Source: a virus
Strand: one strand, 5' to 3'
DNA: 50,877 bases
Virus record (IMG/VR): IMGVR_UViG_3300035698_014660
Location: 1-50,877 of that record
The notes under the pieces: model-generated
What the model saw: only the letters and a program-made list of their open reading frames with translations
The model's database searches: none
What the model was told of the DNA's origin: nothing
Made by a program: the position numbers and the translations under genes
In this document: positions 1-50,877 of the stretch, in pieces
How the letters are laid out: the number at the start of each line of letters is the position of its first letter
Position numbering within the stretch: position 1 is the stretch's first letter

Positions 1-2
1 CA

Positions 3-482
3 TGCAGTGGATCATTAATGCATGTATATATAAGCGGCAGTACAACAAGTCATGATTTATGTGAATGTGAATGGATTGTAGATCATCAATTTGTATGTTG
101 CACTAGCAGTAGTAGTTCAAGTTCGACATCTAGCAGTAGTAGTTCAAGTTCTCAAAGTAGCTCAAGTTCAGGAATTAGTAGCTCAAGTTCAAGTTCGACA
201 TCTAGTAGTTCAGGGGTACTGGCATGTCCCACAGATTGTTCAGCATGTAGTGCTGTAACATTAACTGCTACCGGGTTTACTGGTGTATGTGACCCCTTGA
301 ATGGTTCATTTGCTCTAACGAGGACTGGATGTGTGTGGGGAGGTAGTGGGTGGGTAATTGCATGCTTTGGAAATACATGGACAGCAGGATACCAAATACC
401 CCCTCCAGCTGGTATTATTGTAACATACGAAAAACCTAATACAACTGGATGTCCTACCAATAGGAGCATGGACAATAACTAG
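3..482 (+). CDS. Ser-rich, Cys-containing virion-type protein (5' partial, probable frameshift at 3' end)
   Basis: The frame is open from the first bases of the window, so the ATG at 18 may be internal and the true start upstream. After a short Cys-containing segment comes a long low-complexity serine tract (about residues 30-65 counting from the ATG at 18), then a compact domain with spaced Cys and Trp (CPTDCSAC, LTRTGCVW). Such Ser linkers joining small Cys-rich domains are typical of phage surface or fibre proteins, but I do not recognise a specific family. The annotated frame ends in NRSMDNN and a stop at 482. The +1 frame from about 457 instead continues with Trp and Cys in the same style and stops at 522, overlapping the next ATG. 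The last residues in the annotated frame are therefore probably not the natural C-terminus. Confidence 0.6.
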   Translation, partial: CSGSLMHVYISGSTTSHDLCECEWIVDHQFVCCTSSSSSSSTSSSSSSSSQSSSSSGISSSSSSSTSSSSGVLACPTDCSACSAVTLTATGFTGVCDPLNGSFALTRTGCVWGGSGWVIACFGNTWTAGYQIPPPAGIIVTYEKPNTTGCPTNRSMDNN

Positions 483-522
483 TTGTGAATGTCCATCATG
501 TGGAACAATGGTGGTATCATAA
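457..522 (+). other. Candidate frameshifted C-terminal tail of the Ser-rich protein
   Basis: Read from 457 in the +1 frame, the DNA encodes PIGAWTITSCECPSCG and a few more residues before TAA at 520-522. That composition matches the Cys/Trp-rich domain just upstream much better than the in-frame tail does. The stop overlaps the ATG at 522 as TAATG, the junction type used between many genes here. This could be a programmed +1 shift near the CCT ACC AAT AGG codons, a real mutation, or a sequencing error. I cannot tell these apart from one sequence. Confidence 0.5.
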
Positions 523-995
523 TGAAAGAACATTTCACAAATTCTCCACATTGCACAAGTAGAGCTCATTGCAAAGCATGTCGCACAAATAAAGCATTTC
601 AAGCTAGTATATTAAATAATTTTGAGTGGGACGGAGAATGTCCCCATGGGTTTACTCGTAATAAATTCCCACCTCCACCTCCACCTCTAGCTGTGACTGT
701 AAAAAGCGCTATAATGGGAGCAGCTAAAATTGCTGCTAATATGAGACCTGATAATACGTATCCTTCTCGGCCTAAACAAATAACTAATGCAATGAAAGCA
801 GCTGGAAGAGCAACATTAGCAAGAATTCAAGGCAAACAAACTTTAGCTTCTCCAGAATTACAACAAGAACGATTAGACATATGTACATTGTGTGAATTAT
901 ATGATCAACTACATGATAGATGCAAAAAATGCGGATGTAAAGGGGCTTGGAAAAAACGACTTATAACTGAACATTGCCCAACCGGTAAATGGTAA
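522..995 (+). CDS. Zinc-ribbon protein, function unknown
   Basis: About 157 residues from the ATG at 522. I prefer this start to the ATG at 489 because it overlaps the frameshifted stop of the upstream gene (TAATG). The N-terminus has Cys clusters (HCTSRAHCKACR, then ECPHG) and a run of six prolines near residue 50. The C-terminus has CTLCELYD, then CKKCGC and a final HCPTGKW. This is a four-or-more-Cys zinc-binding pattern seen in small phage proteins of unknown role. The position at the start of the tail operon suggests a virion or assembly role, but that is inference from location only. Confidence 0.6.
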   Translation: MKEHFTNSPHCTSRAHCKACRTNKAFQASILNNFEWDGECPHGFTRNKFPPPPPPLAVTVKSAIMGAAKIAANMRPDNTYPSRPKQITNAMKAAGRATLARIQGKQTLASPELQQERLDICTLCELYDQLHDRCKKCGCKGAWKKRLITEHCPTGKW

Positions 996-1025
996 ACCCG
1001 AACAAATTATAAAGGACTATATAAT

Positions 1026-1667
1026 ATGAACACTATATTAAAAATCAAAGATTATTTTAGCAAACATCTTAAAGATTCTATGGGACATAAACGTCCTAAA
1101 GGTAGAGTAAAGATTTTCAATCAATCTGACACTGGTAGGTTAGACCAAGTTGAAGATACATCCAACCTAATAGTATACCAAGGGCGACAACTCTTACTAC
1201 AGCGTGCCTTTAACCAAAGTATGACCGGATATGACACAACTGATAAAGATTCATATATTTCATGGTTTGGATTAGGGATAGGTGGATGTGCAGCTAATTT
1301 ATTAATTCCTATAGTACCAACCCCAAATGATACACAACTCAATCAACCAGCGATCATAGATCCAAGTCTTGCAGTTGCTTACCAGCCTTTTAAAGCATTT
1401 GATAGTATATCATATGAAGTAGATTCCACTAATGAAAGTAAATTATTAATTGCTAAAATAACCACTACAATATCAACCAGTGATGCGAATGGAGTAGACG
1501 GATTATCATCCTATAATTTAAACGAAGCTGGGTTATATATAAGCAATTCAAATGATCCATTAGTATTTGATCCAACCACTGCCAAGTTATTTGCTCGCGT
1601 CACATTCAGTACTATTCGAAAAACCTCCTCACGCTCATTAGTGTTTGTTTGGTATATTTACTTCTAA
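1026..1667 (+). CDS. Conserved virion-type structural protein, unknown
   Basis: 213 residues, preceded by AAAGGA about 10 bases upstream of the ATG. It contains a WFGLGIGG segment, a NEAGLYIS segment and an Arg/Ser-rich end followed by the aromatic tail FVWYIYF. Glycine-rich FGLG-type turns with an EAGLY strand occur in phage tail and baseplate accessory proteins, and the next gene is the tail sheath, so a tail-associated structural role is likely. I cannot assign a named T4 counterpart. No signal peptide or membrane segment is visible. Confidence 0.5.
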   Translation: MNTILKIKDYFSKHLKDSMGHKRPKGRVKIFNQSDTGRLDQVEDTSNLIVYQGRQLLLQRAFNQSMTGYDTTDKDSYISWFGLGIGGCAANLLIPIVPTPNDTQLNQPAIIDPSLAVAYQPFKAFDSISYEVDSTNESKLLIAKITTTISTSDANGVDGLSSYNLNEAGLYISNSNDPLVFDPTTAKLFARVTFSTIRKTSSRSLVFVWYIYF

Positions 1668-1696
1668 ATCTATAGAACAAATTGTATATAACTCAA

Positions 1697-1714
1697 TTGC
1701 GGTAAACACCGTAA
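1697..1714 (+). other. Small hairpin in the leader of the tail sheath gene
   Basis: TTGCGGT (1697-1703) pairs with ACCGTAA (1708-1714) around a 4-base loop, with one G-U pair. It lies 18 bases before the sheath ATG, just ahead of the AAGGA Shine-Dalgarno. It could affect translation or mRNA stability of this highly expressed gene, or be incidental. Confidence 0.3.
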
Positions 1715-1732
1715 CATAAGGATTACTTTATT

Positions 1733-3448
1733 ATGGCGACTCATGTTTCTCCAGGCGTGTACACTAAAATCATAGATTTATCTACTTACTTATCTGACAT
1801 ACCAGGTACAGTAGGTTTTATTCCTTTTTTCAGCAGACAAGGTCCAGATAATCAACTAACATATGTAACTAGTTCCCAAGAATTAGCTGATACATATGGC
1901 ACTCCTAATATTCTAAACTACGGTACTTCATTTGGTCAAGGGCATTATATAGTATGGAATCATGTCGCAGTGTCTCCAGCATTTTATTGCTTACGTTGTT
2001 TACCTGATGATGCTGCTTTTTCTAATACATTTGTAGACTACAACTCTGATTCTACTGGATCTATCGAAATAGAATCTATTACTTCTCAAAATAGTTTACT
2101 AGAACTCCAGACATCTCTCGCCGGACATCCTGTAGGAGAACTTAATGTTGACAGATTAATGGTAGTCTACCCAATAGGTCGTGGAGACTACTATGATGAT
2201 TTTGCTATAACTATTGCTAGAGCTGCAAATACTTATAAAAATTCATCAGTGTCAGGAGTTCCAGCAACTCCAGTAGAAGCTATATATGATTTTGATGTAT
2301 GGCAAACACAGGCTGACGGTGATGATATTATTATAGAATCATTCGAAGTATGTTTTGATCCAGATGTAGTTGATGACTTCGGAGATTCATTGTTTGTAGA
2401 AGATGTTGTCAATAGATATTCCAAATGGATTCGTACTGAAGTGAATAGAACTTCTCTCAATGATTGGATGACTAATGGGACAGTAGAAATTGTTGTCGGA
2501 GATGCAATAACTCCAATTCATTTATTCCATGGATCAGAAGGTGATATTGTTGTAATAGATGCAATCACCGGTCAAAGAACTATCAATACCATTAATGCAA
2601 CTTTAGCATTAACTAATGCGTATCAAGGTCTAGCTGTAAATCCCATGACAGGGCTAGCAGAAGACGGAGTAGTTAACACTGAAGATATATATTTCTCTAT
2701 TGTATATGATGCAGGATACCCTGATGCAGTAAAAGATACTATTTATTCATTAGCTGCAGAAACTAGATTAGACTGTGTAGCTATTATAGATAATGGTAAT
2801 AACTTATCATATACTGAATCCATAACTTCGAGAACTACTGCTCATAATTGGAATAGTAAATACGCAGCATTATATGATCCTTATTCTAAAGTATTTGATA
2901 CACATACTGGCAGAGATGTATGGTTCTCACCAATTTATCATATGTCCAACCTTATTCCATTAAACGATAGATTATATGATATCTGGTGGCCTAGTGCTGG
3001 ATTCAATAGAACAACTATATCAGCAATTAAAGAATTAAGATATAGTCCTAAATTATCTCAGCGTGATCAATTATATCTAAAGCAGATTAACCCAATTGTA
3101 AAATTCTCAATCGGAGATACAGTATGGGGAAATTTAACTACTCAAAAAAGACCTTCTAAACTCCAAGATCTCAGTACAATGAGAATGGTGTTGTATATTA
3201 AAAGAGCATTAGAACAATATCTCAGATGGTCTATTTATGAATTTAATGATGCTATTACTCATGCTCAAATCTCAAACGATATTGCACCATTCTTAGAAGA
3301 AATTAAAACAGCTCGCGGGCTAACATCATATACCATTGAAGTTGGCTCTACTACATATGAAGAAAAACGAAAAATAGCCCACGTCAATGTTATTCTTTTC
3401 CCGGTTGGTGTTATTGAACGTATTGAATTGAATCTGTATATCAAATAA
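1733..3448 (+). CDS. Contractile tail sheath protein (T4 gp18-like)
   Basis: 571 residues with AAGGA upstream of the ATG. The N-terminus (VSPGVYTKIIDLS, GTVGFIPFFSRQGPD) is the characteristic sheath opening, an SPGVY motif followed by a short strand and a GP-containing loop. The C-terminal part contains the helical segment typical of the conserved sheath subtilisin-like/C-terminal domains and ends in a beta strand (IERIELNLYIK), as in gp18-family proteins where the termini form the inter-subunit mesh. It is followed by a tube-like gene, the usual sheath-then-tube order. Presence of a sheath makes this a myovirus. The length is somewhat shorter than T4 gp18 (about 660), within the family range. 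Confidence 0.92.
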   Translation: MATHVSPGVYTKIIDLSTYLSDIPGTVGFIPFFSRQGPDNQLTYVTSSQELADTYGTPNILNYGTSFGQGHYIVWNHVAVSPAFYCLRCLPDDAAFSNTFVDYNSDSTGSIEIESITSQNSLLELQTSLAGHPVGELNVDRLMVVYPIGRGDYYDDFAITIARAANTYKNSSVSGVPATPVEAIYDFDVWQTQADGDDIIIESFEVCFDPDVVDDFGDSLFVEDVVNRYSKWIRTEVNRTSLNDWMTNGTVEIVVGDAITPIHLFHGSEGDIVVIDAITGQRTINTINATLALTNAYQGLAVNPMTGLAEDGVVNTEDIYFSIVYDAGYPDAVKDTIYSLAAETRLDCVAIIDNGNNLSYTESITSRTTAHNWNSKYAALYDPYSKVFDTHTGRDVWFSPIYHMSNLIPLNDRLYDIWWPSAGFNRTTISAIKELRYSPKLSQRDQLYLKQINPIVKFSIGDTVWGNLTTQKRPSKLQDLSTMRMVLYIKRALEQYLRWSIYEFNDAITHAQISNDIAPFLEEIKTARGLTSYTIEVGSTTYEEKRKIAHVNVILFPVGVIERIELNLYIK

Positions 3449-3496
3449 GGGATTAGTAAATGATTAAAGAAACTTTAATAACACGGAGAAATTCTT

Positions 3497-4246
3497 ATGC
3501 ATAGCAGTTTCAATGTCACTCAAGATAATTTCTACGACAGAAACTTTGGTGGAACTGTAAATGGTGTAGCCGATCCCTATGTGAGCGGTTACCATTTCAT
3601 ATGGTTCAAACGACTTCCTGCCCCATTAGAAATCATTATTAAAAATGATATAGATGATTTGGGAATAACTAAAACTGATGAAATTCAAAAATTATTATCA
3701 GCATCTTGTTTATCAGTAACTCCTCCGGGTGGAACTCTGAATAGTACAGAGTTTACTGGGTTGGGCGGAACTAAATGGGGCGCTCCTACTAATATGGATT
3801 ACGGTAATACGTTATCTATTAAGTTCTTGGAATTTAGTAGATTACCATTGCTGCATATTTTCCATTCATGGTTTAAGCTTATTAGAGATAATAGATCAGG
3901 TGTTTCTCCATTAAATAGTAATAATAGAAATGCAAATTACACTAAACAGTCATATGCATCAACTATTTTATATTGGACTACTAAACCAGACGGACGAAGT
4001 GTAGAATTTTCAGCATGTTATGATGGATGTTACCCGACCAAAGATCCTATGGATTCATATCCTGGAGATCTTAGCAGTGTTGATAAACTGGAATTGGATA
4101 TGGAATTCCGTATTGACAGAATCTGGAAAGAAAAATGGGTACGTGATGATGCTCAATATTGGGCCAACCAATGGGCAAATAACAATGATGCATATCGCGG
4201 TAATGCTCTCAGTGCTCCTGACGCTGAAGTTGAATCACAACCTTAA
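3497..4246 (+). CDS. Putative tail tube protein (gp19-like position)
   Basis: 249 residues with an ACGGAGAA ribosome site. Features visible are GYHFIWFKRLP near the N-terminus, then VTPPGGTLNSTEFTGLGGTKW, a DYGNTLSIKFLE strand, a WFKLIRD helix and CYDGCYPTKDP. Tail tube proteins have this layout: a beta-barrel core, a loop of the type xVTPPxxxL/EFTGxGG, and a final D/N-W-P-like segment reporting on assembly. Location directly after the sheath gene is the strongest argument. Sequence similarity to T4 gp19 itself is not obvious by eye, so the call rests on position plus fold-like pattern. Confidence 0.62.
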   Translation: MHSSFNVTQDNFYDRNFGGTVNGVADPYVSGYHFIWFKRLPAPLEIIIKNDIDDLGITKTDEIQKLLSASCLSVTPPGGTLNSTEFTGLGGTKWGAPTNMDYGNTLSIKFLEFSRLPLLHIFHSWFKLIRDNRSGVSPLNSNNRNANYTKQSYASTILYWTTKPDGRSVEFSACYDGCYPTKDPMDSYPGDLSSVDKLELDMEFRIDRIWKEKWVRDDAQYWANQWANNNDAYRGNALSAPDAEVESQP

Positions 4247-4374
4247 CATATAATTCATTTAAAAGATTACTTTAAAGATTTGTTTTTATTTTCCATTACG
4301 ATGATATTGTACAAGATTAATTAAAATTATAGCGACCACAATTATAACTACTATTCAAACTAAAGGTCCATATT

Positions 4375-5199
4375 ATGGCCACATCAACTGCAGGTAATTT
4401 CTTCAATGGATTCACACCAGTTTATCCAGAGTACGAAGTTATCACCCCTCAAACTCTGGGCACATTTACAGTCAGAGGATTGAATGTCGGAGAAGAAGAA
4501 AATTTAAAAGGAAGTATTACTACTCCTAGACGCATTCCTGAACATTTGAATAATATATTATGGAGTGTAATTGTCAAGAAGCCTGCGTGGTGTGAAGATT
4601 TTGATTCGTTCATGACTTCTACAACTGTGCATGATCGAGATGCTTTACTGTATGCTCTTTATCATATTACATATAAAGATGTAAATGATTATGATTTAGT
4701 ATGTCCTAAATGCGAACATGAGCATAGAGTATCATTAGATATTACTAAAATTTTCTCCATGAAGGCATGGCCCGGAGAAGCTAATGAAGTATTGACTAAG
4801 CGAGTTGAAGTAGTATTGGATGAAGAATTAGTTAAACCAAAATGTACTATAGTTCTAAAACAACCAACTCTACAAGACGAAGCTGCCATGATTGGTAATA
4901 TGCTTTTCCAGAGTGAAAAAAATTTAGAAATTGCCATGCAAATGTTGATAATAGATTCATACCAGCTTCAATTTGAAGAAGATGGACCTATTCAAAATGT
5001 CACAGATAGAGAAAATATATTTAGAGGATATACAACTCTACCTGCATCAGTTAGAAAAGAAATCAACAAGAAATATGTTGAAGAGTTTGGTAAATACTGC
5101 ATAGACTTAAAAATTAATAACACCTGCCCAAAATGCGGTAATAACTTTGAATCGGCGATGAACTTAGTTCAGCATTTCTTTCGCGTTCTCCACGAATGA
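4375..5199 (+). CDS. T4 gp26/gp51-type baseplate hub or tail assembly protein with two CxxC pairs
   Basis: 274 residues, AAAGG before the ATG. The protein has a middle CPKCEHEH pair (residues about 112-115) and a C-terminal CPKCGNNF pair, suggesting one zinc site formed by distant CxxC knuckles. Between them is a helical, acidic segment. Myovirus hub-assembly proteins (the T4 base plate family that includes gp26 and gp51) commonly contain such Cys pairs and lie between tube and wedge genes, as here. A tail assembly chaperone is the main alternative. A 128-base spacer separates it from the tube gene, so it may have its own promoter; I see no convincing terminator there. Confidence 0.5.
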   Translation: MATSTAGNFFNGFTPVYPEYEVITPQTLGTFTVRGLNVGEEENLKGSITTPRRIPEHLNNILWSVIVKKPAWCEDFDSFMTSTTVHDRDALLYALYHITYKDVNDYDLVCPKCEHEHRVSLDITKIFSMKAWPGEANEVLTKRVEVVLDEELVKPKCTIVLKQPTLQDEAAMIGNMLFQSEKNLEIAMQMLIIDSYQLQFEEDGPIQNVTDRENIFRGYTTLPASVRKEINKKYVEEFGKYCIDLKINNTCPKCGNNFESAMNLVQHFFRVLHE

Positions 5200-5203
5200 A
5201 AAA

Positions 5204-5419
5204 ATGCGAGATAAGTATTTACATGCGCTTGAAGAAAACTTATTTATTGCAATGGAATTAAGCAAACAACCTGAATTTGCTTTAAAACTAATGCCGGTAA
5301 AAAGATTCGAAGCGTATTTAAAATGGAAAATTGAATTTGATGAAAAAGTAGCTAAATTAAAATCTGATGAAATGGACAAACTTGAAAAATCCAATCTCCG
5401 AACAAATAATAAATTTTAA
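5204..5419 (+). CDS. Small helical protein downstream of the hub-assembly gene
   Basis: 71 residues, starting 4 bases after the TGA of the preceding gene, so translation is probably coupled. The product is almost all charged helix (Lys/Glu-rich, no Cys, no membrane segment). In some phages a long and a short tail-assembly chaperone are made from overlapping frames at this point; here I see no slippery sequence before the upstream stop, so I treat this as a separate small gene. The following gp25 gene begins 16 bases later with a GGAG site. Confidence 0.6.
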   Translation: MRDKYLHALEENLFIAMELSKQPEFALKLMPVKRFEAYLKWKIEFDEKVAKLKSDEMDKLEKSNLRTNNKF

Positions 5420-5435
5420 GTAGGATTTTGGAGAT

Positions 5436-5918
5436 ATGGCTTACATACCAATAGCAGTCCAAACAGATACAGAAACCACCACAGGTATTCCATCAAATAC
5501 ATATAAAAAATTCCTAAAGGAAGTAGAAGCGTCATCTGCTATAGATGTTGATTATATTTCAAAATTAGCTCCAAGCGGGGACTTCACCAAAGTCATTGGT
5601 ATAAACACACTAATAAATTCTATTAGAAACTTACTAGTAACCCCGCTTGGGAGCTATGCATTTGATCCTGAATATGGGTCATTATTGTATACAAAAATAT
5701 TTGATATCGCAGATGAACAAACAGAAAAAGAAATTGAATACGAAACCATCGGGCGAATCCATCAGTTTGATGACAGAATCCAAATATTAAAAGTCGAAAC
5801 AGAATGGTTCAGCGACCGAAAAGGATTTCGAATTTCTGTATTCATCAAGAAAAACGATAAGCAAACTGCTGTAAAAATAGATATCACTGAACATCCTACA
5901 TATTTGACAGGCGAATAA
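5436..5918 (+). CDS. Baseplate wedge protein, T4 gp25-like
   Basis: 160 residues. The central segment INTLINSIRNLLVTPLGSYAFDPEYG carries the gp25/lysozyme-like wedge signature: a helix, then L-T-P-x-G-x-x-x-F-x-P-x-Y-G. It continues with an LLYTKIFDIAD helix and an acidic stretch. In the wedge, gp25 binds the helical bundle of gp6 and gp53 and contacts the sheath. The ATG follows TTTGGAGAT at good spacing. The gene order gp25, wedge protein, gp6 matches other contractile systems. Confidence 0.9.
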   Translation: MAYIPIAVQTDTETTTGIPSNTYKKFLKEVEASSAIDVDYISKLAPSGDFTKVIGINTLINSIRNLLVTPLGSYAFDPEYGSLLYTKIFDIADEQTEKEIEYETIGRIHQFDDRIQILKVETEWFSDRKGFRISVFIKKNDKQTAVKIDITEHPTYLTGE

Positions 5919-5920
5919 CT

Positions 5921-6568
5921 ATGCAGAATTGGTTAAGACTATATCATTATCCTAGTGAATTTTTAGAATTAGTTTATAGATATTATGCTGCCCAAGGTGT
6001 TGCATATATATGTACATATTATCATTTAGATATACCAAGAAGTATATTAGATACAACTATATTAGATGCAGGCCCATATCATGAAACTGGTGATCTGTCA
6101 GGAATGTTATGGGAAAAAATTACGTTCTTTCCTATTTATAATACAGGACAAATTCAACCACAATTCACAGCAGACGAACGAGGATTTGGAAAGTTCGATC
6201 AAGTTACAGAATTCAATTTTCCTGAAATATATGGATTAGTCCCAACTACTGATGATAAAGTATACTTTGAAGAATTAGTATTAAATGAAAATAGACAACC
6301 TGCTAATCATTCATTGTATCAGGTTAAAAATTTTCAAAAAGCAACCAATACATTTGTATCATTCTGGCAAGTGAGTCTAAAAGTAGATTGGTTCACTAAA
6401 CCTGAATTAGAAGAACATGTAACCAGGGTTTATTCATTCTTCGATTATGAAAAACAAATATATTCATTAAATAATGCAACATCATTATATACATTAATGG
6501 AGAAAAATGAACAGCTTAAACATAACGACTTCTTTAAAGAGAATGTCGGATACTATTTCGGAACATAG
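5921..6568 (+). CDS. Baseplate wedge-associated protein (possibly gp53-like)
   Basis: 215 residues, starting 2 bases after the gp25 stop. It is aromatic-rich (WLRLYHYP, YRYYAAQGVAYICTYYHLD), with mixed strands in the middle and YQVKNFQKATN before a C-terminal helix. Being enclosed between gp25 and gp6 argues for a third wedge component, the place filled by gp53 in T4-like baseplates. I cannot confirm gp53 homology by eye. No Cys cluster, signal or membrane segment. Confidence 0.5.
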   Translation: MQNWLRLYHYPSEFLELVYRYYAAQGVAYICTYYHLDIPRSILDTTILDAGPYHETGDLSGMLWEKITFFPIYNTGQIQPQFTADERGFGKFDQVTEFNFPEIYGLVPTTDDKVYFEELVLNENRQPANHSLYQVKNFQKATNTFVSFWQVSLKVDWFTKPELEEHVTRVYSFFDYEKQIYSLNNATSLYTLMEKNEQLKHNDFFKENVGYYFGT

Positions 6569-6576
6569 GTGTAACA

Positions 6577-9330
6577 ATGTTTGAAAACCAAAATGTAGAT
6601 ATATTCGGATCCAGAGAAAAAATCCGAAATCAGTTAATAGAATATTCTAAAGAGTACATGGAGCTAGAAAATATAGATTTATATAAAACTAGTTTTCTTT
6701 CTTATATGATAAATATTTTATCAATCTTATCTGCTAACCAAATGTATTATACCTCTACTATATATAAAGAATTCTTTTTCGTACAAGCTCAATTAGAAGA
6801 ATCTGTATATAATTTAGCTACATGGATTGGATATGATATTCCTACTGCAACTCCATCTACAGTAGATGTATTATTCACAATGCCTTTAGGGTTCAAAGAT
6901 AGTGATGTAAATATAATATTCCCTAGTAATTTTAAAGTCTATGCTGATACTACAACTTTTAGACTTGATACAGGATTCTCATTATCTACCAATATAACTG
7001 ATGTTCAGAATGAAATAGATGACATGGTTGACAAAGGAATAACTACTAAAATTTTAAATAACAGTGTAGTAACAGTACAAGATAATAATGGATTCTATTA
7101 CCCAGTCCAGATAGTTATTCCTAGTGGAGATAATGATACAGATGATGCTGAAGCTAAATTTCTGTTACCATTCATACAAGCAGAAGAAAATTTAGAATCA
7201 TTCCAAATACCTTTAGATTTAGAATTCTACCAATTTTATAACAAAAAATTAACTGATATAACTGGGCAGATATCTAGTATAGATATATATGTATTCCCGA
7301 AAGATTATAGTATCGCTAATAATCTTATTAGTATAAATAATGTATCCGAATTTTATGAAAATATTAATGCAACAGATCGAGCAACTTATTTATGGACTCA
7401 TTCAAATGCCGGAATATATACACTAAGTCAATCAGATAAAAAATATGTATATACTGCTTACAATAATGCATTAGAAATTATATTTGGAAATGGTGTATTA
7501 GGCGCTCAACCAGGAAGAGGATCTACAGTATTCACAATAATGGATACTACAATAGGAGAAGAAGGTAATGTAATACCTGGATCTATCAGTAATGGAGATC
7601 CAATATATTATCAATACACTGATACTACAACTACCAGAGTTCAAAGAGTAAGCTATTCAGTAATAAATACGAATGCTGCAACTGGAGGTGAAGATCTTCC
7701 ATCTATTTCAGAAATTAAATCTGATGCTATAGTAAATCTTAGAAGTAGGAATAGATTGGTAAGTGAACAAGACTATGAAGATTTTGAATCTATAGTTCCA
7801 AACCTCCCGTTACAAGGAACTACTCCTATATTAAAACGAAGTGACTTAAAGATAAATGAGTTTATGGTATTTTCAGAACTTATTTATAATAATGTAAGTA
7901 GTTCAGACCCAGAAATAATTCCGGCTAGAAATATTGTGTACAATGATGCTACTACAGCGGCTTCTTCTTATATTCCAAGAGGCTCATCTCCTGGTGGAGA
8001 CTTCTCCGAGTTTGAAACTATTTTCGGAATGGAAATAGATCTAACTACAGCATCAGCAATATATGATTACTTAGTAAGAAGTGTAAATATTACAACCACA
8101 TTAGTATCATCTGATTCTGAATATAATTCTCAATCATATTTACAAATCCCAACTGTAAAATTCTCAAGTGAAATAGATCCTACAGATTCTTCAATAATTA
8201 CTATTCACATATTAGCAGACTGTAATCATATCCCAACACCAGACGGTCTTACTCAATTCACATGTTCAGTCGCAGCCAAGTTTGATGGAATTGAGCATGC
8301 GATGGTCGCAAATTTAGATTCCATAGATACTACTAAATACGACTCGTTTAGTTATGACTATACTAATTTTTCAGATTTTCCACTCAATGATATAACATTT
8401 GAGTTCACATTAAAAGGAAAAACTGCAACAGGTGTTACATATAATACAATATTAATATACTCTAGTAATGTAATTATTCGTAAAGACCTTTCTGAATTTA
8501 TGGCTAGCAGTGTTACATGGACTGACCCAAGCGATTATTCTGTACATAATGTGCCAATGATATTAAGTGAATATTTAACTCAAGACGGATTTGATATAGA
8601 GAATTTTGAGTTAGTAGTATTACAACAATTAATAGGCAATATAAATGTCAATGAATATAGAATGTTGACTGATTTCATAAATATAAAATTTCCAGACACT
8701 ACTGGTGAATTAACAAATATGAAATATAATCCAATAGATAGAGACATAATCAGCAGGTTGCTAACATCAATCCCTGTAGCTCCAGTATTGAATGATTCAT
8801 ATATTATAAATGGAAGTGAAGGAACTGATCCATCTGGACGTGACTGGAATGATTATAAAAATTATATTGCTAAATGGAATGGAGCAGCATGGACTTTAAC
8901 AGCTCCTGAATATGATGAGTTTGTAGAAATTAATAATGTTATACCAGATCCTGACAATGGATCAAAATTAATATATTCAGGAAAAGATTGGATAGAACCA
9001 ATATTCAATATTCCATTTACTATATCATTAAAGATCCGAAAAGATCCATCAGTATCTATTACTAGTGGAGCAGTAGTTCAAAATATCAGAACAGCATTAA
9101 TAACTGAACTAGCAACAACATTAGGATTAAATTCTGAAATAGATAAATCAGACATAGTAAGAATTACTAGAGAAGTTTCCGGTGTACAATATGTAGAGAT
9201 TATAGAACCACAAGTGGACATCAGATTTAAATATGATTTAGATGATCTTACACAAGAAGAATTACTCGATTATACCCCACAACTGGTCGCGTTTGTACAA
9301 GACACCATAAATATAACTGTGATAACTTAA
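6577..9330 (+). CDS. Baseplate wedge protein, T4 gp6 / baseplate J-like
   Basis: 917 residues. The N-terminus is the gp6-type helix (YSKEYMELENIDLYKTSFLSYMINILSI in the first ~55 residues) followed by ANQMYYTSTIYKEFFF and WIGYDIPTATPS. This matches the helix bundle plus A-x-x-G-Y-x-P-x-x-x-x-x-A motif of the J/gp6 family. Around residue 300 there is IIFGNGVLGAQPGRGS, the J-family F-G-x-G-x-x-G-x-x-P-x-x-G turn. After about residue 365 comes NLRSRNRLVSEQDYEDF, again typical. The protein forms the dimeric wedge ring that joins neighbouring wedges and triggers sheath contraction. Size is close to other jumbo-phage gp6 proteins and larger than T4 gp6 (660). Confidence 0.9.
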   Translation: MFENQNVDIFGSREKIRNQLIEYSKEYMELENIDLYKTSFLSYMINILSILSANQMYYTSTIYKEFFFVQAQLEESVYNLATWIGYDIPTATPSTVDVLFTMPLGFKDSDVNIIFPSNFKVYADTTTFRLDTGFSLSTNITDVQNEIDDMVDKGITTKILNNSVVTVQDNNGFYYPVQIVIPSGDNDTDDAEAKFLLPFIQAEENLESFQIPLDLEFYQFYNKKLTDITGQISSIDIYVFPKDYSIANNLISINNVSEFYENINATDRATYLWTHSNAGIYTLSQSDKKYVYTAYNNALEIIFGNGVLGAQPGRGSTVFTIMDTTIGEEGNVIPGSISNGDPIYYQYTDTTTTRVQRVSYSVINTNAATGGEDLPSISEIKSDAIVNLRSRNRLVSEQDYEDFESIVPNLPLQGTTPILKRSDLKINEFMVFSELIYNNVSSSDPEIIPARNIVYNDATTAASSYIPRGSSPGGDFSEFETIFGMEIDLTTASAIYDYLVRSVNITTTLVSSDSEYNSQSYLQIPTVKFSSEIDPTDSSIITIHILADCNHIPTPDGLTQFTCSVAAKFDGIEHAMVANLDSIDTTKYDSFSYDYTNFSDFPLNDITFEFTLKGKTATGVTYNTILIYSSNVIIRKDLSEFMASSVTWTDPSDYSVHNVPMILSEYLTQDGFDIENFELVVLQQLIGNINVNEYRMLTDFINIKFPDTTGELTNMKYNPIDRDIISRLLTSIPVAPVLNDSYIINGSEGTDPSGRDWNDYKNYIAKWNGAAWTLTAPEYDEFVEINNVIPDPDNGSKLIYSGKDWIEPIFNIPFTISLKIRKDPSVSITSGAVVQNIRTALITELATTLGLNSEIDKSDIVRITREVSGVQYVEIIEPQVDIRFKYDLDDLTQEELLDYTPQLVAFVQDTINITVIT

Positions 9331-9339
9331 GATATTCCT

Positions 9340-10473
9340 ATGCCTACAATACTTGCCAAACATGGAGCGATAGAGCCTTATACTAAGTCAGATATCATTG
9401 CTATCATCGACGCCAAAAAATTGCACAATATAATCATTAAAAAAACTGCAACTGAATTACAATTTCTTGGAGGTAATTGTTATTTTCCAAGAGTAGCTGA
9501 TATCTATAAAGAGTTACTAGCACAAACTCAATGTAATGAAGAAGCGTTAAGAAAATATTCCATGGAGAGATTTAGAAATCCAAATTGGAAAATTCTTCAT
9601 GATCCAAAACTTACATTGTTAGTATTAATATCTCAAGAGTTTTTAAAGGCTCACGACGATAAAGCAGCGCTAGCAACTGTGAATTTAATTTCCTTGATGT
9701 TTTATTCTAAATTAATGTACAGATACTTTAAAAAATATTGCAATGATAACTACTTCCGTGCAGCTTTAGATAAACTATCTCATAACCACTTGTTCAGAAA
9801 TAAAGAAACAATTGGTAATTCTATTCTATATATGGCAAAACAAATATTCACTAAATACAAACTTCCATTATTAAAAGAAGATACTGGTAGAATCATTGCA
9901 ATGATTTATGAGTTTAGAGGCAGAATCAATCAATCAATGAGAAGTTTTGCTTCTAAGTATTATGATATTGCTGAATCAGGCGGGGCTGTACGATTAACTC
10001 GAGATGATTTACCAGAAGAAAAAAATATCCAAAAAAAATTCAAAGAGACATCTGATAATTTCTCGAAAGAAGTATGTGTATATGGGAATGTAGATTTTGA
10101 TGCTGGGAAAGAAGCTCAGCAGATTTCAAAATTTAATCGCAAGTTATCTCATGAATATGTTAAAAATCTATCTGATGTAGCGAATCGAGAAATGCTAGGA
10201 TTGATATCTTATCTATTCCTTAAAACTATTCATCATACTGCAAACTCGACTAAACTTGATTATATCAATATGTCTAGACAGTTAATGTCAGTAAAAATAA
10301 GTTCCAAACCAATGTATTATAAAAAAGCATTATCTGAATTACATAATACTATAGTACAAAATATTGGACAGTGGGATTATTTTAATAAGATATCTATTCA
10401 ATCTAAAGGAATTTCTAGATCATTCTTATCTTACTATATTGCAATTTCATTGTTTGAATTTATACACCAGTAG
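9340..10473 (+). CDS. Conserved helical protein after gp6, unknown
   Basis: 377 residues, mostly helical and basic, rich in Lys and Tyr, with few turns. It starts 9 bases after the gp6 stop and is the last gene of the plus-strand tail operon. I recognise no motif. Its stop codon (TAG, 10471-10473) directly abuts the stop of the convergent minus-strand gene. A role in tail or baseplate assembly is plausible from the operon only. Confidence 0.55.
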   Translation: MPTILAKHGAIEPYTKSDIIAIIDAKKLHNIIIKKTATELQFLGGNCYFPRVADIYKELLAQTQCNEEALRKYSMERFRNPNWKILHDPKLTLLVLISQEFLKAHDDKAALATVNLISLMFYSKLMYRYFKKYCNDNYFRAALDKLSHNHLFRNKETIGNSILYMAKQIFTKYKLPLLKEDTGRIIAMIYEFRGRINQSMRSFASKYYDIAESGGAVRLTRDDLPEEKNIQKKFKETSDNFSKEVCVYGNVDFDAGKEAQQISKFNRKLSHEYVKNLSDVANREMLGLISYLFLKTIHHTANSTKLDYINMSRQLMSVKISSKPMYYKKALSELHNTIVQNIGQWDYFNKISIQSKGISRSFLSYYIAISLFEFIHQ

Positions 10474-11829
10474 TTATTCAACAATTTCACTAGCCAAGGC
10501 TATACTAGTATTTACATCATCAACAGTTACTGCAGGTTTAAGACTGCTTTGGAGACGACTTAATTCAGTTTGTCCTTCTCCTCCAGCTTTTGGTTTTGGA
10601 CGTCTAGAATTTTGTGAATCTCCAACATCTTTTCCTGAGTACCTAACCCAGCTTGGGCCTTTTTGCCCATCTGATCTACTTTCAGCCCAATCTTTCTTTT
10701 CTAAAAATCCATCTAAATAACCAGTGAGTGATGGAATTTGAGATAGTCCTGTATTCCGAGTGTTGATCATTGTATTAAATAAACAACCTAATTCGATTTT
10801 TAAATCTACTATACCAACTCGTTGATTATACGCTATATGATTATCATCTCCACCTTTTATCACTTGAATAGATTTAATATATCCAGCTTCAACATTGAAT
10901 AAACCAGGTGCATTAAATTTACATAACCATGGCCAATAAAATGTATATCCGTCATTGGTTCTAGGAACTACAAACATTAGTAATGCAGCAATAGGAGCTA
11001 CTATATATTTAGCAGTACTTTCATCATCTTCTGGGAATGGATTATATAATCTTACTTGCAACGAATATCCAGGAGCCCACCCAGACGATTTCCATACTTG
11101 AGGAAAATCTAAATGTCTTCCAGCAGCGGCAGCAGCAGCAACTACCGCACCCTTAGCCGCAACACTACCCAGCTTTCCTTTTTCATTTAACCCTTGCATA
11201 GCTGCTTTAAGTTTAGATGCTGATCCAGTAAGAATTCCTCCTACTTTGTCTCCTGCACTACTGCCTTTTAATACATTACTTACTTTCTCAGCTGCTGATC
11301 CCATGTCAGTAGCTCCGAGAATAAACGATACATCACTAACACCAGCAGACGCAGCTTTAGCTCCAAATGATGTTTCTTGATAATCATTACTAAATGATTC
11401 CATCGGAGGAGAAACCCCAAGGTAACATACTCTTAACCGAGGAAAAGATCTATTAAATCCTGGATGTGTTTTAATTTTATAGAATTCCAACAATTCTTTT
11501 TGATATTCTTCAAATGCTGGCTCTAATGTAAATAATTCTAATCCTGCTCTTACTTGTTGTTTAGCTGGAGTTATATCAATAGTAGGCATAGAATCTTTAA
11601 CTACATTCGAAGTGTTAGCAATGACTTCACCTGTAGGACTAGATTTCAATCCACCGTCATATAATGGGGGAAGTCCAATAATATCTGGCAGAGTTGCTAC
11701 TGCTGCAGTCCTAGTCTGAAGTTTAAATATTTCTTTTTTACCATTTTCTATAGCATTTTTTTGTTTTATCGTTTGTCCAGTTTTTACTCCAATATTTACA
11801 CTAGTAGCATTCGCAATAATTTTTGTCAT
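10474..11829 (-). CDS. Baseplate tube-cap/initiator-like protein (gp48/gp54 position)
   Basis: 451 residues. The second half has aromatic, beta-rich segments: KSSGWAPGYSLQVRLYNPF, YTFYWPWLCKFNAPGLF, GYIKSIQVIKGGDDN, GIVDLKIELGCLF. An Ala/Gly-rich helix precedes them (about residues 205-235). Tube-initiator and tube-cap proteins share the tube-like barrel, and in T4 genes 48 and 54 follow the tape measure; here this gene directly follows the tape measure in transcription order and overlaps it by one base (TAATG). It could instead be another hub or tail terminator component. Homology to gp48/gp54 is inferred, not shown. Confidence 0.5.
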   Translation of the reverse strand: MTKIIANATSVNIGVKTGQTIKQKNAIENGKKEIFKLQTRTAAVATLPDIIGLPPLYDGGLKSSPTGEVIANTSNVVKDSMPTIDITPAKQQVRAGLELFTLEPAFEEYQKELLEFYKIKTHPGFNRSFPRLRVCYLGVSPPMESFSNDYQETSFGAKAASAGVSDVSFILGATDMGSAAEKVSNVLKGSSAGDKVGGILTGSASKLKAAMQGLNEKGKLGSVAAKGAVVAAAAAAGRHLDFPQVWKSSGWAPGYSLQVRLYNPFPEDDESTAKYIVAPIAALLMFVVPRTNDGYTFYWPWLCKFNAPGLFNVEAGYIKSIQVIKGGDDNHIAYNQRVGIVDLKIELGCLFNTMINTRNTGLSQIPSLTGYLDGFLEKKDWAESRSDGQKGPSWVRYSGKDVGDSQNSRRPKPKAGGEGQTELSRLQSSLKPAVTVDDVNTSIALASEIVE

Positions 11830-14800
11830 TATACTAATCTCCCATTCAAAATACCATCTATATTACTCCATAACATAGCAGATGGATCTCTATTAATGTT
11901 AGTAGTATTAGAATTATTCGCAGTATTGTTTGATATTGAAGTTGTTTCTATTGCAGTAATTTGTCTATCTGCTGATTCTCTGGCTGATCTATTTAAGGAA
12001 GTTCTAGTATTTGCATCAGATTTAAGAAGAGCTCCTTCACCTGCAGTTTCCCCAGTTACTAACGTACGTATTATATCTTTAGATGTTTTCATAAATGATG
12101 ATAACACAGGAACAGCACTAGCAGGAATAATTTGCTCTCCAGCATGAACAATAGCTAATCCTGTTTGATCAATTCTTCCGCCAGTTGCAGCTTGAGGAAT
12201 ATTAGAAGAACCAGATAAATATTTACCGATTATTGGTATTTTAGTAACTACATTTTTAACAATTTGAGGAATATTAGAAGAACCAGATAAATATTTACCG
12301 ATTATTGGCATTTTAGTAACTACATTTTTAACAATAGATAATAATGATTTAACAAATCCAAACGCCCAATTCATTATCATAAATTGCATATCTCGTACCC
12401 ATACAACTGGAGAAATAATTACTTTATGTATAGCTCTAAATATCATTTTCAACAATGCCATTGATATTGATATCATTCCATTCATTATCGCTGCAGGTAA
12501 TTTCACAAGTAATACTTTAGCTAATGATACTGCTATAGTTATAACTATACCGGGCATAGCTTTAATCAATGCCCATATAACTTTAATCAATACCAAAGTT
12601 AATACACTAATTATTTTTACAAAGTTAATTTTAGATTTCTTTTTACTACTCCCATCAAATAAACTATTTAGCCATTTAACTGCATTATTGACAAACTTAT
12701 CAATATACTTAGGAAGACTCTCTATGAATAAAACAATTCTTCCAGTAAATGCCTCAGATAGACTAGGTATTTTATCAGCGAAATCTTGCAACCATACAGT
12801 TACATTTAATACTCTTTGAATAAGTCCAACTATAAAATTATATATAGATATAGGTATAGTTTCTGTAAGGAATTTTGATACCCAACCACCAGCAGCAAAT
12901 AATAGTTTAAATGGTGCAGTTATCCCTGTCCATATTGTACTCCATATCCAAGGAATCAATTTCGACACAAATGGTTTCATAATTTTCCAAGATAAATCAT
13001 TCAACCATAATTTTAATTTAGACAGCCCAGTAAACATATTCCAAGTCATTTTTCCTATCCATGGAAGAAACTGTGCCCAAAAAAATGTCATAACTTTCCA
13101 TGTAATATTTCCCAACCATAACATATTTTTGCCAATCTTAGTAAAATAATCAAGAATTAATTTAGGAATAAGTTCAACAAAATTTATTACCCGATCTATG
13201 AATGAATCAATTACAACTGAAGCATTAGTTACTAATTTAGAAATCCAAGATTTTACATTTAATATTGAAGAAAATATTTTATTAATAAAATTAACAATAG
13301 TATCTGGTATGGTTTTAAATATAAAGCCACGAATATATACTGTAGCTGATTTTAAGCCTTCATATATACTACTAACTAATTTTATAATCATTTTAGGTAT
13401 AAATGTTACTACAGATACTAAAACATGAGCAGCAATCTGTACAAGTCCCTTTACAATCCCCCATGCCATTTTTATCAACATCACCTGTATATCCCACAAC
13501 ACAAATTTCCAAACAAGAAATATACTTTTAGCTAAATTCTTCAATATAGTTAATAAAAATCCACCCAAGTCTTTAATAACCCATTCAATTATAGTATTAA
13601 CAATAGACCCTATCTTCTTAAACGCTTCAAATGGAGAGATTATCATTAGCATTGAAGCTTGTACTAAATTTACTAATATTTTAGCTGCTTTAAATATAGT
13701 ATTAAATACAAATTTTAATTGAGCCATAATAGTTGAAATGCCAATTTTTACCAATTTCCAAATAAGTTTAATAGTAGGTATAATTGGTTCAAGCATTATA
13801 TGATAAAATTTTGCTAATGGTCCTAGCAATAATCCTATTCTCTCTTTTGATCCAAGCATCTTTGCAATAACATTAAATGGAAGTCTAATCAATCCAAACA
13901 CTCCATCAACAAATCCACCAGCAAATGATGCTAATTTCATCTGGAATGTAGTATCTTTACTCAAAACATTAAATATTTTACCAGCAGAAAACCACCCTTT
14001 TACAGCACCAATAGCTCCAAAAATAGCGGCAACGGCAACGGCAACCACAGCAGCAATTATCCATCCTACAGGATTAGATCCGGCAGCAATTGCTCCCGTA
14101 GTTCCTCCTGTAGCAGCAGCGGCTCCTCCACCTCCCATTATTGAACCTATCGCAGCATTAATTCCCACCATAACTCCAGCTCCAACTACTGCTTCAGATC
14201 CTATTTTTCCAGCAGTTATCGCAGCACGTTTTGCCGCTGATTTTGCAAACACCCTACTAGCGCCCTTAGCTAATCCAGCTCCAGCTCCCTTTATCCCTCC
14301 AGTAGTTAATCCTCTATACCCGGATTTTCCAATTATTTTTGCAACACGCCCAGTCTTTTTAATCCCGCCACCAACATATTTCCCAGCCTTCCCGATACCC
14401 TTCCCAGCCAAATGTAATGCTCCTTGCCCTAATTGAAATTGCATTCCATCAGTAAAATCACTATCATCATCTCCCATGCCAGAAAGAAACTTATTTTTTC
14501 TTAACCATTCTAATAATCTATTACGACTATAATTCTGATATTTATCCTCTGACGAATCACGTTTTTCCGTTTTCTTTTGAAGATTTAACTCTTGGGTACG
14601 AACAAAAGTATCTTTAATCTGTAAGCTAAAAGTTTTCTTATTAATGGTAAGCATTTCTCTTAGCAATGATACCATATCAAGCATTGCATTAACTTGAGTT
14701 TTTACAAATTTAGCAGGAGTAATAATTTCATTTTCATGGACAATTGCTGATCCGGTCTTAGATACATATCCACCAGATGCAGCTTTTGGTGAATTTTCAC

Positions 14801-16199
14801 TTCCGAATTGATACTTAAACGATTTATTCTTTTTCACACTACCTATAGTACCTATAGCAGATTCAACTAATCCTTTACCTTCCCCTCGTAACCTATCCCA
14901 AGCACCATGAGCAGTTTTACCTATTCTAGAATCACTTAACAACTGAGTAGTTTTAGTAACCAATTCCCCCATTTGTCGTTGTCCGGTAACTACTCCCTTT
15001 ATAATTTGCCAAACCGATCCACCACTAGGAGATTGCATTGTCCCATAATCATCAAATTGATCTCCCCCAAGTATTGTTATAATACGATTTAATTGATCTT
15101 CTTGTCGTTCAAATCCTCGGCGCAGATGTCCATATGTAGCAGTAGAAGCAGCTTGTAATGTTTCAAACACATTCCCTCGGGTAACATCCCATGCATATTG
15201 ACGAACTTTTCCCCCTCCCATTCTGGCGGAAATACCAGACTGTCTCATCATATCCATTCCCATTTTAGAAAATGATACAATAGTTTTAAGTATCCCACTA
15301 TCACCAGTTAACATTTCAACTAACGGGGATTCAACCCAAGTCGTTCTAAATTCTCCAAATGTTGTACGTAAATATTCATTGGATTCACTTTGATTAGCGG
15401 ACATACTTTGTAAAATTTCAGTCTGTTGAGTAGACTGAGTTATCAACGCTCCCATTTGCCCAGCAGGAATTATAGTTTCTCCTTTATGGACTATAGCTTT
15501 ACCTGTCTCATCTACATAACCACCTTTAGATGCTTTAGGTAAAGGTAATGATGATAGTCCACGTTTAGACATGGTACCAAGAGCTTTAATCCATTTAGCA
15601 TTACTTATACGTAATTTATCTATAGCTGATGCAACATCATCTGAAGGGTACATATTACCATATGAACTATCATCTAATCTACGTTTAGCAGAAACTACTG
15701 GAGATTTTGGTATTATAGATGACACTCCAGAAGATCCTGTTCCACTTTGCATACTTGCAACTCGTGCAACTTTAGCATCATGTGTAGGAGCTGGCATTAT
15801 ATGTTCAGATTTTGCTATATTTCTGCTTGCTAATATATCATCTTTTCTAAATCTACTACTCAAACTATGCATCATAGATTTAGATGAAGTCATCATCGTA
15901 TTCATCGCTGCTCGTAATGAGCCTTGGTTTCTATTAACTATCTTTTCTATAACTTTCCCAACTATAGGATTCATAGCACTACCAACTGCTATTCCTGCAG
16001 TTGCAGATGGACTAATATTATAATCTTCAGATATTGCGCCACCAACATTTCCTACTAATGCGCCAGCCTTACTAATAGTAGATGCTGATAAAGTTTTAAC
16101 CGTACCTGATAATTTACTTATAGAATCAGATAAAGTTCTTAAAGAAGAGTCTCTAATATCTGTAGTCTTTAATTCATTAGTTGGAATATCTTCAGGCAT
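11829..16199 (-). CDS. Tail tape measure protein
   Basis: 1456 residues, by far the longest tail gene. The N-terminal third is Ser/Thr-rich and helical. The middle has an Ala/Gly-rich stretch followed by hydrophobic membrane-like segments (NPVGWIIAAVVAVAVAA), and then a long aliphatic/aromatic region. These are tape-measure features: length ruler, and later a membrane-inserting conduit. The motif GGxxxxTGxAIVHxxExIxPA occurs three times, near residues 226, 475 and 1350, a variant of the GG...AIV/G-E-x-P motif common in tape measures. Near the C-terminus a 24-residue unit is tandemly duplicated. It is flanked by the zincin gene upstream (TAATG overlap) and the tube-cap gene downstream. Confidence 0.88.
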   Translation of the reverse strand: MPEDIPTNELKTTDIRDSSLRTLSDSISKLSGTVKTLSASTISKAGALVGNVGGAISEDYNISPSATAGIAVGSAMNPIVGKVIEKIVNRNQGSLRAAMNTMMTSSKSMMHSLSSRFRKDDILASRNIAKSEHIMPAPTHDAKVARVASMQSGTGSSGVSSIIPKSPVVSAKRRLDDSSYGNMYPSDDVASAIDKLRISNAKWIKALGTMSKRGLSSLPLPKASKGGYVDETGKAIVHKGETIIPAGQMGALITQSTQQTEILQSMSANQSESNEYLRTTFGEFRTTWVESPLVEMLTGDSGILKTIVSFSKMGMDMMRQSGISARMGGGKVRQYAWDVTRGNVFETLQAASTATYGHLRRGFERQEDQLNRIITILGGDQFDDYGTMQSPSGGSVWQIIKGVVTGQRQMGELVTKTTQLLSDSRIGKTAHGAWDRLRGEGKGLVESAIGTIGSVKKNKSFKYQFGSENSPKAASGGYVSKTGSAIVHENEIITPAKFVKTQVNAMLDMVSLLREMLTINKKTFSLQIKDTFVRTQELNLQKKTEKRDSSEDKYQNYSRNRLLEWLRKNKFLSGMGDDDSDFTDGMQFQLGQGALHLAGKGIGKAGKYVGGGIKKTGRVAKIIGKSGYRGLTTGGIKGAGAGLAKGASRVFAKSAAKRAAITAGKIGSEAVVGAGVMVGINAAIGSIMGGGGAAAATGGTTGAIAAGSNPVGWIIAAVVAVAVAAIFGAIGAVKGWFSAGKIFNVLSKDTTFQMKLASFAGGFVDGVFGLIRLPFNVIAKMLGSKERIGLLLGPLAKFYHIMLEPIIPTIKLIWKLVKIGISTIMAQLKFVFNTIFKAAKILVNLVQASMLMIISPFEAFKKIGSIVNTIIEWVIKDLGGFLLTILKNLAKSIFLVWKFVLWDIQVMLIKMAWGIVKGLVQIAAHVLVSVVTFIPKMIIKLVSSIYEGLKSATVYIRGFIFKTIPDTIVNFINKIFSSILNVKSWISKLVTNASVVIDSFIDRVINFVELIPKLILDYFTKIGKNMLWLGNITWKVMTFFWAQFLPWIGKMTWNMFTGLSKLKLWLNDLSWKIMKPFVSKLIPWIWSTIWTGITAPFKLLFAAGGWVSKFLTETIPISIYNFIVGLIQRVLNVTVWLQDFADKIPSLSEAFTGRIVLFIESLPKYIDKFVNNAVKWLNSLFDGSSKKKSKINFVKIISVLTLVLIKVIWALIKAMPGIVITIAVSLAKVLLVKLPAAIMNGMISISMALLKMIFRAIHKVIISPVVWVRDMQFMIMNWAFGFVKSLLSIVKNVVTKMPIIGKYLSGSSNIPQIVKNVVTKIPIIGKYLSGSSNIPQAATGGRIDQTGLAIVHAGEQIIPASAVPVLSSFMKTSKDIIRTLVTGETAGEGALLKSDANTRTSLNRSARESADRQITAIETTSISNNTANNSNTTNINRDPSAMLWSNIDGILNGRLV
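12192..12335 (-). repeat. Perfect-frame 72-bp tandem duplication in the tape measure gene
   Basis: 12192-12263 and 12264-12335 are two adjacent 72-bp copies differing at one position (12237 versus 12309). Each encodes 24 residues of the IIGKYLSGSSNIPQ type, with Met/Ile at the variable residue. The near identity indicates a recent duplication that lengthened the ruler by 24 residues. Confidence 0.95.
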
Positions 16200-17128
16200 T
16201 ATCTAGTCACCATTTTTATCATTCTGTAATGATTATTTGTAGGCTTAACTTCTCCGGTTTTTGCTATAACTTCAGATGGAAATAAAAATTCTTGATCAAT
16301 TGGTGTTGAAAGATCATATATTCCAAATACATCATTGTATGCATAATGAGCTGCTAAATATACAGGCTTAAGTAATGGAGAAGAATTCAAAGTATTAAAA
16401 AATATAGTTTGGTTATTAAGATATGTAAGTATAAAATTTACTATCATCTTCGAATATCTCTCAGAGTTAGTCCCATCAAGCATAGAAAATATATCATTTG
16501 CTAATAACTTTTGCAACGTAATATTAATAGATGGTATGTTTATAGCACCGCTTTCAGATTCTACATTTACCATCCAATCTATCCATTTACGAATTGAGTC
16601 AACATGAGGAGCACGTCCACATAAATGATACACAAATTGCTTATAAAAATCAGTCAATGTAGGTCTAAATATTTTCATCCATGATGTAGGTTTTTTACTT
16701 AAACAATAATGCATCAATTCATGGAACACTGTAGCTCCCAATTCTGGATCCATTTTCTCTGAGGATTTCATATCCATCAATATAAAAATCTTCTGCCGGG
16801 CAGGATCAAAACATGCTACCATATATTTAGTAATTCTATTAGAAAAAGGCCGTAATAACATATATGAAAATATATTAGTATGAACATATGCAGGAACTAA
16901 TTCACCCCGTTGCATCAAATTTGCCAAATCCCTGGATATTGGACGAATGATTTTCAACTGGCTAATATCAGATAAAAATTTTACTTTTACTTCATCTGAC
17001 GAATAAACAGAATCCCCTTCAATCTTATCTACTACATCCATACCTCCCGGATAAAATATTCCTTCTTGGGCAAATTGCATGTCTGTCATTTTATGAATAG
17101 TCCTCTTGATATTTTTAATTTGTTCCAT
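16199..17128 (-). CDS. Putative zincin metallopeptidase (HExxH) beside the terminase
   Basis: 309 residues. Residues 136-140 are HELMH inside VFHELMHYCL, the HExxH zinc site of gluzincin/metzincin-type proteases with the usual hydrophobic helix around it. A third ligand is not certain; Asp/Glu candidates follow. Strands VACFDPARQKIFILMDM just before the helix fit the edge strand of a zincin fold. The gene is sandwiched between large terminase and tape measure and overlaps the latter by one base, so it may act on a head or tail protein during assembly, or it may be an inactive structural relative. A classic T4 gp21-type prohead protease would be a serine enzyme, so this would be a different class. 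Confidence 0.6.
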   Translation of the reverse strand: MEQIKNIKRTIHKMTDMQFAQEGIFYPGGMDVVDKIEGDSVYSSDEVKVKFLSDISQLKIIRPISRDLANLMQRGELVPAYVHTNIFSYMLLRPFSNRITKYMVACFDPARQKIFILMDMKSSEKMDPELGATVFHELMHYCLSKKPTSWMKIFRPTLTDFYKQFVYHLCGRAPHVDSIRKWIDWMVNVESESGAINIPSINITLQKLLANDIFSMLDGTNSERYSKMIVNFILTYLNNQTIFFNTLNSSPLLKPVYLAAHYAYNDVFGIYDLSTPIDQEFLFPSEVIAKTGEVKPTNNHYRMIKMVTR

Positions 17129-17136
17129 CTATTCTA

Positions 17137-18873
17137 TTATTCATCATCATCAAATCCCAACAATTTAGTAACATCAATTGTAGATCCGCCCAGAGTCATT
17201 TCAAATAAATTATCTTTCACATGTTTACCGATTGCTTTATTAGCTTTATCTTGTTGCATTACTCCAGAATATTTCAAACTACTAACTTCTTGATTCCAAG
17301 TAACTGCATCTGAAAAATTAAGATCTATAGTGGATAATATGTCTTCGACTGCACGACCAGCAGCTGCAGTAGCAACACTCATAGGAGGATCATACATTCT
17401 AACATACGCAGCAAAAGCAGTTGATAATGCTAAGTCATCATTCATTCCCGTACCAGCCTCAATCTTCCCATTTGACTTCTTTTCAAGTGCAATTAATTCT
17501 AATGCCAAATCTTGAGATTTTATACAATTAGGATTTTCTTTGATATAAGTATAAAGAGCATCCATTATTAATGGGCGAGTAAATGCGTTATTAGATAATC
17601 CATATCTATATTTTACAGTCTTTGGACGAATATCTCTACTTACTTTTTGTTGATACACATTAAATGTAGAACCATGCTTAGTCAAATATTCTACTACTTG
17701 ATTACCATATGAATTGTTTTCTACTACTAACATATTATTAGGAAATATTTTATTAACAGTTTCTACTGCTTTACAAAAAGTATCTACACGATTCTTACTT
17801 CGATATTCTCCAACTTGTTCAAATCTAATAAAATCAAAAATTTCTATTGCTTGATAATCACTTCCAGATTGAGAAGCTGTATCCACAGATATTAAATAGA
17901 AAGCATTTGGATCAGGCCGTTCCCACATCTTCAAATTTTCTTTTTCTATTTCTATTTTGGATATTGGTTTATCTTTAATTTCATTAAGTCTATTAATAGT
18001 ATCTGGGGGATAGAATGAATTAGATGATGCTACAAATTTCATCTCCAATTCTTGATCTATAATAACCTGATCATAATTAAGAATAGCACATTGTTTGTCA
18101 TACCAATCAGGATCTTCTCTAAATTCTTTAATCTGAGTCCAATGTATCTCATGCGTAACATATATAGATTTTGAAGTTTTACTAGCCACATATCGTTGAT
18201 AAAACCATCGGCCTATTCCTGTAGTCTTGTTAGGAGTACTAATTATGATTGTGGCAAATGGTACTCCATTCTGTTCAGCAACAGATTGAGATTTTAAAAG
18301 AGCCGGACCAAATCCTGTAAACCCCTCATTGATTTTTTCAATATGTGCAGCTTCATCTATGATCGCAATTGTAATTGGTTTTCCTCTAAACAACTTTCCT
18401 GGGTTTTGCAAACTCACAGCACCAGCAAAAAATTTACATCCATTTTTAAGAATGAATGTTCGTTCAGAATCCTTTTCAAATTTAGGCATTAACCAATCAG
18501 GAAGTTGTTTAAGAATAGCCATAACTCGTCTACAAAAATCAGTAGATTCATCTCCATCTCGAGATACAACTCCAACTACTACATTTTCAAAAAATGTTAC
18601 AGCATACGCTATGTATGCTTGAGTTATAGTAGAAATTCCAATCTGTCTAGATTTTAATGCTAATACATGGTGGTCGTCTATCAATGATTCTAAAAAACTT
18701 TTCTGTGGTTTATATAATTTCATATATGCAGATTCGCCAGGCAAATCAAGAACTACATAATTTTCAATAAAATATACAGGATCATGCTTTAACCTATAAT
18801 ACTCTTGCATCTTCTCTTTAGTAGTTGCAGGAGTATCATTTGTAATAGCATTAGTTACAAGAGAAATAGCCAT
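17137..18873 (-). CDS. Terminase large subunit (gp17-like packaging ATPase/nuclease)
   Basis: 578 residues. The ATPase has an adenine-binding YKPQ (around residue 54), Walker A-type LKSRQIGIST (73-82), Walker B AIIDEAAHI with D173/E174, and a coupling-motif STPN near residue 220. The C-terminal RNase H-like nuclease opens with LISVDTASQSGSDY (about residue 327) and has later acidic residues (VVENNSYG; GMNDDLALS). This is the motor that cuts concatemers and drives DNA into the head. Length is typical. It ends in an acidic DDDE tail. Confidence 0.93.
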   Translation of the reverse strand: MAISLVTNAITNDTPATTKEKMQEYYRLKHDPVYFIENYVVLDLPGESAYMKLYKPQKSFLESLIDDHHVLALKSRQIGISTITQAYIAYAVTFFENVVVGVVSRDGDESTDFCRRVMAILKQLPDWLMPKFEKDSERTFILKNGCKFFAGAVSLQNPGKLFRGKPITIAIIDEAAHIEKINEGFTGFGPALLKSQSVAEQNGVPFATIIISTPNKTTGIGRWFYQRYVASKTSKSIYVTHEIHWTQIKEFREDPDWYDKQCAILNYDQVIIDQELEMKFVASSNSFYPPDTINRLNEIKDKPISKIEIEKENLKMWERPDPNAFYLISVDTASQSGSDYQAIEIFDFIRFEQVGEYRSKNRVDTFCKAVETVNKIFPNNMLVVENNSYGNQVVEYLTKHGSTFNVYQQKVSRDIRPKTVKYRYGLSNNAFTRPLIMDALYTYIKENPNCIKSQDLALELIALEKKSNGKIEAGTGMNDDLALSTAFAAYVRMYDPPMSVATAAAGRAVEDILSTIDLNFSDAVTWNQEVSSLKYSGVMQQDKANKAIGKHVKDNLFEMTLGGSTIDVTKLLGFDDDE

Positions 18874-18884
18874 ATAAAATATCC

Positions 18885-20153
18885 TTAAGTAGTTCGTAAT
18901 TCATTACTGCGAATTAATGTCAATGTACAATATGAGTCCCAATTTTCAGATTCACCACTTTTAAATACTATATCTGAAGATTCTAATATATATTTTCCTT
19001 GGTATTTAATATACTCTAATGCGTATGGATCAAATTGAACACATTCTCCAATTTGCAATATTCTCCCAAGATGTATATTTCTATCTAGTGTTAATTTAAT
19101 AGCTGTCATTCGTGATAAGCTATAATCATTAGGTCGTAATGATGATGTCCCGCCAGATGATAATGTGAAATATGATTTTCTAAAATCTAGTTCAGGCTGA
19201 AACTTAAGAGGTTTAGATGGATCAGAAAATCCATGGTCTTGGACACAACTAATATCTTCCACTTCTAGATTATACAATCCATTATCTGGATGCAATACTT
19301 CTATTCTATCATATGCATATTTAATTATATTAGCATTAGAATGAAATACTGTTTCTATATTATCTTTAGTATCATAATTTATAGGTACATGTCTTTTATT
19401 TTTAAAAATTTCAGATTTCAACTTTCGTTCAAATAATTTAGGGTCATTTGAATCAGTAGGAAGTTGGATGATTATCATATTAGGATTTCCTAATAATTTA
19501 GCATGTAAATTCCAAAGATGTAATTCCCCATAATGATCACAAAATTTAATCATTGGGCCACAGAATAATCCAAATTGAAAATTAATATAATCTATCATTT
19601 TATTAACTGACATCGGAGGTATAACTATCTGAGGTACTAAATTAGGTAATGATCTGGCTGACAAAATTCCAGTAGTTAATAATTTAGCATCAGACAATAC
19701 ATCCTTTATTATCTGAATAGATGTTTTTCCTGTCGGATATTCAACTACTTTATTTACAAATGCACCCATTGTTTTAAGTGATGGCAACGGTATAGTCATA
19801 AAATGAAGAATTTGTCTAGATACTTGTTTACCTAGTTCTTGAGCTTTAGGTATTAGATTAACACTTCCTTCTACATAAATCAATTGAAATTGTGTTAATT
19901 CTTGTAATTCGGGTTCTTCCCCTGATAAGTATATATAGAGCATCATATCAGATTGCCCATATATTTCATTTAATATAATCTCTGCCGAATCAATATTTAA
20001 ACTAATAGCAATCTGAGGCCAAGAGGATCCTATAGTACTAATAATACGAATAGTCTGAATATACTTAGTAAAATCTTGACCAGCTACGTATAACTCACAA
20101 CTAAAATTTTTACCACGGCGATTAGGTCTCTTAGCATCTTTTATCTTTGACAT
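18885..20153 (-). CDS. Baseplate hub-like structural protein
   Basis: 422 residues. A basic start (KRPNRRGKN) is followed by beta-rich segments and a C-terminal region with GRILQIGECVQFDP and KYILESSDIVFK, then CTLTLIRSN. That last block, a barrel-forming strand pair after a YxLxxxxxxF pattern, resembles hub proteins of the gp27/gpD type, which form the torus at the tube tip. The name is a cautious inference. It is the first gene of the minus-strand head/tail operon, downstream of the terminator at 20202-20232, with an AGGAAGG site about 15 bases before ATG. Confidence 0.45.
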   Translation of the reverse strand: MSKIKDAKRPNRRGKNFSCELYVAGQDFTKYIQTIRIISTIGSSWPQIAISLNIDSAEIILNEIYGQSDMMLYIYLSGEEPELQELTQFQLIYVEGSVNLIPKAQELGKQVSRQILHFMTIPLPSLKTMGAFVNKVVEYPTGKTSIQIIKDVLSDAKLLTTGILSARSLPNLVPQIVIPPMSVNKMIDYINFQFGLFCGPMIKFCDHYGELHLWNLHAKLLGNPNMIIIQLPTDSNDPKLFERKLKSEIFKNKRHVPINYDTKDNIETVFHSNANIIKYAYDRIEVLHPDNGLYNLEVEDISCVQDHGFSDPSKPLKFQPELDFRKSYFTLSSGGTSSLRPNDYSLSRMTAIKLTLDRNIHLGRILQIGECVQFDPYALEYIKYQGKYILESSDIVFKSGESENWDSYCTLTLIRSNELRTT

Positions 20154-20201
20154 ATATTAAACAAGATCCTTCCTATAGACGATTTGTTCTATTTTATGTA
20201 C

Positions 20202-20232
20202 AAAAAAACTAGGAAAATTAATTCCTAGTTTT
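20202..20232 (-). terminator. Rho-independent terminator after the 295-residue gene
   Basis: On the minus strand an 11-bp perfect stem (20222-20232 with 20205-20215), a 6-base loop and a run of U follow the gene ending at 20240. It separates that gene from the structural operon starting at 20153. Confidence 0.85.
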
Positions 20233-20239
20233 ATAAATC

Positions 20240-21127
20240 TTAGCTAGTCTGAGCTATAACATATTTAGATAAATATCTACGCAATACAATTTCTCTATAT
20301 ATGTTGTTAGTTCCCTCAAGAATTCTACTCCATATATATGTGGCATAGTACATATTTTTATACTCATCAGGCAATGCATCATATACTGTGAAAAATTCTT
20401 TATGGAATTTCTTAGGTGTAAGCCTTTTCATACCAGCTAAGAATGGAGCATCCAAAGGTAAAGATTTGAAAAATTCTACTTGGTCATCAACTGACTTTCT
20501 AACATCTTCTACTTGTGCAAAATTAACTGCCAATTGGGAAGCATGAATCATTCGAACTTTAAATTGATCAAGTACAAATTGATTATTAACTCTCAATACT
20601 GCCTGTGGTTTATTTACATCACCAGCATACCATGAAGATAACAATCCATAGTTAAGAGTTAATGCAAATTTTCCATCAAATCCATTAATAACACAAAATG
20701 ATAAAGTTCGTTTCGAATTGATAGATTCTACATCTATATTAGTCAATAACTTAAATATAATAAAATCTGCAGGCGACATTTTATCTGCTGGTAATTCAAA
20801 CCCTGATAATACAAACATGAGTTTGACATAAGAATTTTCTCTGCGATATTGGTAACCAGCACATTCAGCTTGAAGATTGGCGACTATATGATCTTTAATT
20901 GCTTCGGTTTTAGCTACTGTATAATTTTCAGACAATAACCCATTAATAGGCATCCATCCAACAGTTGATACATCTTTATAAAACACATTAAACAACTGCG
21001 TGTTATTATTATCTGGATCTACAACTCTTTGATAAAACACTTCAAGACCATCTACGTCATGAATATGTAACGAATTTTGTCCTTCAGGTAATGACCTCAA
21101 AGGAATCAGCATAGGTTCATCGTTCAT
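20240..21127 (-). CDS. Unknown protein (295 residues)
   Basis: The product has mixed strands and helices, with SFCVINGFDGKFALTLNYG in the middle and a helical charged C-terminal half. The N-D-G-x-x-A-L pattern is faintly reminiscent of DUF932-type phage/plasmid proteins, but key features are missing, so I do not assign it. An AAGGAGAT site precedes the ATG. It is downstream of the Dda-like helicase in the same orientation and closed by a strong terminator, so it may be the last gene of that transcript. Confidence 0.55.
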   Translation of the reverse strand: MNDEPMLIPLRSLPEGQNSLHIHDVDGLEVFYQRVVDPDNNNTQLFNVFYKDVSTVGWMPINGLLSENYTVAKTEAIKDHIVANLQAECAGYQYRRENSYVKLMFVLSGFELPADKMSPADFIIFKLLTNIDVESINSKRTLSFCVINGFDGKFALTLNYGLLSSWYAGDVNKPQAVLRVNNQFVLDQFKVRMIHASQLAVNFAQVEDVRKSVDDQVEFFKSLPLDAPFLAGMKRLTPKKFHKEFFTVYDALPDEYKNMYYATYIWSRILEGTNNIYREIVLRRYLSKYVIAQTS

Positions 21128-21139
21128 ATAATATCTCCT

Positions 21140-22420
21140 TTAATTTGATACTATAAGTAATTGTTTTTCGGATCTAGTAACCCCGGTATATAACCATCTA
21201 TACCACATTTCTCCTGTCCAATAAGAACTTCTTTGTTCTATTAGCATCACTCGAGCAGCTTGACTTCCTTGACATTTATGAACTGTCATACAATATCCAA
21301 AATCAAAATAATCTATCTTCTCCTCAACATATTTATCCTCATCAGTATCTATGTTCAAAACAATTTTATCATTAGGTGATTGCTCATTGCCTAATGTAAT
21401 TTCATGAACATTTTGATAAACTATTTTTTTCTGTTTACACATGACTTTTCTACCATCTAATTTAGGAGCGGTATTAGCCCATGCATCTTTAGATACACAT
21501 CCAACATATAGTGAATCTTCCCCATCAAAATGTACCCCCATAGATAAATATTTTGGGTTATCATCAATCCACGCAAGAGTTCCAAGCATTCCATTAGCAA
21601 TAGGAATATCTATGGAATTTCTATTATTTTTCAAACATATAACTCTTTCACCAATAGTTGGATACTCACCACTAAATCCAAATGTTTTCCTAATTCGGCT
21701 ATTAATTTCACATCTGGTATTATTGAATCCACAAATAATCATAGTGTTTTCAAAAGTTTTAGTATTTGAAATAAACTGAGCAATAACATCAGTCTCATAT
21801 CTAGCAATTTTAGCTACACAATCTCCATAATTACCTAACGGAATTTCTTCACAATTTCTAAGACGCATAGACAACTGAATGATAGGGTTTCCTTCTTCTT
21901 GCCTATGGATTTGACTTAGAATCATATCCGGGTCTTTCATCAAATTGAAAGATCCTTCTATAGGAGGAAGTTGGAATGGATCACCTATTGCAATTATAGG
22001 AATGCCAAATGATTTCAAATTATCATAAATTTTCTCATCAACCATACTAGCTTCATCTATGGCAATAAGATTATAATTAAGTTGTTCAGGTTGTCTAAGA
22101 GCCCAGCCAGTAATTTCTTGAGTTATAGGATCTATAATAGGAACATAGATCAATCCATGAATTGTCCCACAATAATCTTCCTCTCTAATAACTTCAGCAT
22201 CAGATAATTTTCGTTTTAACACCTGAGCAGCTTTTCCCGTATAACAAACAAATGCTACACGGAAAGCTCCCATCAGGCGAAGATCAGATCTTAACTGAGC
22301 CAATAATGTAGTTTTACCAGTACCGGCATAACCACCAAGTCTAAATAAAAAGTTGGTTCGGGTTTTATACCAACTAATAATAGCATCTCGAGCTTGCATC
22401 TGATCTTTAGATAGATCCAT
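21140..22420 (-). CDS. Dda/RecD-like SF1B DNA helicase
   Basis: 426 residues. Walker A is GGYAGTGKTTLL (residues 29-40), motif Ia FVCYTGKAA, motif II AIDEASMVDE, motif III IAIGDPFQLPPI, motif IV-type IHRQEEGNPI, and a C-terminal UvrD-like motif V/VI region YCMTVHKCQGSQ then WLYTGVTRSEKQLL. This is the RecD/Dda set, 5'-to-3' helicases; T4 Dda acts in origin initiation and protein displacement. Length matches Dda (439). Its ATG overlaps the stop of the upstream small membrane-protein gene (TAATG). Confidence 0.93.
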   Translation of the reverse strand: MDLSKDQMQARDAIISWYKTRTNFLFRLGGYAGTGKTTLLAQLRSDLRLMGAFRVAFVCYTGKAAQVLKRKLSDAEVIREEDYCGTIHGLIYVPIIDPITQEITGWALRQPEQLNYNLIAIDEASMVDEKIYDNLKSFGIPIIAIGDPFQLPPIEGSFNLMKDPDMILSQIHRQEEGNPIIQLSMRLRNCEEIPLGNYGDCVAKIARYETDVIAQFISNTKTFENTMIICGFNNTRCEINSRIRKTFGFSGEYPTIGERVICLKNNRNSIDIPIANGMLGTLAWIDDNPKYLSMGVHFDGEDSLYVGCVSKDAWANTAPKLDGRKVMCKQKKIVYQNVHEITLGNEQSPNDKIVLNIDTDEDKYVEEKIDYFDFGYCMTVHKCQGSQAARVMLIEQRSSYWTGEMWYRWLYTGVTRSEKQLLIVSN

Positions 22421-22617
22421 TATTTATCCTCAGTATCTCGATTTATATTAATAGATTTAAGAAACTCATCTGCTTTTCCTTCATCAAATGCAATCTTAGC
22501 CATCCACCCAACAACTATCCCTATAGCAAGACCAACTAAACCGGTTTTAGTATGTTTAACAGCTTTAGACATACTTTCTCGACGTTTCTCTGTATCAGTC
22601 AATTTTGTTTCACTCAT
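22420..22617 (-). CDS. Small single-pass membrane protein
   Basis: 65 residues: charged N-terminus, one hydrophobic segment (TGLVGLAIGIVVGWMAKIAF, about residues 25-44) with a GxxxG-like pattern, and an acidic C-terminus. The positive residues before the segment suggest the N-terminus stays in the cytoplasm. Function unknown. Confidence 0.6.
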   Translation of the reverse strand: MSETKLTDTEKRRESMSKAVKHTKTGLVGLAIGIVVGWMAKIAFDEGKADEFLKSININRDTEDK

Positions 22618-22619
22618 AC

Positions 22620-24767
22620 TTATCCTTTCTGAATCTGGGTCAATTTATCATGTAAATTCTGAATTCTATCTTCTGGGAATAGAATGCGACCTATAATAGA
22701 TCTAATATCTTTAACAAGAACATCTCCAGTATCCATATGTTTAGGACGGTGAGCAGTGAAATTAGGATCATCTACGTCATAGAAATTACGATGATCTTCT
22801 AAACCAATCATTTTTGCTGCCCAATAAGATAGTAATCCACTACCACAAGCAGGCATTCCATCCTTAGCACAGTTTCTAGGAATACCATTCTCATCGACAA
22901 TAGGACGATCACATGATATAGTATTCTTGATCATATCAAACAATCCAAATTCTCGAGCAAGTACCCATAGGTCAGATTTCATAAGGTTCGCTAATCCAAA
23001 TACCGGTTGCATTTTATGACCGACCAGAGTACCATATTTGACGTGCTCAAGAAAGGTTGAGAGGAAGTATTCACTATTGTCGGGGTACGAATTATGGACT
23101 AGAATTTTATCTATAAAGAAATTATTATTAGGTTCACAGTGATAATTAATCATTTCCTGCTCACCTTCTACAATATCAATAGTCTCAACCATCCAACCAT
23201 TATGAGAAGCTCGATCACTCGCAGAACATTCTCTAAAAGAATAAACTACATCCCCGATATTAATATCCTTTGCTTCAACCCATCCTCTATCTTTAATATA
23301 AAATGGATGTTTATCAGAAGTATATAAAGTCTTTTTACTATGTATACATCCTTCATCAAATGTAAATGATAAATTATAAGTTTTATCATGAACAGTATGA
23401 AATACCTTTTTAACTATTGTGGGTTCTATAGTTTTAGTATCAAAATTAAAAGATAACAATTGACTACCTACATCAACAGCTCCAGGTATAATAAATGATT
23501 TATCAGGAAGAAGTACTTTATTTGCTTCACAATCTACAATACACCCGGATTCTGTAAGGTTCAAAAATCCGCCCAATAATGAAATCTTATCATAATGATG
23601 AGCCATGGTTAAAGCTTCCGAATACGAAGACATTATAGATAAGAACATCATATTCCTACCACAAACCCAAGCATCTAATTGTTTTAGACCTTTAGTTGTG
23701 CCTGTAGTAATTTCAGCATTCTTATCTATCAACATTGAATTAGGATCAATTCCTTGAACCAATGTTTCAATATCAAATATTTTCAAAGGAATATTTAAAA
23801 ACTCAGTTACCTTAGTTATTGCAATTTCTTCAGCATCTTGTCCACGATGACCATATTTAAAATGACATGCTACAATATTTTCATATCCAGCATATTTCAA
23901 CATAGCCAAAGTTAAAGATGAATCAAATCCACCAGAAGCACATACCACACAAAGTTCTTTAGTTTCTTCATGTGATTTAACATTGCTATCCCATGTCTGA
24001 GTTCTAAATCTTGGAGAATATTTAATGTCTCTAACAAATCCTGAATCCAAATCTATAGACTTAATATATCCGCCTGATATATAATGATGGTACCAGTCTT
24101 CCCATAAACACATTCCGTCACGAGGACAGTCTGTAATTTGGTGGACTATCTCACCAAGACAATCATTATCAGATGCTAGAAAATATCCAACTCCACGGAT
24201 ATAACATTGTGCTAACGGTTTAAAATCGCTAATCAAATACATACGATCTTGAACTACATCGTACATAATTCCAGCGACTCCACCAGAAATACGCTCCATT
24301 GTTTCTTTAATATTCTTTCCAGTCGTCATATAATCAGCAACAACTGCTTCAGAATCTATATGAGTACTGTATTCATATCCTTTTTCTTCAGCAGCTAATT
24401 TAATTTGATTATAAATAGGCTGAGATATTGCTCCATTATGAACGAATACACAATCATCGTTTGCAATAGGTTGCATATTTATTTTAGTAGTAGGAGGCTC
24501 TTGTTCTGGAGCAGCACGGCAAATTGCAATTAACACATCACCAATATTAATTGGATTGTTTTGCAATTTATCTAATACTTCAAGTCTAATTTCTGAATAA
24601 GGTTCTACCCATTTGTGAGTATCAACCACTCGTTCAGATCCACTTCTTCTAATAATAGTAAATCCGAATCCATCAGTACCACGATTTTCTGCAGAAGCAA
24701 ATAATGTGTCAAATACTTCAATATCAGGAACACTCTCTCTCGCAATGAAACCAACTAATCCACACAT
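22620..24767 (-). CDS. GAT-QueC fusion (archaeosine-type synthase) containing a mini-intein
   Basis: The start is set at the internal ATG (24767), because a class II glutamine amidotransferase needs MCGLVGF with Cys exposed after Met removal; the ATG at 24785 would bury it. Neither start has a clear Shine-Dalgarno. N-terminal GATase domain: C2, NRGTDGFG, HNGAIS. QueC domain: PP-loop CASGGFDSS (about 276-284), then FKYGHRGQDAEE, VCGRNMMFLS and the TESG-SYPDN active segment, which equals the QueC xYSGYPD motif. C-terminal Cys 619, 633 and 641 are likely zinc ligands. Asparagine synthetase shares GATase and SGGxDS but lacks the YGxR and YPD signatures. Crenarchaeal GAT-QueC makes archaeosine from preQ0, and phage homologues modify phage DNA. 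A 151-residue intein (C409-N559) interrupts the QueC domain; spliced length is about 564 residues. Confidence 0.9.
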   Translation of the reverse strand: MCGLVGFIARESVPDIEVFDTLFASAENRGTDGFGFTIIRRSGSERVVDTHKWVEPYSEIRLEVLDKLQNNPINIGDVLIAICRAAPEQEPPTTKINMQPIANDDCVFVHNGAISQPIYNQIKLAAEEKGYEYSTHIDSEAVVADYMTTGKNIKETMERISGGVAGIMYDVVQDRMYLISDFKPLAQCYIRGVGYFLASDNDCLGEIVHQITDCPRDGMCLWEDWYHHYISGGYIKSIDLDSGFVRDIKYSPRFRTQTWDSNVKSHEETKELCVVCASGGFDSSLTLAMLKYAGYENIVACHFKYGHRGQDAEEIAITKVTEFLNIPLKIFDIETLVQGIDPNSMLIDKNAEITTGTTKGLKQLDAWVCGRNMMFLSIMSSYSEALTMAHHYDKISLLGGFLNLTESGCIVDCEANKVLLPDKSFIIPGAVDVGSQLLSFNFDTKTIEPTIVKKVFHTVHDKTYNLSFTFDEGCIHSKKTLYTSDKHPFYIKDRGWVEAKDINIGDVVYSFRECSASDRASHNGWMVETIDIVEGEQEMINYHCEPNNNFFIDKILVHNSYPDNSEYFLSTFLEHVKYGTLVGHKMQPVFGLANLMKSDLWVLAREFGLFDMIKNTISCDRPIVDENGIPRNCAKDGMPACGSGLLSYWAAKMIGLEDHRNFYDVDDPNFTAHRPKHMDTGDVLVKDIRSIIGRILFPEDRIQNLHDKLTQIQKG
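23091..23543 (-). other. Mini-intein (Hint domain, no endonuclease) in GAT-QueC
   Basis: 151 residues from Cys (TGT, 23541-23543) to Asn (AAT, 23091-23093). Block A is CIVDCEANKVLLPD. Block B has TSDKHPFY with the conserved Thr and His. Blocks F/G are EPNNNFFIDKILVHN, with the penultimate His and terminal Asn, followed by Ser as +1 extein residue. It sits between TESG and SYPDN, inside the conserved QueC active segment. All splicing residues appear intact. The space between blocks B and F is too short for a homing endonuclease. Confidence 0.93.
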
Positions 24768-24812
24768 AAAATTATTTTCAATCATGTTTGAGTTAAAATT
24801 TAAATAAATCTT

Positions 24813-24905
24813 TTAATACATCAATATTGTTAATTTCTCCTGTAAAATTTTAAGTCTATCTTCAGAAAATAGAATACGATTAATAATAGATCTAATATCT
24901 TCTAA
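24813..24905 (-). pseudogene. Remnant of a second gat-queC C-terminus
   Basis: Thirty codons plus stop, with a TGA just upstream and no start. They read LEDIRSIINRILFSEDRLK and then ILQEKLT. The intact gene ends with KDIRSIIGRILFPEDRIQ and LHDKLT, so reading frame and most residues are shared. The remnant is upstream (5') of the intact gene, in the same orientation, followed by AT-rich spacer. It is best explained as the leftover tail of an older gat-queC copy. Confidence 0.85.
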
Positions 24906-24935
24906 TCAAAATTACACCATATAAATACATCACAT

Positions 24936-26093
24936 TCATATACTCATACGCCGAGCAGATTCTTCATCTTTAAAATACTCAGTCTTAATATAATGTCTGC
25001 AACGAATAGCAACTGAAAACTCGCCAACTCCTGGTTGCATAATCTTCAATCTATTCCATTCTTTACGTTTCTTTGGGAATTTAAATCCTCCTTCCCATTT
25101 AACATTCTTAATCCATGTTGGGAACGTATGTAAATAATCTCTCTTGGTAATAGCATATTCGATACATCTACATACAAATCGGAATTTAACAAGTGCAGAA
25201 CTTGTCTTTTTCAATTTATCACATACATCGGCCAAAGACATTTGATCTACTGGATAATTAACATAATCCCCAGAATAGTCTGGTACATCAACTTCAACTT
25301 GGAAACACTTAACTTTGCCTCCAACGCCTTTATCTTTAACAGTCTTATGACCAGCCCAGTCTTGATTTACATTATCTGTGGCATTATCAAGAGTAAGACC
25401 AGCAGCAAGCATTGCCTTTTTTACGGCTTTAAGATGTTGTGTTTCTTCAATAATTCTATCAATTAATGATTTGGTTAAGAAATAATATTTCCCATAAAAA
25501 CTAATCCATCTCTCAGGAGTTACAAAATTATCAAACACAATTGAATGACCATTCCATAAATTATTCTCAGTAAGGAATTTATTTTCTTCGAGTGTTGGGA
25601 GAAATTCAATCTTCTTCCAACCACCATACCATTCACCATTAGCTTTAGTAAGATTGAATGTCCGAGGAAATCCTTGTACATCATTCGCAACAACATTCAA
25701 ATCAATTACTTTAATACTGAAATTGAAAATGTTTTTATTTGAGGTAACTCCAATAACTTTACCATGACGGTTAGTATTAGATACTACCATAGTCCCTTCT
25801 TGTCGAGACTTTGGGCGATTGGTTTCGTATGTAGGGATATTAATAACCGCTTCTCGCCCAATCAATGCATACATAAATGTAGCAAGATCTAGACTTCCAG
25901 CTTTAATCAATACACCATTATCATCATATTGAGCAGCGGCAGGGCTACGAGAAAATAAATCATACTGCCAATACTTATCTACTTTATCAATGATTGGACG
26001 AATATCACATTCTCGATTTCTCAATTCTGTCATTACTGGGTGGTCGAGAATATTTACTAACGATGACGCAATTTGTTTCACAGGAGTAGCCAT
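24936..26093 (-). CDS. Unknown protein (385 residues)
   Basis: The middle is beta-rich (KVIGVTSNKNIFNFSIKVIDL) and the ends are helical; it has many Lys/Trp pairs (NVKWEGGFKFPKKRKEWNR). Because of its neighbours I looked for tRNA-guanine-transglycosylase (DpdA) motifs and found none. It overlaps the methyltransferase gene upstream by one base (TAATG), so the two are probably made together. Function cannot be given. Confidence 0.55.
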   Translation of the reverse strand: MATPVKQIASSLVNILDHPVMTELRNRECDIRPIIDKVDKYWQYDLFSRSPAAAQYDDNGVLIKAGSLDLATFMYALIGREAVINIPTYETNRPKSRQEGTMVVSNTNRHGKVIGVTSNKNIFNFSIKVIDLNVVANDVQGFPRTFNLTKANGEWYGGWKKIEFLPTLEENKFLTENNLWNGHSIVFDNFVTPERWISFYGKYYFLTKSLIDRIIEETQHLKAVKKAMLAAGLTLDNATDNVNQDWAGHKTVKDKGVGGKVKCFQVEVDVPDYSGDYVNYPVDQMSLADVCDKLKKTSSALVKFRFVCRCIEYAITKRDYLHTFPTWIKNVKWEGGFKFPKKRKEWNRLKIMQPGVGEFSVAIRCRHYIKTEYFKDEESARRMSI

Positions 26094-26743
26094 TATGAAT
26101 TTTTTTCAGTTTGTGGTTTTGAACATTCAATTTTCATATAGATATTTCTACCTTTATGCATAACATTTTCTTCTATGCTATCAATTTGCCAGGTCCCACC
26201 TTCAGCATGAATATATAAATTAGCTAATGAAGGAGTCCATGTAGATCCATGAGGATCAGATTTAGTATTTTGAAGTTCTGTATTTATAAGCAACTTGAAT
26301 ATTGAAGCACTACTCTTAATAGCATCAGCCTCAAACTCTAAAATCATTTCAGCAAGTTTGACAGCATTAGGAACTATAATTGTAAGAGTTCCGTCATCTG
26401 TAGTTATTTGATTACATGCATCTAATAATCTGCCAATTTCTCCACTGTCATAAAACATGTGCTCAAAAATTCTGTCAGCATTAATATGATTGACTTTGAA
26501 TTTAAAAGTATCCATAAATGAAAAAATACTAGCATCGCTAAAATTGTATGTAGTATCTACAATACTATGATCCATACTAATAGCTGAACACCATGTTATA
26601 AATTGATCTTCTATTTCCTCAATAGTTTGACTTGTCCCTCCAACATAAGATTGATCTACATGAATTACAAATCCATATTCACTAAAATCATCTACATTGA
26701 TTTTACCTGAACCTAAATTTAAAACTGCTTTATTTCTTTTCAT
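26093..26743 (-). CDS. Class I SAM-dependent methyltransferase-like protein
   Basis: 216 residues. LNLGSGKIN (residues 8-16) is a methyltransferase motif I, followed by an acidic HVDQSY strand end (motif II). Residues INADRIFEHMFYDSGEIGRLL and DGTLTIIVPN match the E-H-L...L-x-x-G-G-x-L-x-I-x-x-P-N segment of the Methyltransf_11-type fold. The substrate is unknown. A role in modifying the deazaguanine base or a small molecule is possible but unproven. The start overlaps the upstream gene by an ATGA junction. Confidence 0.68.
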   Translation of the reverse strand: MKRNKAVLNLGSGKINVDDFSEYGFVIHVDQSYVGGTSQTIEEIEDQFITWCSAISMDHSIVDTTYNFSDASIFSFMDTFKFKVNHINADRIFEHMFYDSGEIGRLLDACNQITTDDGTLTIIVPNAVKLAEMILEFEADAIKSSASIFKLLINTELQNTKSDPHGSTWTPSLANLYIHAEGGTWQIDSIEENVMHKGRNIYMKIECSKPQTEKNS

Positions 26744-27372
26744 TTTATGTCTCTTTTTGGAGGGCGCCCAACACTATCCACTAATTGACTCACCCATAGA
26801 TTATTATGTTTATTGTTTTTACTTGTGTTATGTCGTACCAATTGGGCATTTGCGTGTTTTATATCAATCTTGGCAGAATCGACAAGTATATCATGGTATT
26901 TGGTTGCAGTCATATTATTCACCTTGTGAATTGACTTCTCATAACAAGTACTAACATTACTAGACATTGCTAATTGATCAATCATAAACTTTTTAAATTC
27001 TTGATGGTTTTCAGATGGAATATCCCAATTATTAACATTGTCCAACATCTTCCTAACTCTATCTAACTTCTCATCACGAATCCTAATTTGGTCTGTGCAT
27101 TCTTTAATAATGCGATCACGATAACATTCAAAATTATCAATAATTTTTTGAGGAGATAATTTATTTAAAGCTTCTAACTTTTTTTCAGCATTATTCTTAT
27201 TATTTTCATAATCCTTCTGATCTTTTAAAAATTCATCAACACCAATTTCAAATTGTAACGATTGGGCACGCATGGCAACCAATACTCCAAACGCACGAGC
27301 ACATGTCCATACAAACTCATTAAAAGATTGACCATGATCAATCAACTCGCAAGTATACGCTGAACAGTTCAT
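26740..27372 (-). CDS. Conserved phage protein, coiled-coil middle
   Basis: 210 residues. The first third (CELIDHGQSFNEFVWTCARAFG) has the SFxEFxxxCARAFG pattern I associate with a widespread phage hypothetical family. The middle (residues about 45-115) is Lys/Glu/Asn-rich and probably coiled coil. Residues after 170 are basic. Function unknown. It lies between a PolB-like gene and a methyltransferase. Confidence 0.6.
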   Translation of the reverse strand: MNCSAYTCELIDHGQSFNEFVWTCARAFGVLVAMRAQSLQFEIGVDEFLKDQKDYENNKNNAEKKLEALNKLSPQKIIDNFECYRDRIIKECTDQIRIRDEKLDRVRKMLDNVNNWDIPSENHQEFKKFMIDQLAMSSNVSTCYEKSIHKVNNMTATKYHDILVDSAKIDIKHANAQLVRHNTSKNNKHNNLWVSQLVDSVGRPPKRDIK

Positions 27373-27387
27373 TTATTTTCTCTTTCT

Positions 27388-28098
27388 TTAATAGAAGTGT
27401 AATAACAATGAATTAATAAATTCTTTTACATAATGAGTAAAATATAACTCTGTCTTAATATCTTCTAACACAAACGAAGTTTTACTAGACACTATCATTG
27501 GGCCATTATAAGTTTGTATAGCCATATCATCACCATGAGGAATCATAAAAAATTCTTTATCAGTTTCATTTGTAATCATATCATGAATTGTTTGAAACTG
27601 AGCAAATAAACTCTTTCTGTTATATAAATTTAATGATCTAAATTTATCATATACTTTATCCAATTTAGAATATGTATTAGATATTCCCTTTACCTCAACT
27701 CTATCTTCAAATACAGAAAGAAATTTTTGTCTGTCTGGAGAGATAATGAGTAGATGTATCATTCCACGAAAATCTAATTTCATAAACCCATCAGTTTTTG
27801 TAAGTTTATGTTTTAGAATAAATCCATCTCTCTGAGTTACAATCACATCAGATGGGTCAACTTCATTAGCAATTAAATATTGATCTAATAATGCTGTAAC
27901 TGTATTAATTAAAAATGATGATAAATTTTCATTATCTCTTTGCGCTAAACCTATTTGGATATTTCTAGATGCTTTATCAGTAATATCCAAATTTGCAAAA
28001 TCCCAATCTATTGAGGACATTATCCTTGGATATGCTGACTTAAAATCATAAAAGAATAAGTCTTGTATTACTAATTCACACTCAGAATTTATAGGCAT
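27388..28098 (-). CDS. Stand-alone protein resembling a family B DNA polymerase palm
   Basis: 236 residues. FFYDFKSAYPRIMSSI (about 15-30) matches the DxxSxYP motif A of B-family polymerases. NLSSFLINTVTALLDQYL (about 58-75) occupies the position of the helix before motif C. VIVTQRDGFI (about 84-93) sits where motif C (YGDTD) would be but has Gln-Arg-Asp, not D-x-D. A KGIS near 136 resembles the polymerase KxY/KG segment. No exonuclease, fingers or thumb fits in 236 residues. It may be an inactive or repurposed palm. Confidence is limited because the match is short. Confidence 0.5.
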   Translation of the reverse strand: MPINSECELVIQDLFFYDFKSAYPRIMSSIDWDFANLDITDKASRNIQIGLAQRDNENLSSFLINTVTALLDQYLIANEVDPSDVIVTQRDGFILKHKLTKTDGFMKLDFRGMIHLLIISPDRQKFLSVFEDRVEVKGISNTYSKLDKVYDKFRSLNLYNRKSLFAQFQTIHDMITNETDKEFFMIPHGDDMAIQTYNGPMIVSSKTSFVLEDIKTELYFTHYVKEFINSLLLHFY

Positions 28099-28104
28099 AA
28101 TATA

Positions 28105-28140
28105 AAAATTCCTGGATCACAATTAAGTAATCCAGGAATC
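28105..28140 (-). terminator. Rho-independent terminator after the acidic protein gene
   Basis: A perfect 10-bp stem (28130-28139 with 28108-28117), a 12-base loop and a U run (ATTTTTATA) on the minus strand, just after the gene ending at 28154. The U run overlaps the upstream edge of the gene starting at 28098. Confidence 0.85.
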
Positions 28141-28153
28141 CATAAGTTATAGT

Positions 28154-28915
28154 TTACCAAGCAAACTTCGCAAGAAGTTTTCTTTCAATTTTAATCAAGT
28201 AATTAACATCTTTGACTGAAGTCATATAAGTCATAATTGCAGCCAAAATATCAGATTTACTACTCAAATCATCTACCGAGTTAGCAATTGTTGGGGTGAC
28301 TTGTCGAACATGAATTTTCATGTTATTAATATCTTCAACCTTACTTTCAGCTTCACATTCAGAAACTGTTACTTCCCCATTACTTTTAGCTTTCTTGTAA
28401 GTAATTATGGAAACAGGAATACCAGATTCATCAACCTTAACCTGAATAACATTGGATTTAGCAACATATGTACGACATCCGCCGCCGAGAATAATAACAC
28501 CACTACGTTCCACCTGAATCGTGGTAGGATCATGTGCTTCAAATTTCAAGCGGTGAGTATCTTCAACAAGAATCATATCTGCATCTTCTACATCCTTAGT
28601 AACAAATAGCATGTATTTATTATCAGGAATAGTAGGAACAGTAATATCCAATTTAACAACATCAACAAGTAGTTCAGGATAAGCAGACACAAATGTTGCT
28701 AGTGAAACATACTCTACATCATCAGAAGGAGATTCAGGAGCCGGTTCAGTCACAACATCAATCGGATCTACTTCAGGCGCATCTTCGGGAATTGCTTCAA
28801 CAGGAGCTACTGGAAGTGCATCTTCGCTTAGTGATACTTCTTCAGTATTGTCAGTAGTAGTTTCGCTAGCAGCTGCATTTCCAACGAGATCATCGAGGTT
28901 CAATTTGTCACTCAT
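28154..28915 (-). CDS. Acidic N-tail protein, unknown, likely highly expressed
   Basis: 253 residues. Residues about 15-70 are acidic and Pro-rich (DALPVAPVEAIPEDAPEVDP), probably disordered. The rest is a beta-rich domain with a Gly/Cys turn (GVIILGGGCRTYVAK) and a helical end. The DNA has clearly more G and C at third positions than its neighbours, as in well-expressed genes. A strong terminator follows it. Its place at the 3' end of the RNA polymerase operon is notable. Function unknown; a virion or DNA-associated role is possible. Confidence 0.6.
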   Translation of the reverse strand: MSDKLNLDDLVGNAAASETTTDNTEEVSLSEDALPVAPVEAIPEDAPEVDPIDVVTEPAPESPSDDVEYVSLATFVSAYPELLVDVVKLDITVPTIPDNKYMLFVTKDVEDADMILVEDTHRLKFEAHDPTTIQVERSGVIILGGGCRTYVAKSNVIQVKVDESGIPVSIITYKKAKSNGEVTVSECEAESKVEDINNMKIHVRQVTPTIANSVDDLSSKSDILAAIMTYMTSVKDVNYLIKIERKLLAKFAW

Positions 28916-28957
28916 GTTAGTGATCTTTCTTTTTTCAATTAGGTTATAATTTCCAAC

Positions 28958-31900
28958 TCAATCTTGGATCGGGAAGTCTAAGCCAAGCATTTTTAAATAT
29001 GCTTGCAATAATCTTAAACTTTGAGGTACAGGATCATCATCTTCATCTAATAGCATAGTATCATTATGTATCATTTTAGATATATGCGAATTTCTTTTAC
29101 TGATAGAATCAGATTTAGTTGAAAGAAATTCATTTAGATTAATTGTCGCACCGTGAGCAATAACAGCCCATATTTCCATTTCGCCAACTCTTTGTCCACC
29201 TTTACGACTCTTACCCTGTACTGGTTGAGACGTTTTTGGGACATACGAACCAATGCTTCGAGTAGCCATTTTGTCTTTAGCTATATGGTTAAGTTTAACA
29301 AATGTCATATACCCATACGCAACGGCATTCATAACATTATATACAAACCCATTTTCATCAGTCATACATTTAACTGAATCTCCGGCAATTGGATCATAAC
29401 ATAGATAATCGCATTTAGTTCCAGTATATTCAAGAGCTTCCATCAACTTATCATGTTTGACAGATTCAAATGGTGGCTGGATAACGTAAAAATCTTTTAA
29501 TTCATTAAAGAATTCATCTTCACTTATACCGCTTAAATATACCTCCATTTGGGTTGTATAATTCTTATCAGGAGTAGCATCTATGATACTAATATATCCC
29601 AATATATACCGTTTGACATCATCGAATGATTCATCATTGGTATGCATTAATAATATTTTATTTTTCAAATCAACCACAGACATTGACATATGTAGTTCAA
29701 ATGACTGACCTATATTCATACGAGAAATAATTCCCAATGGATTTATCACCACTTCTGCGTGAGTACCATCTGGGAATTTTGGCATCTGATGTTCGGGTAC
29801 TATTTTTGAAATTATCCCTTTATTACCATGACGATTTCCAATTTTATCCCCGACAGTAACAGGACGTCTGTAAATTGCAGTTATCTCTACATGGAGGCCT
29901 TCAACATCTCCACCTTTAATTGTGTAATTTCCAGTTTTATCTGACCTATCATTTTTAATCGTTTCTAAAAATGCTTCCAGTTCATCTTGGGTTAAATATC
30001 CCCCAAGTTGTTCTGTCATTTGAGTATCAGACAACTGTGCTTCTTCTATTTTTGAATCAATATAATCTCTATACTGAGGAAATAGATCACTTCGATCATT
30101 ACAATATATCTTAACGTCAGTTATAACACAGTCTTCAGTTGATTTTAATTCCCATGCATCTCCAAACATTGGATCATATGAATCATTAAAACTAGATACT
30201 GATTGAATCTTTGCATATACTTCACCTTTTCTGAATTTGTCTCCAATTTCAGGAATAGGTTTATAATCATTATAATCCTCATTAAGATTAAGAAGGACTT
30301 TATGTTTAGGTATTTCATATACCATATCAAGATAATGCAATGAGGTTAGTACATCATCAGTAACTAACTTCTCACTTATGACAATTCCATCTTCATAATT
30401 ATATCCATACCATACCATGACTGCTGTTCGAAGATTTCTTCCTACAGTAAGTCTTCCATGTTTAAGATAATTACTTTCTGAAATTATATCACCTTTTTCA
30501 AACGTATCACCTAACTGGAAATAAGTTCTTCGGAAATCTGCAGTAGATAAATACAGTTTTCTATATCCGACATTAAATGCTTCACATTCACCGTTATCAT
30601 ATTTAACGACAATCACATTATTATTTAAAAACACTACCTGCCCAGCAGATGTGGCTTTAAGCATAAATGTGGTTTGATCTGAGTACATTGATTCAATACC
30701 GGATTGAACCAACGGAGTATCAAACTCTTGTAACATAATAGCATGACGTTGCTGACTAGACGACATTTGAAGTCTGGTAGCATCATCATGTTCTAAAAAT
30801 GGTACATGAGAAATTGATACTGATGTTACAACTTTCGGATCTTGATTTGTTTTAAACGTCATGTCGTCGTCGAATTGTACAGTAGGTACTACATATTGAA
30901 TACTGCCACAATTCTCTCTATCGCCAGTATCTGCGCCACATACTATGCCATACATACTATCATGAACATCTCTCAAATAAGGTGGAACATTCTTCTTCTT
31001 AAATCCACCTGGACCAGACAGAGATAACCTAGTAAGCATTGCAATTTCAGCTAACGGATTCAAAGATTGATCATATTGAACAATATCTGATTGGTTAGCA
31101 CTTTGTAATATCTTCTTAGAATTATTACTATATGGTTTCTTCTTTCGAGAAGTTTTATATGCAACAATCATATCATATATATCTTTAGCTAAATGACAAT
31201 AAATTACCTGTTCAGCAAATCTGACACGTTTGTTATCATAATCTCTATCGTCATAACATCCATGAATTATCGTGTAGACAAACTCATCAATGATATTATT
31301 AGTACGAAAGAATTTAAGAGAAAAGAAATCCACTTCAGTAATCAATAAAATATTATTTAAAATATCTTCATCCTTCTTTCTATTAAAGAATGAGGACATC
31401 AATTTATCTTTATTAATTGATTCATCTTTAGTGAATTGAGATATATCCGATAATAGATCTAGATGATTTTGATGACCATCTATTGATCTGGATATATCAA
31501 TTTCTCCATCTGGCGTTATTGGGAACTCTTCACATATCCCATCTAATCCTTTAAGCATATATATCATATACACAAAAGGAATATCTTTTCCAAAGAATTT
31601 CAAATAGTAAAAATACTTACTACGTTTTGAAGTTTTCTTTAGTAAATTAAACGATTGGATATTAGTTCGAACTTTAATAGTATCTCGATGGATAACTGGT
31701 TTATCAAATAATTGTAATACAGATGTCTTTTTATTTCCACATATATAAAAACTATTCTTTACAAGCCAAGGCAATTCATACGTAAATGTTACTTCCCTAT
31801 CTTTATAAGAAACAGTAAAATACAGATGGCGAGAAAAAGTTTTCTTCAATTCCTGCCGATCGGTGTCATAGTTTTTAGTAACTATAGGATCTTTCGACAA

Positions 31901-32047
31901 TTCGATAGATGTAACCCGGATACCATACTTTTCGCCAGCCTGAAGCATCTGAATTACATTAGGGACAATTTGATCTTGCCAATCCCTCAATCTGTAATTG
32001 AATATATTATTTTCAGGTAGCTGAAACGCTGGAACTATAAGATCCAT
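28958..32047 (-). CDS. DNA-directed RNA polymerase beta subunit (single chain)
   Basis: 1029 residues, against 1342 in E. coli. Clear RpoB blocks in order: LRTAVMVWYGYNYEDGIVISE (about 526-546), GDKIGNRHGNKGIISKIVPEHQMP (about 733-755), VVINPLGIISRMNIGQ (about 767-782), and near the end MATRSIGSYVPKTSQPVQGKS and RVGEMEIWAVIAHGA. These include the catalytic-center lysine/arginine and the clamp-contacting C-terminus, so the subunit looks active. An AGGAGATATT site precedes ATG. It lies just downstream of beta' (9 bases). Known phiKZ-like phages split this protein; here it is whole but trimmed. No sigma factor is seen in the window. Confidence 0.95.
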   Translation of the reverse strand: MDLIVPAFQLPENNIFNYRLRDWQDQIVPNVIQMLQAGEKYGIRVTSIELSKDPIVTKNYDTDRQELKKTFSRHLYFTVSYKDREVTFTYELPWLVKNSFYICGNKKTSVLQLFDKPVIHRDTIKVRTNIQSFNLLKKTSKRSKYFYYLKFFGKDIPFVYMIYMLKGLDGICEEFPITPDGEIDISRSIDGHQNHLDLLSDISQFTKDESINKDKLMSSFFNRKKDEDILNNILLITEVDFFSLKFFRTNNIIDEFVYTIIHGCYDDRDYDNKRVRFAEQVIYCHLAKDIYDMIVAYKTSRKKKPYSNNSKKILQSANQSDIVQYDQSLNPLAEIAMLTRLSLSGPGGFKKKNVPPYLRDVHDSMYGIVCGADTGDRENCGSIQYVVPTVQFDDDMTFKTNQDPKVVTSVSISHVPFLEHDDATRLQMSSSQQRHAIMLQEFDTPLVQSGIESMYSDQTTFMLKATSAGQVVFLNNNVIVVKYDNGECEAFNVGYRKLYLSTADFRRTYFQLGDTFEKGDIISESNYLKHGRLTVGRNLRTAVMVWYGYNYEDGIVISEKLVTDDVLTSLHYLDMVYEIPKHKVLLNLNEDYNDYKPIPEIGDKFRKGEVYAKIQSVSSFNDSYDPMFGDAWELKSTEDCVITDVKIYCNDRSDLFPQYRDYIDSKIEEAQLSDTQMTEQLGGYLTQDELEAFLETIKNDRSDKTGNYTIKGGDVEGLHVEITAIYRRPVTVGDKIGNRHGNKGIISKIVPEHQMPKFPDGTHAEVVINPLGIISRMNIGQSFELHMSMSVVDLKNKILLMHTNDESFDDVKRYILGYISIIDATPDKNYTTQMEVYLSGISEDEFFNELKDFYVIQPPFESVKHDKLMEALEYTGTKCDYLCYDPIAGDSVKCMTDENGFVYNVMNAVAYGYMTFVKLNHIAKDKMATRSIGSYVPKTSQPVQGKSRKGGQRVGEMEIWAVIAHGATINLNEFLSTKSDSISKRNSHISKMIHNDTMLLDEDDDPVPQSLRLLQAYLKMLGLDFPIQD

Positions 32048-32055
32048 AATATCTC

Positions 32056-34851
32056 CTAATAATTGTTCATCATAATTCGTTCTAATATCCCAGATGATCT
32101 AGTTTCATCTAAAATACCATCAACCAGGTACAACTTCGGACTACTAAATGCTAATGCTAACAACCAAGATTCACACGCAGGCACCATTTCAATAGATGTC
32201 AATGCATATTGAGTACTGGATCTATCATCTAATAACCTCCAAGATGTATTACCAACTCTCATCATTTGAGACACAATACATTCATAGTGAACTAATAACA
32301 TATTATTGTAATCAGAATAAATCTTAAATAATTTCATAATAGCTTGATCATAAGATGAAAGCCATTTGCCTGAATTATGGAAAATTTTTCTAACACGTAC
32401 TAAATCATTAGCAATATCTTGTTGCTGATCATCAGATGAATCTTTATTCAACTTAGCAACGCCTGAAGTATGGAATGTTCGAAGTACTAATTGAGTAGAC
32501 ACTTCCCCAATCGCTTGAGATGCAATAATGCCAATATAAGGGGAATGTAATATTTCATTAGAAGTACCATAACATTTTTTACATATTTTTGGATTCTTAC
32601 AAAATATAGGAGATCTCACATGAACAACATGACCTACATATTTATCATAGTTTTTATAATCAATTAAATCATATTTAGGAGATCCATCTTTATTTTCTCC
32701 GATTACATGCCATCTTCCAATAAGGGCATGAGCCAGTTTCATTCCATCTATATCATGGGAGTCTGCAGGAATAGATATAGAAAATGTATCTTCAGTTCCA
32801 CAATCATCGCATTCTTCATCGAGTTCTAAATTAACACTGGAATACACTAATTTTCTGGTAAGATAACCAGATACTCCAGTATTTAAAGCAGTATCAAGTA
32901 ATCCCTTTCTAGATCCATAACATGAATTGAAAAATTCTTTTTTCTCTAATCCATCAATTAATGAACTTTGAATGGGGTCCTTGATAATCTCTCCGGAAAA
33001 ATTAGAAATAAATCCTCGAGCAAGTACAATTTGAAGAGCCTGATCCCATGATCCGCGAGATCCCGACTCAATAAATTTATAATACTTAAACGAATCTCTA
33101 ACTTTTTGCAATACTTCCGGACTTTGTAATAATTCAAATTGTTTATTCCATTCCAACTCAGGATTAAACACTTCATCCCGAACGCTTTTAAGAGACGATA
33201 CATCCATCCCGGATAAAGACATAGTAGAACCATACAAAGTAGTATATTTAAATCCAAGATTTTTAATTTTATCCAATATGTCAAGAACTACATCTGGTGG
33301 ATGAGTTCTAGCAATATCATTTAAAATAATTCTTAGATCTGTTTTAGTTACTTGTTTATTAAATATAGGCCAAGAATCTGGCAAACACTTATTAAACAAT
33401 GCTCTACCACGCATAATCTGATGCCCATCTACATCAACATAGTCATCAGTATTTTCAGTTAATAAATATATACCAAGGACTATATCTTGACTAACTCCAA
33501 GAATCAATTTACCTGTGGTAGGAGAAAGAATGTTAGCAGACGCCATCATTTTTTCTTTGCATTCCTCAATAGCTTCTTCACTAAGAGGTCTATATATTGC
33601 CATTTGATCTCCATCAAAATCAGCATTATATGGTTCACATACCAAAGGATGAATACATATGACATATGATTTATTCAATTTCACATAAAATGAAAGTAAT
33701 CCCATTCTATGTAAAGTAGGTTGCCGATTCAACATAACCATCTGGCCATTACATGCTTCTTCAGCTATATCATATAACCTATAATCCTCAGTAGTAATAC
33801 AATCAGCAATTTCAGTTATCGCAGAATCATATCGTTTAAATGCTCGTTTTTCCAGCAGGAGATTAGCAATATCCATTTTGAATAATTCTAATGCCATAAT
33901 ATATGGAATTGAACATTCATCTAAAGTCAAAGTAGGATCAGGTGAGATAACTGCCCGACCTGAAAAATCTACTCGTTTTCCGAGAATAGATCCTCTAATC
34001 AACCCCGACTTCTTGCTAAGTAATTCAAATATAAAATTATATAATTCGTCTATCTTCTCTTGAAGATTTCGAGTTAGTATATCAGTAACCCCTTCAATAT
34101 CAGTTATTTCTAAACTGTCACATGTATTGCTCAATACAAATTGAAGAATTTTCATTATATATGGAACTAATTTATCTCGTCTTTGAACATCTTTACGTCT
34201 AGATACTGGCCTAAATTCAGGAGGAGATACAATTATGTTAGACATGAAAAATTTGTCCATAGAATTACGGACAAATTTCCATTTCAAATCTGTTGCATCA
34301 AATGGACAATCTTTATCATCTGGATCAAGTGTGCATCTAAACATAATCAAATCATGCAACCCCTGAAGTGTTGCTGGCCAAAAGTCATGATCAACAGGCG
34401 CCACAAATTCTTCGTCTGGGTCAGATTCACGATCTTTGAATTTCTTAACAATAGGTATAAATCGTTTTTGATCTTTATCAAAATAATACCCATGAAGTTT
34501 AGCATCAAATATCATATCATGACAAATAGTCTTAAACGTAGTCTTACCGGCTTTAATAATAATGTGCCGGACAATAGGGTTTAGAACAGGAAACGGTAAA
34601 ACAATTTTTGCAAACCGTTTTCTTCTTTCACTAGAATATGCAATATCCACACCACAAGAATTACATTTCTGCCCTATCATTGACCTTCCCCAATATATAG
34701 AGCACCCACATGTTGCAGTTTTTACCGGACCAAATATTTGCTGAGAGTATAACCCATCTGACTGAAATCCTGATTTAGCATATATTTTAGCGCTAGTTAT
34801 CGCAGGGAGTTCTTCAGCTGAGATATCAACATTTAAAAAGTCAAGTTTCAT
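32056..34851 (-). CDS. DNA-directed RNA polymerase beta' subunit (single chain)
   Basis: 931 residues, against 1407 in E. coli. The N-terminal zinc site is CGCSIYW...CNSCG (about 49-68). RGSILGKRVDFSGRAVISPDP (about 282-302) precedes RQPTLHRMGL (about 380-390), and the catalytic triad is in NADFDGDQM (about 409-417). A second Cys cluster is CDDCG...CKKCYGT. SQAIGEVSTQLVLRTFH near residue 790 is the trigger-loop/bridge end region. The subunit is therefore complete for catalysis in one chain. The order beta'-then-beta in transcription is the reverse of the bacterial rpoB-rpoC operon. Confidence 0.95.
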   Translation of the reverse strand: MKLDFLNVDISAEELPAITSAKIYAKSGFQSDGLYSQQIFGPVKTATCGCSIYWGRSMIGQKCNSCGVDIAYSSERRKRFAKIVLPFPVLNPIVRHIIIKAGKTTFKTICHDMIFDAKLHGYYFDKDQKRFIPIVKKFKDRESDPDEEFVAPVDHDFWPATLQGLHDLIMFRCTLDPDDKDCPFDATDLKWKFVRNSMDKFFMSNIIVSPPEFRPVSRRKDVQRRDKLVPYIMKILQFVLSNTCDSLEITDIEGVTDILTRNLQEKIDELYNFIFELLSKKSGLIRGSILGKRVDFSGRAVISPDPTLTLDECSIPYIMALELFKMDIANLLLEKRAFKRYDSAITEIADCITTEDYRLYDIAEEACNGQMVMLNRQPTLHRMGLLSFYVKLNKSYVICIHPLVCEPYNADFDGDQMAIYRPLSEEAIEECKEKMMASANILSPTTGKLILGVSQDIVLGIYLLTENTDDYVDVDGHQIMRGRALFNKCLPDSWPIFNKQVTKTDLRIILNDIARTHPPDVVLDILDKIKNLGFKYTTLYGSTMSLSGMDVSSLKSVRDEVFNPELEWNKQFELLQSPEVLQKVRDSFKYYKFIESGSRGSWDQALQIVLARGFISNFSGEIIKDPIQSSLIDGLEKKEFFNSCYGSRKGLLDTALNTGVSGYLTRKLVYSSVNLELDEECDDCGTEDTFSISIPADSHDIDGMKLAHALIGRWHVIGENKDGSPKYDLIDYKNYDKYVGHVVHVRSPIFCKNPKICKKCYGTSNEILHSPYIGIIASQAIGEVSTQLVLRTFHTSGVAKLNKDSSDDQQQDIANDLVRVRKIFHNSGKWLSSYDQAIMKLFKIYSDYNNMLLVHYECIVSQMMRVGNTSWRLLDDRSSTQYALTSIEMVPACESWLLALAFSSPKLYLVDGILDETRSSGILERIMMNNY

Positions 34852-34860
34852 ATAAATAAC

Positions 34861-35523
34861 TTACCTTCCGGTTGCAAGTTTTTCCGATAATACTTTGGAT
34901 ATTGATGTAGTCAATTCATCTTCTGTTACTTTATTTTCACACTCTTTCATTCTCTCATCTAATGATGCTAATACTTCTTCAAATTGCTTAATCATTACTT
35001 CCACATGAGCATCAGAAGCAGCATCTATTTTAGTTTGAAACAATGACATAACTTTAGGAACAACTTTTGTTTTAAATTCTTCAACTACAATTTCTTGAAT
35101 TTTCGGAATCATCATTTCTGTCAAATGAGTATCTGACACTGCTGCGACATAATCAGTAATTGCTGTGGTTACTGCAATATTAACTATACCATCAAGTTTA
35201 GATTCCATAACATGTATCTGATTTACTGGAATATTTTCAGGGACAAAAGGCAATTTCTTTGGGCAAATTCTAAACCATCCAACTGGAACTGCAGAATGAT
35301 ATTTAACTTTAAGCCCTGAAAATTTTTTAAAATATACCATAAATACTTCTTCTGAAAAATTGCAAGTACTTATATTTGAAAACATTAACATAAGAGTTTC
35401 TAAAGTATATGCGTGACCATCAAGCATACTATCTATTAATAGTTCAAGATCCGCCATGTCTTTTGCTGCGTGTGAATTTTCTTGCATGTGAAATTCCCAA
35501 TTAGGAATAATTAATTCTTCCAT
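34861..35523 (-). CDS. Unknown coiled-coil protein upstream of RNAP genes
   Basis: 220 residues with an AAGGAG site before the ATG. The N-terminal half is globular with FRICPKKLPF. Residues about 110-215 are amphipathic helix rich in Glu, Lys and Val (MIPKIQEIVVEEFKTKVVPKVM). It overlaps the E2-like gene upstream by 23 bases and precedes beta' by 9. It may serve either the polymerase or the conjugation module. No motif identified. Confidence 0.55.
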   Translation of the reverse strand: MEELIIPNWEFHMQENSHAAKDMADLELLIDSMLDGHAYTLETLMLMFSNISTCNFSEEVFMVYFKKFSGLKVKYHSAVPVGWFRICPKKLPFVPENIPVNQIHVMESKLDGIVNIAVTTAITDYVAAVSDTHLTEMMIPKIQEIVVEEFKTKVVPKVMSLFQTKIDAASDAHVEVMIKQFEEVLASLDERMKECENKVTEDELTTSISKVLSEKLATGR

Positions 35524-36235
35524 CGGACCGCTCCTTAATTAAATTGTAAAACTTATCAAAATGACGTTCAGAATTATACATTCCACATAATGTTACACAT
35601 GACAATAATGACTTCAACAGTGATAAATTTTGTGCAGTTACATATAATCCTATTATTTGTGGATCTATACAGAATCTTTTAGTGTCTGGATTAATATGAG
35701 GGTGAATTGCATCTCCTAATACATCAAGAATTAATTTACTATTTGGCAACCAGAATGAATTAATTACATATCCCATGGATTTAACATATTCTTCATCCAC
35801 ATCGTATATATATTTTCCGAATACAACTTTATTAATATAAATCGGATGTTGCCATATTATACGATAATCGTCAATTATAAATCCATCATTCTCTATATTC
35901 CATAACTTATTTGATCCTTCCTCACTGGTTTGATATTTGCAATTACTAATAGACATTTTTATTTTTAATAAAGTAGCAATCAACTTAAATGGGTTTTGAA
36001 TCATCAAAGTTCTTTTTACTACAAAATCTTTAACATCATCTATTATTTTAGAATCATTATCACCATCAATTATTGAAATTATTACTAACTCATTGTCAAC
36101 TATATTTGAACTATATGAACATTGGGAAGTTATAGGAGCTAATATAGTAATCGTCAACGAATTAGTATCTTTAAAATAATTCCAATGATTGATTTGATAT
36201 TCTTTAAGTAACTTAGATAATTCAATTTTAATCAT
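35501..36235 (-). CDS. E2 (UBC)-like protein with HPHI...C motif
   Basis: 244 residues. Residues 178-189 read HPHINPDTKRFC; in ubiquitin-conjugating enzymes and their bacterial relatives the active Cys follows an HPN/HPH motif by about 7-10 residues. The following helical part (YVTAQNLSLLKSLLSCVTL, then MYN) resembles the region after the active site of bacterial E2-like proteins, which often ends in YN. The first 120 residues are of unknown fold. The usual CLG after Cys is CID here, so it could be divergent or inactive. Two genes upstream lies a short E1-like gene, supporting a paired function. Confidence 0.5.
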   Translation of the reverse strand: MIKIELSKLLKEYQINHWNYFKDTNSLTITILAPITSQCSYSSNIVDNELVIISIIDGDNDSKIIDDVKDFVVKRTLMIQNPFKLIATLLKIKMSISNCKYQTSEEGSNKLWNIENDGFIIDDYRIIWQHPIYINKVVFGKYIYDVDEEYVKSMGYVINSFWLPNSKLILDVLGDAIHPHINPDTKRFCIDPQIIGLYVTAQNLSLLKSLLSCVTLCGMYNSERHFDKFYNLIKERSDGRINYS

Positions 36236-36237
36236 TG

Positions 36238-36525
36238 TTAAGCTGATGAAGGGATTGGACGAATGTTAATAGTTACTGAAGGTGAAGCAGTATTATCAAT
36301 ATGAATAACAGCAATGAGTTCTTTATGAGGCAAATATTTACAAAAGTTTAAAATCTCTTTTTCTAATATTTGTCTCATCGCCTCCGTGGTGGTGTGCCCA
36401 TCTGAAATATCAATATCAGCAGGATTACTCTCCTTAAGAAAATCACTGCATATGCAAACATTATCAAATTGCATATCTCCTAATGACTGTGCAATTTCAT
36501 CTATATTGCAAATAGTTTCAGGCAT
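36238..36525 (-). CDS. Small unknown protein between E1-like and E2-like genes
   Basis: 95 residues with AAAGGAG upstream. Helical middle (residues about 45-65), then VIHIDNTASPSVTINIRP, a strand pair, and a short tail (IPSSA). It is the right size for a ubiquitin-like protein, but I see no clear beta-grasp pattern and no terminal GG. The stop is followed after 2 bases by the ATG of the E2-like gene. Confidence 0.5.
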   Translation of the reverse strand: MPETICNIDEIAQSLGDMQFDNVCICSDFLKESNPADIDISDGHTTTEAMRQILEKEILNFCKYLPHKELIAVIHIDNTASPSVTINIRPIPSSA

Positions 36526-36538
36526 AGTTAACTCCTTT

Positions 36539-37066
36539 TTAAACAGGTGGTGGTGTAGTGAGAATAGTATCTAACATATAAACATATCTTTCAATAAAAG
36601 TTTCTTGATACACATTACAAATAAAATTCATAGCAATTGTTAATGCTACATCATAATAAATTGGATCTTGGGCTAACACATATTCTATATACTGTTCTGG
36701 TTCATATTTTTTTCTACAATCAATAACAAAAATTGGACCATCCAATGATAATCGAATATGTGACGAAATAATATCTGTTTTATTATCTCGACAATCAATA
36801 ACAAGTCCTGCTGAAAATCTTTTAGAATTAGTGATTTTAAGGTGTCTAGAATAAACTCGAACATCACAATCAAGACTGTCAATAACTGCTGAAAGAGCAT
36901 CAACTTTAGAAACACCAACAAATGACTTGGTATATGGAAATTGACACGTATTTACTACATCATAATCATATATAAATAACTTATGACATAATTCATATTG
37001 AGATAATTTAAATGCTAATGCTGACCCGATAAGACCACATCCAACAATGTGAACTCTTAACGACAT
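36539..37066 (-). CDS. E1/ThiF-like adenylating protein, short
   Basis: 175 residues. VHIVGCGLIGSALAFKL (residues 5-21) is the Rossmann ATP-binding loop (GxGxxG), followed by YDYDVVNTCQF (D34, D36, N39) and a GVSK at 51-54, the order of ThiF/MoeB/E1 proteins. VIDCRDN near residue 93 equals the DCxDN motif that contacts ATP and Mg. It is shorter than full ThiF (about 250) and replaces the usual NLNR arginine finger region by NTCQ, so activity may differ. It overlaps the upstream 118-residue gene by 10 bases. Confidence 0.75.
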   Translation of the reverse strand: MSLRVHIVGCGLIGSALAFKLSQYELCHKLFIYDYDVVNTCQFPYTKSFVGVSKVDALSAVIDSLDCDVRVYSRHLKITNSKRFSAGLVIDCRDNKTDIISSHIRLSLDGPIFVIDCRKKYEPEQYIEYVLAQDPIYYDVALTIAMNFICNVYQETFIERYVYMLDTILTTPPPV

Positions 37067-37413
37067 TTAGAAATATCCACAAGGGCACGAACAACTTCTT
37101 GATTAGTATCTTCGTATGTATAAACTTCTACACCTTTTAAATCTATTTTATACTCATCAAATACTGAATCAATAGTATCTTTAATTGCTTGCCAACTGAT
37201 TTTTGAAAATTGAAACACCACACAATTACCCAAATTTCCATCAGTTATATCAAACGATGAACCATACGGCCCAGTTGCCTTCCCAGAAGACATTATATTG
37301 ATTCCTTCATCTCGCAATACTTTAACTAGGTCATTCAGTTTGGATGATTGATCTCGTGTTTTTTCATCATCTACAGTTTTAAACGACATAGGTTTCTGAT
37401 TTTTACGCGGCAT
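37057..37413 (-). CDS. Unknown small protein before the short E1-like gene
   Basis: 118 residues: a basic start (MPRKNQKP), two helices (DQSSKLNDLVKVLRDEG) and strands with GVEVYTY near the end. Overlap with the E1-like gene suggests a linked role. No family assigned. A GGAGTG site precedes the ATG. Confidence 0.55.
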   Translation of the reverse strand: MPRKNQKPMSFKTVDDEKTRDQSSKLNDLVKVLRDEGINIMSSGKATGPYGSSFDITDGNLGNCVVFQFSKISWQAIKDTIDSVFDEYKIDLKGVEVYTYEDTNQEVVRALVDISKCR

Positions 37414-37424
37414 AACACACTCCT

Positions 37425-37928
37425 TTACATAAATAAGTCATAGGTTCCCTTAACAAAATCTATCGTAGTAAACGATATAAATGGCATAATTTGATACTGG
37501 TCGCCATTAGCAATTCTGCGCTTCGAATTCATATATGATACTACATCCAAATCATTATCAATATAATAAACCTTCTCAATTTCAGGAAATCTCGCATCAT
37601 TTCCTTGTACAATGTTGGAAATGATTTGAACTTTCATATCAAGATAGTCTTCTATTGTTTTAGATGCATCCCATCTTAACATAGGCGAAGTGATAACATA
37701 TTTAGGCCTTAACCCATGAAAAGCACAAACTGTTTTAATAACAGGAATATCAATTCTCGGTCTAGCCGTTAAAATAGACCACCGAATATCATATTCATGC
37801 GGGTTTATATATGGGCCATCCTTAAATGCAGATATTGTATTCTTCCAATATCCCGACCAGTGATTTTGCCCAACTAGAGTTCCATCAAAGTCGAATAAAT
37901 AAAGACAAAATCTAGATTTATTTATCAT
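37425..37928 (-). CDS. HAD-superfamily phosphatase-like protein
   Basis: 167 residues. LYLFDFDGTLVG (residues 9-20) is HAD motif I with the nucleophile and acid Asp (13, 15). WSILTARPR gives the motif II Thr, and VYYIDNDLDVV supplies the acidic motif IV. The helix with SKTIEDYL provides a Lys. Phage HADs of this size include polynucleotide 3'-phosphatases and nucleotidases. The gene overlaps sbcC by 4 bases (ATGA), so a DNA-end cleaning role alongside the nuclease is likely but inferred. Confidence 0.75.
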   Translation of the reverse strand: MINKSRFCLYLFDFDGTLVGQNHWSGYWKNTISAFKDGPYINPHEYDIRWSILTARPRIDIPVIKTVCAFHGLRPKYVITSPMLRWDASKTIEDYLDMKVQIISNIVQGNDARFPEIEKVYYIDNDLDVVSYMNSKRRIANGDQYQIMPFISFTTIDFVKGTYDLFM

Positions 37929-40492
37929 TTAGTGCACCTAAATATTTTATCACATTCAGAATTATTAGCAATCAAGTGAGTAACTAATGTAACATTTCCA
38001 CCAGCAGATAATTTTTTAAGATGCCTACAAAATTGTGCGGAATTTTCATCATCTAATGAATCTAATACTTCATCCATAAAAGTTATATTAAATGATTTCT
38101 GATACATGTTCTCTACCAATAATCTCATGGATCTCATGCAACATACATCAACTAGACGTTTTTCTCCGCCAGACAATAATTTATGAGCATCTGTACCATT
38201 TTCAAGTTGTAACACATTAACATTAAACTTTTCTCTAATTTCTCCAGATTTAGTCGTAGATGTAGTATCAAATGTTACAATATATTGACCAGGAGATATA
38301 GTTTCAAGTTCAGTGCGAATAGCATTATTAAGAAATGGAATTGAACTATCAATAAGCATAGAAGGAATTCCATGATCAGAAAATGCATGCTTCCAAAATT
38401 CAAAAATCTTCAACGTACGATTCAATCCAATTAACTCATTAGTAGTTGAATCTAATTGAGTAGTACATTCCAAAATTGCATCTTGTGCAATACATATACA
38501 TGATTCTTCGACCACAGTATGTTCTAATTCATTTAACCGTGCCGAAGATATATGAATAGCATTTTCGAGCAAAGATATAACATTATGAGAAGTAACTAAT
38601 AAATCTCTAATTTCAATTAAGTGAATTTTACGATTACGCATTTGACTTAATTTACTATCAAATTCCTTTTTTCTATTATTAACATCTTTACGTTTCAAGT
38701 CAATTTTAGAATTACTATCCTCAAGATCTTTATCTTTTTGGCATTCAATCGTAGCTATTATTTGTTCTTTAGATGTGAGATACTCTTCGTGGTATCCATG
38801 AATAACTTTATCTAATTCAGATTGTATATTATCTAATTCATCTTGGCATTTTTGCATATCCACTTTATATTCAGTTATTTGATTATCACCATCATTGATA
38901 ACTTTAATACGAGTGGCGTCAGTATCTTGACGAAATTTTCTAAATTCTGATTGCAATTTCGTCATAACCAAATCTAATTCAATCTGTCTATCTGCAATAT
39001 CATTATTTCGTTTATCAATATCTATCCGAATATTATTTTGCCATTCAGTAAATTGAGATTTACTTACTTCAAAATCATTTGTCAATGTAGATATTTTATC
39101 AGTTAATGATGTTCTATCAATTATCTTACTATTACGAATAGCATTTATTTTATTAATAGCATCTTCATCTTTAACTTCCTGTCCACATGTAGGGCACGGG
39201 GCAGAATCCTTGCAACATAATGAATTGATCTCATTAGTCAATGCATCACATCTAGATGCTAAATCTTTAATCTGACGTTTGATACCTGCCATCTGGTCAA
39301 ATACAGTTTTATGTTTGTCTTTAAGAGCCAAACTTATATTTACAACTTCAACATTCAAAGCCTTAATATCAGCATCAGTCACAGCATTAGATTCTGATTG
39401 CTTAATTTCATGTTGCTTATCAGTTAAGGCTGTAGTTAATTGAGTTTTCTGATTGTTTGTCTGAATTAAACATTTATCCATGTCCGTTTGTATAGTATGC
39501 AATTGAGATCTTAATGCTAACACATTATCGTGCTGCTTTGATATACATACACTTTTCTTCTTATCAAATACAGACTCGGCAGCAGATAATTGGTGTGTAG
39601 TATCTGATAATGCTTTAGTTTCAATTCCTCGATTTACTACGTTATGAGTACTTTCAGTAGCAGAAAATTCAAACTCTAATTCAGAAATTGAATTCATTAT
39701 ATCATTAATAGCATCAACAAGTCTGTCTAATTCATCATTATCATAGTGAATATCTTTAATACTATCTTGTTGTTCTGCTAATTCTTTTTGTTTAGAAAAA
39801 ACTTCTTTACGTTGTTGATCTCTTTCACTATTAAGCTGGGCATTCTGATTGGCCACTAATTGTTCTGCTGATACTAAATTCTTGTGATATTCTTCTAATC
39901 TAGTTTCCAACTTAACTGCATTAATAGTTGTCTCATTAATTTGAGTAGATACCTGAACAATCTGCTCGGAAGTTCGCTTATAATAATCACGATATTCATG
40001 AGTTTGAAGTATATTATGAAAAATTTCTTTCTGTTGACCATCCGTTAAGCATGTAAAAAAATCTTTTACATTTTGACTAAAATAAACAGAATTCAAAAAT
40101 ACTTCTTTAGGAACTAACGTAGTTGCTATTAATTTATAAGTATCGGTTGCAGTTTTTCTAGAAATATCTATTCCATCTCTCATAAATATTAGACTACTTT
40201 TAAACTCTTTATGTTTAAAATATCTAGATATTTTATATGGAACATCATCAATAAAGAAATCTATAATGATCTCTAAATTCTTCCCAACCCGTTTATTAAC
40301 TAAGTCAGGAATAGTAAACCCTTCAGCTGTTGTCCCATACAACCCAGCACAAAATGCCATTAAATGAGTACTTTTACCAGAACCATTTGGACCAGTAATA
40401 GCAACTAACTGATCATCAGGAAATTCTAATTCCGACTCATCATATCGTCTAACATTTTTAAATGCTAACTTGGTAAACCGTATATGTTGCAT
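37925..40492 (-). CDS. SbcC/Rad50-like recombination ATPase (T4 gp46 homologue)
   Basis: 855 residues. Walker A GPNGSGKST (34-42), a zinc hook CPTCG (about 432-436) at the tip of long coiled coils, ABC signature LSGGEKR (about 769) and Walker B FMDEVLDSLD (about 808). This domain order is diagnostic for the Rad50/SbcC SMC-like family. With SbcD it processes double-strand ends and in T4 makes the 3' single strands for recombination-dependent replication. T4 gp46 is 560 residues, so this one has longer coils, nearer to bacterial SbcC. It is 4 bases downstream of sbcD. Confidence 0.95.
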   Translation of the reverse strand: MQHIRFTKLAFKNVRRYDESELEFPDDQLVAITGPNGSGKSTHLMAFCAGLYGTTAEGFTIPDLVNKRVGKNLEIIIDFFIDDVPYKISRYFKHKEFKSSLIFMRDGIDISRKTATDTYKLIATTLVPKEVFLNSVYFSQNVKDFFTCLTDGQQKEIFHNILQTHEYRDYYKRTSEQIVQVSTQINETTINAVKLETRLEEYHKNLVSAEQLVANQNAQLNSERDQQRKEVFSKQKELAEQQDSIKDIHYDNDELDRLVDAINDIMNSISELEFEFSATESTHNVVNRGIETKALSDTTHQLSAAESVFDKKKSVCISKQHDNVLALRSQLHTIQTDMDKCLIQTNNQKTQLTTALTDKQHEIKQSESNAVTDADIKALNVEVVNISLALKDKHKTVFDQMAGIKRQIKDLASRCDALTNEINSLCCKDSAPCPTCGQEVKDEDAINKINAIRNSKIIDRTSLTDKISTLTNDFEVSKSQFTEWQNNIRIDIDKRNNDIADRQIELDLVMTKLQSEFRKFRQDTDATRIKVINDGDNQITEYKVDMQKCQDELDNIQSELDKVIHGYHEEYLTSKEQIIATIECQKDKDLEDSNSKIDLKRKDVNNRKKEFDSKLSQMRNRKIHLIEIRDLLVTSHNVISLLENAIHISSARLNELEHTVVEESCICIAQDAILECTTQLDSTTNELIGLNRTLKIFEFWKHAFSDHGIPSMLIDSSIPFLNNAIRTELETISPGQYIVTFDTTSTTKSGEIREKFNVNVLQLENGTDAHKLLSGGEKRLVDVCCMRSMRLLVENMYQKSFNITFMDEVLDSLDDENSAQFCRHLKKLSAGGNVTLVTHLIANNSECDKIFRCTK

Positions 40493-40496
40493 ATAT

Positions 40497-41528
40497 TTAA
40501 TCTTCCTTAACTTCTCCAGAATTTATACCAATTAACGAGGAAACACAATTCATATATTCTTCAGCCTCATCTCCACTAATTTCATTTACTTCTAAATATT
40601 TTCGTAGTATTTCCGTTTGATTCATTGCTGTCGATATTCCTCTATCTTGTAATTCAACTTCATGATCTTCCAATATAATCACTGATGAATTAGAAATATC
40701 TAAATCTCCCTTTGAGCGTTTCCTAACTCGAACTTTATGACCCTGAGATCTAAGTTCCTCTGCTTCTTTTAATACATCAGCAGGATTTTCAGTATCATCG
40801 TCAATAATCAATTCACGATATTCTAAAAATCCAGTTATACCTATACTTTGAACTTGCAGTGTTTCTGTATCATATAACAAACAACGTTTCTTTTCATTTT
40901 TATCATTCCAACTAGTATGAATTGGACTTCCTGTATAATACATTTCACAATTATGTCGTGATAAATGTTGAGGTGTATGGTAATGCCCAAGCAATACTAA
41001 TTTCCACTTAGATATATTTTGCATATTCACAGATGAAGCTATTGATATTCCTGATTGCAATATAGCCTCAGATATACCTAAATGAGATAATAAAATATCT
41101 CCCCCATCATGCTCAGCAATATCATTAACCATATGATTGGAATATGGAATTATTGTAATATTACCTACTGTCGTAGGAGATTCATAACAATTAACATTAG
41201 GATATCCTGAAAATAATGAAATAGTGGAAGTTTGAAAATCTCCAACACTTGATAAATCATGATTACCTGATAATATAGTAAATTGAAGATTAGAAAATTC
41301 TAATATCAAATCTTTAAATGCATTAATTGAGTCAGTATATATTATGTCTTTATCATTACACAAATCTCCAAGAATATCAATATGTTCAACATCATTTTCA
41401 ACTGCAAATATAAATAATTTTTTTAACACATTAATCAAATCATGTAATCGTAATGGAAGACCATCCTCAGCAATTACATCATCTTTATAACATGATAAAT
41501 GAATATCACCAATAGCAAGACGTTTCAT
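40497..41528 (-). CDS. SbcD/Mre11-like nuclease (T4 gp47 homologue)
   Basis: 343 residues. Calcineurin-type metallophosphoesterase motifs in order: GDIHLS (7-12), GDLCND (about 49-54), SGNHDL (about 90-95), ILLSHLG and LLGHYHT (about 185). These supply the two-metal site of Mre11-type nucleases. The C-terminal part is a capping/SbcC-binding domain of mixed helices. Size matches T4 gp47 (339). A 13-bp hairpin lies between it and the JAMM gene. Confidence 0.94.
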   Translation of the reverse strand: MKRLAIGDIHLSCYKDDVIAEDGLPLRLHDLINVLKKLFIFAVENDVEHIDILGDLCNDKDIIYTDSINAFKDLILEFSNLQFTILSGNHDLSSVGDFQTSTISLFSGYPNVNCYESPTTVGNITIIPYSNHMVNDIAEHDGGDILLSHLGISEAILQSGISIASSVNMQNISKWKLVLLGHYHTPQHLSRHNCEMYYTGSPIHTSWNDKNEKKRCLLYDTETLQVQSIGITGFLEYRELIIDDDTENPADVLKEAEELRSQGHKVRVRKRSKGDLDISNSSVIILEDHEVELQDRGISTAMNQTEILRKYLEVNEISGDEAEEYMNCVSSLIGINSGEVKED

Positions 41529-41552
41529 TTAATAATCTCCAACTAATGCAAG

Positions 41553-41589
41553 TCATTGGTCTCCTAATATTTATTCAGGAGACCAATGA
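41553..41589 (-). other. Strong hairpin without U tract between JAMM and sbcD genes
   Basis: A perfect 13-bp stem (41577-41589 with 41553-41565) and an 11-base loop. No U run follows on the minus strand. It could be a weak terminator, an RNA processing site or a stability element setting different levels of JAMM and SbcD/SbcC. The sbcD Shine-Dalgarno (GGAG) follows shortly after. Confidence 0.75.
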
Positions 41590-41605
41590 TTCACATCTTT
41601 AATAA

Positions 41606-42367
41606 TTAATAATCAGGGCGAATTCCCGTATTAAGAAAATGTTCCCATTCAGTCACATCTGTATCATCAATATCATTTTCATCACCATAGATAGATTCTG
41701 CTTGGGCTGAAGCATATTGATTCATATTTTGCCCAGATGGTGATGGTTTATATGCTGGATAAGGACTACCAGCAACAGCAGGATTATAAGGTTTACCAGT
41801 ATATGCGTGACCATAACGATAAGAAGCTATAGTTGTTGCAGCAATTTTAATTTTATCCAACTGAAGGGGATCAATCTCAACAGCAGGATATGAATATTCT
41901 ATTTTAACCGGTAATCTTAAACGACCAACCATTTCTACAACTTCCAGATTCACTTCTCCGCTAATAAAATTTTTATTTTCATATAGCAGACTGAATAGAT
42001 GATTCCCATTAATAGAACCATCATCTGTCCCAGAAAAATGCTTACACCCAGTAGGATGCTTATGAACTACTCCATTCCATACTGTATTTGGATCATCAAG
42101 TCCATCTTCTTTAAAATCTATTGATGCTATTGACACAACTTGGTCTGGAATCATAAAGTCAGGAGATAACACTATAGTATTATCTACAATATCTCCATGA
42201 AGATAAAGCCCAAATTCCACATTAGGACACTTTTTATCAATTTCTCGCATCACATATACTAATGATGCAGGAATTTCTACAGTAATATCTTTAATTCTTG
42301 CAAGAGATGGAGTTGTCCATACTGTAGGACCATGTTTATACGCTTTAGGTAACTTAATTGCTGTCAT
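41606..42367 (-). CDS. JAMM/JAB-domain metalloprotease (deubiquitinase-like)
   Basis: 253 residues from the ATG at 42367. The longer frame back to 42505 would give a spurious hydrophobic tail and overlap the E1 gene; the chosen ATG is one base after its stop. The JAMM motif is complete: E51 (VEFGLYLHG), H102 and H104 (VVHKHP), then seven residues, S112 and D115 (SGTD), that is H-x-H-x7-S-x-x-D. JAMM enzymes cut isopeptide or peptide bonds after ubiquitin-like proteins, or process Ubl precursors. A Pro/Tyr-rich disordered segment (about 190-220) and acidic C-terminus follow. The adjacent E1-like gene strongly supports a Ubl-related function. Confidence 0.88.
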   Translation of the reverse strand: MTAIKLPKAYKHGPTVWTTPSLARIKDITVEIPASLVYVMREIDKKCPNVEFGLYLHGDIVDNTIVLSPDFMIPDQVVSIASIDFKEDGLDDPNTVWNGVVHKHPTGCKHFSGTDDGSINGNHLFSLLYENKNFISGEVNLEVVEMVGRLRLPVKIEYSYPAVEIDPLQLDKIKIAATTIASYRYGHAYTGKPYNPAVAGSPYPAYKPSPSGQNMNQYASAQAESIYGDENDIDDTDVTEWEHFLNTGIRPDY

Positions 42368-42368
42368 T

Positions 42369-43079
42369 TTATACACTTCTTTCTTGTTGAATAGTAACTG
42401 CTTGATTTGTAGCTTGAGATACAAGGTTAAGAGAATTAAGAATATTCCCACAATCAAAAGTAAGAATACCCTCAAAATGTGAAGGGGCTTCAATTCCTGC
42501 AACAAAAGTATGAGGAATCAAAGTAGTCATGACTGCAATAGTAGCAATCATTTGAGCTGGTGCAAAGAATGATGGAGTGACTGTATAACCATCTGATTGA
42601 CCCCATACTTTTCTAGATCCAGGATTACCATCTATAGTAACTTCCATTCCATCATATCCAAGTTTCCATTTTTTACAAGAGAATCGATTTATATCATCAA
42701 AAATATCATCTCGACAATCAAATATAACAGACTCATTACTAGGACGAAATTTAGTATGGTCAGTAAATTTTTCTTGTATAACACTCACATGTTGTTGTGG
42801 ACGCCGTTCAAGAATTAACTTAGATAATGCAACTACTTTTGGAGATCCAATATCAGTCACCTTAAACGGGGTTCTGTTTAAATTAGATACTTCAATCACA
42901 TCATCATCAAACATACATATATTCCTTACGGCTCCAGATAATGCTAAATTAAATGCAACCCAAGATCCTATTCCTCCAACTCCAATAACATAAGCAGTAG
43001 GAATATTAACAAGACTTAATGTTTTTTGCCTATCTGTAGTGGAGTTAACTCCAAAATTCCACATATTTTGTTCATCCAT
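42369..43079 (-). CDS. E1/ThiF-like adenylating enzyme
   Basis: 236 residues. AYVIGVGGIGSWVAF holds the ATP-binding loop GVGGIGS (33-39). FDDDVIEVSNLNRTPF gives the acidic residues D58-D60 and the NLNR arginine (R69), and GSPK supplies K81. IFDCRDDIF (about 118-125) is the DCxD motif of ThiF/MoeB/E1 proteins. The C-terminal part is mostly buried strands and Gly/Thr-rich helix. All ATP and substrate adenylation residues appear intact. It overlaps the E2-like gene by 8 bases and directly precedes the JAMM gene. Confidence 0.9.
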   Translation of the reverse strand: MDEQNMWNFGVNSTTDRQKTLSLVNIPTAYVIGVGGIGSWVAFNLALSGAVRNICMFDDDVIEVSNLNRTPFKVTDIGSPKVVALSKLILERRPQQHVSVIQEKFTDHTKFRPSNESVIFDCRDDIFDDINRFSCKKWKLGYDGMEVTIDGNPGSRKVWGQSDGYTVTPSFFAPAQMIATIAVMTTLIPHTFVAGIEAPSHFEGILTFDCGNILNSLNLVSQATNQAVTIQQERSV

Positions 43080-45261
43080 TAGGAGACTCCGTAGTTAATG
43101 CTTTGATATTAGCATACACACTATTAGATATTTGTGAAGCAATAATTTCACTCTCCACCATAGTACCATCTATTATAGTGGAAGGTACATCTGGAGTCAT
43201 ATTATTCAATTTAGAATGTGAACAATGGGTAGAACCACGGTCATGATCATACATTTCTTTCCATGTATCAAAATTAACAGTATCATCATTATGAATCTTC
43301 AAATTTCTGCACATAATATCAATTCCAAATGTACCGCATCTAATCAACTTAGATGCTTTAATAATAATAGCAGCTTGGACATGAGTAATTGGTATGCATT
43401 TAAAGTTTCGACCTTTAATATAGAAATAATTTCCACAATGAATAGTGACAAAAGATTGACCATTAGAAAGCATCCATAATGGATGATCCATACGTTGTAA
43501 CACTGATCTAGCAGTTAAATCAGAACTTGTATTACTTCTAATTATATCACGAACTATTCTCATACATGCAACTTCAAATTCAGAATTCTTATTCAAATTT
43601 ATAAATCCAAAAGTAGATGGATTATTCATTGTATTATCACTATAAACAACTAATTGATGATCACTATTACGAACTGATGAGCTTGGTCGAGGTACAGGAG
43701 TAGGAGTAGATGGTAAACCAGAAACAGTTGGTTGATCTGATATTCTTGTTACTTTTCCTGGAGTAATAGATATGTCATGGTTATCCATTATAGTTGACCC
43801 TATAATTGGAACACAGTTCTTCTTCAATTCATTTAGCAGATCTGAACTATATGCACTATCCATATTTATAATACCAAGAATATCTGTTGCTGCTGTAAGA
43901 TCAGCCAGTAATATATCTCGTCCTTGATATAATCTAATTTCTCCGAGATTCCCAAGACATACACTATGTTCTTGAACATTAGGATGATTATTTGATCCAG
44001 CAGCATGTGTTACACTCATACGTCCACGGCTTGATATATATAACCTATCAATATGAATACTTCTCTGGGAAGTATCAATTTTATAAATTTTCCTATTATG
44101 GCATAATTTAAACGGAACTAAATTGACATCTTTTTTCCAATAAGTATAGTCCTCATTTAAAAATGAATGATTAGTCAATTCATTGGGAGGAACAATAGTC
44201 CATCCATTTTCATAAAATGCTGTAAAACTAAGAAGACATTCATCAAACGCTTCATGTTTCAATTTATCGACCCGATTTCTCATAATACCAAACATATCTT
44301 CAATAAACTTCTCGAAGAATGTTTGAAACTCGCCACGATGATTATATCTTGTAGTTAACTCAGACAATACATTTTCAAATATCCCACGTTGAGCATCATA
44401 AAACTTATCAGTATCAAATGGATCACAAGCAGAACATTGCATTACTTTTATATGTTCTAGTTGATTACTACTCAAAGTCGTAGACACCAACGCTGCCGCC
44501 GTATCTTTGAGAAATTGATCTGAATTTACAGTATTTAGAATATCATCATCATCAGCAAAGATATTAAATAATTCTACTAATACCTTTTTAAGCACAATTC
44601 TACCATGCTTTTCCATTATTGTTTTAATTACTTGCCACCGAATTAACATTTCTCCATCAGCAGAAATAATTGCTAACAATGAATCAGTTTTTCCAGCAAA
44701 TATAAACCGTCTAATTCTAGGTAACCGCTGAAGTATAAAACTCTCAGATCTCAACAAATGTAATAATTTACTTTTAGATATAAAACTACCACTAAATCCC
44801 CGCATTGTTGGAAAAATAGTCATATCTCTAAATGAAAAAGAATCACTTGATATAATACGATCTGGACTATATAAATTATGGATTGGAGCAGTAGTAGGTA
44901 AATCCTCATTACATATATCATGTAATATGGTTTTTAACTGAACTAGTCCAAATGAGCAAAATGTAACTATTTCCAATCCACGGGTCATCAACGCCTTATA
45001 GGCAGATACTGGGTCATCACTTGTGTTGGTTATTTCTTCCCAATCCACACATAATCTATTATATCCATTTCTACGATGACCTCGCAAAGATTGACATACG
45101 CATATAGAATTAACTAAATAACTTAATCTTTCATCAGTTAAAATCTCAGACAATATTGAATTCAGTTCCTGGAGCTCACTTTGATCTATTATGTTAAGTT
45201 CAGCTCTGGACATGTGTTCGCCAATATCATAATCTCGAGTATTTACTAACTTTGACAGCAT
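43072..45261 (-). CDS. Large protein with E2-like HPN...CLG motif
   Basis: 729 residues, with AAGGAG before ATG. Residues 426-437 read HPNVQEHSVCLG; ubiquitin-conjugating enzymes carry HPN followed some residues later by the active-site Cys, often in CLG. The strands before it (IHIDRLYISSRG, SVTHA) fit the E2 beta sheet. The first 400 residues are helical with Cys-rich spots and may be a separate domain. A Pro/Ser linker (about 520-535) leads to a third region with CGNYFYIKGR. It overlaps the E1-like gene by 8 bases. The motif match is short, but its E1 and JAMM context makes it credible. Confidence 0.55.
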   Translation of the reverse strand: MLSKLVNTRDYDIGEHMSRAELNIIDQSELQELNSILSEILTDERLSYLVNSICVCQSLRGHRRNGYNRLCVDWEEITNTSDDPVSAYKALMTRGLEIVTFCSFGLVQLKTILHDICNEDLPTTAPIHNLYSPDRIISSDSFSFRDMTIFPTMRGFSGSFISKSKLLHLLRSESFILQRLPRIRRFIFAGKTDSLLAIISADGEMLIRWQVIKTIMEKHGRIVLKKVLVELFNIFADDDDILNTVNSDQFLKDTAAALVSTTLSSNQLEHIKVMQCSACDPFDTDKFYDAQRGIFENVLSELTTRYNHRGEFQTFFEKFIEDMFGIMRNRVDKLKHEAFDECLLSFTAFYENGWTIVPPNELTNHSFLNEDYTYWKKDVNLVPFKLCHNRKIYKIDTSQRSIHIDRLYISSRGRMSVTHAAGSNNHPNVQEHSVCLGNLGEIRLYQGRDILLADLTAATDILGIINMDSAYSSDLLNELKKNCVPIIGSTIMDNHDISITPGKVTRISDQPTVSGLPSTPTPVPRPSSSVRNSDHQLVVYSDNTMNNPSTFGFINLNKNSEFEVACMRIVRDIIRSNTSSDLTARSVLQRMDHPLWMLSNGQSFVTIHCGNYFYIKGRNFKCIPITHVQAAIIIKASKLIRCGTFGIDIMCRNLKIHNDDTVNFDTWKEMYDHDRGSTHCSHSKLNNMTPDVPSTIIDGTMVESEIIASQISNSVYANIKALTTESPNG

Positions 45262-45274
45262 TTATAATCTCCTT

Positions 45275-45306
45275 AAAAAAGGGCCCGAATTAAAAAACTC
45301 GGGCCC
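45275..45306 (-). terminator. GC-rich rho-independent terminator after the winged-helix gene
   Basis: An 8-bp perfect stem, TCGGGCCC (45299-45306) with GGGCCCGA (45281-45288), loop of 10 bases and a run of six U (45275-45280) on the minus strand. It closes the gene ending at 45322. The next gene's AAGGAG site follows at once. Confidence 0.92.
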
Positions 45307-45321
45307 AAAATAACCTTACAA

Positions 45322-45885
45322 TTACATCGCGGCTTTGTTATGCTTCTGGATAGTAAGCTGGATGATACGACCTTCAGGGAAAACAATATCAGATTCGGTA
45401 TTGATTTCAGTGTTAGACACAGCATCCTTCATAACATAAGTCTCAATGCCATTACTATGAGCAAAATTAACAATAGACGAGATAGTCTCTGCAGGAGTTT
45501 CAACCAAATACCGTTGGGTATTGTTTATCACCAAGAGATACTGAGTATTGTTCAGCTCAATAACATTACCAGAAGGATCCGTAATTCTGAATCCGGTACT
45601 AACCACTGTAACATTATAACCTTCTGCAACTTGAGAAACCACCTGTGGGACAGAAACATCATCTGACGCCGTAGCTGGCGAAATAGAAGAGGCTTCGGTC
45701 GCAGCAGTAGAATAGGTATCATAACGCCCATCAGTATCAAGAGTCAGAATGCCTTCACTTACCAGGGCAGCAATTTCGGCCTTAATCGCTACAGTAGCTT
45801 TGCTTTTGCCGAGACCATTTCTGACGATGCTGTTGGTGGTGGAATTGGCATTGGCCGCGACGAAATTAACAATAGTATTACGCAT
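45322..45885 (-). CDS. Winged-helix-like protein with possible beta-grasp C-terminus (candidate ubiquitin-like)
   Basis: 187 residues from the ATG at 45885, chosen over TTG at 45900 because a GGAG site is correctly spaced. Residues 1-55 look like a winged helix (TVAIKAEIAALVSEGILTLDTDGRYD). A Thr/Ser/Ala linker follows. Residues about 120-187 alternate strands and one helix: QYLLVINNTQRYLVET, ETISSIVNFAHSNGI, ETYVMKD, then IVFPEGRIIQLTIQK. This order resembles ubiquitin-like beta-grasp proteins of bacterial E1/E2/JAB operons. There is no terminal GG (it ends NKAAM), so the Ubl idea is a hypothesis. The gene is unusually GC-rich for the window and has its own terminator and probable promoter, pointing to high expression. 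Confidence 0.5.
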   Translation of the reverse strand: MRNTIVNFVAANANSTTNSIVRNGLGKSKATVAIKAEIAALVSEGILTLDTDGRYDTYSTAATEASSISPATASDDVSVPQVVSQVAEGYNVTVVSTGFRITDPSGNVIELNNTQYLLVINNTQRYLVETPAETISSIVNFAHSNGIETYVMKDAVSNTEINTESDIVFPEGRIIQLTIQKHNKAAM

Positions 45886-45926
45886 TTTCAAATTCTCCAA
45901 TTGGAGGGATTATTTTAATCGAACTA

Positions 45927-45955
45927 GGTATAAAAAATCTTATTCTTATCTGTAA
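45927..45955 (-). promoter_or_regulatory. Possible sigma70-like promoter for the 187-residue gene
   Basis: On the minus strand, TTACAG (45950-45955), a 17-base spacer and TATACC (45927-45932). The spacer is ideal but the boxes are imperfect. The AT-rich 45901-45999 spacer lies between the helicase stop and the gene. No experimental or comparative support is available. Confidence 0.3.
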
Positions 45956-45999
45956 TTTCCTTAACATCAACGCACATTTAATTTCCTATTTAATTTCTC

Positions 46000-47211
46000 C
46001 TACTTATTCAAATTACGAACTTGAACTTCCCATCCAAGTTCTTCATATTTACTAGCTCGACTCATTCCCCAATCATTAAAATCTGAGAATCCAGAGTCTA
46101 CTATATCTATTACTGTAGGTTGTTTCTTTCCAGGTAATACCCTCATAGCTCGTCCAATCGCTTGTTTCCAATTTCCAACAGGAGTTCCAAGCACTAGACA
46201 ATCTACTTCAGGTTTATCAATTCCATCTCGACATGATTGATATGTAGAAAATACCAATCTCCGAGATTTCAATTGCATATCCCTAGTTTTTCCTTCACGT
46301 GGAAGGAAAAATCCAACCTCATCTTTATCATCACAACTCTTAGCTAATACATCTAATATATTAATACGATCAGATAAAAATATCATATGTCTATCAGACT
46401 TAGATATTTGTGAAATTATTGGTCTAAGCATCTTCAAGTAATTAGAATTTTTCGAAGTAACCAACATTTTTAAGTATCTGGATTTATCAAATTGCTCTGG
46501 GACGTTAGAGGGAAGGTTATTCCCATAGCGTTTCTTTAAATCAAACTTAGTTAATCGCATTAAATAACGATAATGCTTATTCATTAACCCATGATCAAAT
46601 ATCACCATGACAATCAATGGTTTCATAGTAGATATATCATTTGACTCTGGGTTATAAATTTCTCCTAAATTGTATTCAATAATATCTGTATTACCATCAG
46701 GACGAGTTGGTGTTGCTGACAACCCTAATACTTTTTTAGCTGGTGTAAATAAAGCAGTTTTAGAAAATTGTTCAGCTCCAACTGTGTGACATTCATCCCA
46801 TATAGCAAATCCAATATTAGCATCTATTAATTTTTTATGTAAGTTAGGAATTCGTTTAATCATACTGTTCATTGTTTGAAGAGTTGTTATTATAACTGAT
46901 TTCTTCAAATCTTCTTCAAATGTAGCAGTTGTTAAACAAGCTATTTGGTCTTTGGTTATATCTGAATGTTCTAAAAATCTTTCATACCATTGTCTAACTA
47001 AAGATCCTTTATGAACATAGATAATTGTTCTTAATCCAATTTGACATATACAATGAATTGATATTACAGTTTTACCTTCTCCTGGTTGCAATTGCAAAAT
47101 TCCACGCTGATGAGATAATACCCATTCCGCAGCTTGTTTTTGCCGTTCATCTCGAAGGGTTATTTTCGATGTGATATCTATATGTTCACCGGAAGGAATT
47201 TGATCCACCAA
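46000..47211 (-). CDS. XPB/UvsW-like SF2 DNA helicase (core frame)
   Basis: 403 residues from a TTG at 47211. Motifs: LRDERQKQAAEWVL (Q-type), LQPGEGKT (residues 41-48), DECHTVG (motif II), LGLSATPTRPDG (III) and a C-terminal QAIGRAMR (VI), with a FSTYQSCRDGID between. The XPB/RAD25 group includes T4 UvsW, which branch-migrates recombination intermediates and unwinds R-loops. The frame is open about 66 bases upstream of the TTG, and there is no Shine-Dalgarno at it. The upstream 70-residue ORF likely supplies the N-terminus through a -1 frameshift, giving a 477-residue fusion, close to UvsW (about 500). Confidence 0.9.
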   Translation of the reverse strand: MVDQIPSGEHIDITSKITLRDERQKQAAEWVLSHQRGILQLQPGEGKTVISIHCICQIGLRTIIYVHKGSLVRQWYERFLEHSDITKDQIACLTTATFEEDLKKSVIITTLQTMNSMIKRIPNLHKKLIDANIGFAIWDECHTVGAEQFSKTALFTPAKKVLGLSATPTRPDGNTDIIEYNLGEIYNPESNDISTMKPLIVMVIFDHGLMNKHYRYLMRLTKFDLKKRYGNNLPSNVPEQFDKSRYLKMLVTSKNSNYLKMLRPIISQISKSDRHMIFLSDRINILDVLAKSCDDKDEVGFFLPREGKTRDMQLKSRRLVFSTYQSCRDGIDKPEVDCLVLGTPVGNWKQAIGRAMRVLPGKKQPTVIDIVDSGFSDFNDWGMSRASKYEELGWEVQVRNLNK

Positions 47212-47219
47212 TTCACACG

Positions 47220-47432
47220 CTACATAATTCTTAATGGGAAAGAAACGAAGGACAACATTACACTCATAGATTCTTTATCTATATGATAATATGTATTCCG
47301 ACATGTAATACTTGGATCATTATAATCTTTGCCTTCACGTTTCAAGTCAAGACCGATCTTTTTAATCCAATTAGTAGTATTATATTTTTCTAAAGGAATA
47401 TGAATACATGAATCTCGAGTGAATTTTATCAT
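47220..47432 (-). CDS. N-terminal ORF of the XPB-like helicase (ribosomal frameshift candidate)
   Basis: 70 residues (MIKFTRDSC...SFVSFPLRIM). Alone it has no recognisable fold, but it is the size of the domain that precedes the core in UvsW-like helicases. It starts one base into the stop region of queD and ends at TAG 47220-47222. Slipping back one base at TTTCCCA (47235-47241) joins it to the helicase frame just after SFP. Confidence 0.6.
   Translation of the reverse strand: MIKFTRDSCIHIPLEKYNTTNWIKKIGLDLKREGKDYNDPSITCRNTYYHIDKESMSVMLSFVSFPLRIM
47235..47241 (-). promoter_or_regulatory. Candidate -1 frameshift slippery site TTTCCCA
   Basis: On the minus strand the heptamer T-TTC-CCA is in the correct phase for -1 slippage (X XXY YYZ), and the stop of the short frame follows four codons later. 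After the slip the ribosome reads IKNYVACELVDQ and the helicase core. I see no strong downstream stem-loop. A one-base sequencing deletion would look similar. Confidence 0.55.
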
Positions 47433-47905
47433 TATTCAACAAAATTACTTTTATATGGTTTAGTGGTAGGATCTTTTTTATTAAAATCTGCATATGATGT
47501 AGGAGTCTCATATACTCTGACATTAGTAATAATACTACCCAACTCGTTGCGTAATTTATTATATATCCACAAAGCCATATATTCAGCAGTGGGAGAAGAT
47601 TCAACAACTACAATTTTCATAGTAGGATTATCTAATTGGAATTTCACCATCACATCATCATCTTGACATATCATGCATGCATGATCCAGCTTATCAACTA
47701 TAACATTTTTTATAGCAGAGCTAAGGTTTGAAAAATCTATAATCATTCCATCTTGTGGATCTGTAGCATTTGACAGAATTGGTCCTTCGACAGTGACTTG
47801 TAATTTATACCTATGACCGTGAAGATTTTTACATAATCCTTCATGCAGATATAACCGATGAGCCATATCCCATTCTACTTCTTTAGTAACACTATGTATC
47901 ATCAT
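47432..47905 (-). CDS. queD: QueD, 6-carboxy-5,6,7,8-tetrahydropterin synthase
   Basis: 157 residues. The zinc ligands are H16 (AHRL) and H29/H31 (LHGH), with the catalytic Cys C25 (CKNLHGH). Later come LDHACM, SPTAE and ETPTSY, the Asp/His and Glu residues of the QueD/PTPS active site. The Cys spacing is typical of QueD, not sepiapterin-type PTPS. QueD is the second step of preQ0 synthesis from GTP. With GAT-QueC it implies deazaguanine synthesis by the phage. FolE, QueE and a transglycosylase are not in this window. It overlaps the unknown gene upstream. Confidence 0.93.
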   Translation of the reverse strand: MMIHSVTKEVEWDMAHRLYLHEGLCKNLHGHRYKLQVTVEGPILSNATDPQDGMIIDFSNLSSAIKNVIVDKLDHACMICQDDDVMVKFQLDNPTMKIVVVESSPTAEYMALWIYNKLRNELGSIITNVRVYETPTSYADFNKKDPTTKPYKSNFVE

Positions 47906-48302
47906 GTTTACATATCATCCATTTTGTTATAGATCTAGCATCATACGAATAAGTTTTCTTCAATTCATAATTAACTTGATCTAGATTATTACATTCTGTT
48001 CTGTTTTGTCCCATTGAGATAATATATGAACGTTTACCATTATCATCAGATCTACAAATCCAAATAACTCCATGGATAGGATGAACTAATCTAATAGCAA
48101 TGTCACACATTATAAAAGGGCCTTTTGTGAACATTTCAACTGGGAATTGTATCCAACAATTAATAGTCCAACTACACATACTAGGTCCTAATTTGATATC
48201 CAACTCTGTAGTATGATCACTCTCCAATGCATCTTCATGAACTATTGGATTATTTACACTAAGGCCGTTATCAACTAAAAATTCATATAACCTGCTAATC
48301 AT
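47892..48302 (-). CDS. Unknown protein between queD and the topoisomerase genes
   Basis: 136 residues from the ATG at 48302, chosen because it overlaps the topoisomerase stop as ATGA with GGAAGGA upstream; an ATG at 48323 is possible. Strand-rich, with SMCSWTINCWIQFPVE and WICRSDDNGKRSYI. No motif recognised. Its tail overlaps queD by about 14 bases. Confidence 0.6.
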   Translation of the reverse strand: MISRLYEFLVDNGLSVNNPIVHEDALESDHTTELDIKLGPSMCSWTINCWIQFPVEMFTKGPFIMCDIAIRLVHPIHGVIWICRSDDNGKRSYIISMGQNRTECNNLDQVNYELKKTYSYDARSITKWMICKHDDT

Positions 48303-49606
48303 TTTAAATATTTTTCCTTCCATACATATTCAGTAAGATTATCCAAATTATTCTGATTGACACATCGTTCAGTTTTAAGTAATTTAGTATTAGTTTTTAC
48401 TCGAAATATCCTAGCCAAAGTATATTTATCAAAAATATCCTTAATTCGTTTTTGAGTTTGATCAGTTCCTGTCGCAATAGCAACTATAACTTTTTTCAAA
48501 TCGTCCGGATTAACTTTCAATTCACTGCTAAGAATAGGTTTAATTAAAGATATTAATTCCAACTCAGAAATATGTTGGGTTAATTCTAAAATTTTATCTT
48601 TCAATACCTTTTCAACTACTCGACAATAAACTTTGTAAATATTCAATAACATATCATCTACAGATATAATTACAACTTTACCATCGGAATTTACTAAATT
48701 ACACTCAAACGTAAATGAGCTACTCACTGCTTGAGTCATTTTCTTAGACAGTTGGGCCATTTTTATCATACGTGGCCGTATAATACTGAATCTGACTTTA
48801 GTAGAGTGGGTAGATACATCCTGAAACCCTACTGATTTTTCTATTGTTATTTGTTTATCAAATTTCTTTAATATGGTAAGAAAACTTCTTGACGGAGGAA
48901 TGGCAGTAATAATTATAGACTTCTCAGATTCTTTATGAAACTTTCCTATATATTTAAGTTGTGCCCGTCCAGTAGTAAGAAGTTTACCAAATTCCAAAAC
49001 ATCATTATTATACTTGCAATCAGTTATCGGACGAATTATAGGTCCATTTCCTGATTGTTTTGATAATAACCACTCGAGCCGTTTTAATAAATCAGCTTTA
49101 GTATATGCTGGTATTTTAGTACTATATCCAAATCCAATACCTTCAGTGTAACTAGTTCCTAATAAACATATTGGGAACTTGGTGGGAAGAAATAATGGCT
49201 CATCAAAATCCAATTCCAACTTATCAAATGGGACAGATTTAATAAATTCAAACGCCATTTTCAAAATAGCGGGATCACTTTTAGCTTCTGTATATCTTTG
49301 GGCTGCAGCTGGGTTAGAAACAATTCCGACATTAGATCCAAACTGTCCTTGACCCTCTACCATCCCATTATTAACAAGATTTACTAAACTTTGATAACAA
49401 CTTTGGTCTCCATGAGGATGAAAATGTCCTATACAATCGCCAATGATTGTTGCACACTTCGAATACTTTTCTCTTGCTACTCTATATACCGACCAAAGCA
49501 ATCGTCGTTCAACTAATTTTGCCCCATCTAGAATGAATGGAAATGCTCTGGTAGAATTTACATATCTACCATACTCACCATATAAGTCAGGAACTATTTT
49601 ATCCAT
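48299..49606 (-). CDS. Type II topoisomerase DNA-cleaving subunit (GyrA/ParC/T4 gp52-like)
   Basis: 435 residues. YGRYVNSTRAFPFILDGAKLVERRLLW (about 12-38) is the gyrase A winged-helix entry. IGHFHPHGDQSCYQSL (about 59-74) and GQFGSNVG precede the catalytic tyrosine in AAQRYTEAK (Y105). ERRL/GYST segments follow. Size is that of T4 gp52 (441), with no C-terminal beta-pinwheel, so it is a relaxing topoisomerase rather than a gyrase. It works with the upstream TOPRIM/ATPase subunit, whose stop abuts its ATG. Confidence 0.95.
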   Translation of the reverse strand: MDKIVPDLYGEYGRYVNSTRAFPFILDGAKLVERRLLWSVYRVAREKYSKCATIIGDCIGHFHPHGDQSCYQSLVNLVNNGMVEGQGQFGSNVGIVSNPAAAQRYTEAKSDPAILKMAFEFIKSVPFDKLELDFDEPLFLPTKFPICLLGTSYTEGIGFGYSTKIPAYTKADLLKRLEWLLSKQSGNGPIIRPITDCKYNNDVLEFGKLLTTGRAQLKYIGKFHKESEKSIIITAIPPSRSFLTILKKFDKQITIEKSVGFQDVSTHSTKVRFSIIRPRMIKMAQLSKKMTQAVSSSFTFECNLVNSDGKVVIISVDDMLLNIYKVYCRVVEKVLKDKILELTQHISELELISLIKPILSSELKVNPDDLKKVIVAIATGTDQTQKRIKDIFDKYTLARIFRVKTNTKLLKTERCVNQNNLDNLTEYVWKEKYLK

Positions 49607-50877
49607 TAAACCAATTCCCTTTTTAACTCGGCTTTAAGCATTAAATTAAAAATAGCTGCAGGATTATCAGGATATGGAATAGATTGTAAACAACGAGTAT
49701 CAGGATCAAGTACGCACACAGCTAATTGGTCTGGGTTCATCTCACCTAATCCTTTATATCGTTGTATATTAATGTTAGGGTTAGCCTGGTGGAATTTAGA
49801 TACGTCCTCGTCATTATATAAGGGTATAAACTTTTTCTTTACTACACCACCATATAACGGCATTTTAGCTATATATAAAAATCCATCTTTAATTAGTTGT
49901 GGAGTCATTCGTAAAAACGCAGTCATTAACAATACTGCAATATGAGAACCATCAGCATCAGCATCAGTTGCTATTATAATTTTTCCATATCTTACACCAC
50001 TAATATCAAAATCAGGTTCTACTCCAGTTCCAAGAGCATTTATAATCTCAAGAATTTCTTTGTTCTTGAAAAAATCCTTTTTGGAATCTGCAATGTTTGG
50101 AATCTTACCTTTCAATCCTAGCAACGCATGAATGTCCGGGTTACGGCAGGTTAATAAACCGCCTCCAGCAGAAGCTCCTTCAACTATAAACAATTCTGAA
50201 TCTTCTACTTTATGAGTAGTACAATCCCGAAGTTTACTATCTGTAATTGAATTAAGCCTCGTTACTTTCTTTCCCGTTTTTATTATATTATTTTTAGCGG
50301 ACTGTCGTTTTCTATGTCTGATAAAAAACCCAAGTAATTCAATCTTTAGATTCTCATCATCCATTATTATAGCTTTAACTCGATTCTTTAAACTATCGAA
50401 TAAATGCTTCATATCAGCTTTAGGAGTTGCTAATCTTTCTTTCGTCTGAGATGAATATTGTGCTTCATATAATGCAGCAGATACAAATGCACGAAATCCT
50501 ACTAAAGCATCTTGTTTTTGTATTGGTATTTTTTCAGCTTGAGCAATTTCCCATATAGCATTACGAACTGCTTCCATTGAGCAATTAATATGAGTACCTT
50601 GATCAACCCGGAGAAGATTAACACAACCAACCATTTTAGCCGAAGTAGTAGAATTAAAGTCCCAACAAAATCTACAAGTTACAAATTCATCTTTGACTTT
50701 ATTAGAAACAATAAATACTTTAGTTCGTTCTTCACTGGCATTAGATAAAAGTTCTTGAGTAAAAAACTCATCTGGTCCAAATTTGATTACTTCTTTTTCA
50801 TCATCTACTACAAATAATAACGATAATTTCGGAACATGAATAGTAGCTAAAGTCAATCTATCTCTAACAGACTTGAG
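49606..50877 (-). CDS. Type II topoisomerase ATPase/TOPRIM subunit (5' partial, T4 gp39/gp60-like)
   Basis: The frame is open to the window edge, and the tracked start (TTG 50856) is inside the gene. The visible part, about 423 residues, covers the end of the transducer domain and the TOPRIM domain: EGASAGGGL, TDADADGSHIAVLL (the Mg-binding DxDxD), and RYKGLGEMNPDQL near the end. The GHKL ATPase domain lies outside. In T4 the same functions are split between gp39 and gp60; here TOPRIM and transducer are joined. Confidence 0.94.
   Translation of the reverse strand, partial: LKSVRDRLTLATIHVPKLSLLFVVDDEKEVIKFGPDEFFTQELLSNASEERTKVFIVSNKVKDEFVTCRFCWDFNSTTSAKMVGCVNLLRVDQGTHINCSMEAVRNAIWEIAQAEKIPIQKQDALVGFRAFVSAALYEAQYSSQTKERLATPKADMKHLFDSLKNRVKAIIMDDENLKIELLGFFIRHRKRQSAKNNIIKTGKKVTRLNSITDSKLRDCTTHKVEDSELFIVEGASAGGGLLTCRNPDIHALLGLKGKIPNIADSKKDFFKNKEILEIINALGTGVEPDFDISGVRYGKIIIATDADADGSHIAVLLMTAFLRMTPQLIKDGFLYIAKMPLYGGVVKKKFIPLYNDEDVSKFHQANPNINIQRYKGLGEMNPDQLAVCVLDPDTRCLQSIPYPDNPAAIFNLMLKAELKRELV

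Follow-up and report, generated by a model that had tools for sequence, protein, structure and literature searches.

A phage-borne gene cassette predicted to carry out reversible ubiquitin-like protein tagging

Bacteria are known to employ ubiquitin-like (Ubl) conjugation in host defence and in stress responses. Bacterial gene sets of this general kind have already been described (PMC1779556; PMC13373217), and the presence of such a set in a virus raises the question of whether phages run protein tagging of their own. We analysed a 50,877-nt virus record, IMGVR_UViG_3300035698_014660 (positions 1–50,877; hereafter the window), a 50.9 kb fragment which also encodes T4-type baseplate proteins, a tape-measure protein, the large terminase subunit and a two-subunit RNA polymerase. 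An earlier sequence-only reading had proposed six open reading frames as an E1/E2/JAMM/Ubl cassette, and all six were found where it had placed them, on the minus strand; it had overlooked a terminator-like hairpin after the Ubl gene (45281–45306) and a probable second Ubl gene (36238–36525).

The genes fall into two groups, both on the minus strand. Module A consists of Ubl-A, E2-A, E1-A and JAMM, in that order, while module B is a divergent second module in which E1-B, the probable Ubl-B and E2-B are mutually adjacent. Overlapping starts and stops had been thought to link E2-A, E1-A and JAMM, which is true of E2-A and E1-A (8 nt of overlap) but not of E1-A and JAMM, which are separated by 1 nt. 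Between the modules lie SbcD (40497–41528), SbcC (37925–40492) and, next to module B, a HAD-like protein (37425–37928) and the 118-aa P4 (P0004; 37057–37413), all on the minus strand. P4 was considered as a further Ubl and rejected, having no similarity to Ubl families. Downstream of E2-B, a conserved linker gene of 220 aa (34861–35523, minus strand) precedes the phage RNA polymerase beta' gene (32056–34851, minus strand), which lies directly downstream of module B and was recognised by tblastn to phage beta' subunits.

This arrangement recurs in other phages. The order Ubl, E2-A, E1-A, JAMM, SbcD, SbcC, HAD, P4, E1-B, P2 (the probable Ubl-B), E2-B, linker and RNA polymerase beta' is shared by L006 (a 141 kb contig), L007 and L008 (64 and 193 kb, counted once because their sequences are identical) and L009 (102 kb), with small extra open reading frames within it in some of them, so that the proposed interleaving with SbcCD beside the phage RNA polymerase is a conserved feature. 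A fifth contig, L011 (236 kb), keeps both modules, arranged differently and again with RNA polymerase beta' next to module B; in L087 and L089, too, beta' is found close to module B. The label of jumbo phage is inferred from relatives, which occupy contigs of 64–236 kb, usually above 100 kb, the window itself being a fragment. A scan with the single E1-A sequence (P0006) gave no match; when an alignment served as the query, 78 viral loci were recovered. A neighbour with the JAMM motif lay within 1.2 kb of the E1 gene in 58 of the 61 loci with full flanks, as against 1 of 965 background open reading frames, which together with the synteny in independent phages excludes a chance association.

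Elsewhere in the window, a 721-aa glutamine-amidotransferase and QueC protein (22620–24785) contains two QueC stretches in Pfam and a HINT-type segment (residues 457–516, Pfam, below cut-off), possibly an intein-like insertion. There is also a QueD/PTPS-like gene (47432–47905; Pfam 5e-31), and QueC and QueD together suggest a 7-deazaguanine modification pathway. In L011 a GATase-QueC gene (11470–13158) is located between JAMM and E1-B.

The enzymes of the cassette can be recognised to different degrees. E1-A (42369–43079, minus strand) is a ThiF/MoeB-like adenylating enzyme (Pfam ThiF, 5e-19) and E1-B (P0003; 36539–37066, minus strand) a short ThiF-like protein (1.7e-8), both above the Pfam cut-off, as the proposal of two E1-like proteins required. 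All 12 sequences of the E1-A alignment conserve Arg17, GxGGIG, Asp58, Asp60, Asn66, Arg69, Lys81 and Asp124, in keeping with the adenylation-site residues named for MoeB (PMC12355090), so that homologues do not lack the ATP residues; a conserved crossover-loop cysteine is absent from the same alignment. The E1-A profile retrieved E1, ThiF, MoeB, MccB, Cap2 and BubCD from the PDB. E1-B retains GCGxxGS, DxD, Lys54 and DCRD in alignments. The E1-B proteins of the window's clade lack the active-site arginine of the NxxR motif and thus one residue of the adenylation set (GxGxxG, Asp, Arg, Lys, Asp) that is complete in E1-A, for which reason E1-B may need E1-A as a partner.

E2-A (729 aa; 43072–45261, minus strand) contains an E2-type domain at about residues 340–475, with HPNV (426–429) and Cys435 in the active-site motif HPNVQEHSVC (43957–43986, minus strand). 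The HPNV and the cysteine are invariant in five sequences and are followed by a conserved DSAY-type segment. In E2-B (244 aa; 35501–36235, minus strand) the corresponding residues are HPHI (178–181) and Cys189, within HPHINPDTKRFC (35669–35704, minus strand); HPN or HPH with the cysteine is found in 7/7 E2-B proteins, the window having HPH. Neither protein was matched in a Pfam search; a protein of L019 related to E2-A gave a weak match to UQ_con (E=0.004). When a joint profile of nine E2-A, E2-B and L019 proteins was compared with 177,635 PDB sequences, it retrieved almost exclusively E2 enzymes, aligned at the HPN and the cysteine (best E=0.012). The single E-values are modest, and it is the specificity of retrieval that points to an E2 fold. 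The two families also align with each other (hhalign, 92%, E 7e-7). The Ubl and E2-B alignments proved too diverse to support pattern scans. The proposed pair of HPx...C proteins therefore has, in both families, an HPN-type motif with a downstream putative catalytic cysteine, recognised by motif as well as by profile.

The predicted JAMM/JAB isopeptidase (41606–42367, minus strand) carries E51...HKHPTGCKHFSGTD, with the HxHx7SxxD motif at 42023–42064 (minus strand). Its ligand set had been described as complete, and Glu51, His102, His104, Ser112 and Asp115 are invariant in 10/10 relatives, which also answers the concern that homologues might lack these residues. The single sequence matches Prok-JAB weakly (E=0.01), and the family profile retrieved from the PDB only AMSH-type JAMM deubiquitinases.

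Ubl-A (45322–45885, minus strand) is predicted to combine an N-terminal winged helix (about residues 1–60) with a C-terminal beta-grasp-like domain (about 116–187), ending NKAA-M. Its AF2 model (mean pLDDT 74) has the order HHH-EE followed by beta-beta-alpha-beta-beta, with a confident winged helix. Foldseek matched this half to wHTH regulators over approximately 60 residues (rmsd 1.3–2.7 Å, probability 1.0), and the beta-grasp half was absent among the matches listed. There was no Pfam match for Ubl-A, and its tails in relatives are NKAA or NKAG rather than terminal Gly-Gly. By hhalign, Ubl-A was linked to small Ubl-like families of other phages (87%, E 4e-6; controls below 1.2%), stand-alone proteins of 80–100 aa at the same operon position, most ending DVAG, whose profiles found no significant ubiquitin-fold match in the PDB. 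Judging from topology, operon position, tail and profile similarity, we predict a beta-grasp-like fold for the C-terminal domain; the Ubl candidate of the sequence-only reading is thus backed by element order and by the profile link, whereas Foldseek confirms the winged helix only. In L087 and L089 the counterpart of Ubl-A has weak TGS/ThiS matches and a Rho_N domain, which would place a nucleic-acid-binding domain on the tag in two lineages. The L087 protein (8769–9257) has this domain at its N-terminus (E=1e-8) and ends AGRKG.

Directly 3' of the Ubl-A stop codon, between the Ubl-A and E2-A genes, lies an intrinsic-terminator-like hairpin with an 11-bp stem, GGGCCCGAGTTTTTTAATTCGGGCCC-T6 (45281–45306, minus strand). 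Hairpins of this type follow the Ubl gene in 12/15 relatives, compared with 5/70 other same-strand gaps, and their sequences are unrelated (Fisher p ~2e-8, a value which ignores relatedness and uses mechanical gene calls). The crAss-like sets resemble the window in this respect, with a hairpin after the Ubl gene in 17 of 21 loci as against 10 of 122; in three of the 21 the gap exceeds 1 kb, and the following gene may there have been called incorrectly. A hairpin after the tag gene fits a modifier that is required in larger amounts than its enzymes.

The probable Ubl-B (P2, P0002; 95 aa; 36238–36525, minus strand) ends PIPSSA, and its relatives end TGAA, TGTA, TDAA or VESA. In other jumbo phages (L087 and L089) the position of P2 is taken by a C-terminal extension of E1-B ending ETGAA, followed by an E2-B with HPNC. 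This extension, which resembles the P2 tails and aligns weakly with P2, suggests that P2 is a Ubl, an assignment which we favour by a modest degree. The AF2 model of Ubl-B has low confidence (pLDDT 57), profile comparison gave no link from it to other Ubls, and further scans for E1-B fusions returned the same contigs only.

Looser cassettes are found in crAss-like and Flavobacterium phages. In crAss001 and other Steigviridae, Ubl-, E2-, JAB- and ThiF-like genes lie between primase and uracil-DNA glycosylase, with an exonuclease also among the neighbours. Like the window, the ThiF-JAB sets of crAss-like and Flavobacterium phages cluster a Ubl-like protein, an E2-like protein with H.H...C, a JAB and a ThiF; they differ in having an N-terminal Ubl that finishes in KSG plus an extension and an E1 with a CSY-type cysteine, and no duplicate module is seen. 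The crAss-like E2-like family has weak profile links to the E2 of the window. Existing annotation of these sets goes no further than thiamine biosynthesis, metalloprotease and hypothetical proteins. In Flavobacterium phage Fpv2 (L132, 2168–4460) an endonuclease gene on the opposite strand appears to interrupt the JAB gene (gp56/gp54).

The closest cellular operons were those of Ignavibacteria MAGs (L104, L105 and L110), which share the Ubl-E2-E1-JAMM order, the JAMM motif HRHPxG, a Ubl ending AA or AAL and an E1 up to 43% identical. They differ in being stand-alone cellular operons with no winged helix on the Ubl and no module B. The PRTRC plasmid cassette has a ThiF-family gene beside Ubl/E2/JAB-type genes. 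Kinship with it, suggested earlier, was rejected, as PRTRC_ThiF reached 16 bits where the cut-off is 145 and no other PRTRC model matched; a plasmid search gave generic ThiF matches only. The same four neighbouring components occur in the bacterial Ubl-E2-E1-JAB operons of type 6d and relatives (Iyer et al. 2006, PMC1779556). Type 6d E2s lack a conserved histidine before the cysteine (PMC1779556), whereas here the HPN is kept, the set is phage-borne, the Ubl has a winged helix, there is a second module and no counterpart of the 6d helical protein was recognised.

Given that the same chemistry serves host defence (PMC10097602, PMC13373217), the phage set, and above all its deubiquitinase-like JAMM, could disturb Ubl-type immunity such as CBASS Cap2 or Bil, either by offering a decoy for the tag or by stripping off the conjugates that the host has made. 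We regard this as improbable, since a complete forward pathway and the terminator of the tag are kept in very different phages and the cassette sits among replication and transcription genes. Defence models, moreover, match the shared ThiF domain only: this holds for the Ignavibacteria set of L110, and PADLOC matches were confined to the ThiF region. CBASS also joins E1 and E2 chemistry to a JAB, but its Cap2 is an E1-E2 fusion associated with a nucleotidyltransferase (CD-NTase in type II), whereas the phage set has separate genes and a dedicated Ubl. Bil and Bub are host operons for Ubl conjugation and removal (PMC13373217); Bil was compared by description only, and BubCD was reached in the PDB profile search only through the shared ThiF fold.

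The ThiF/MoeB similarity of the E1, the weak ThiS/TGS match of the L087 Ubl and the QueC-GATase and PTPS genes would also suit a ThiS/MoaD-like sulfur carrier which, with ThiF and JAB, feeds nucleotide or DNA modification. Every closely examined cassette, however, has an E2-type protein with a conserved cysteine, the carrier ends AA or AG instead of GG and no rhodanese is found among annotated neighbours, all of which makes this reading quite unlikely. Least probable is processing during virion assembly in the manner of lambda tail proteins I (Ubl) and K (JAB-NlpC): JAB and Ubl are known in phage tail clusters (PMC1779556), but those clusters lack E1 and E2, and the present cassette, at 35–46 kb, has no NlpC and lies far from the baseplate and tape-measure genes (4–16 kb).

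We therefore consider it likely that module A carries out reversible Ubl conjugation and deconjugation, which we infer from profiles, motifs, synteny and one structure prediction. JAMM would trim the residue or residues beyond the NKAA tail of Ubl-A and E1-A would adenylate that tail. The tag would then pass to the E2-A cysteine, perhaps straight from the adenylate since E1-A has no conserved crossover-loop cysteine. E2-A would attach it to lysines and, as no E3 was seen, would select the targets by means of its own large flanking regions; JAMM would remove the tag again. The hairpin may ensure that more tag than enzyme is made, and conjugation may tether targets to DNA, given the DNA-binding-like domain of the tag. 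Module B would form a second branch, with E1-B perhaps paired with E1-A. The neighbours of the cassette (RNA polymerase beta', SbcCD and a helicase; in crAss phages primase, uracil-DNA glycosylase and exonuclease) speak for replication and transcription targets more than for the virion target raised by the sequence-only reading, and phage proteins of these processes encoded alongside are the most plausible candidates, a proposal that we put forward tentatively. The broader picture, that phages, including the crAss-like ones of the gut, run Ubl signalling of their own and that here two Ubl branches with paired E1s place a DNA-binding tag on the viral transcription or replication machinery, is more speculative still.

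Our search of open-licence literature turned up no description of an E1-E2-Ubl-JAB cassette in a phage, which is not proof of absence. The papers searched do not report a complete set in phages or how widely it is distributed among them, nor do they describe a tag with a DNA-binding-like domain, a terminator downstream of the tag gene or a second module next to RNA polymerase beta'. Complete sets occur in viruses, apparently as core genes, and related sets in many phages suggest that bacterial viruses themselves use protein tagging, with a tag that may bring a DNA-binding domain to its target. This offers a testable function for the “thiamine biosynthesis” and hypothetical genes of crAss001 and other isolated phages.
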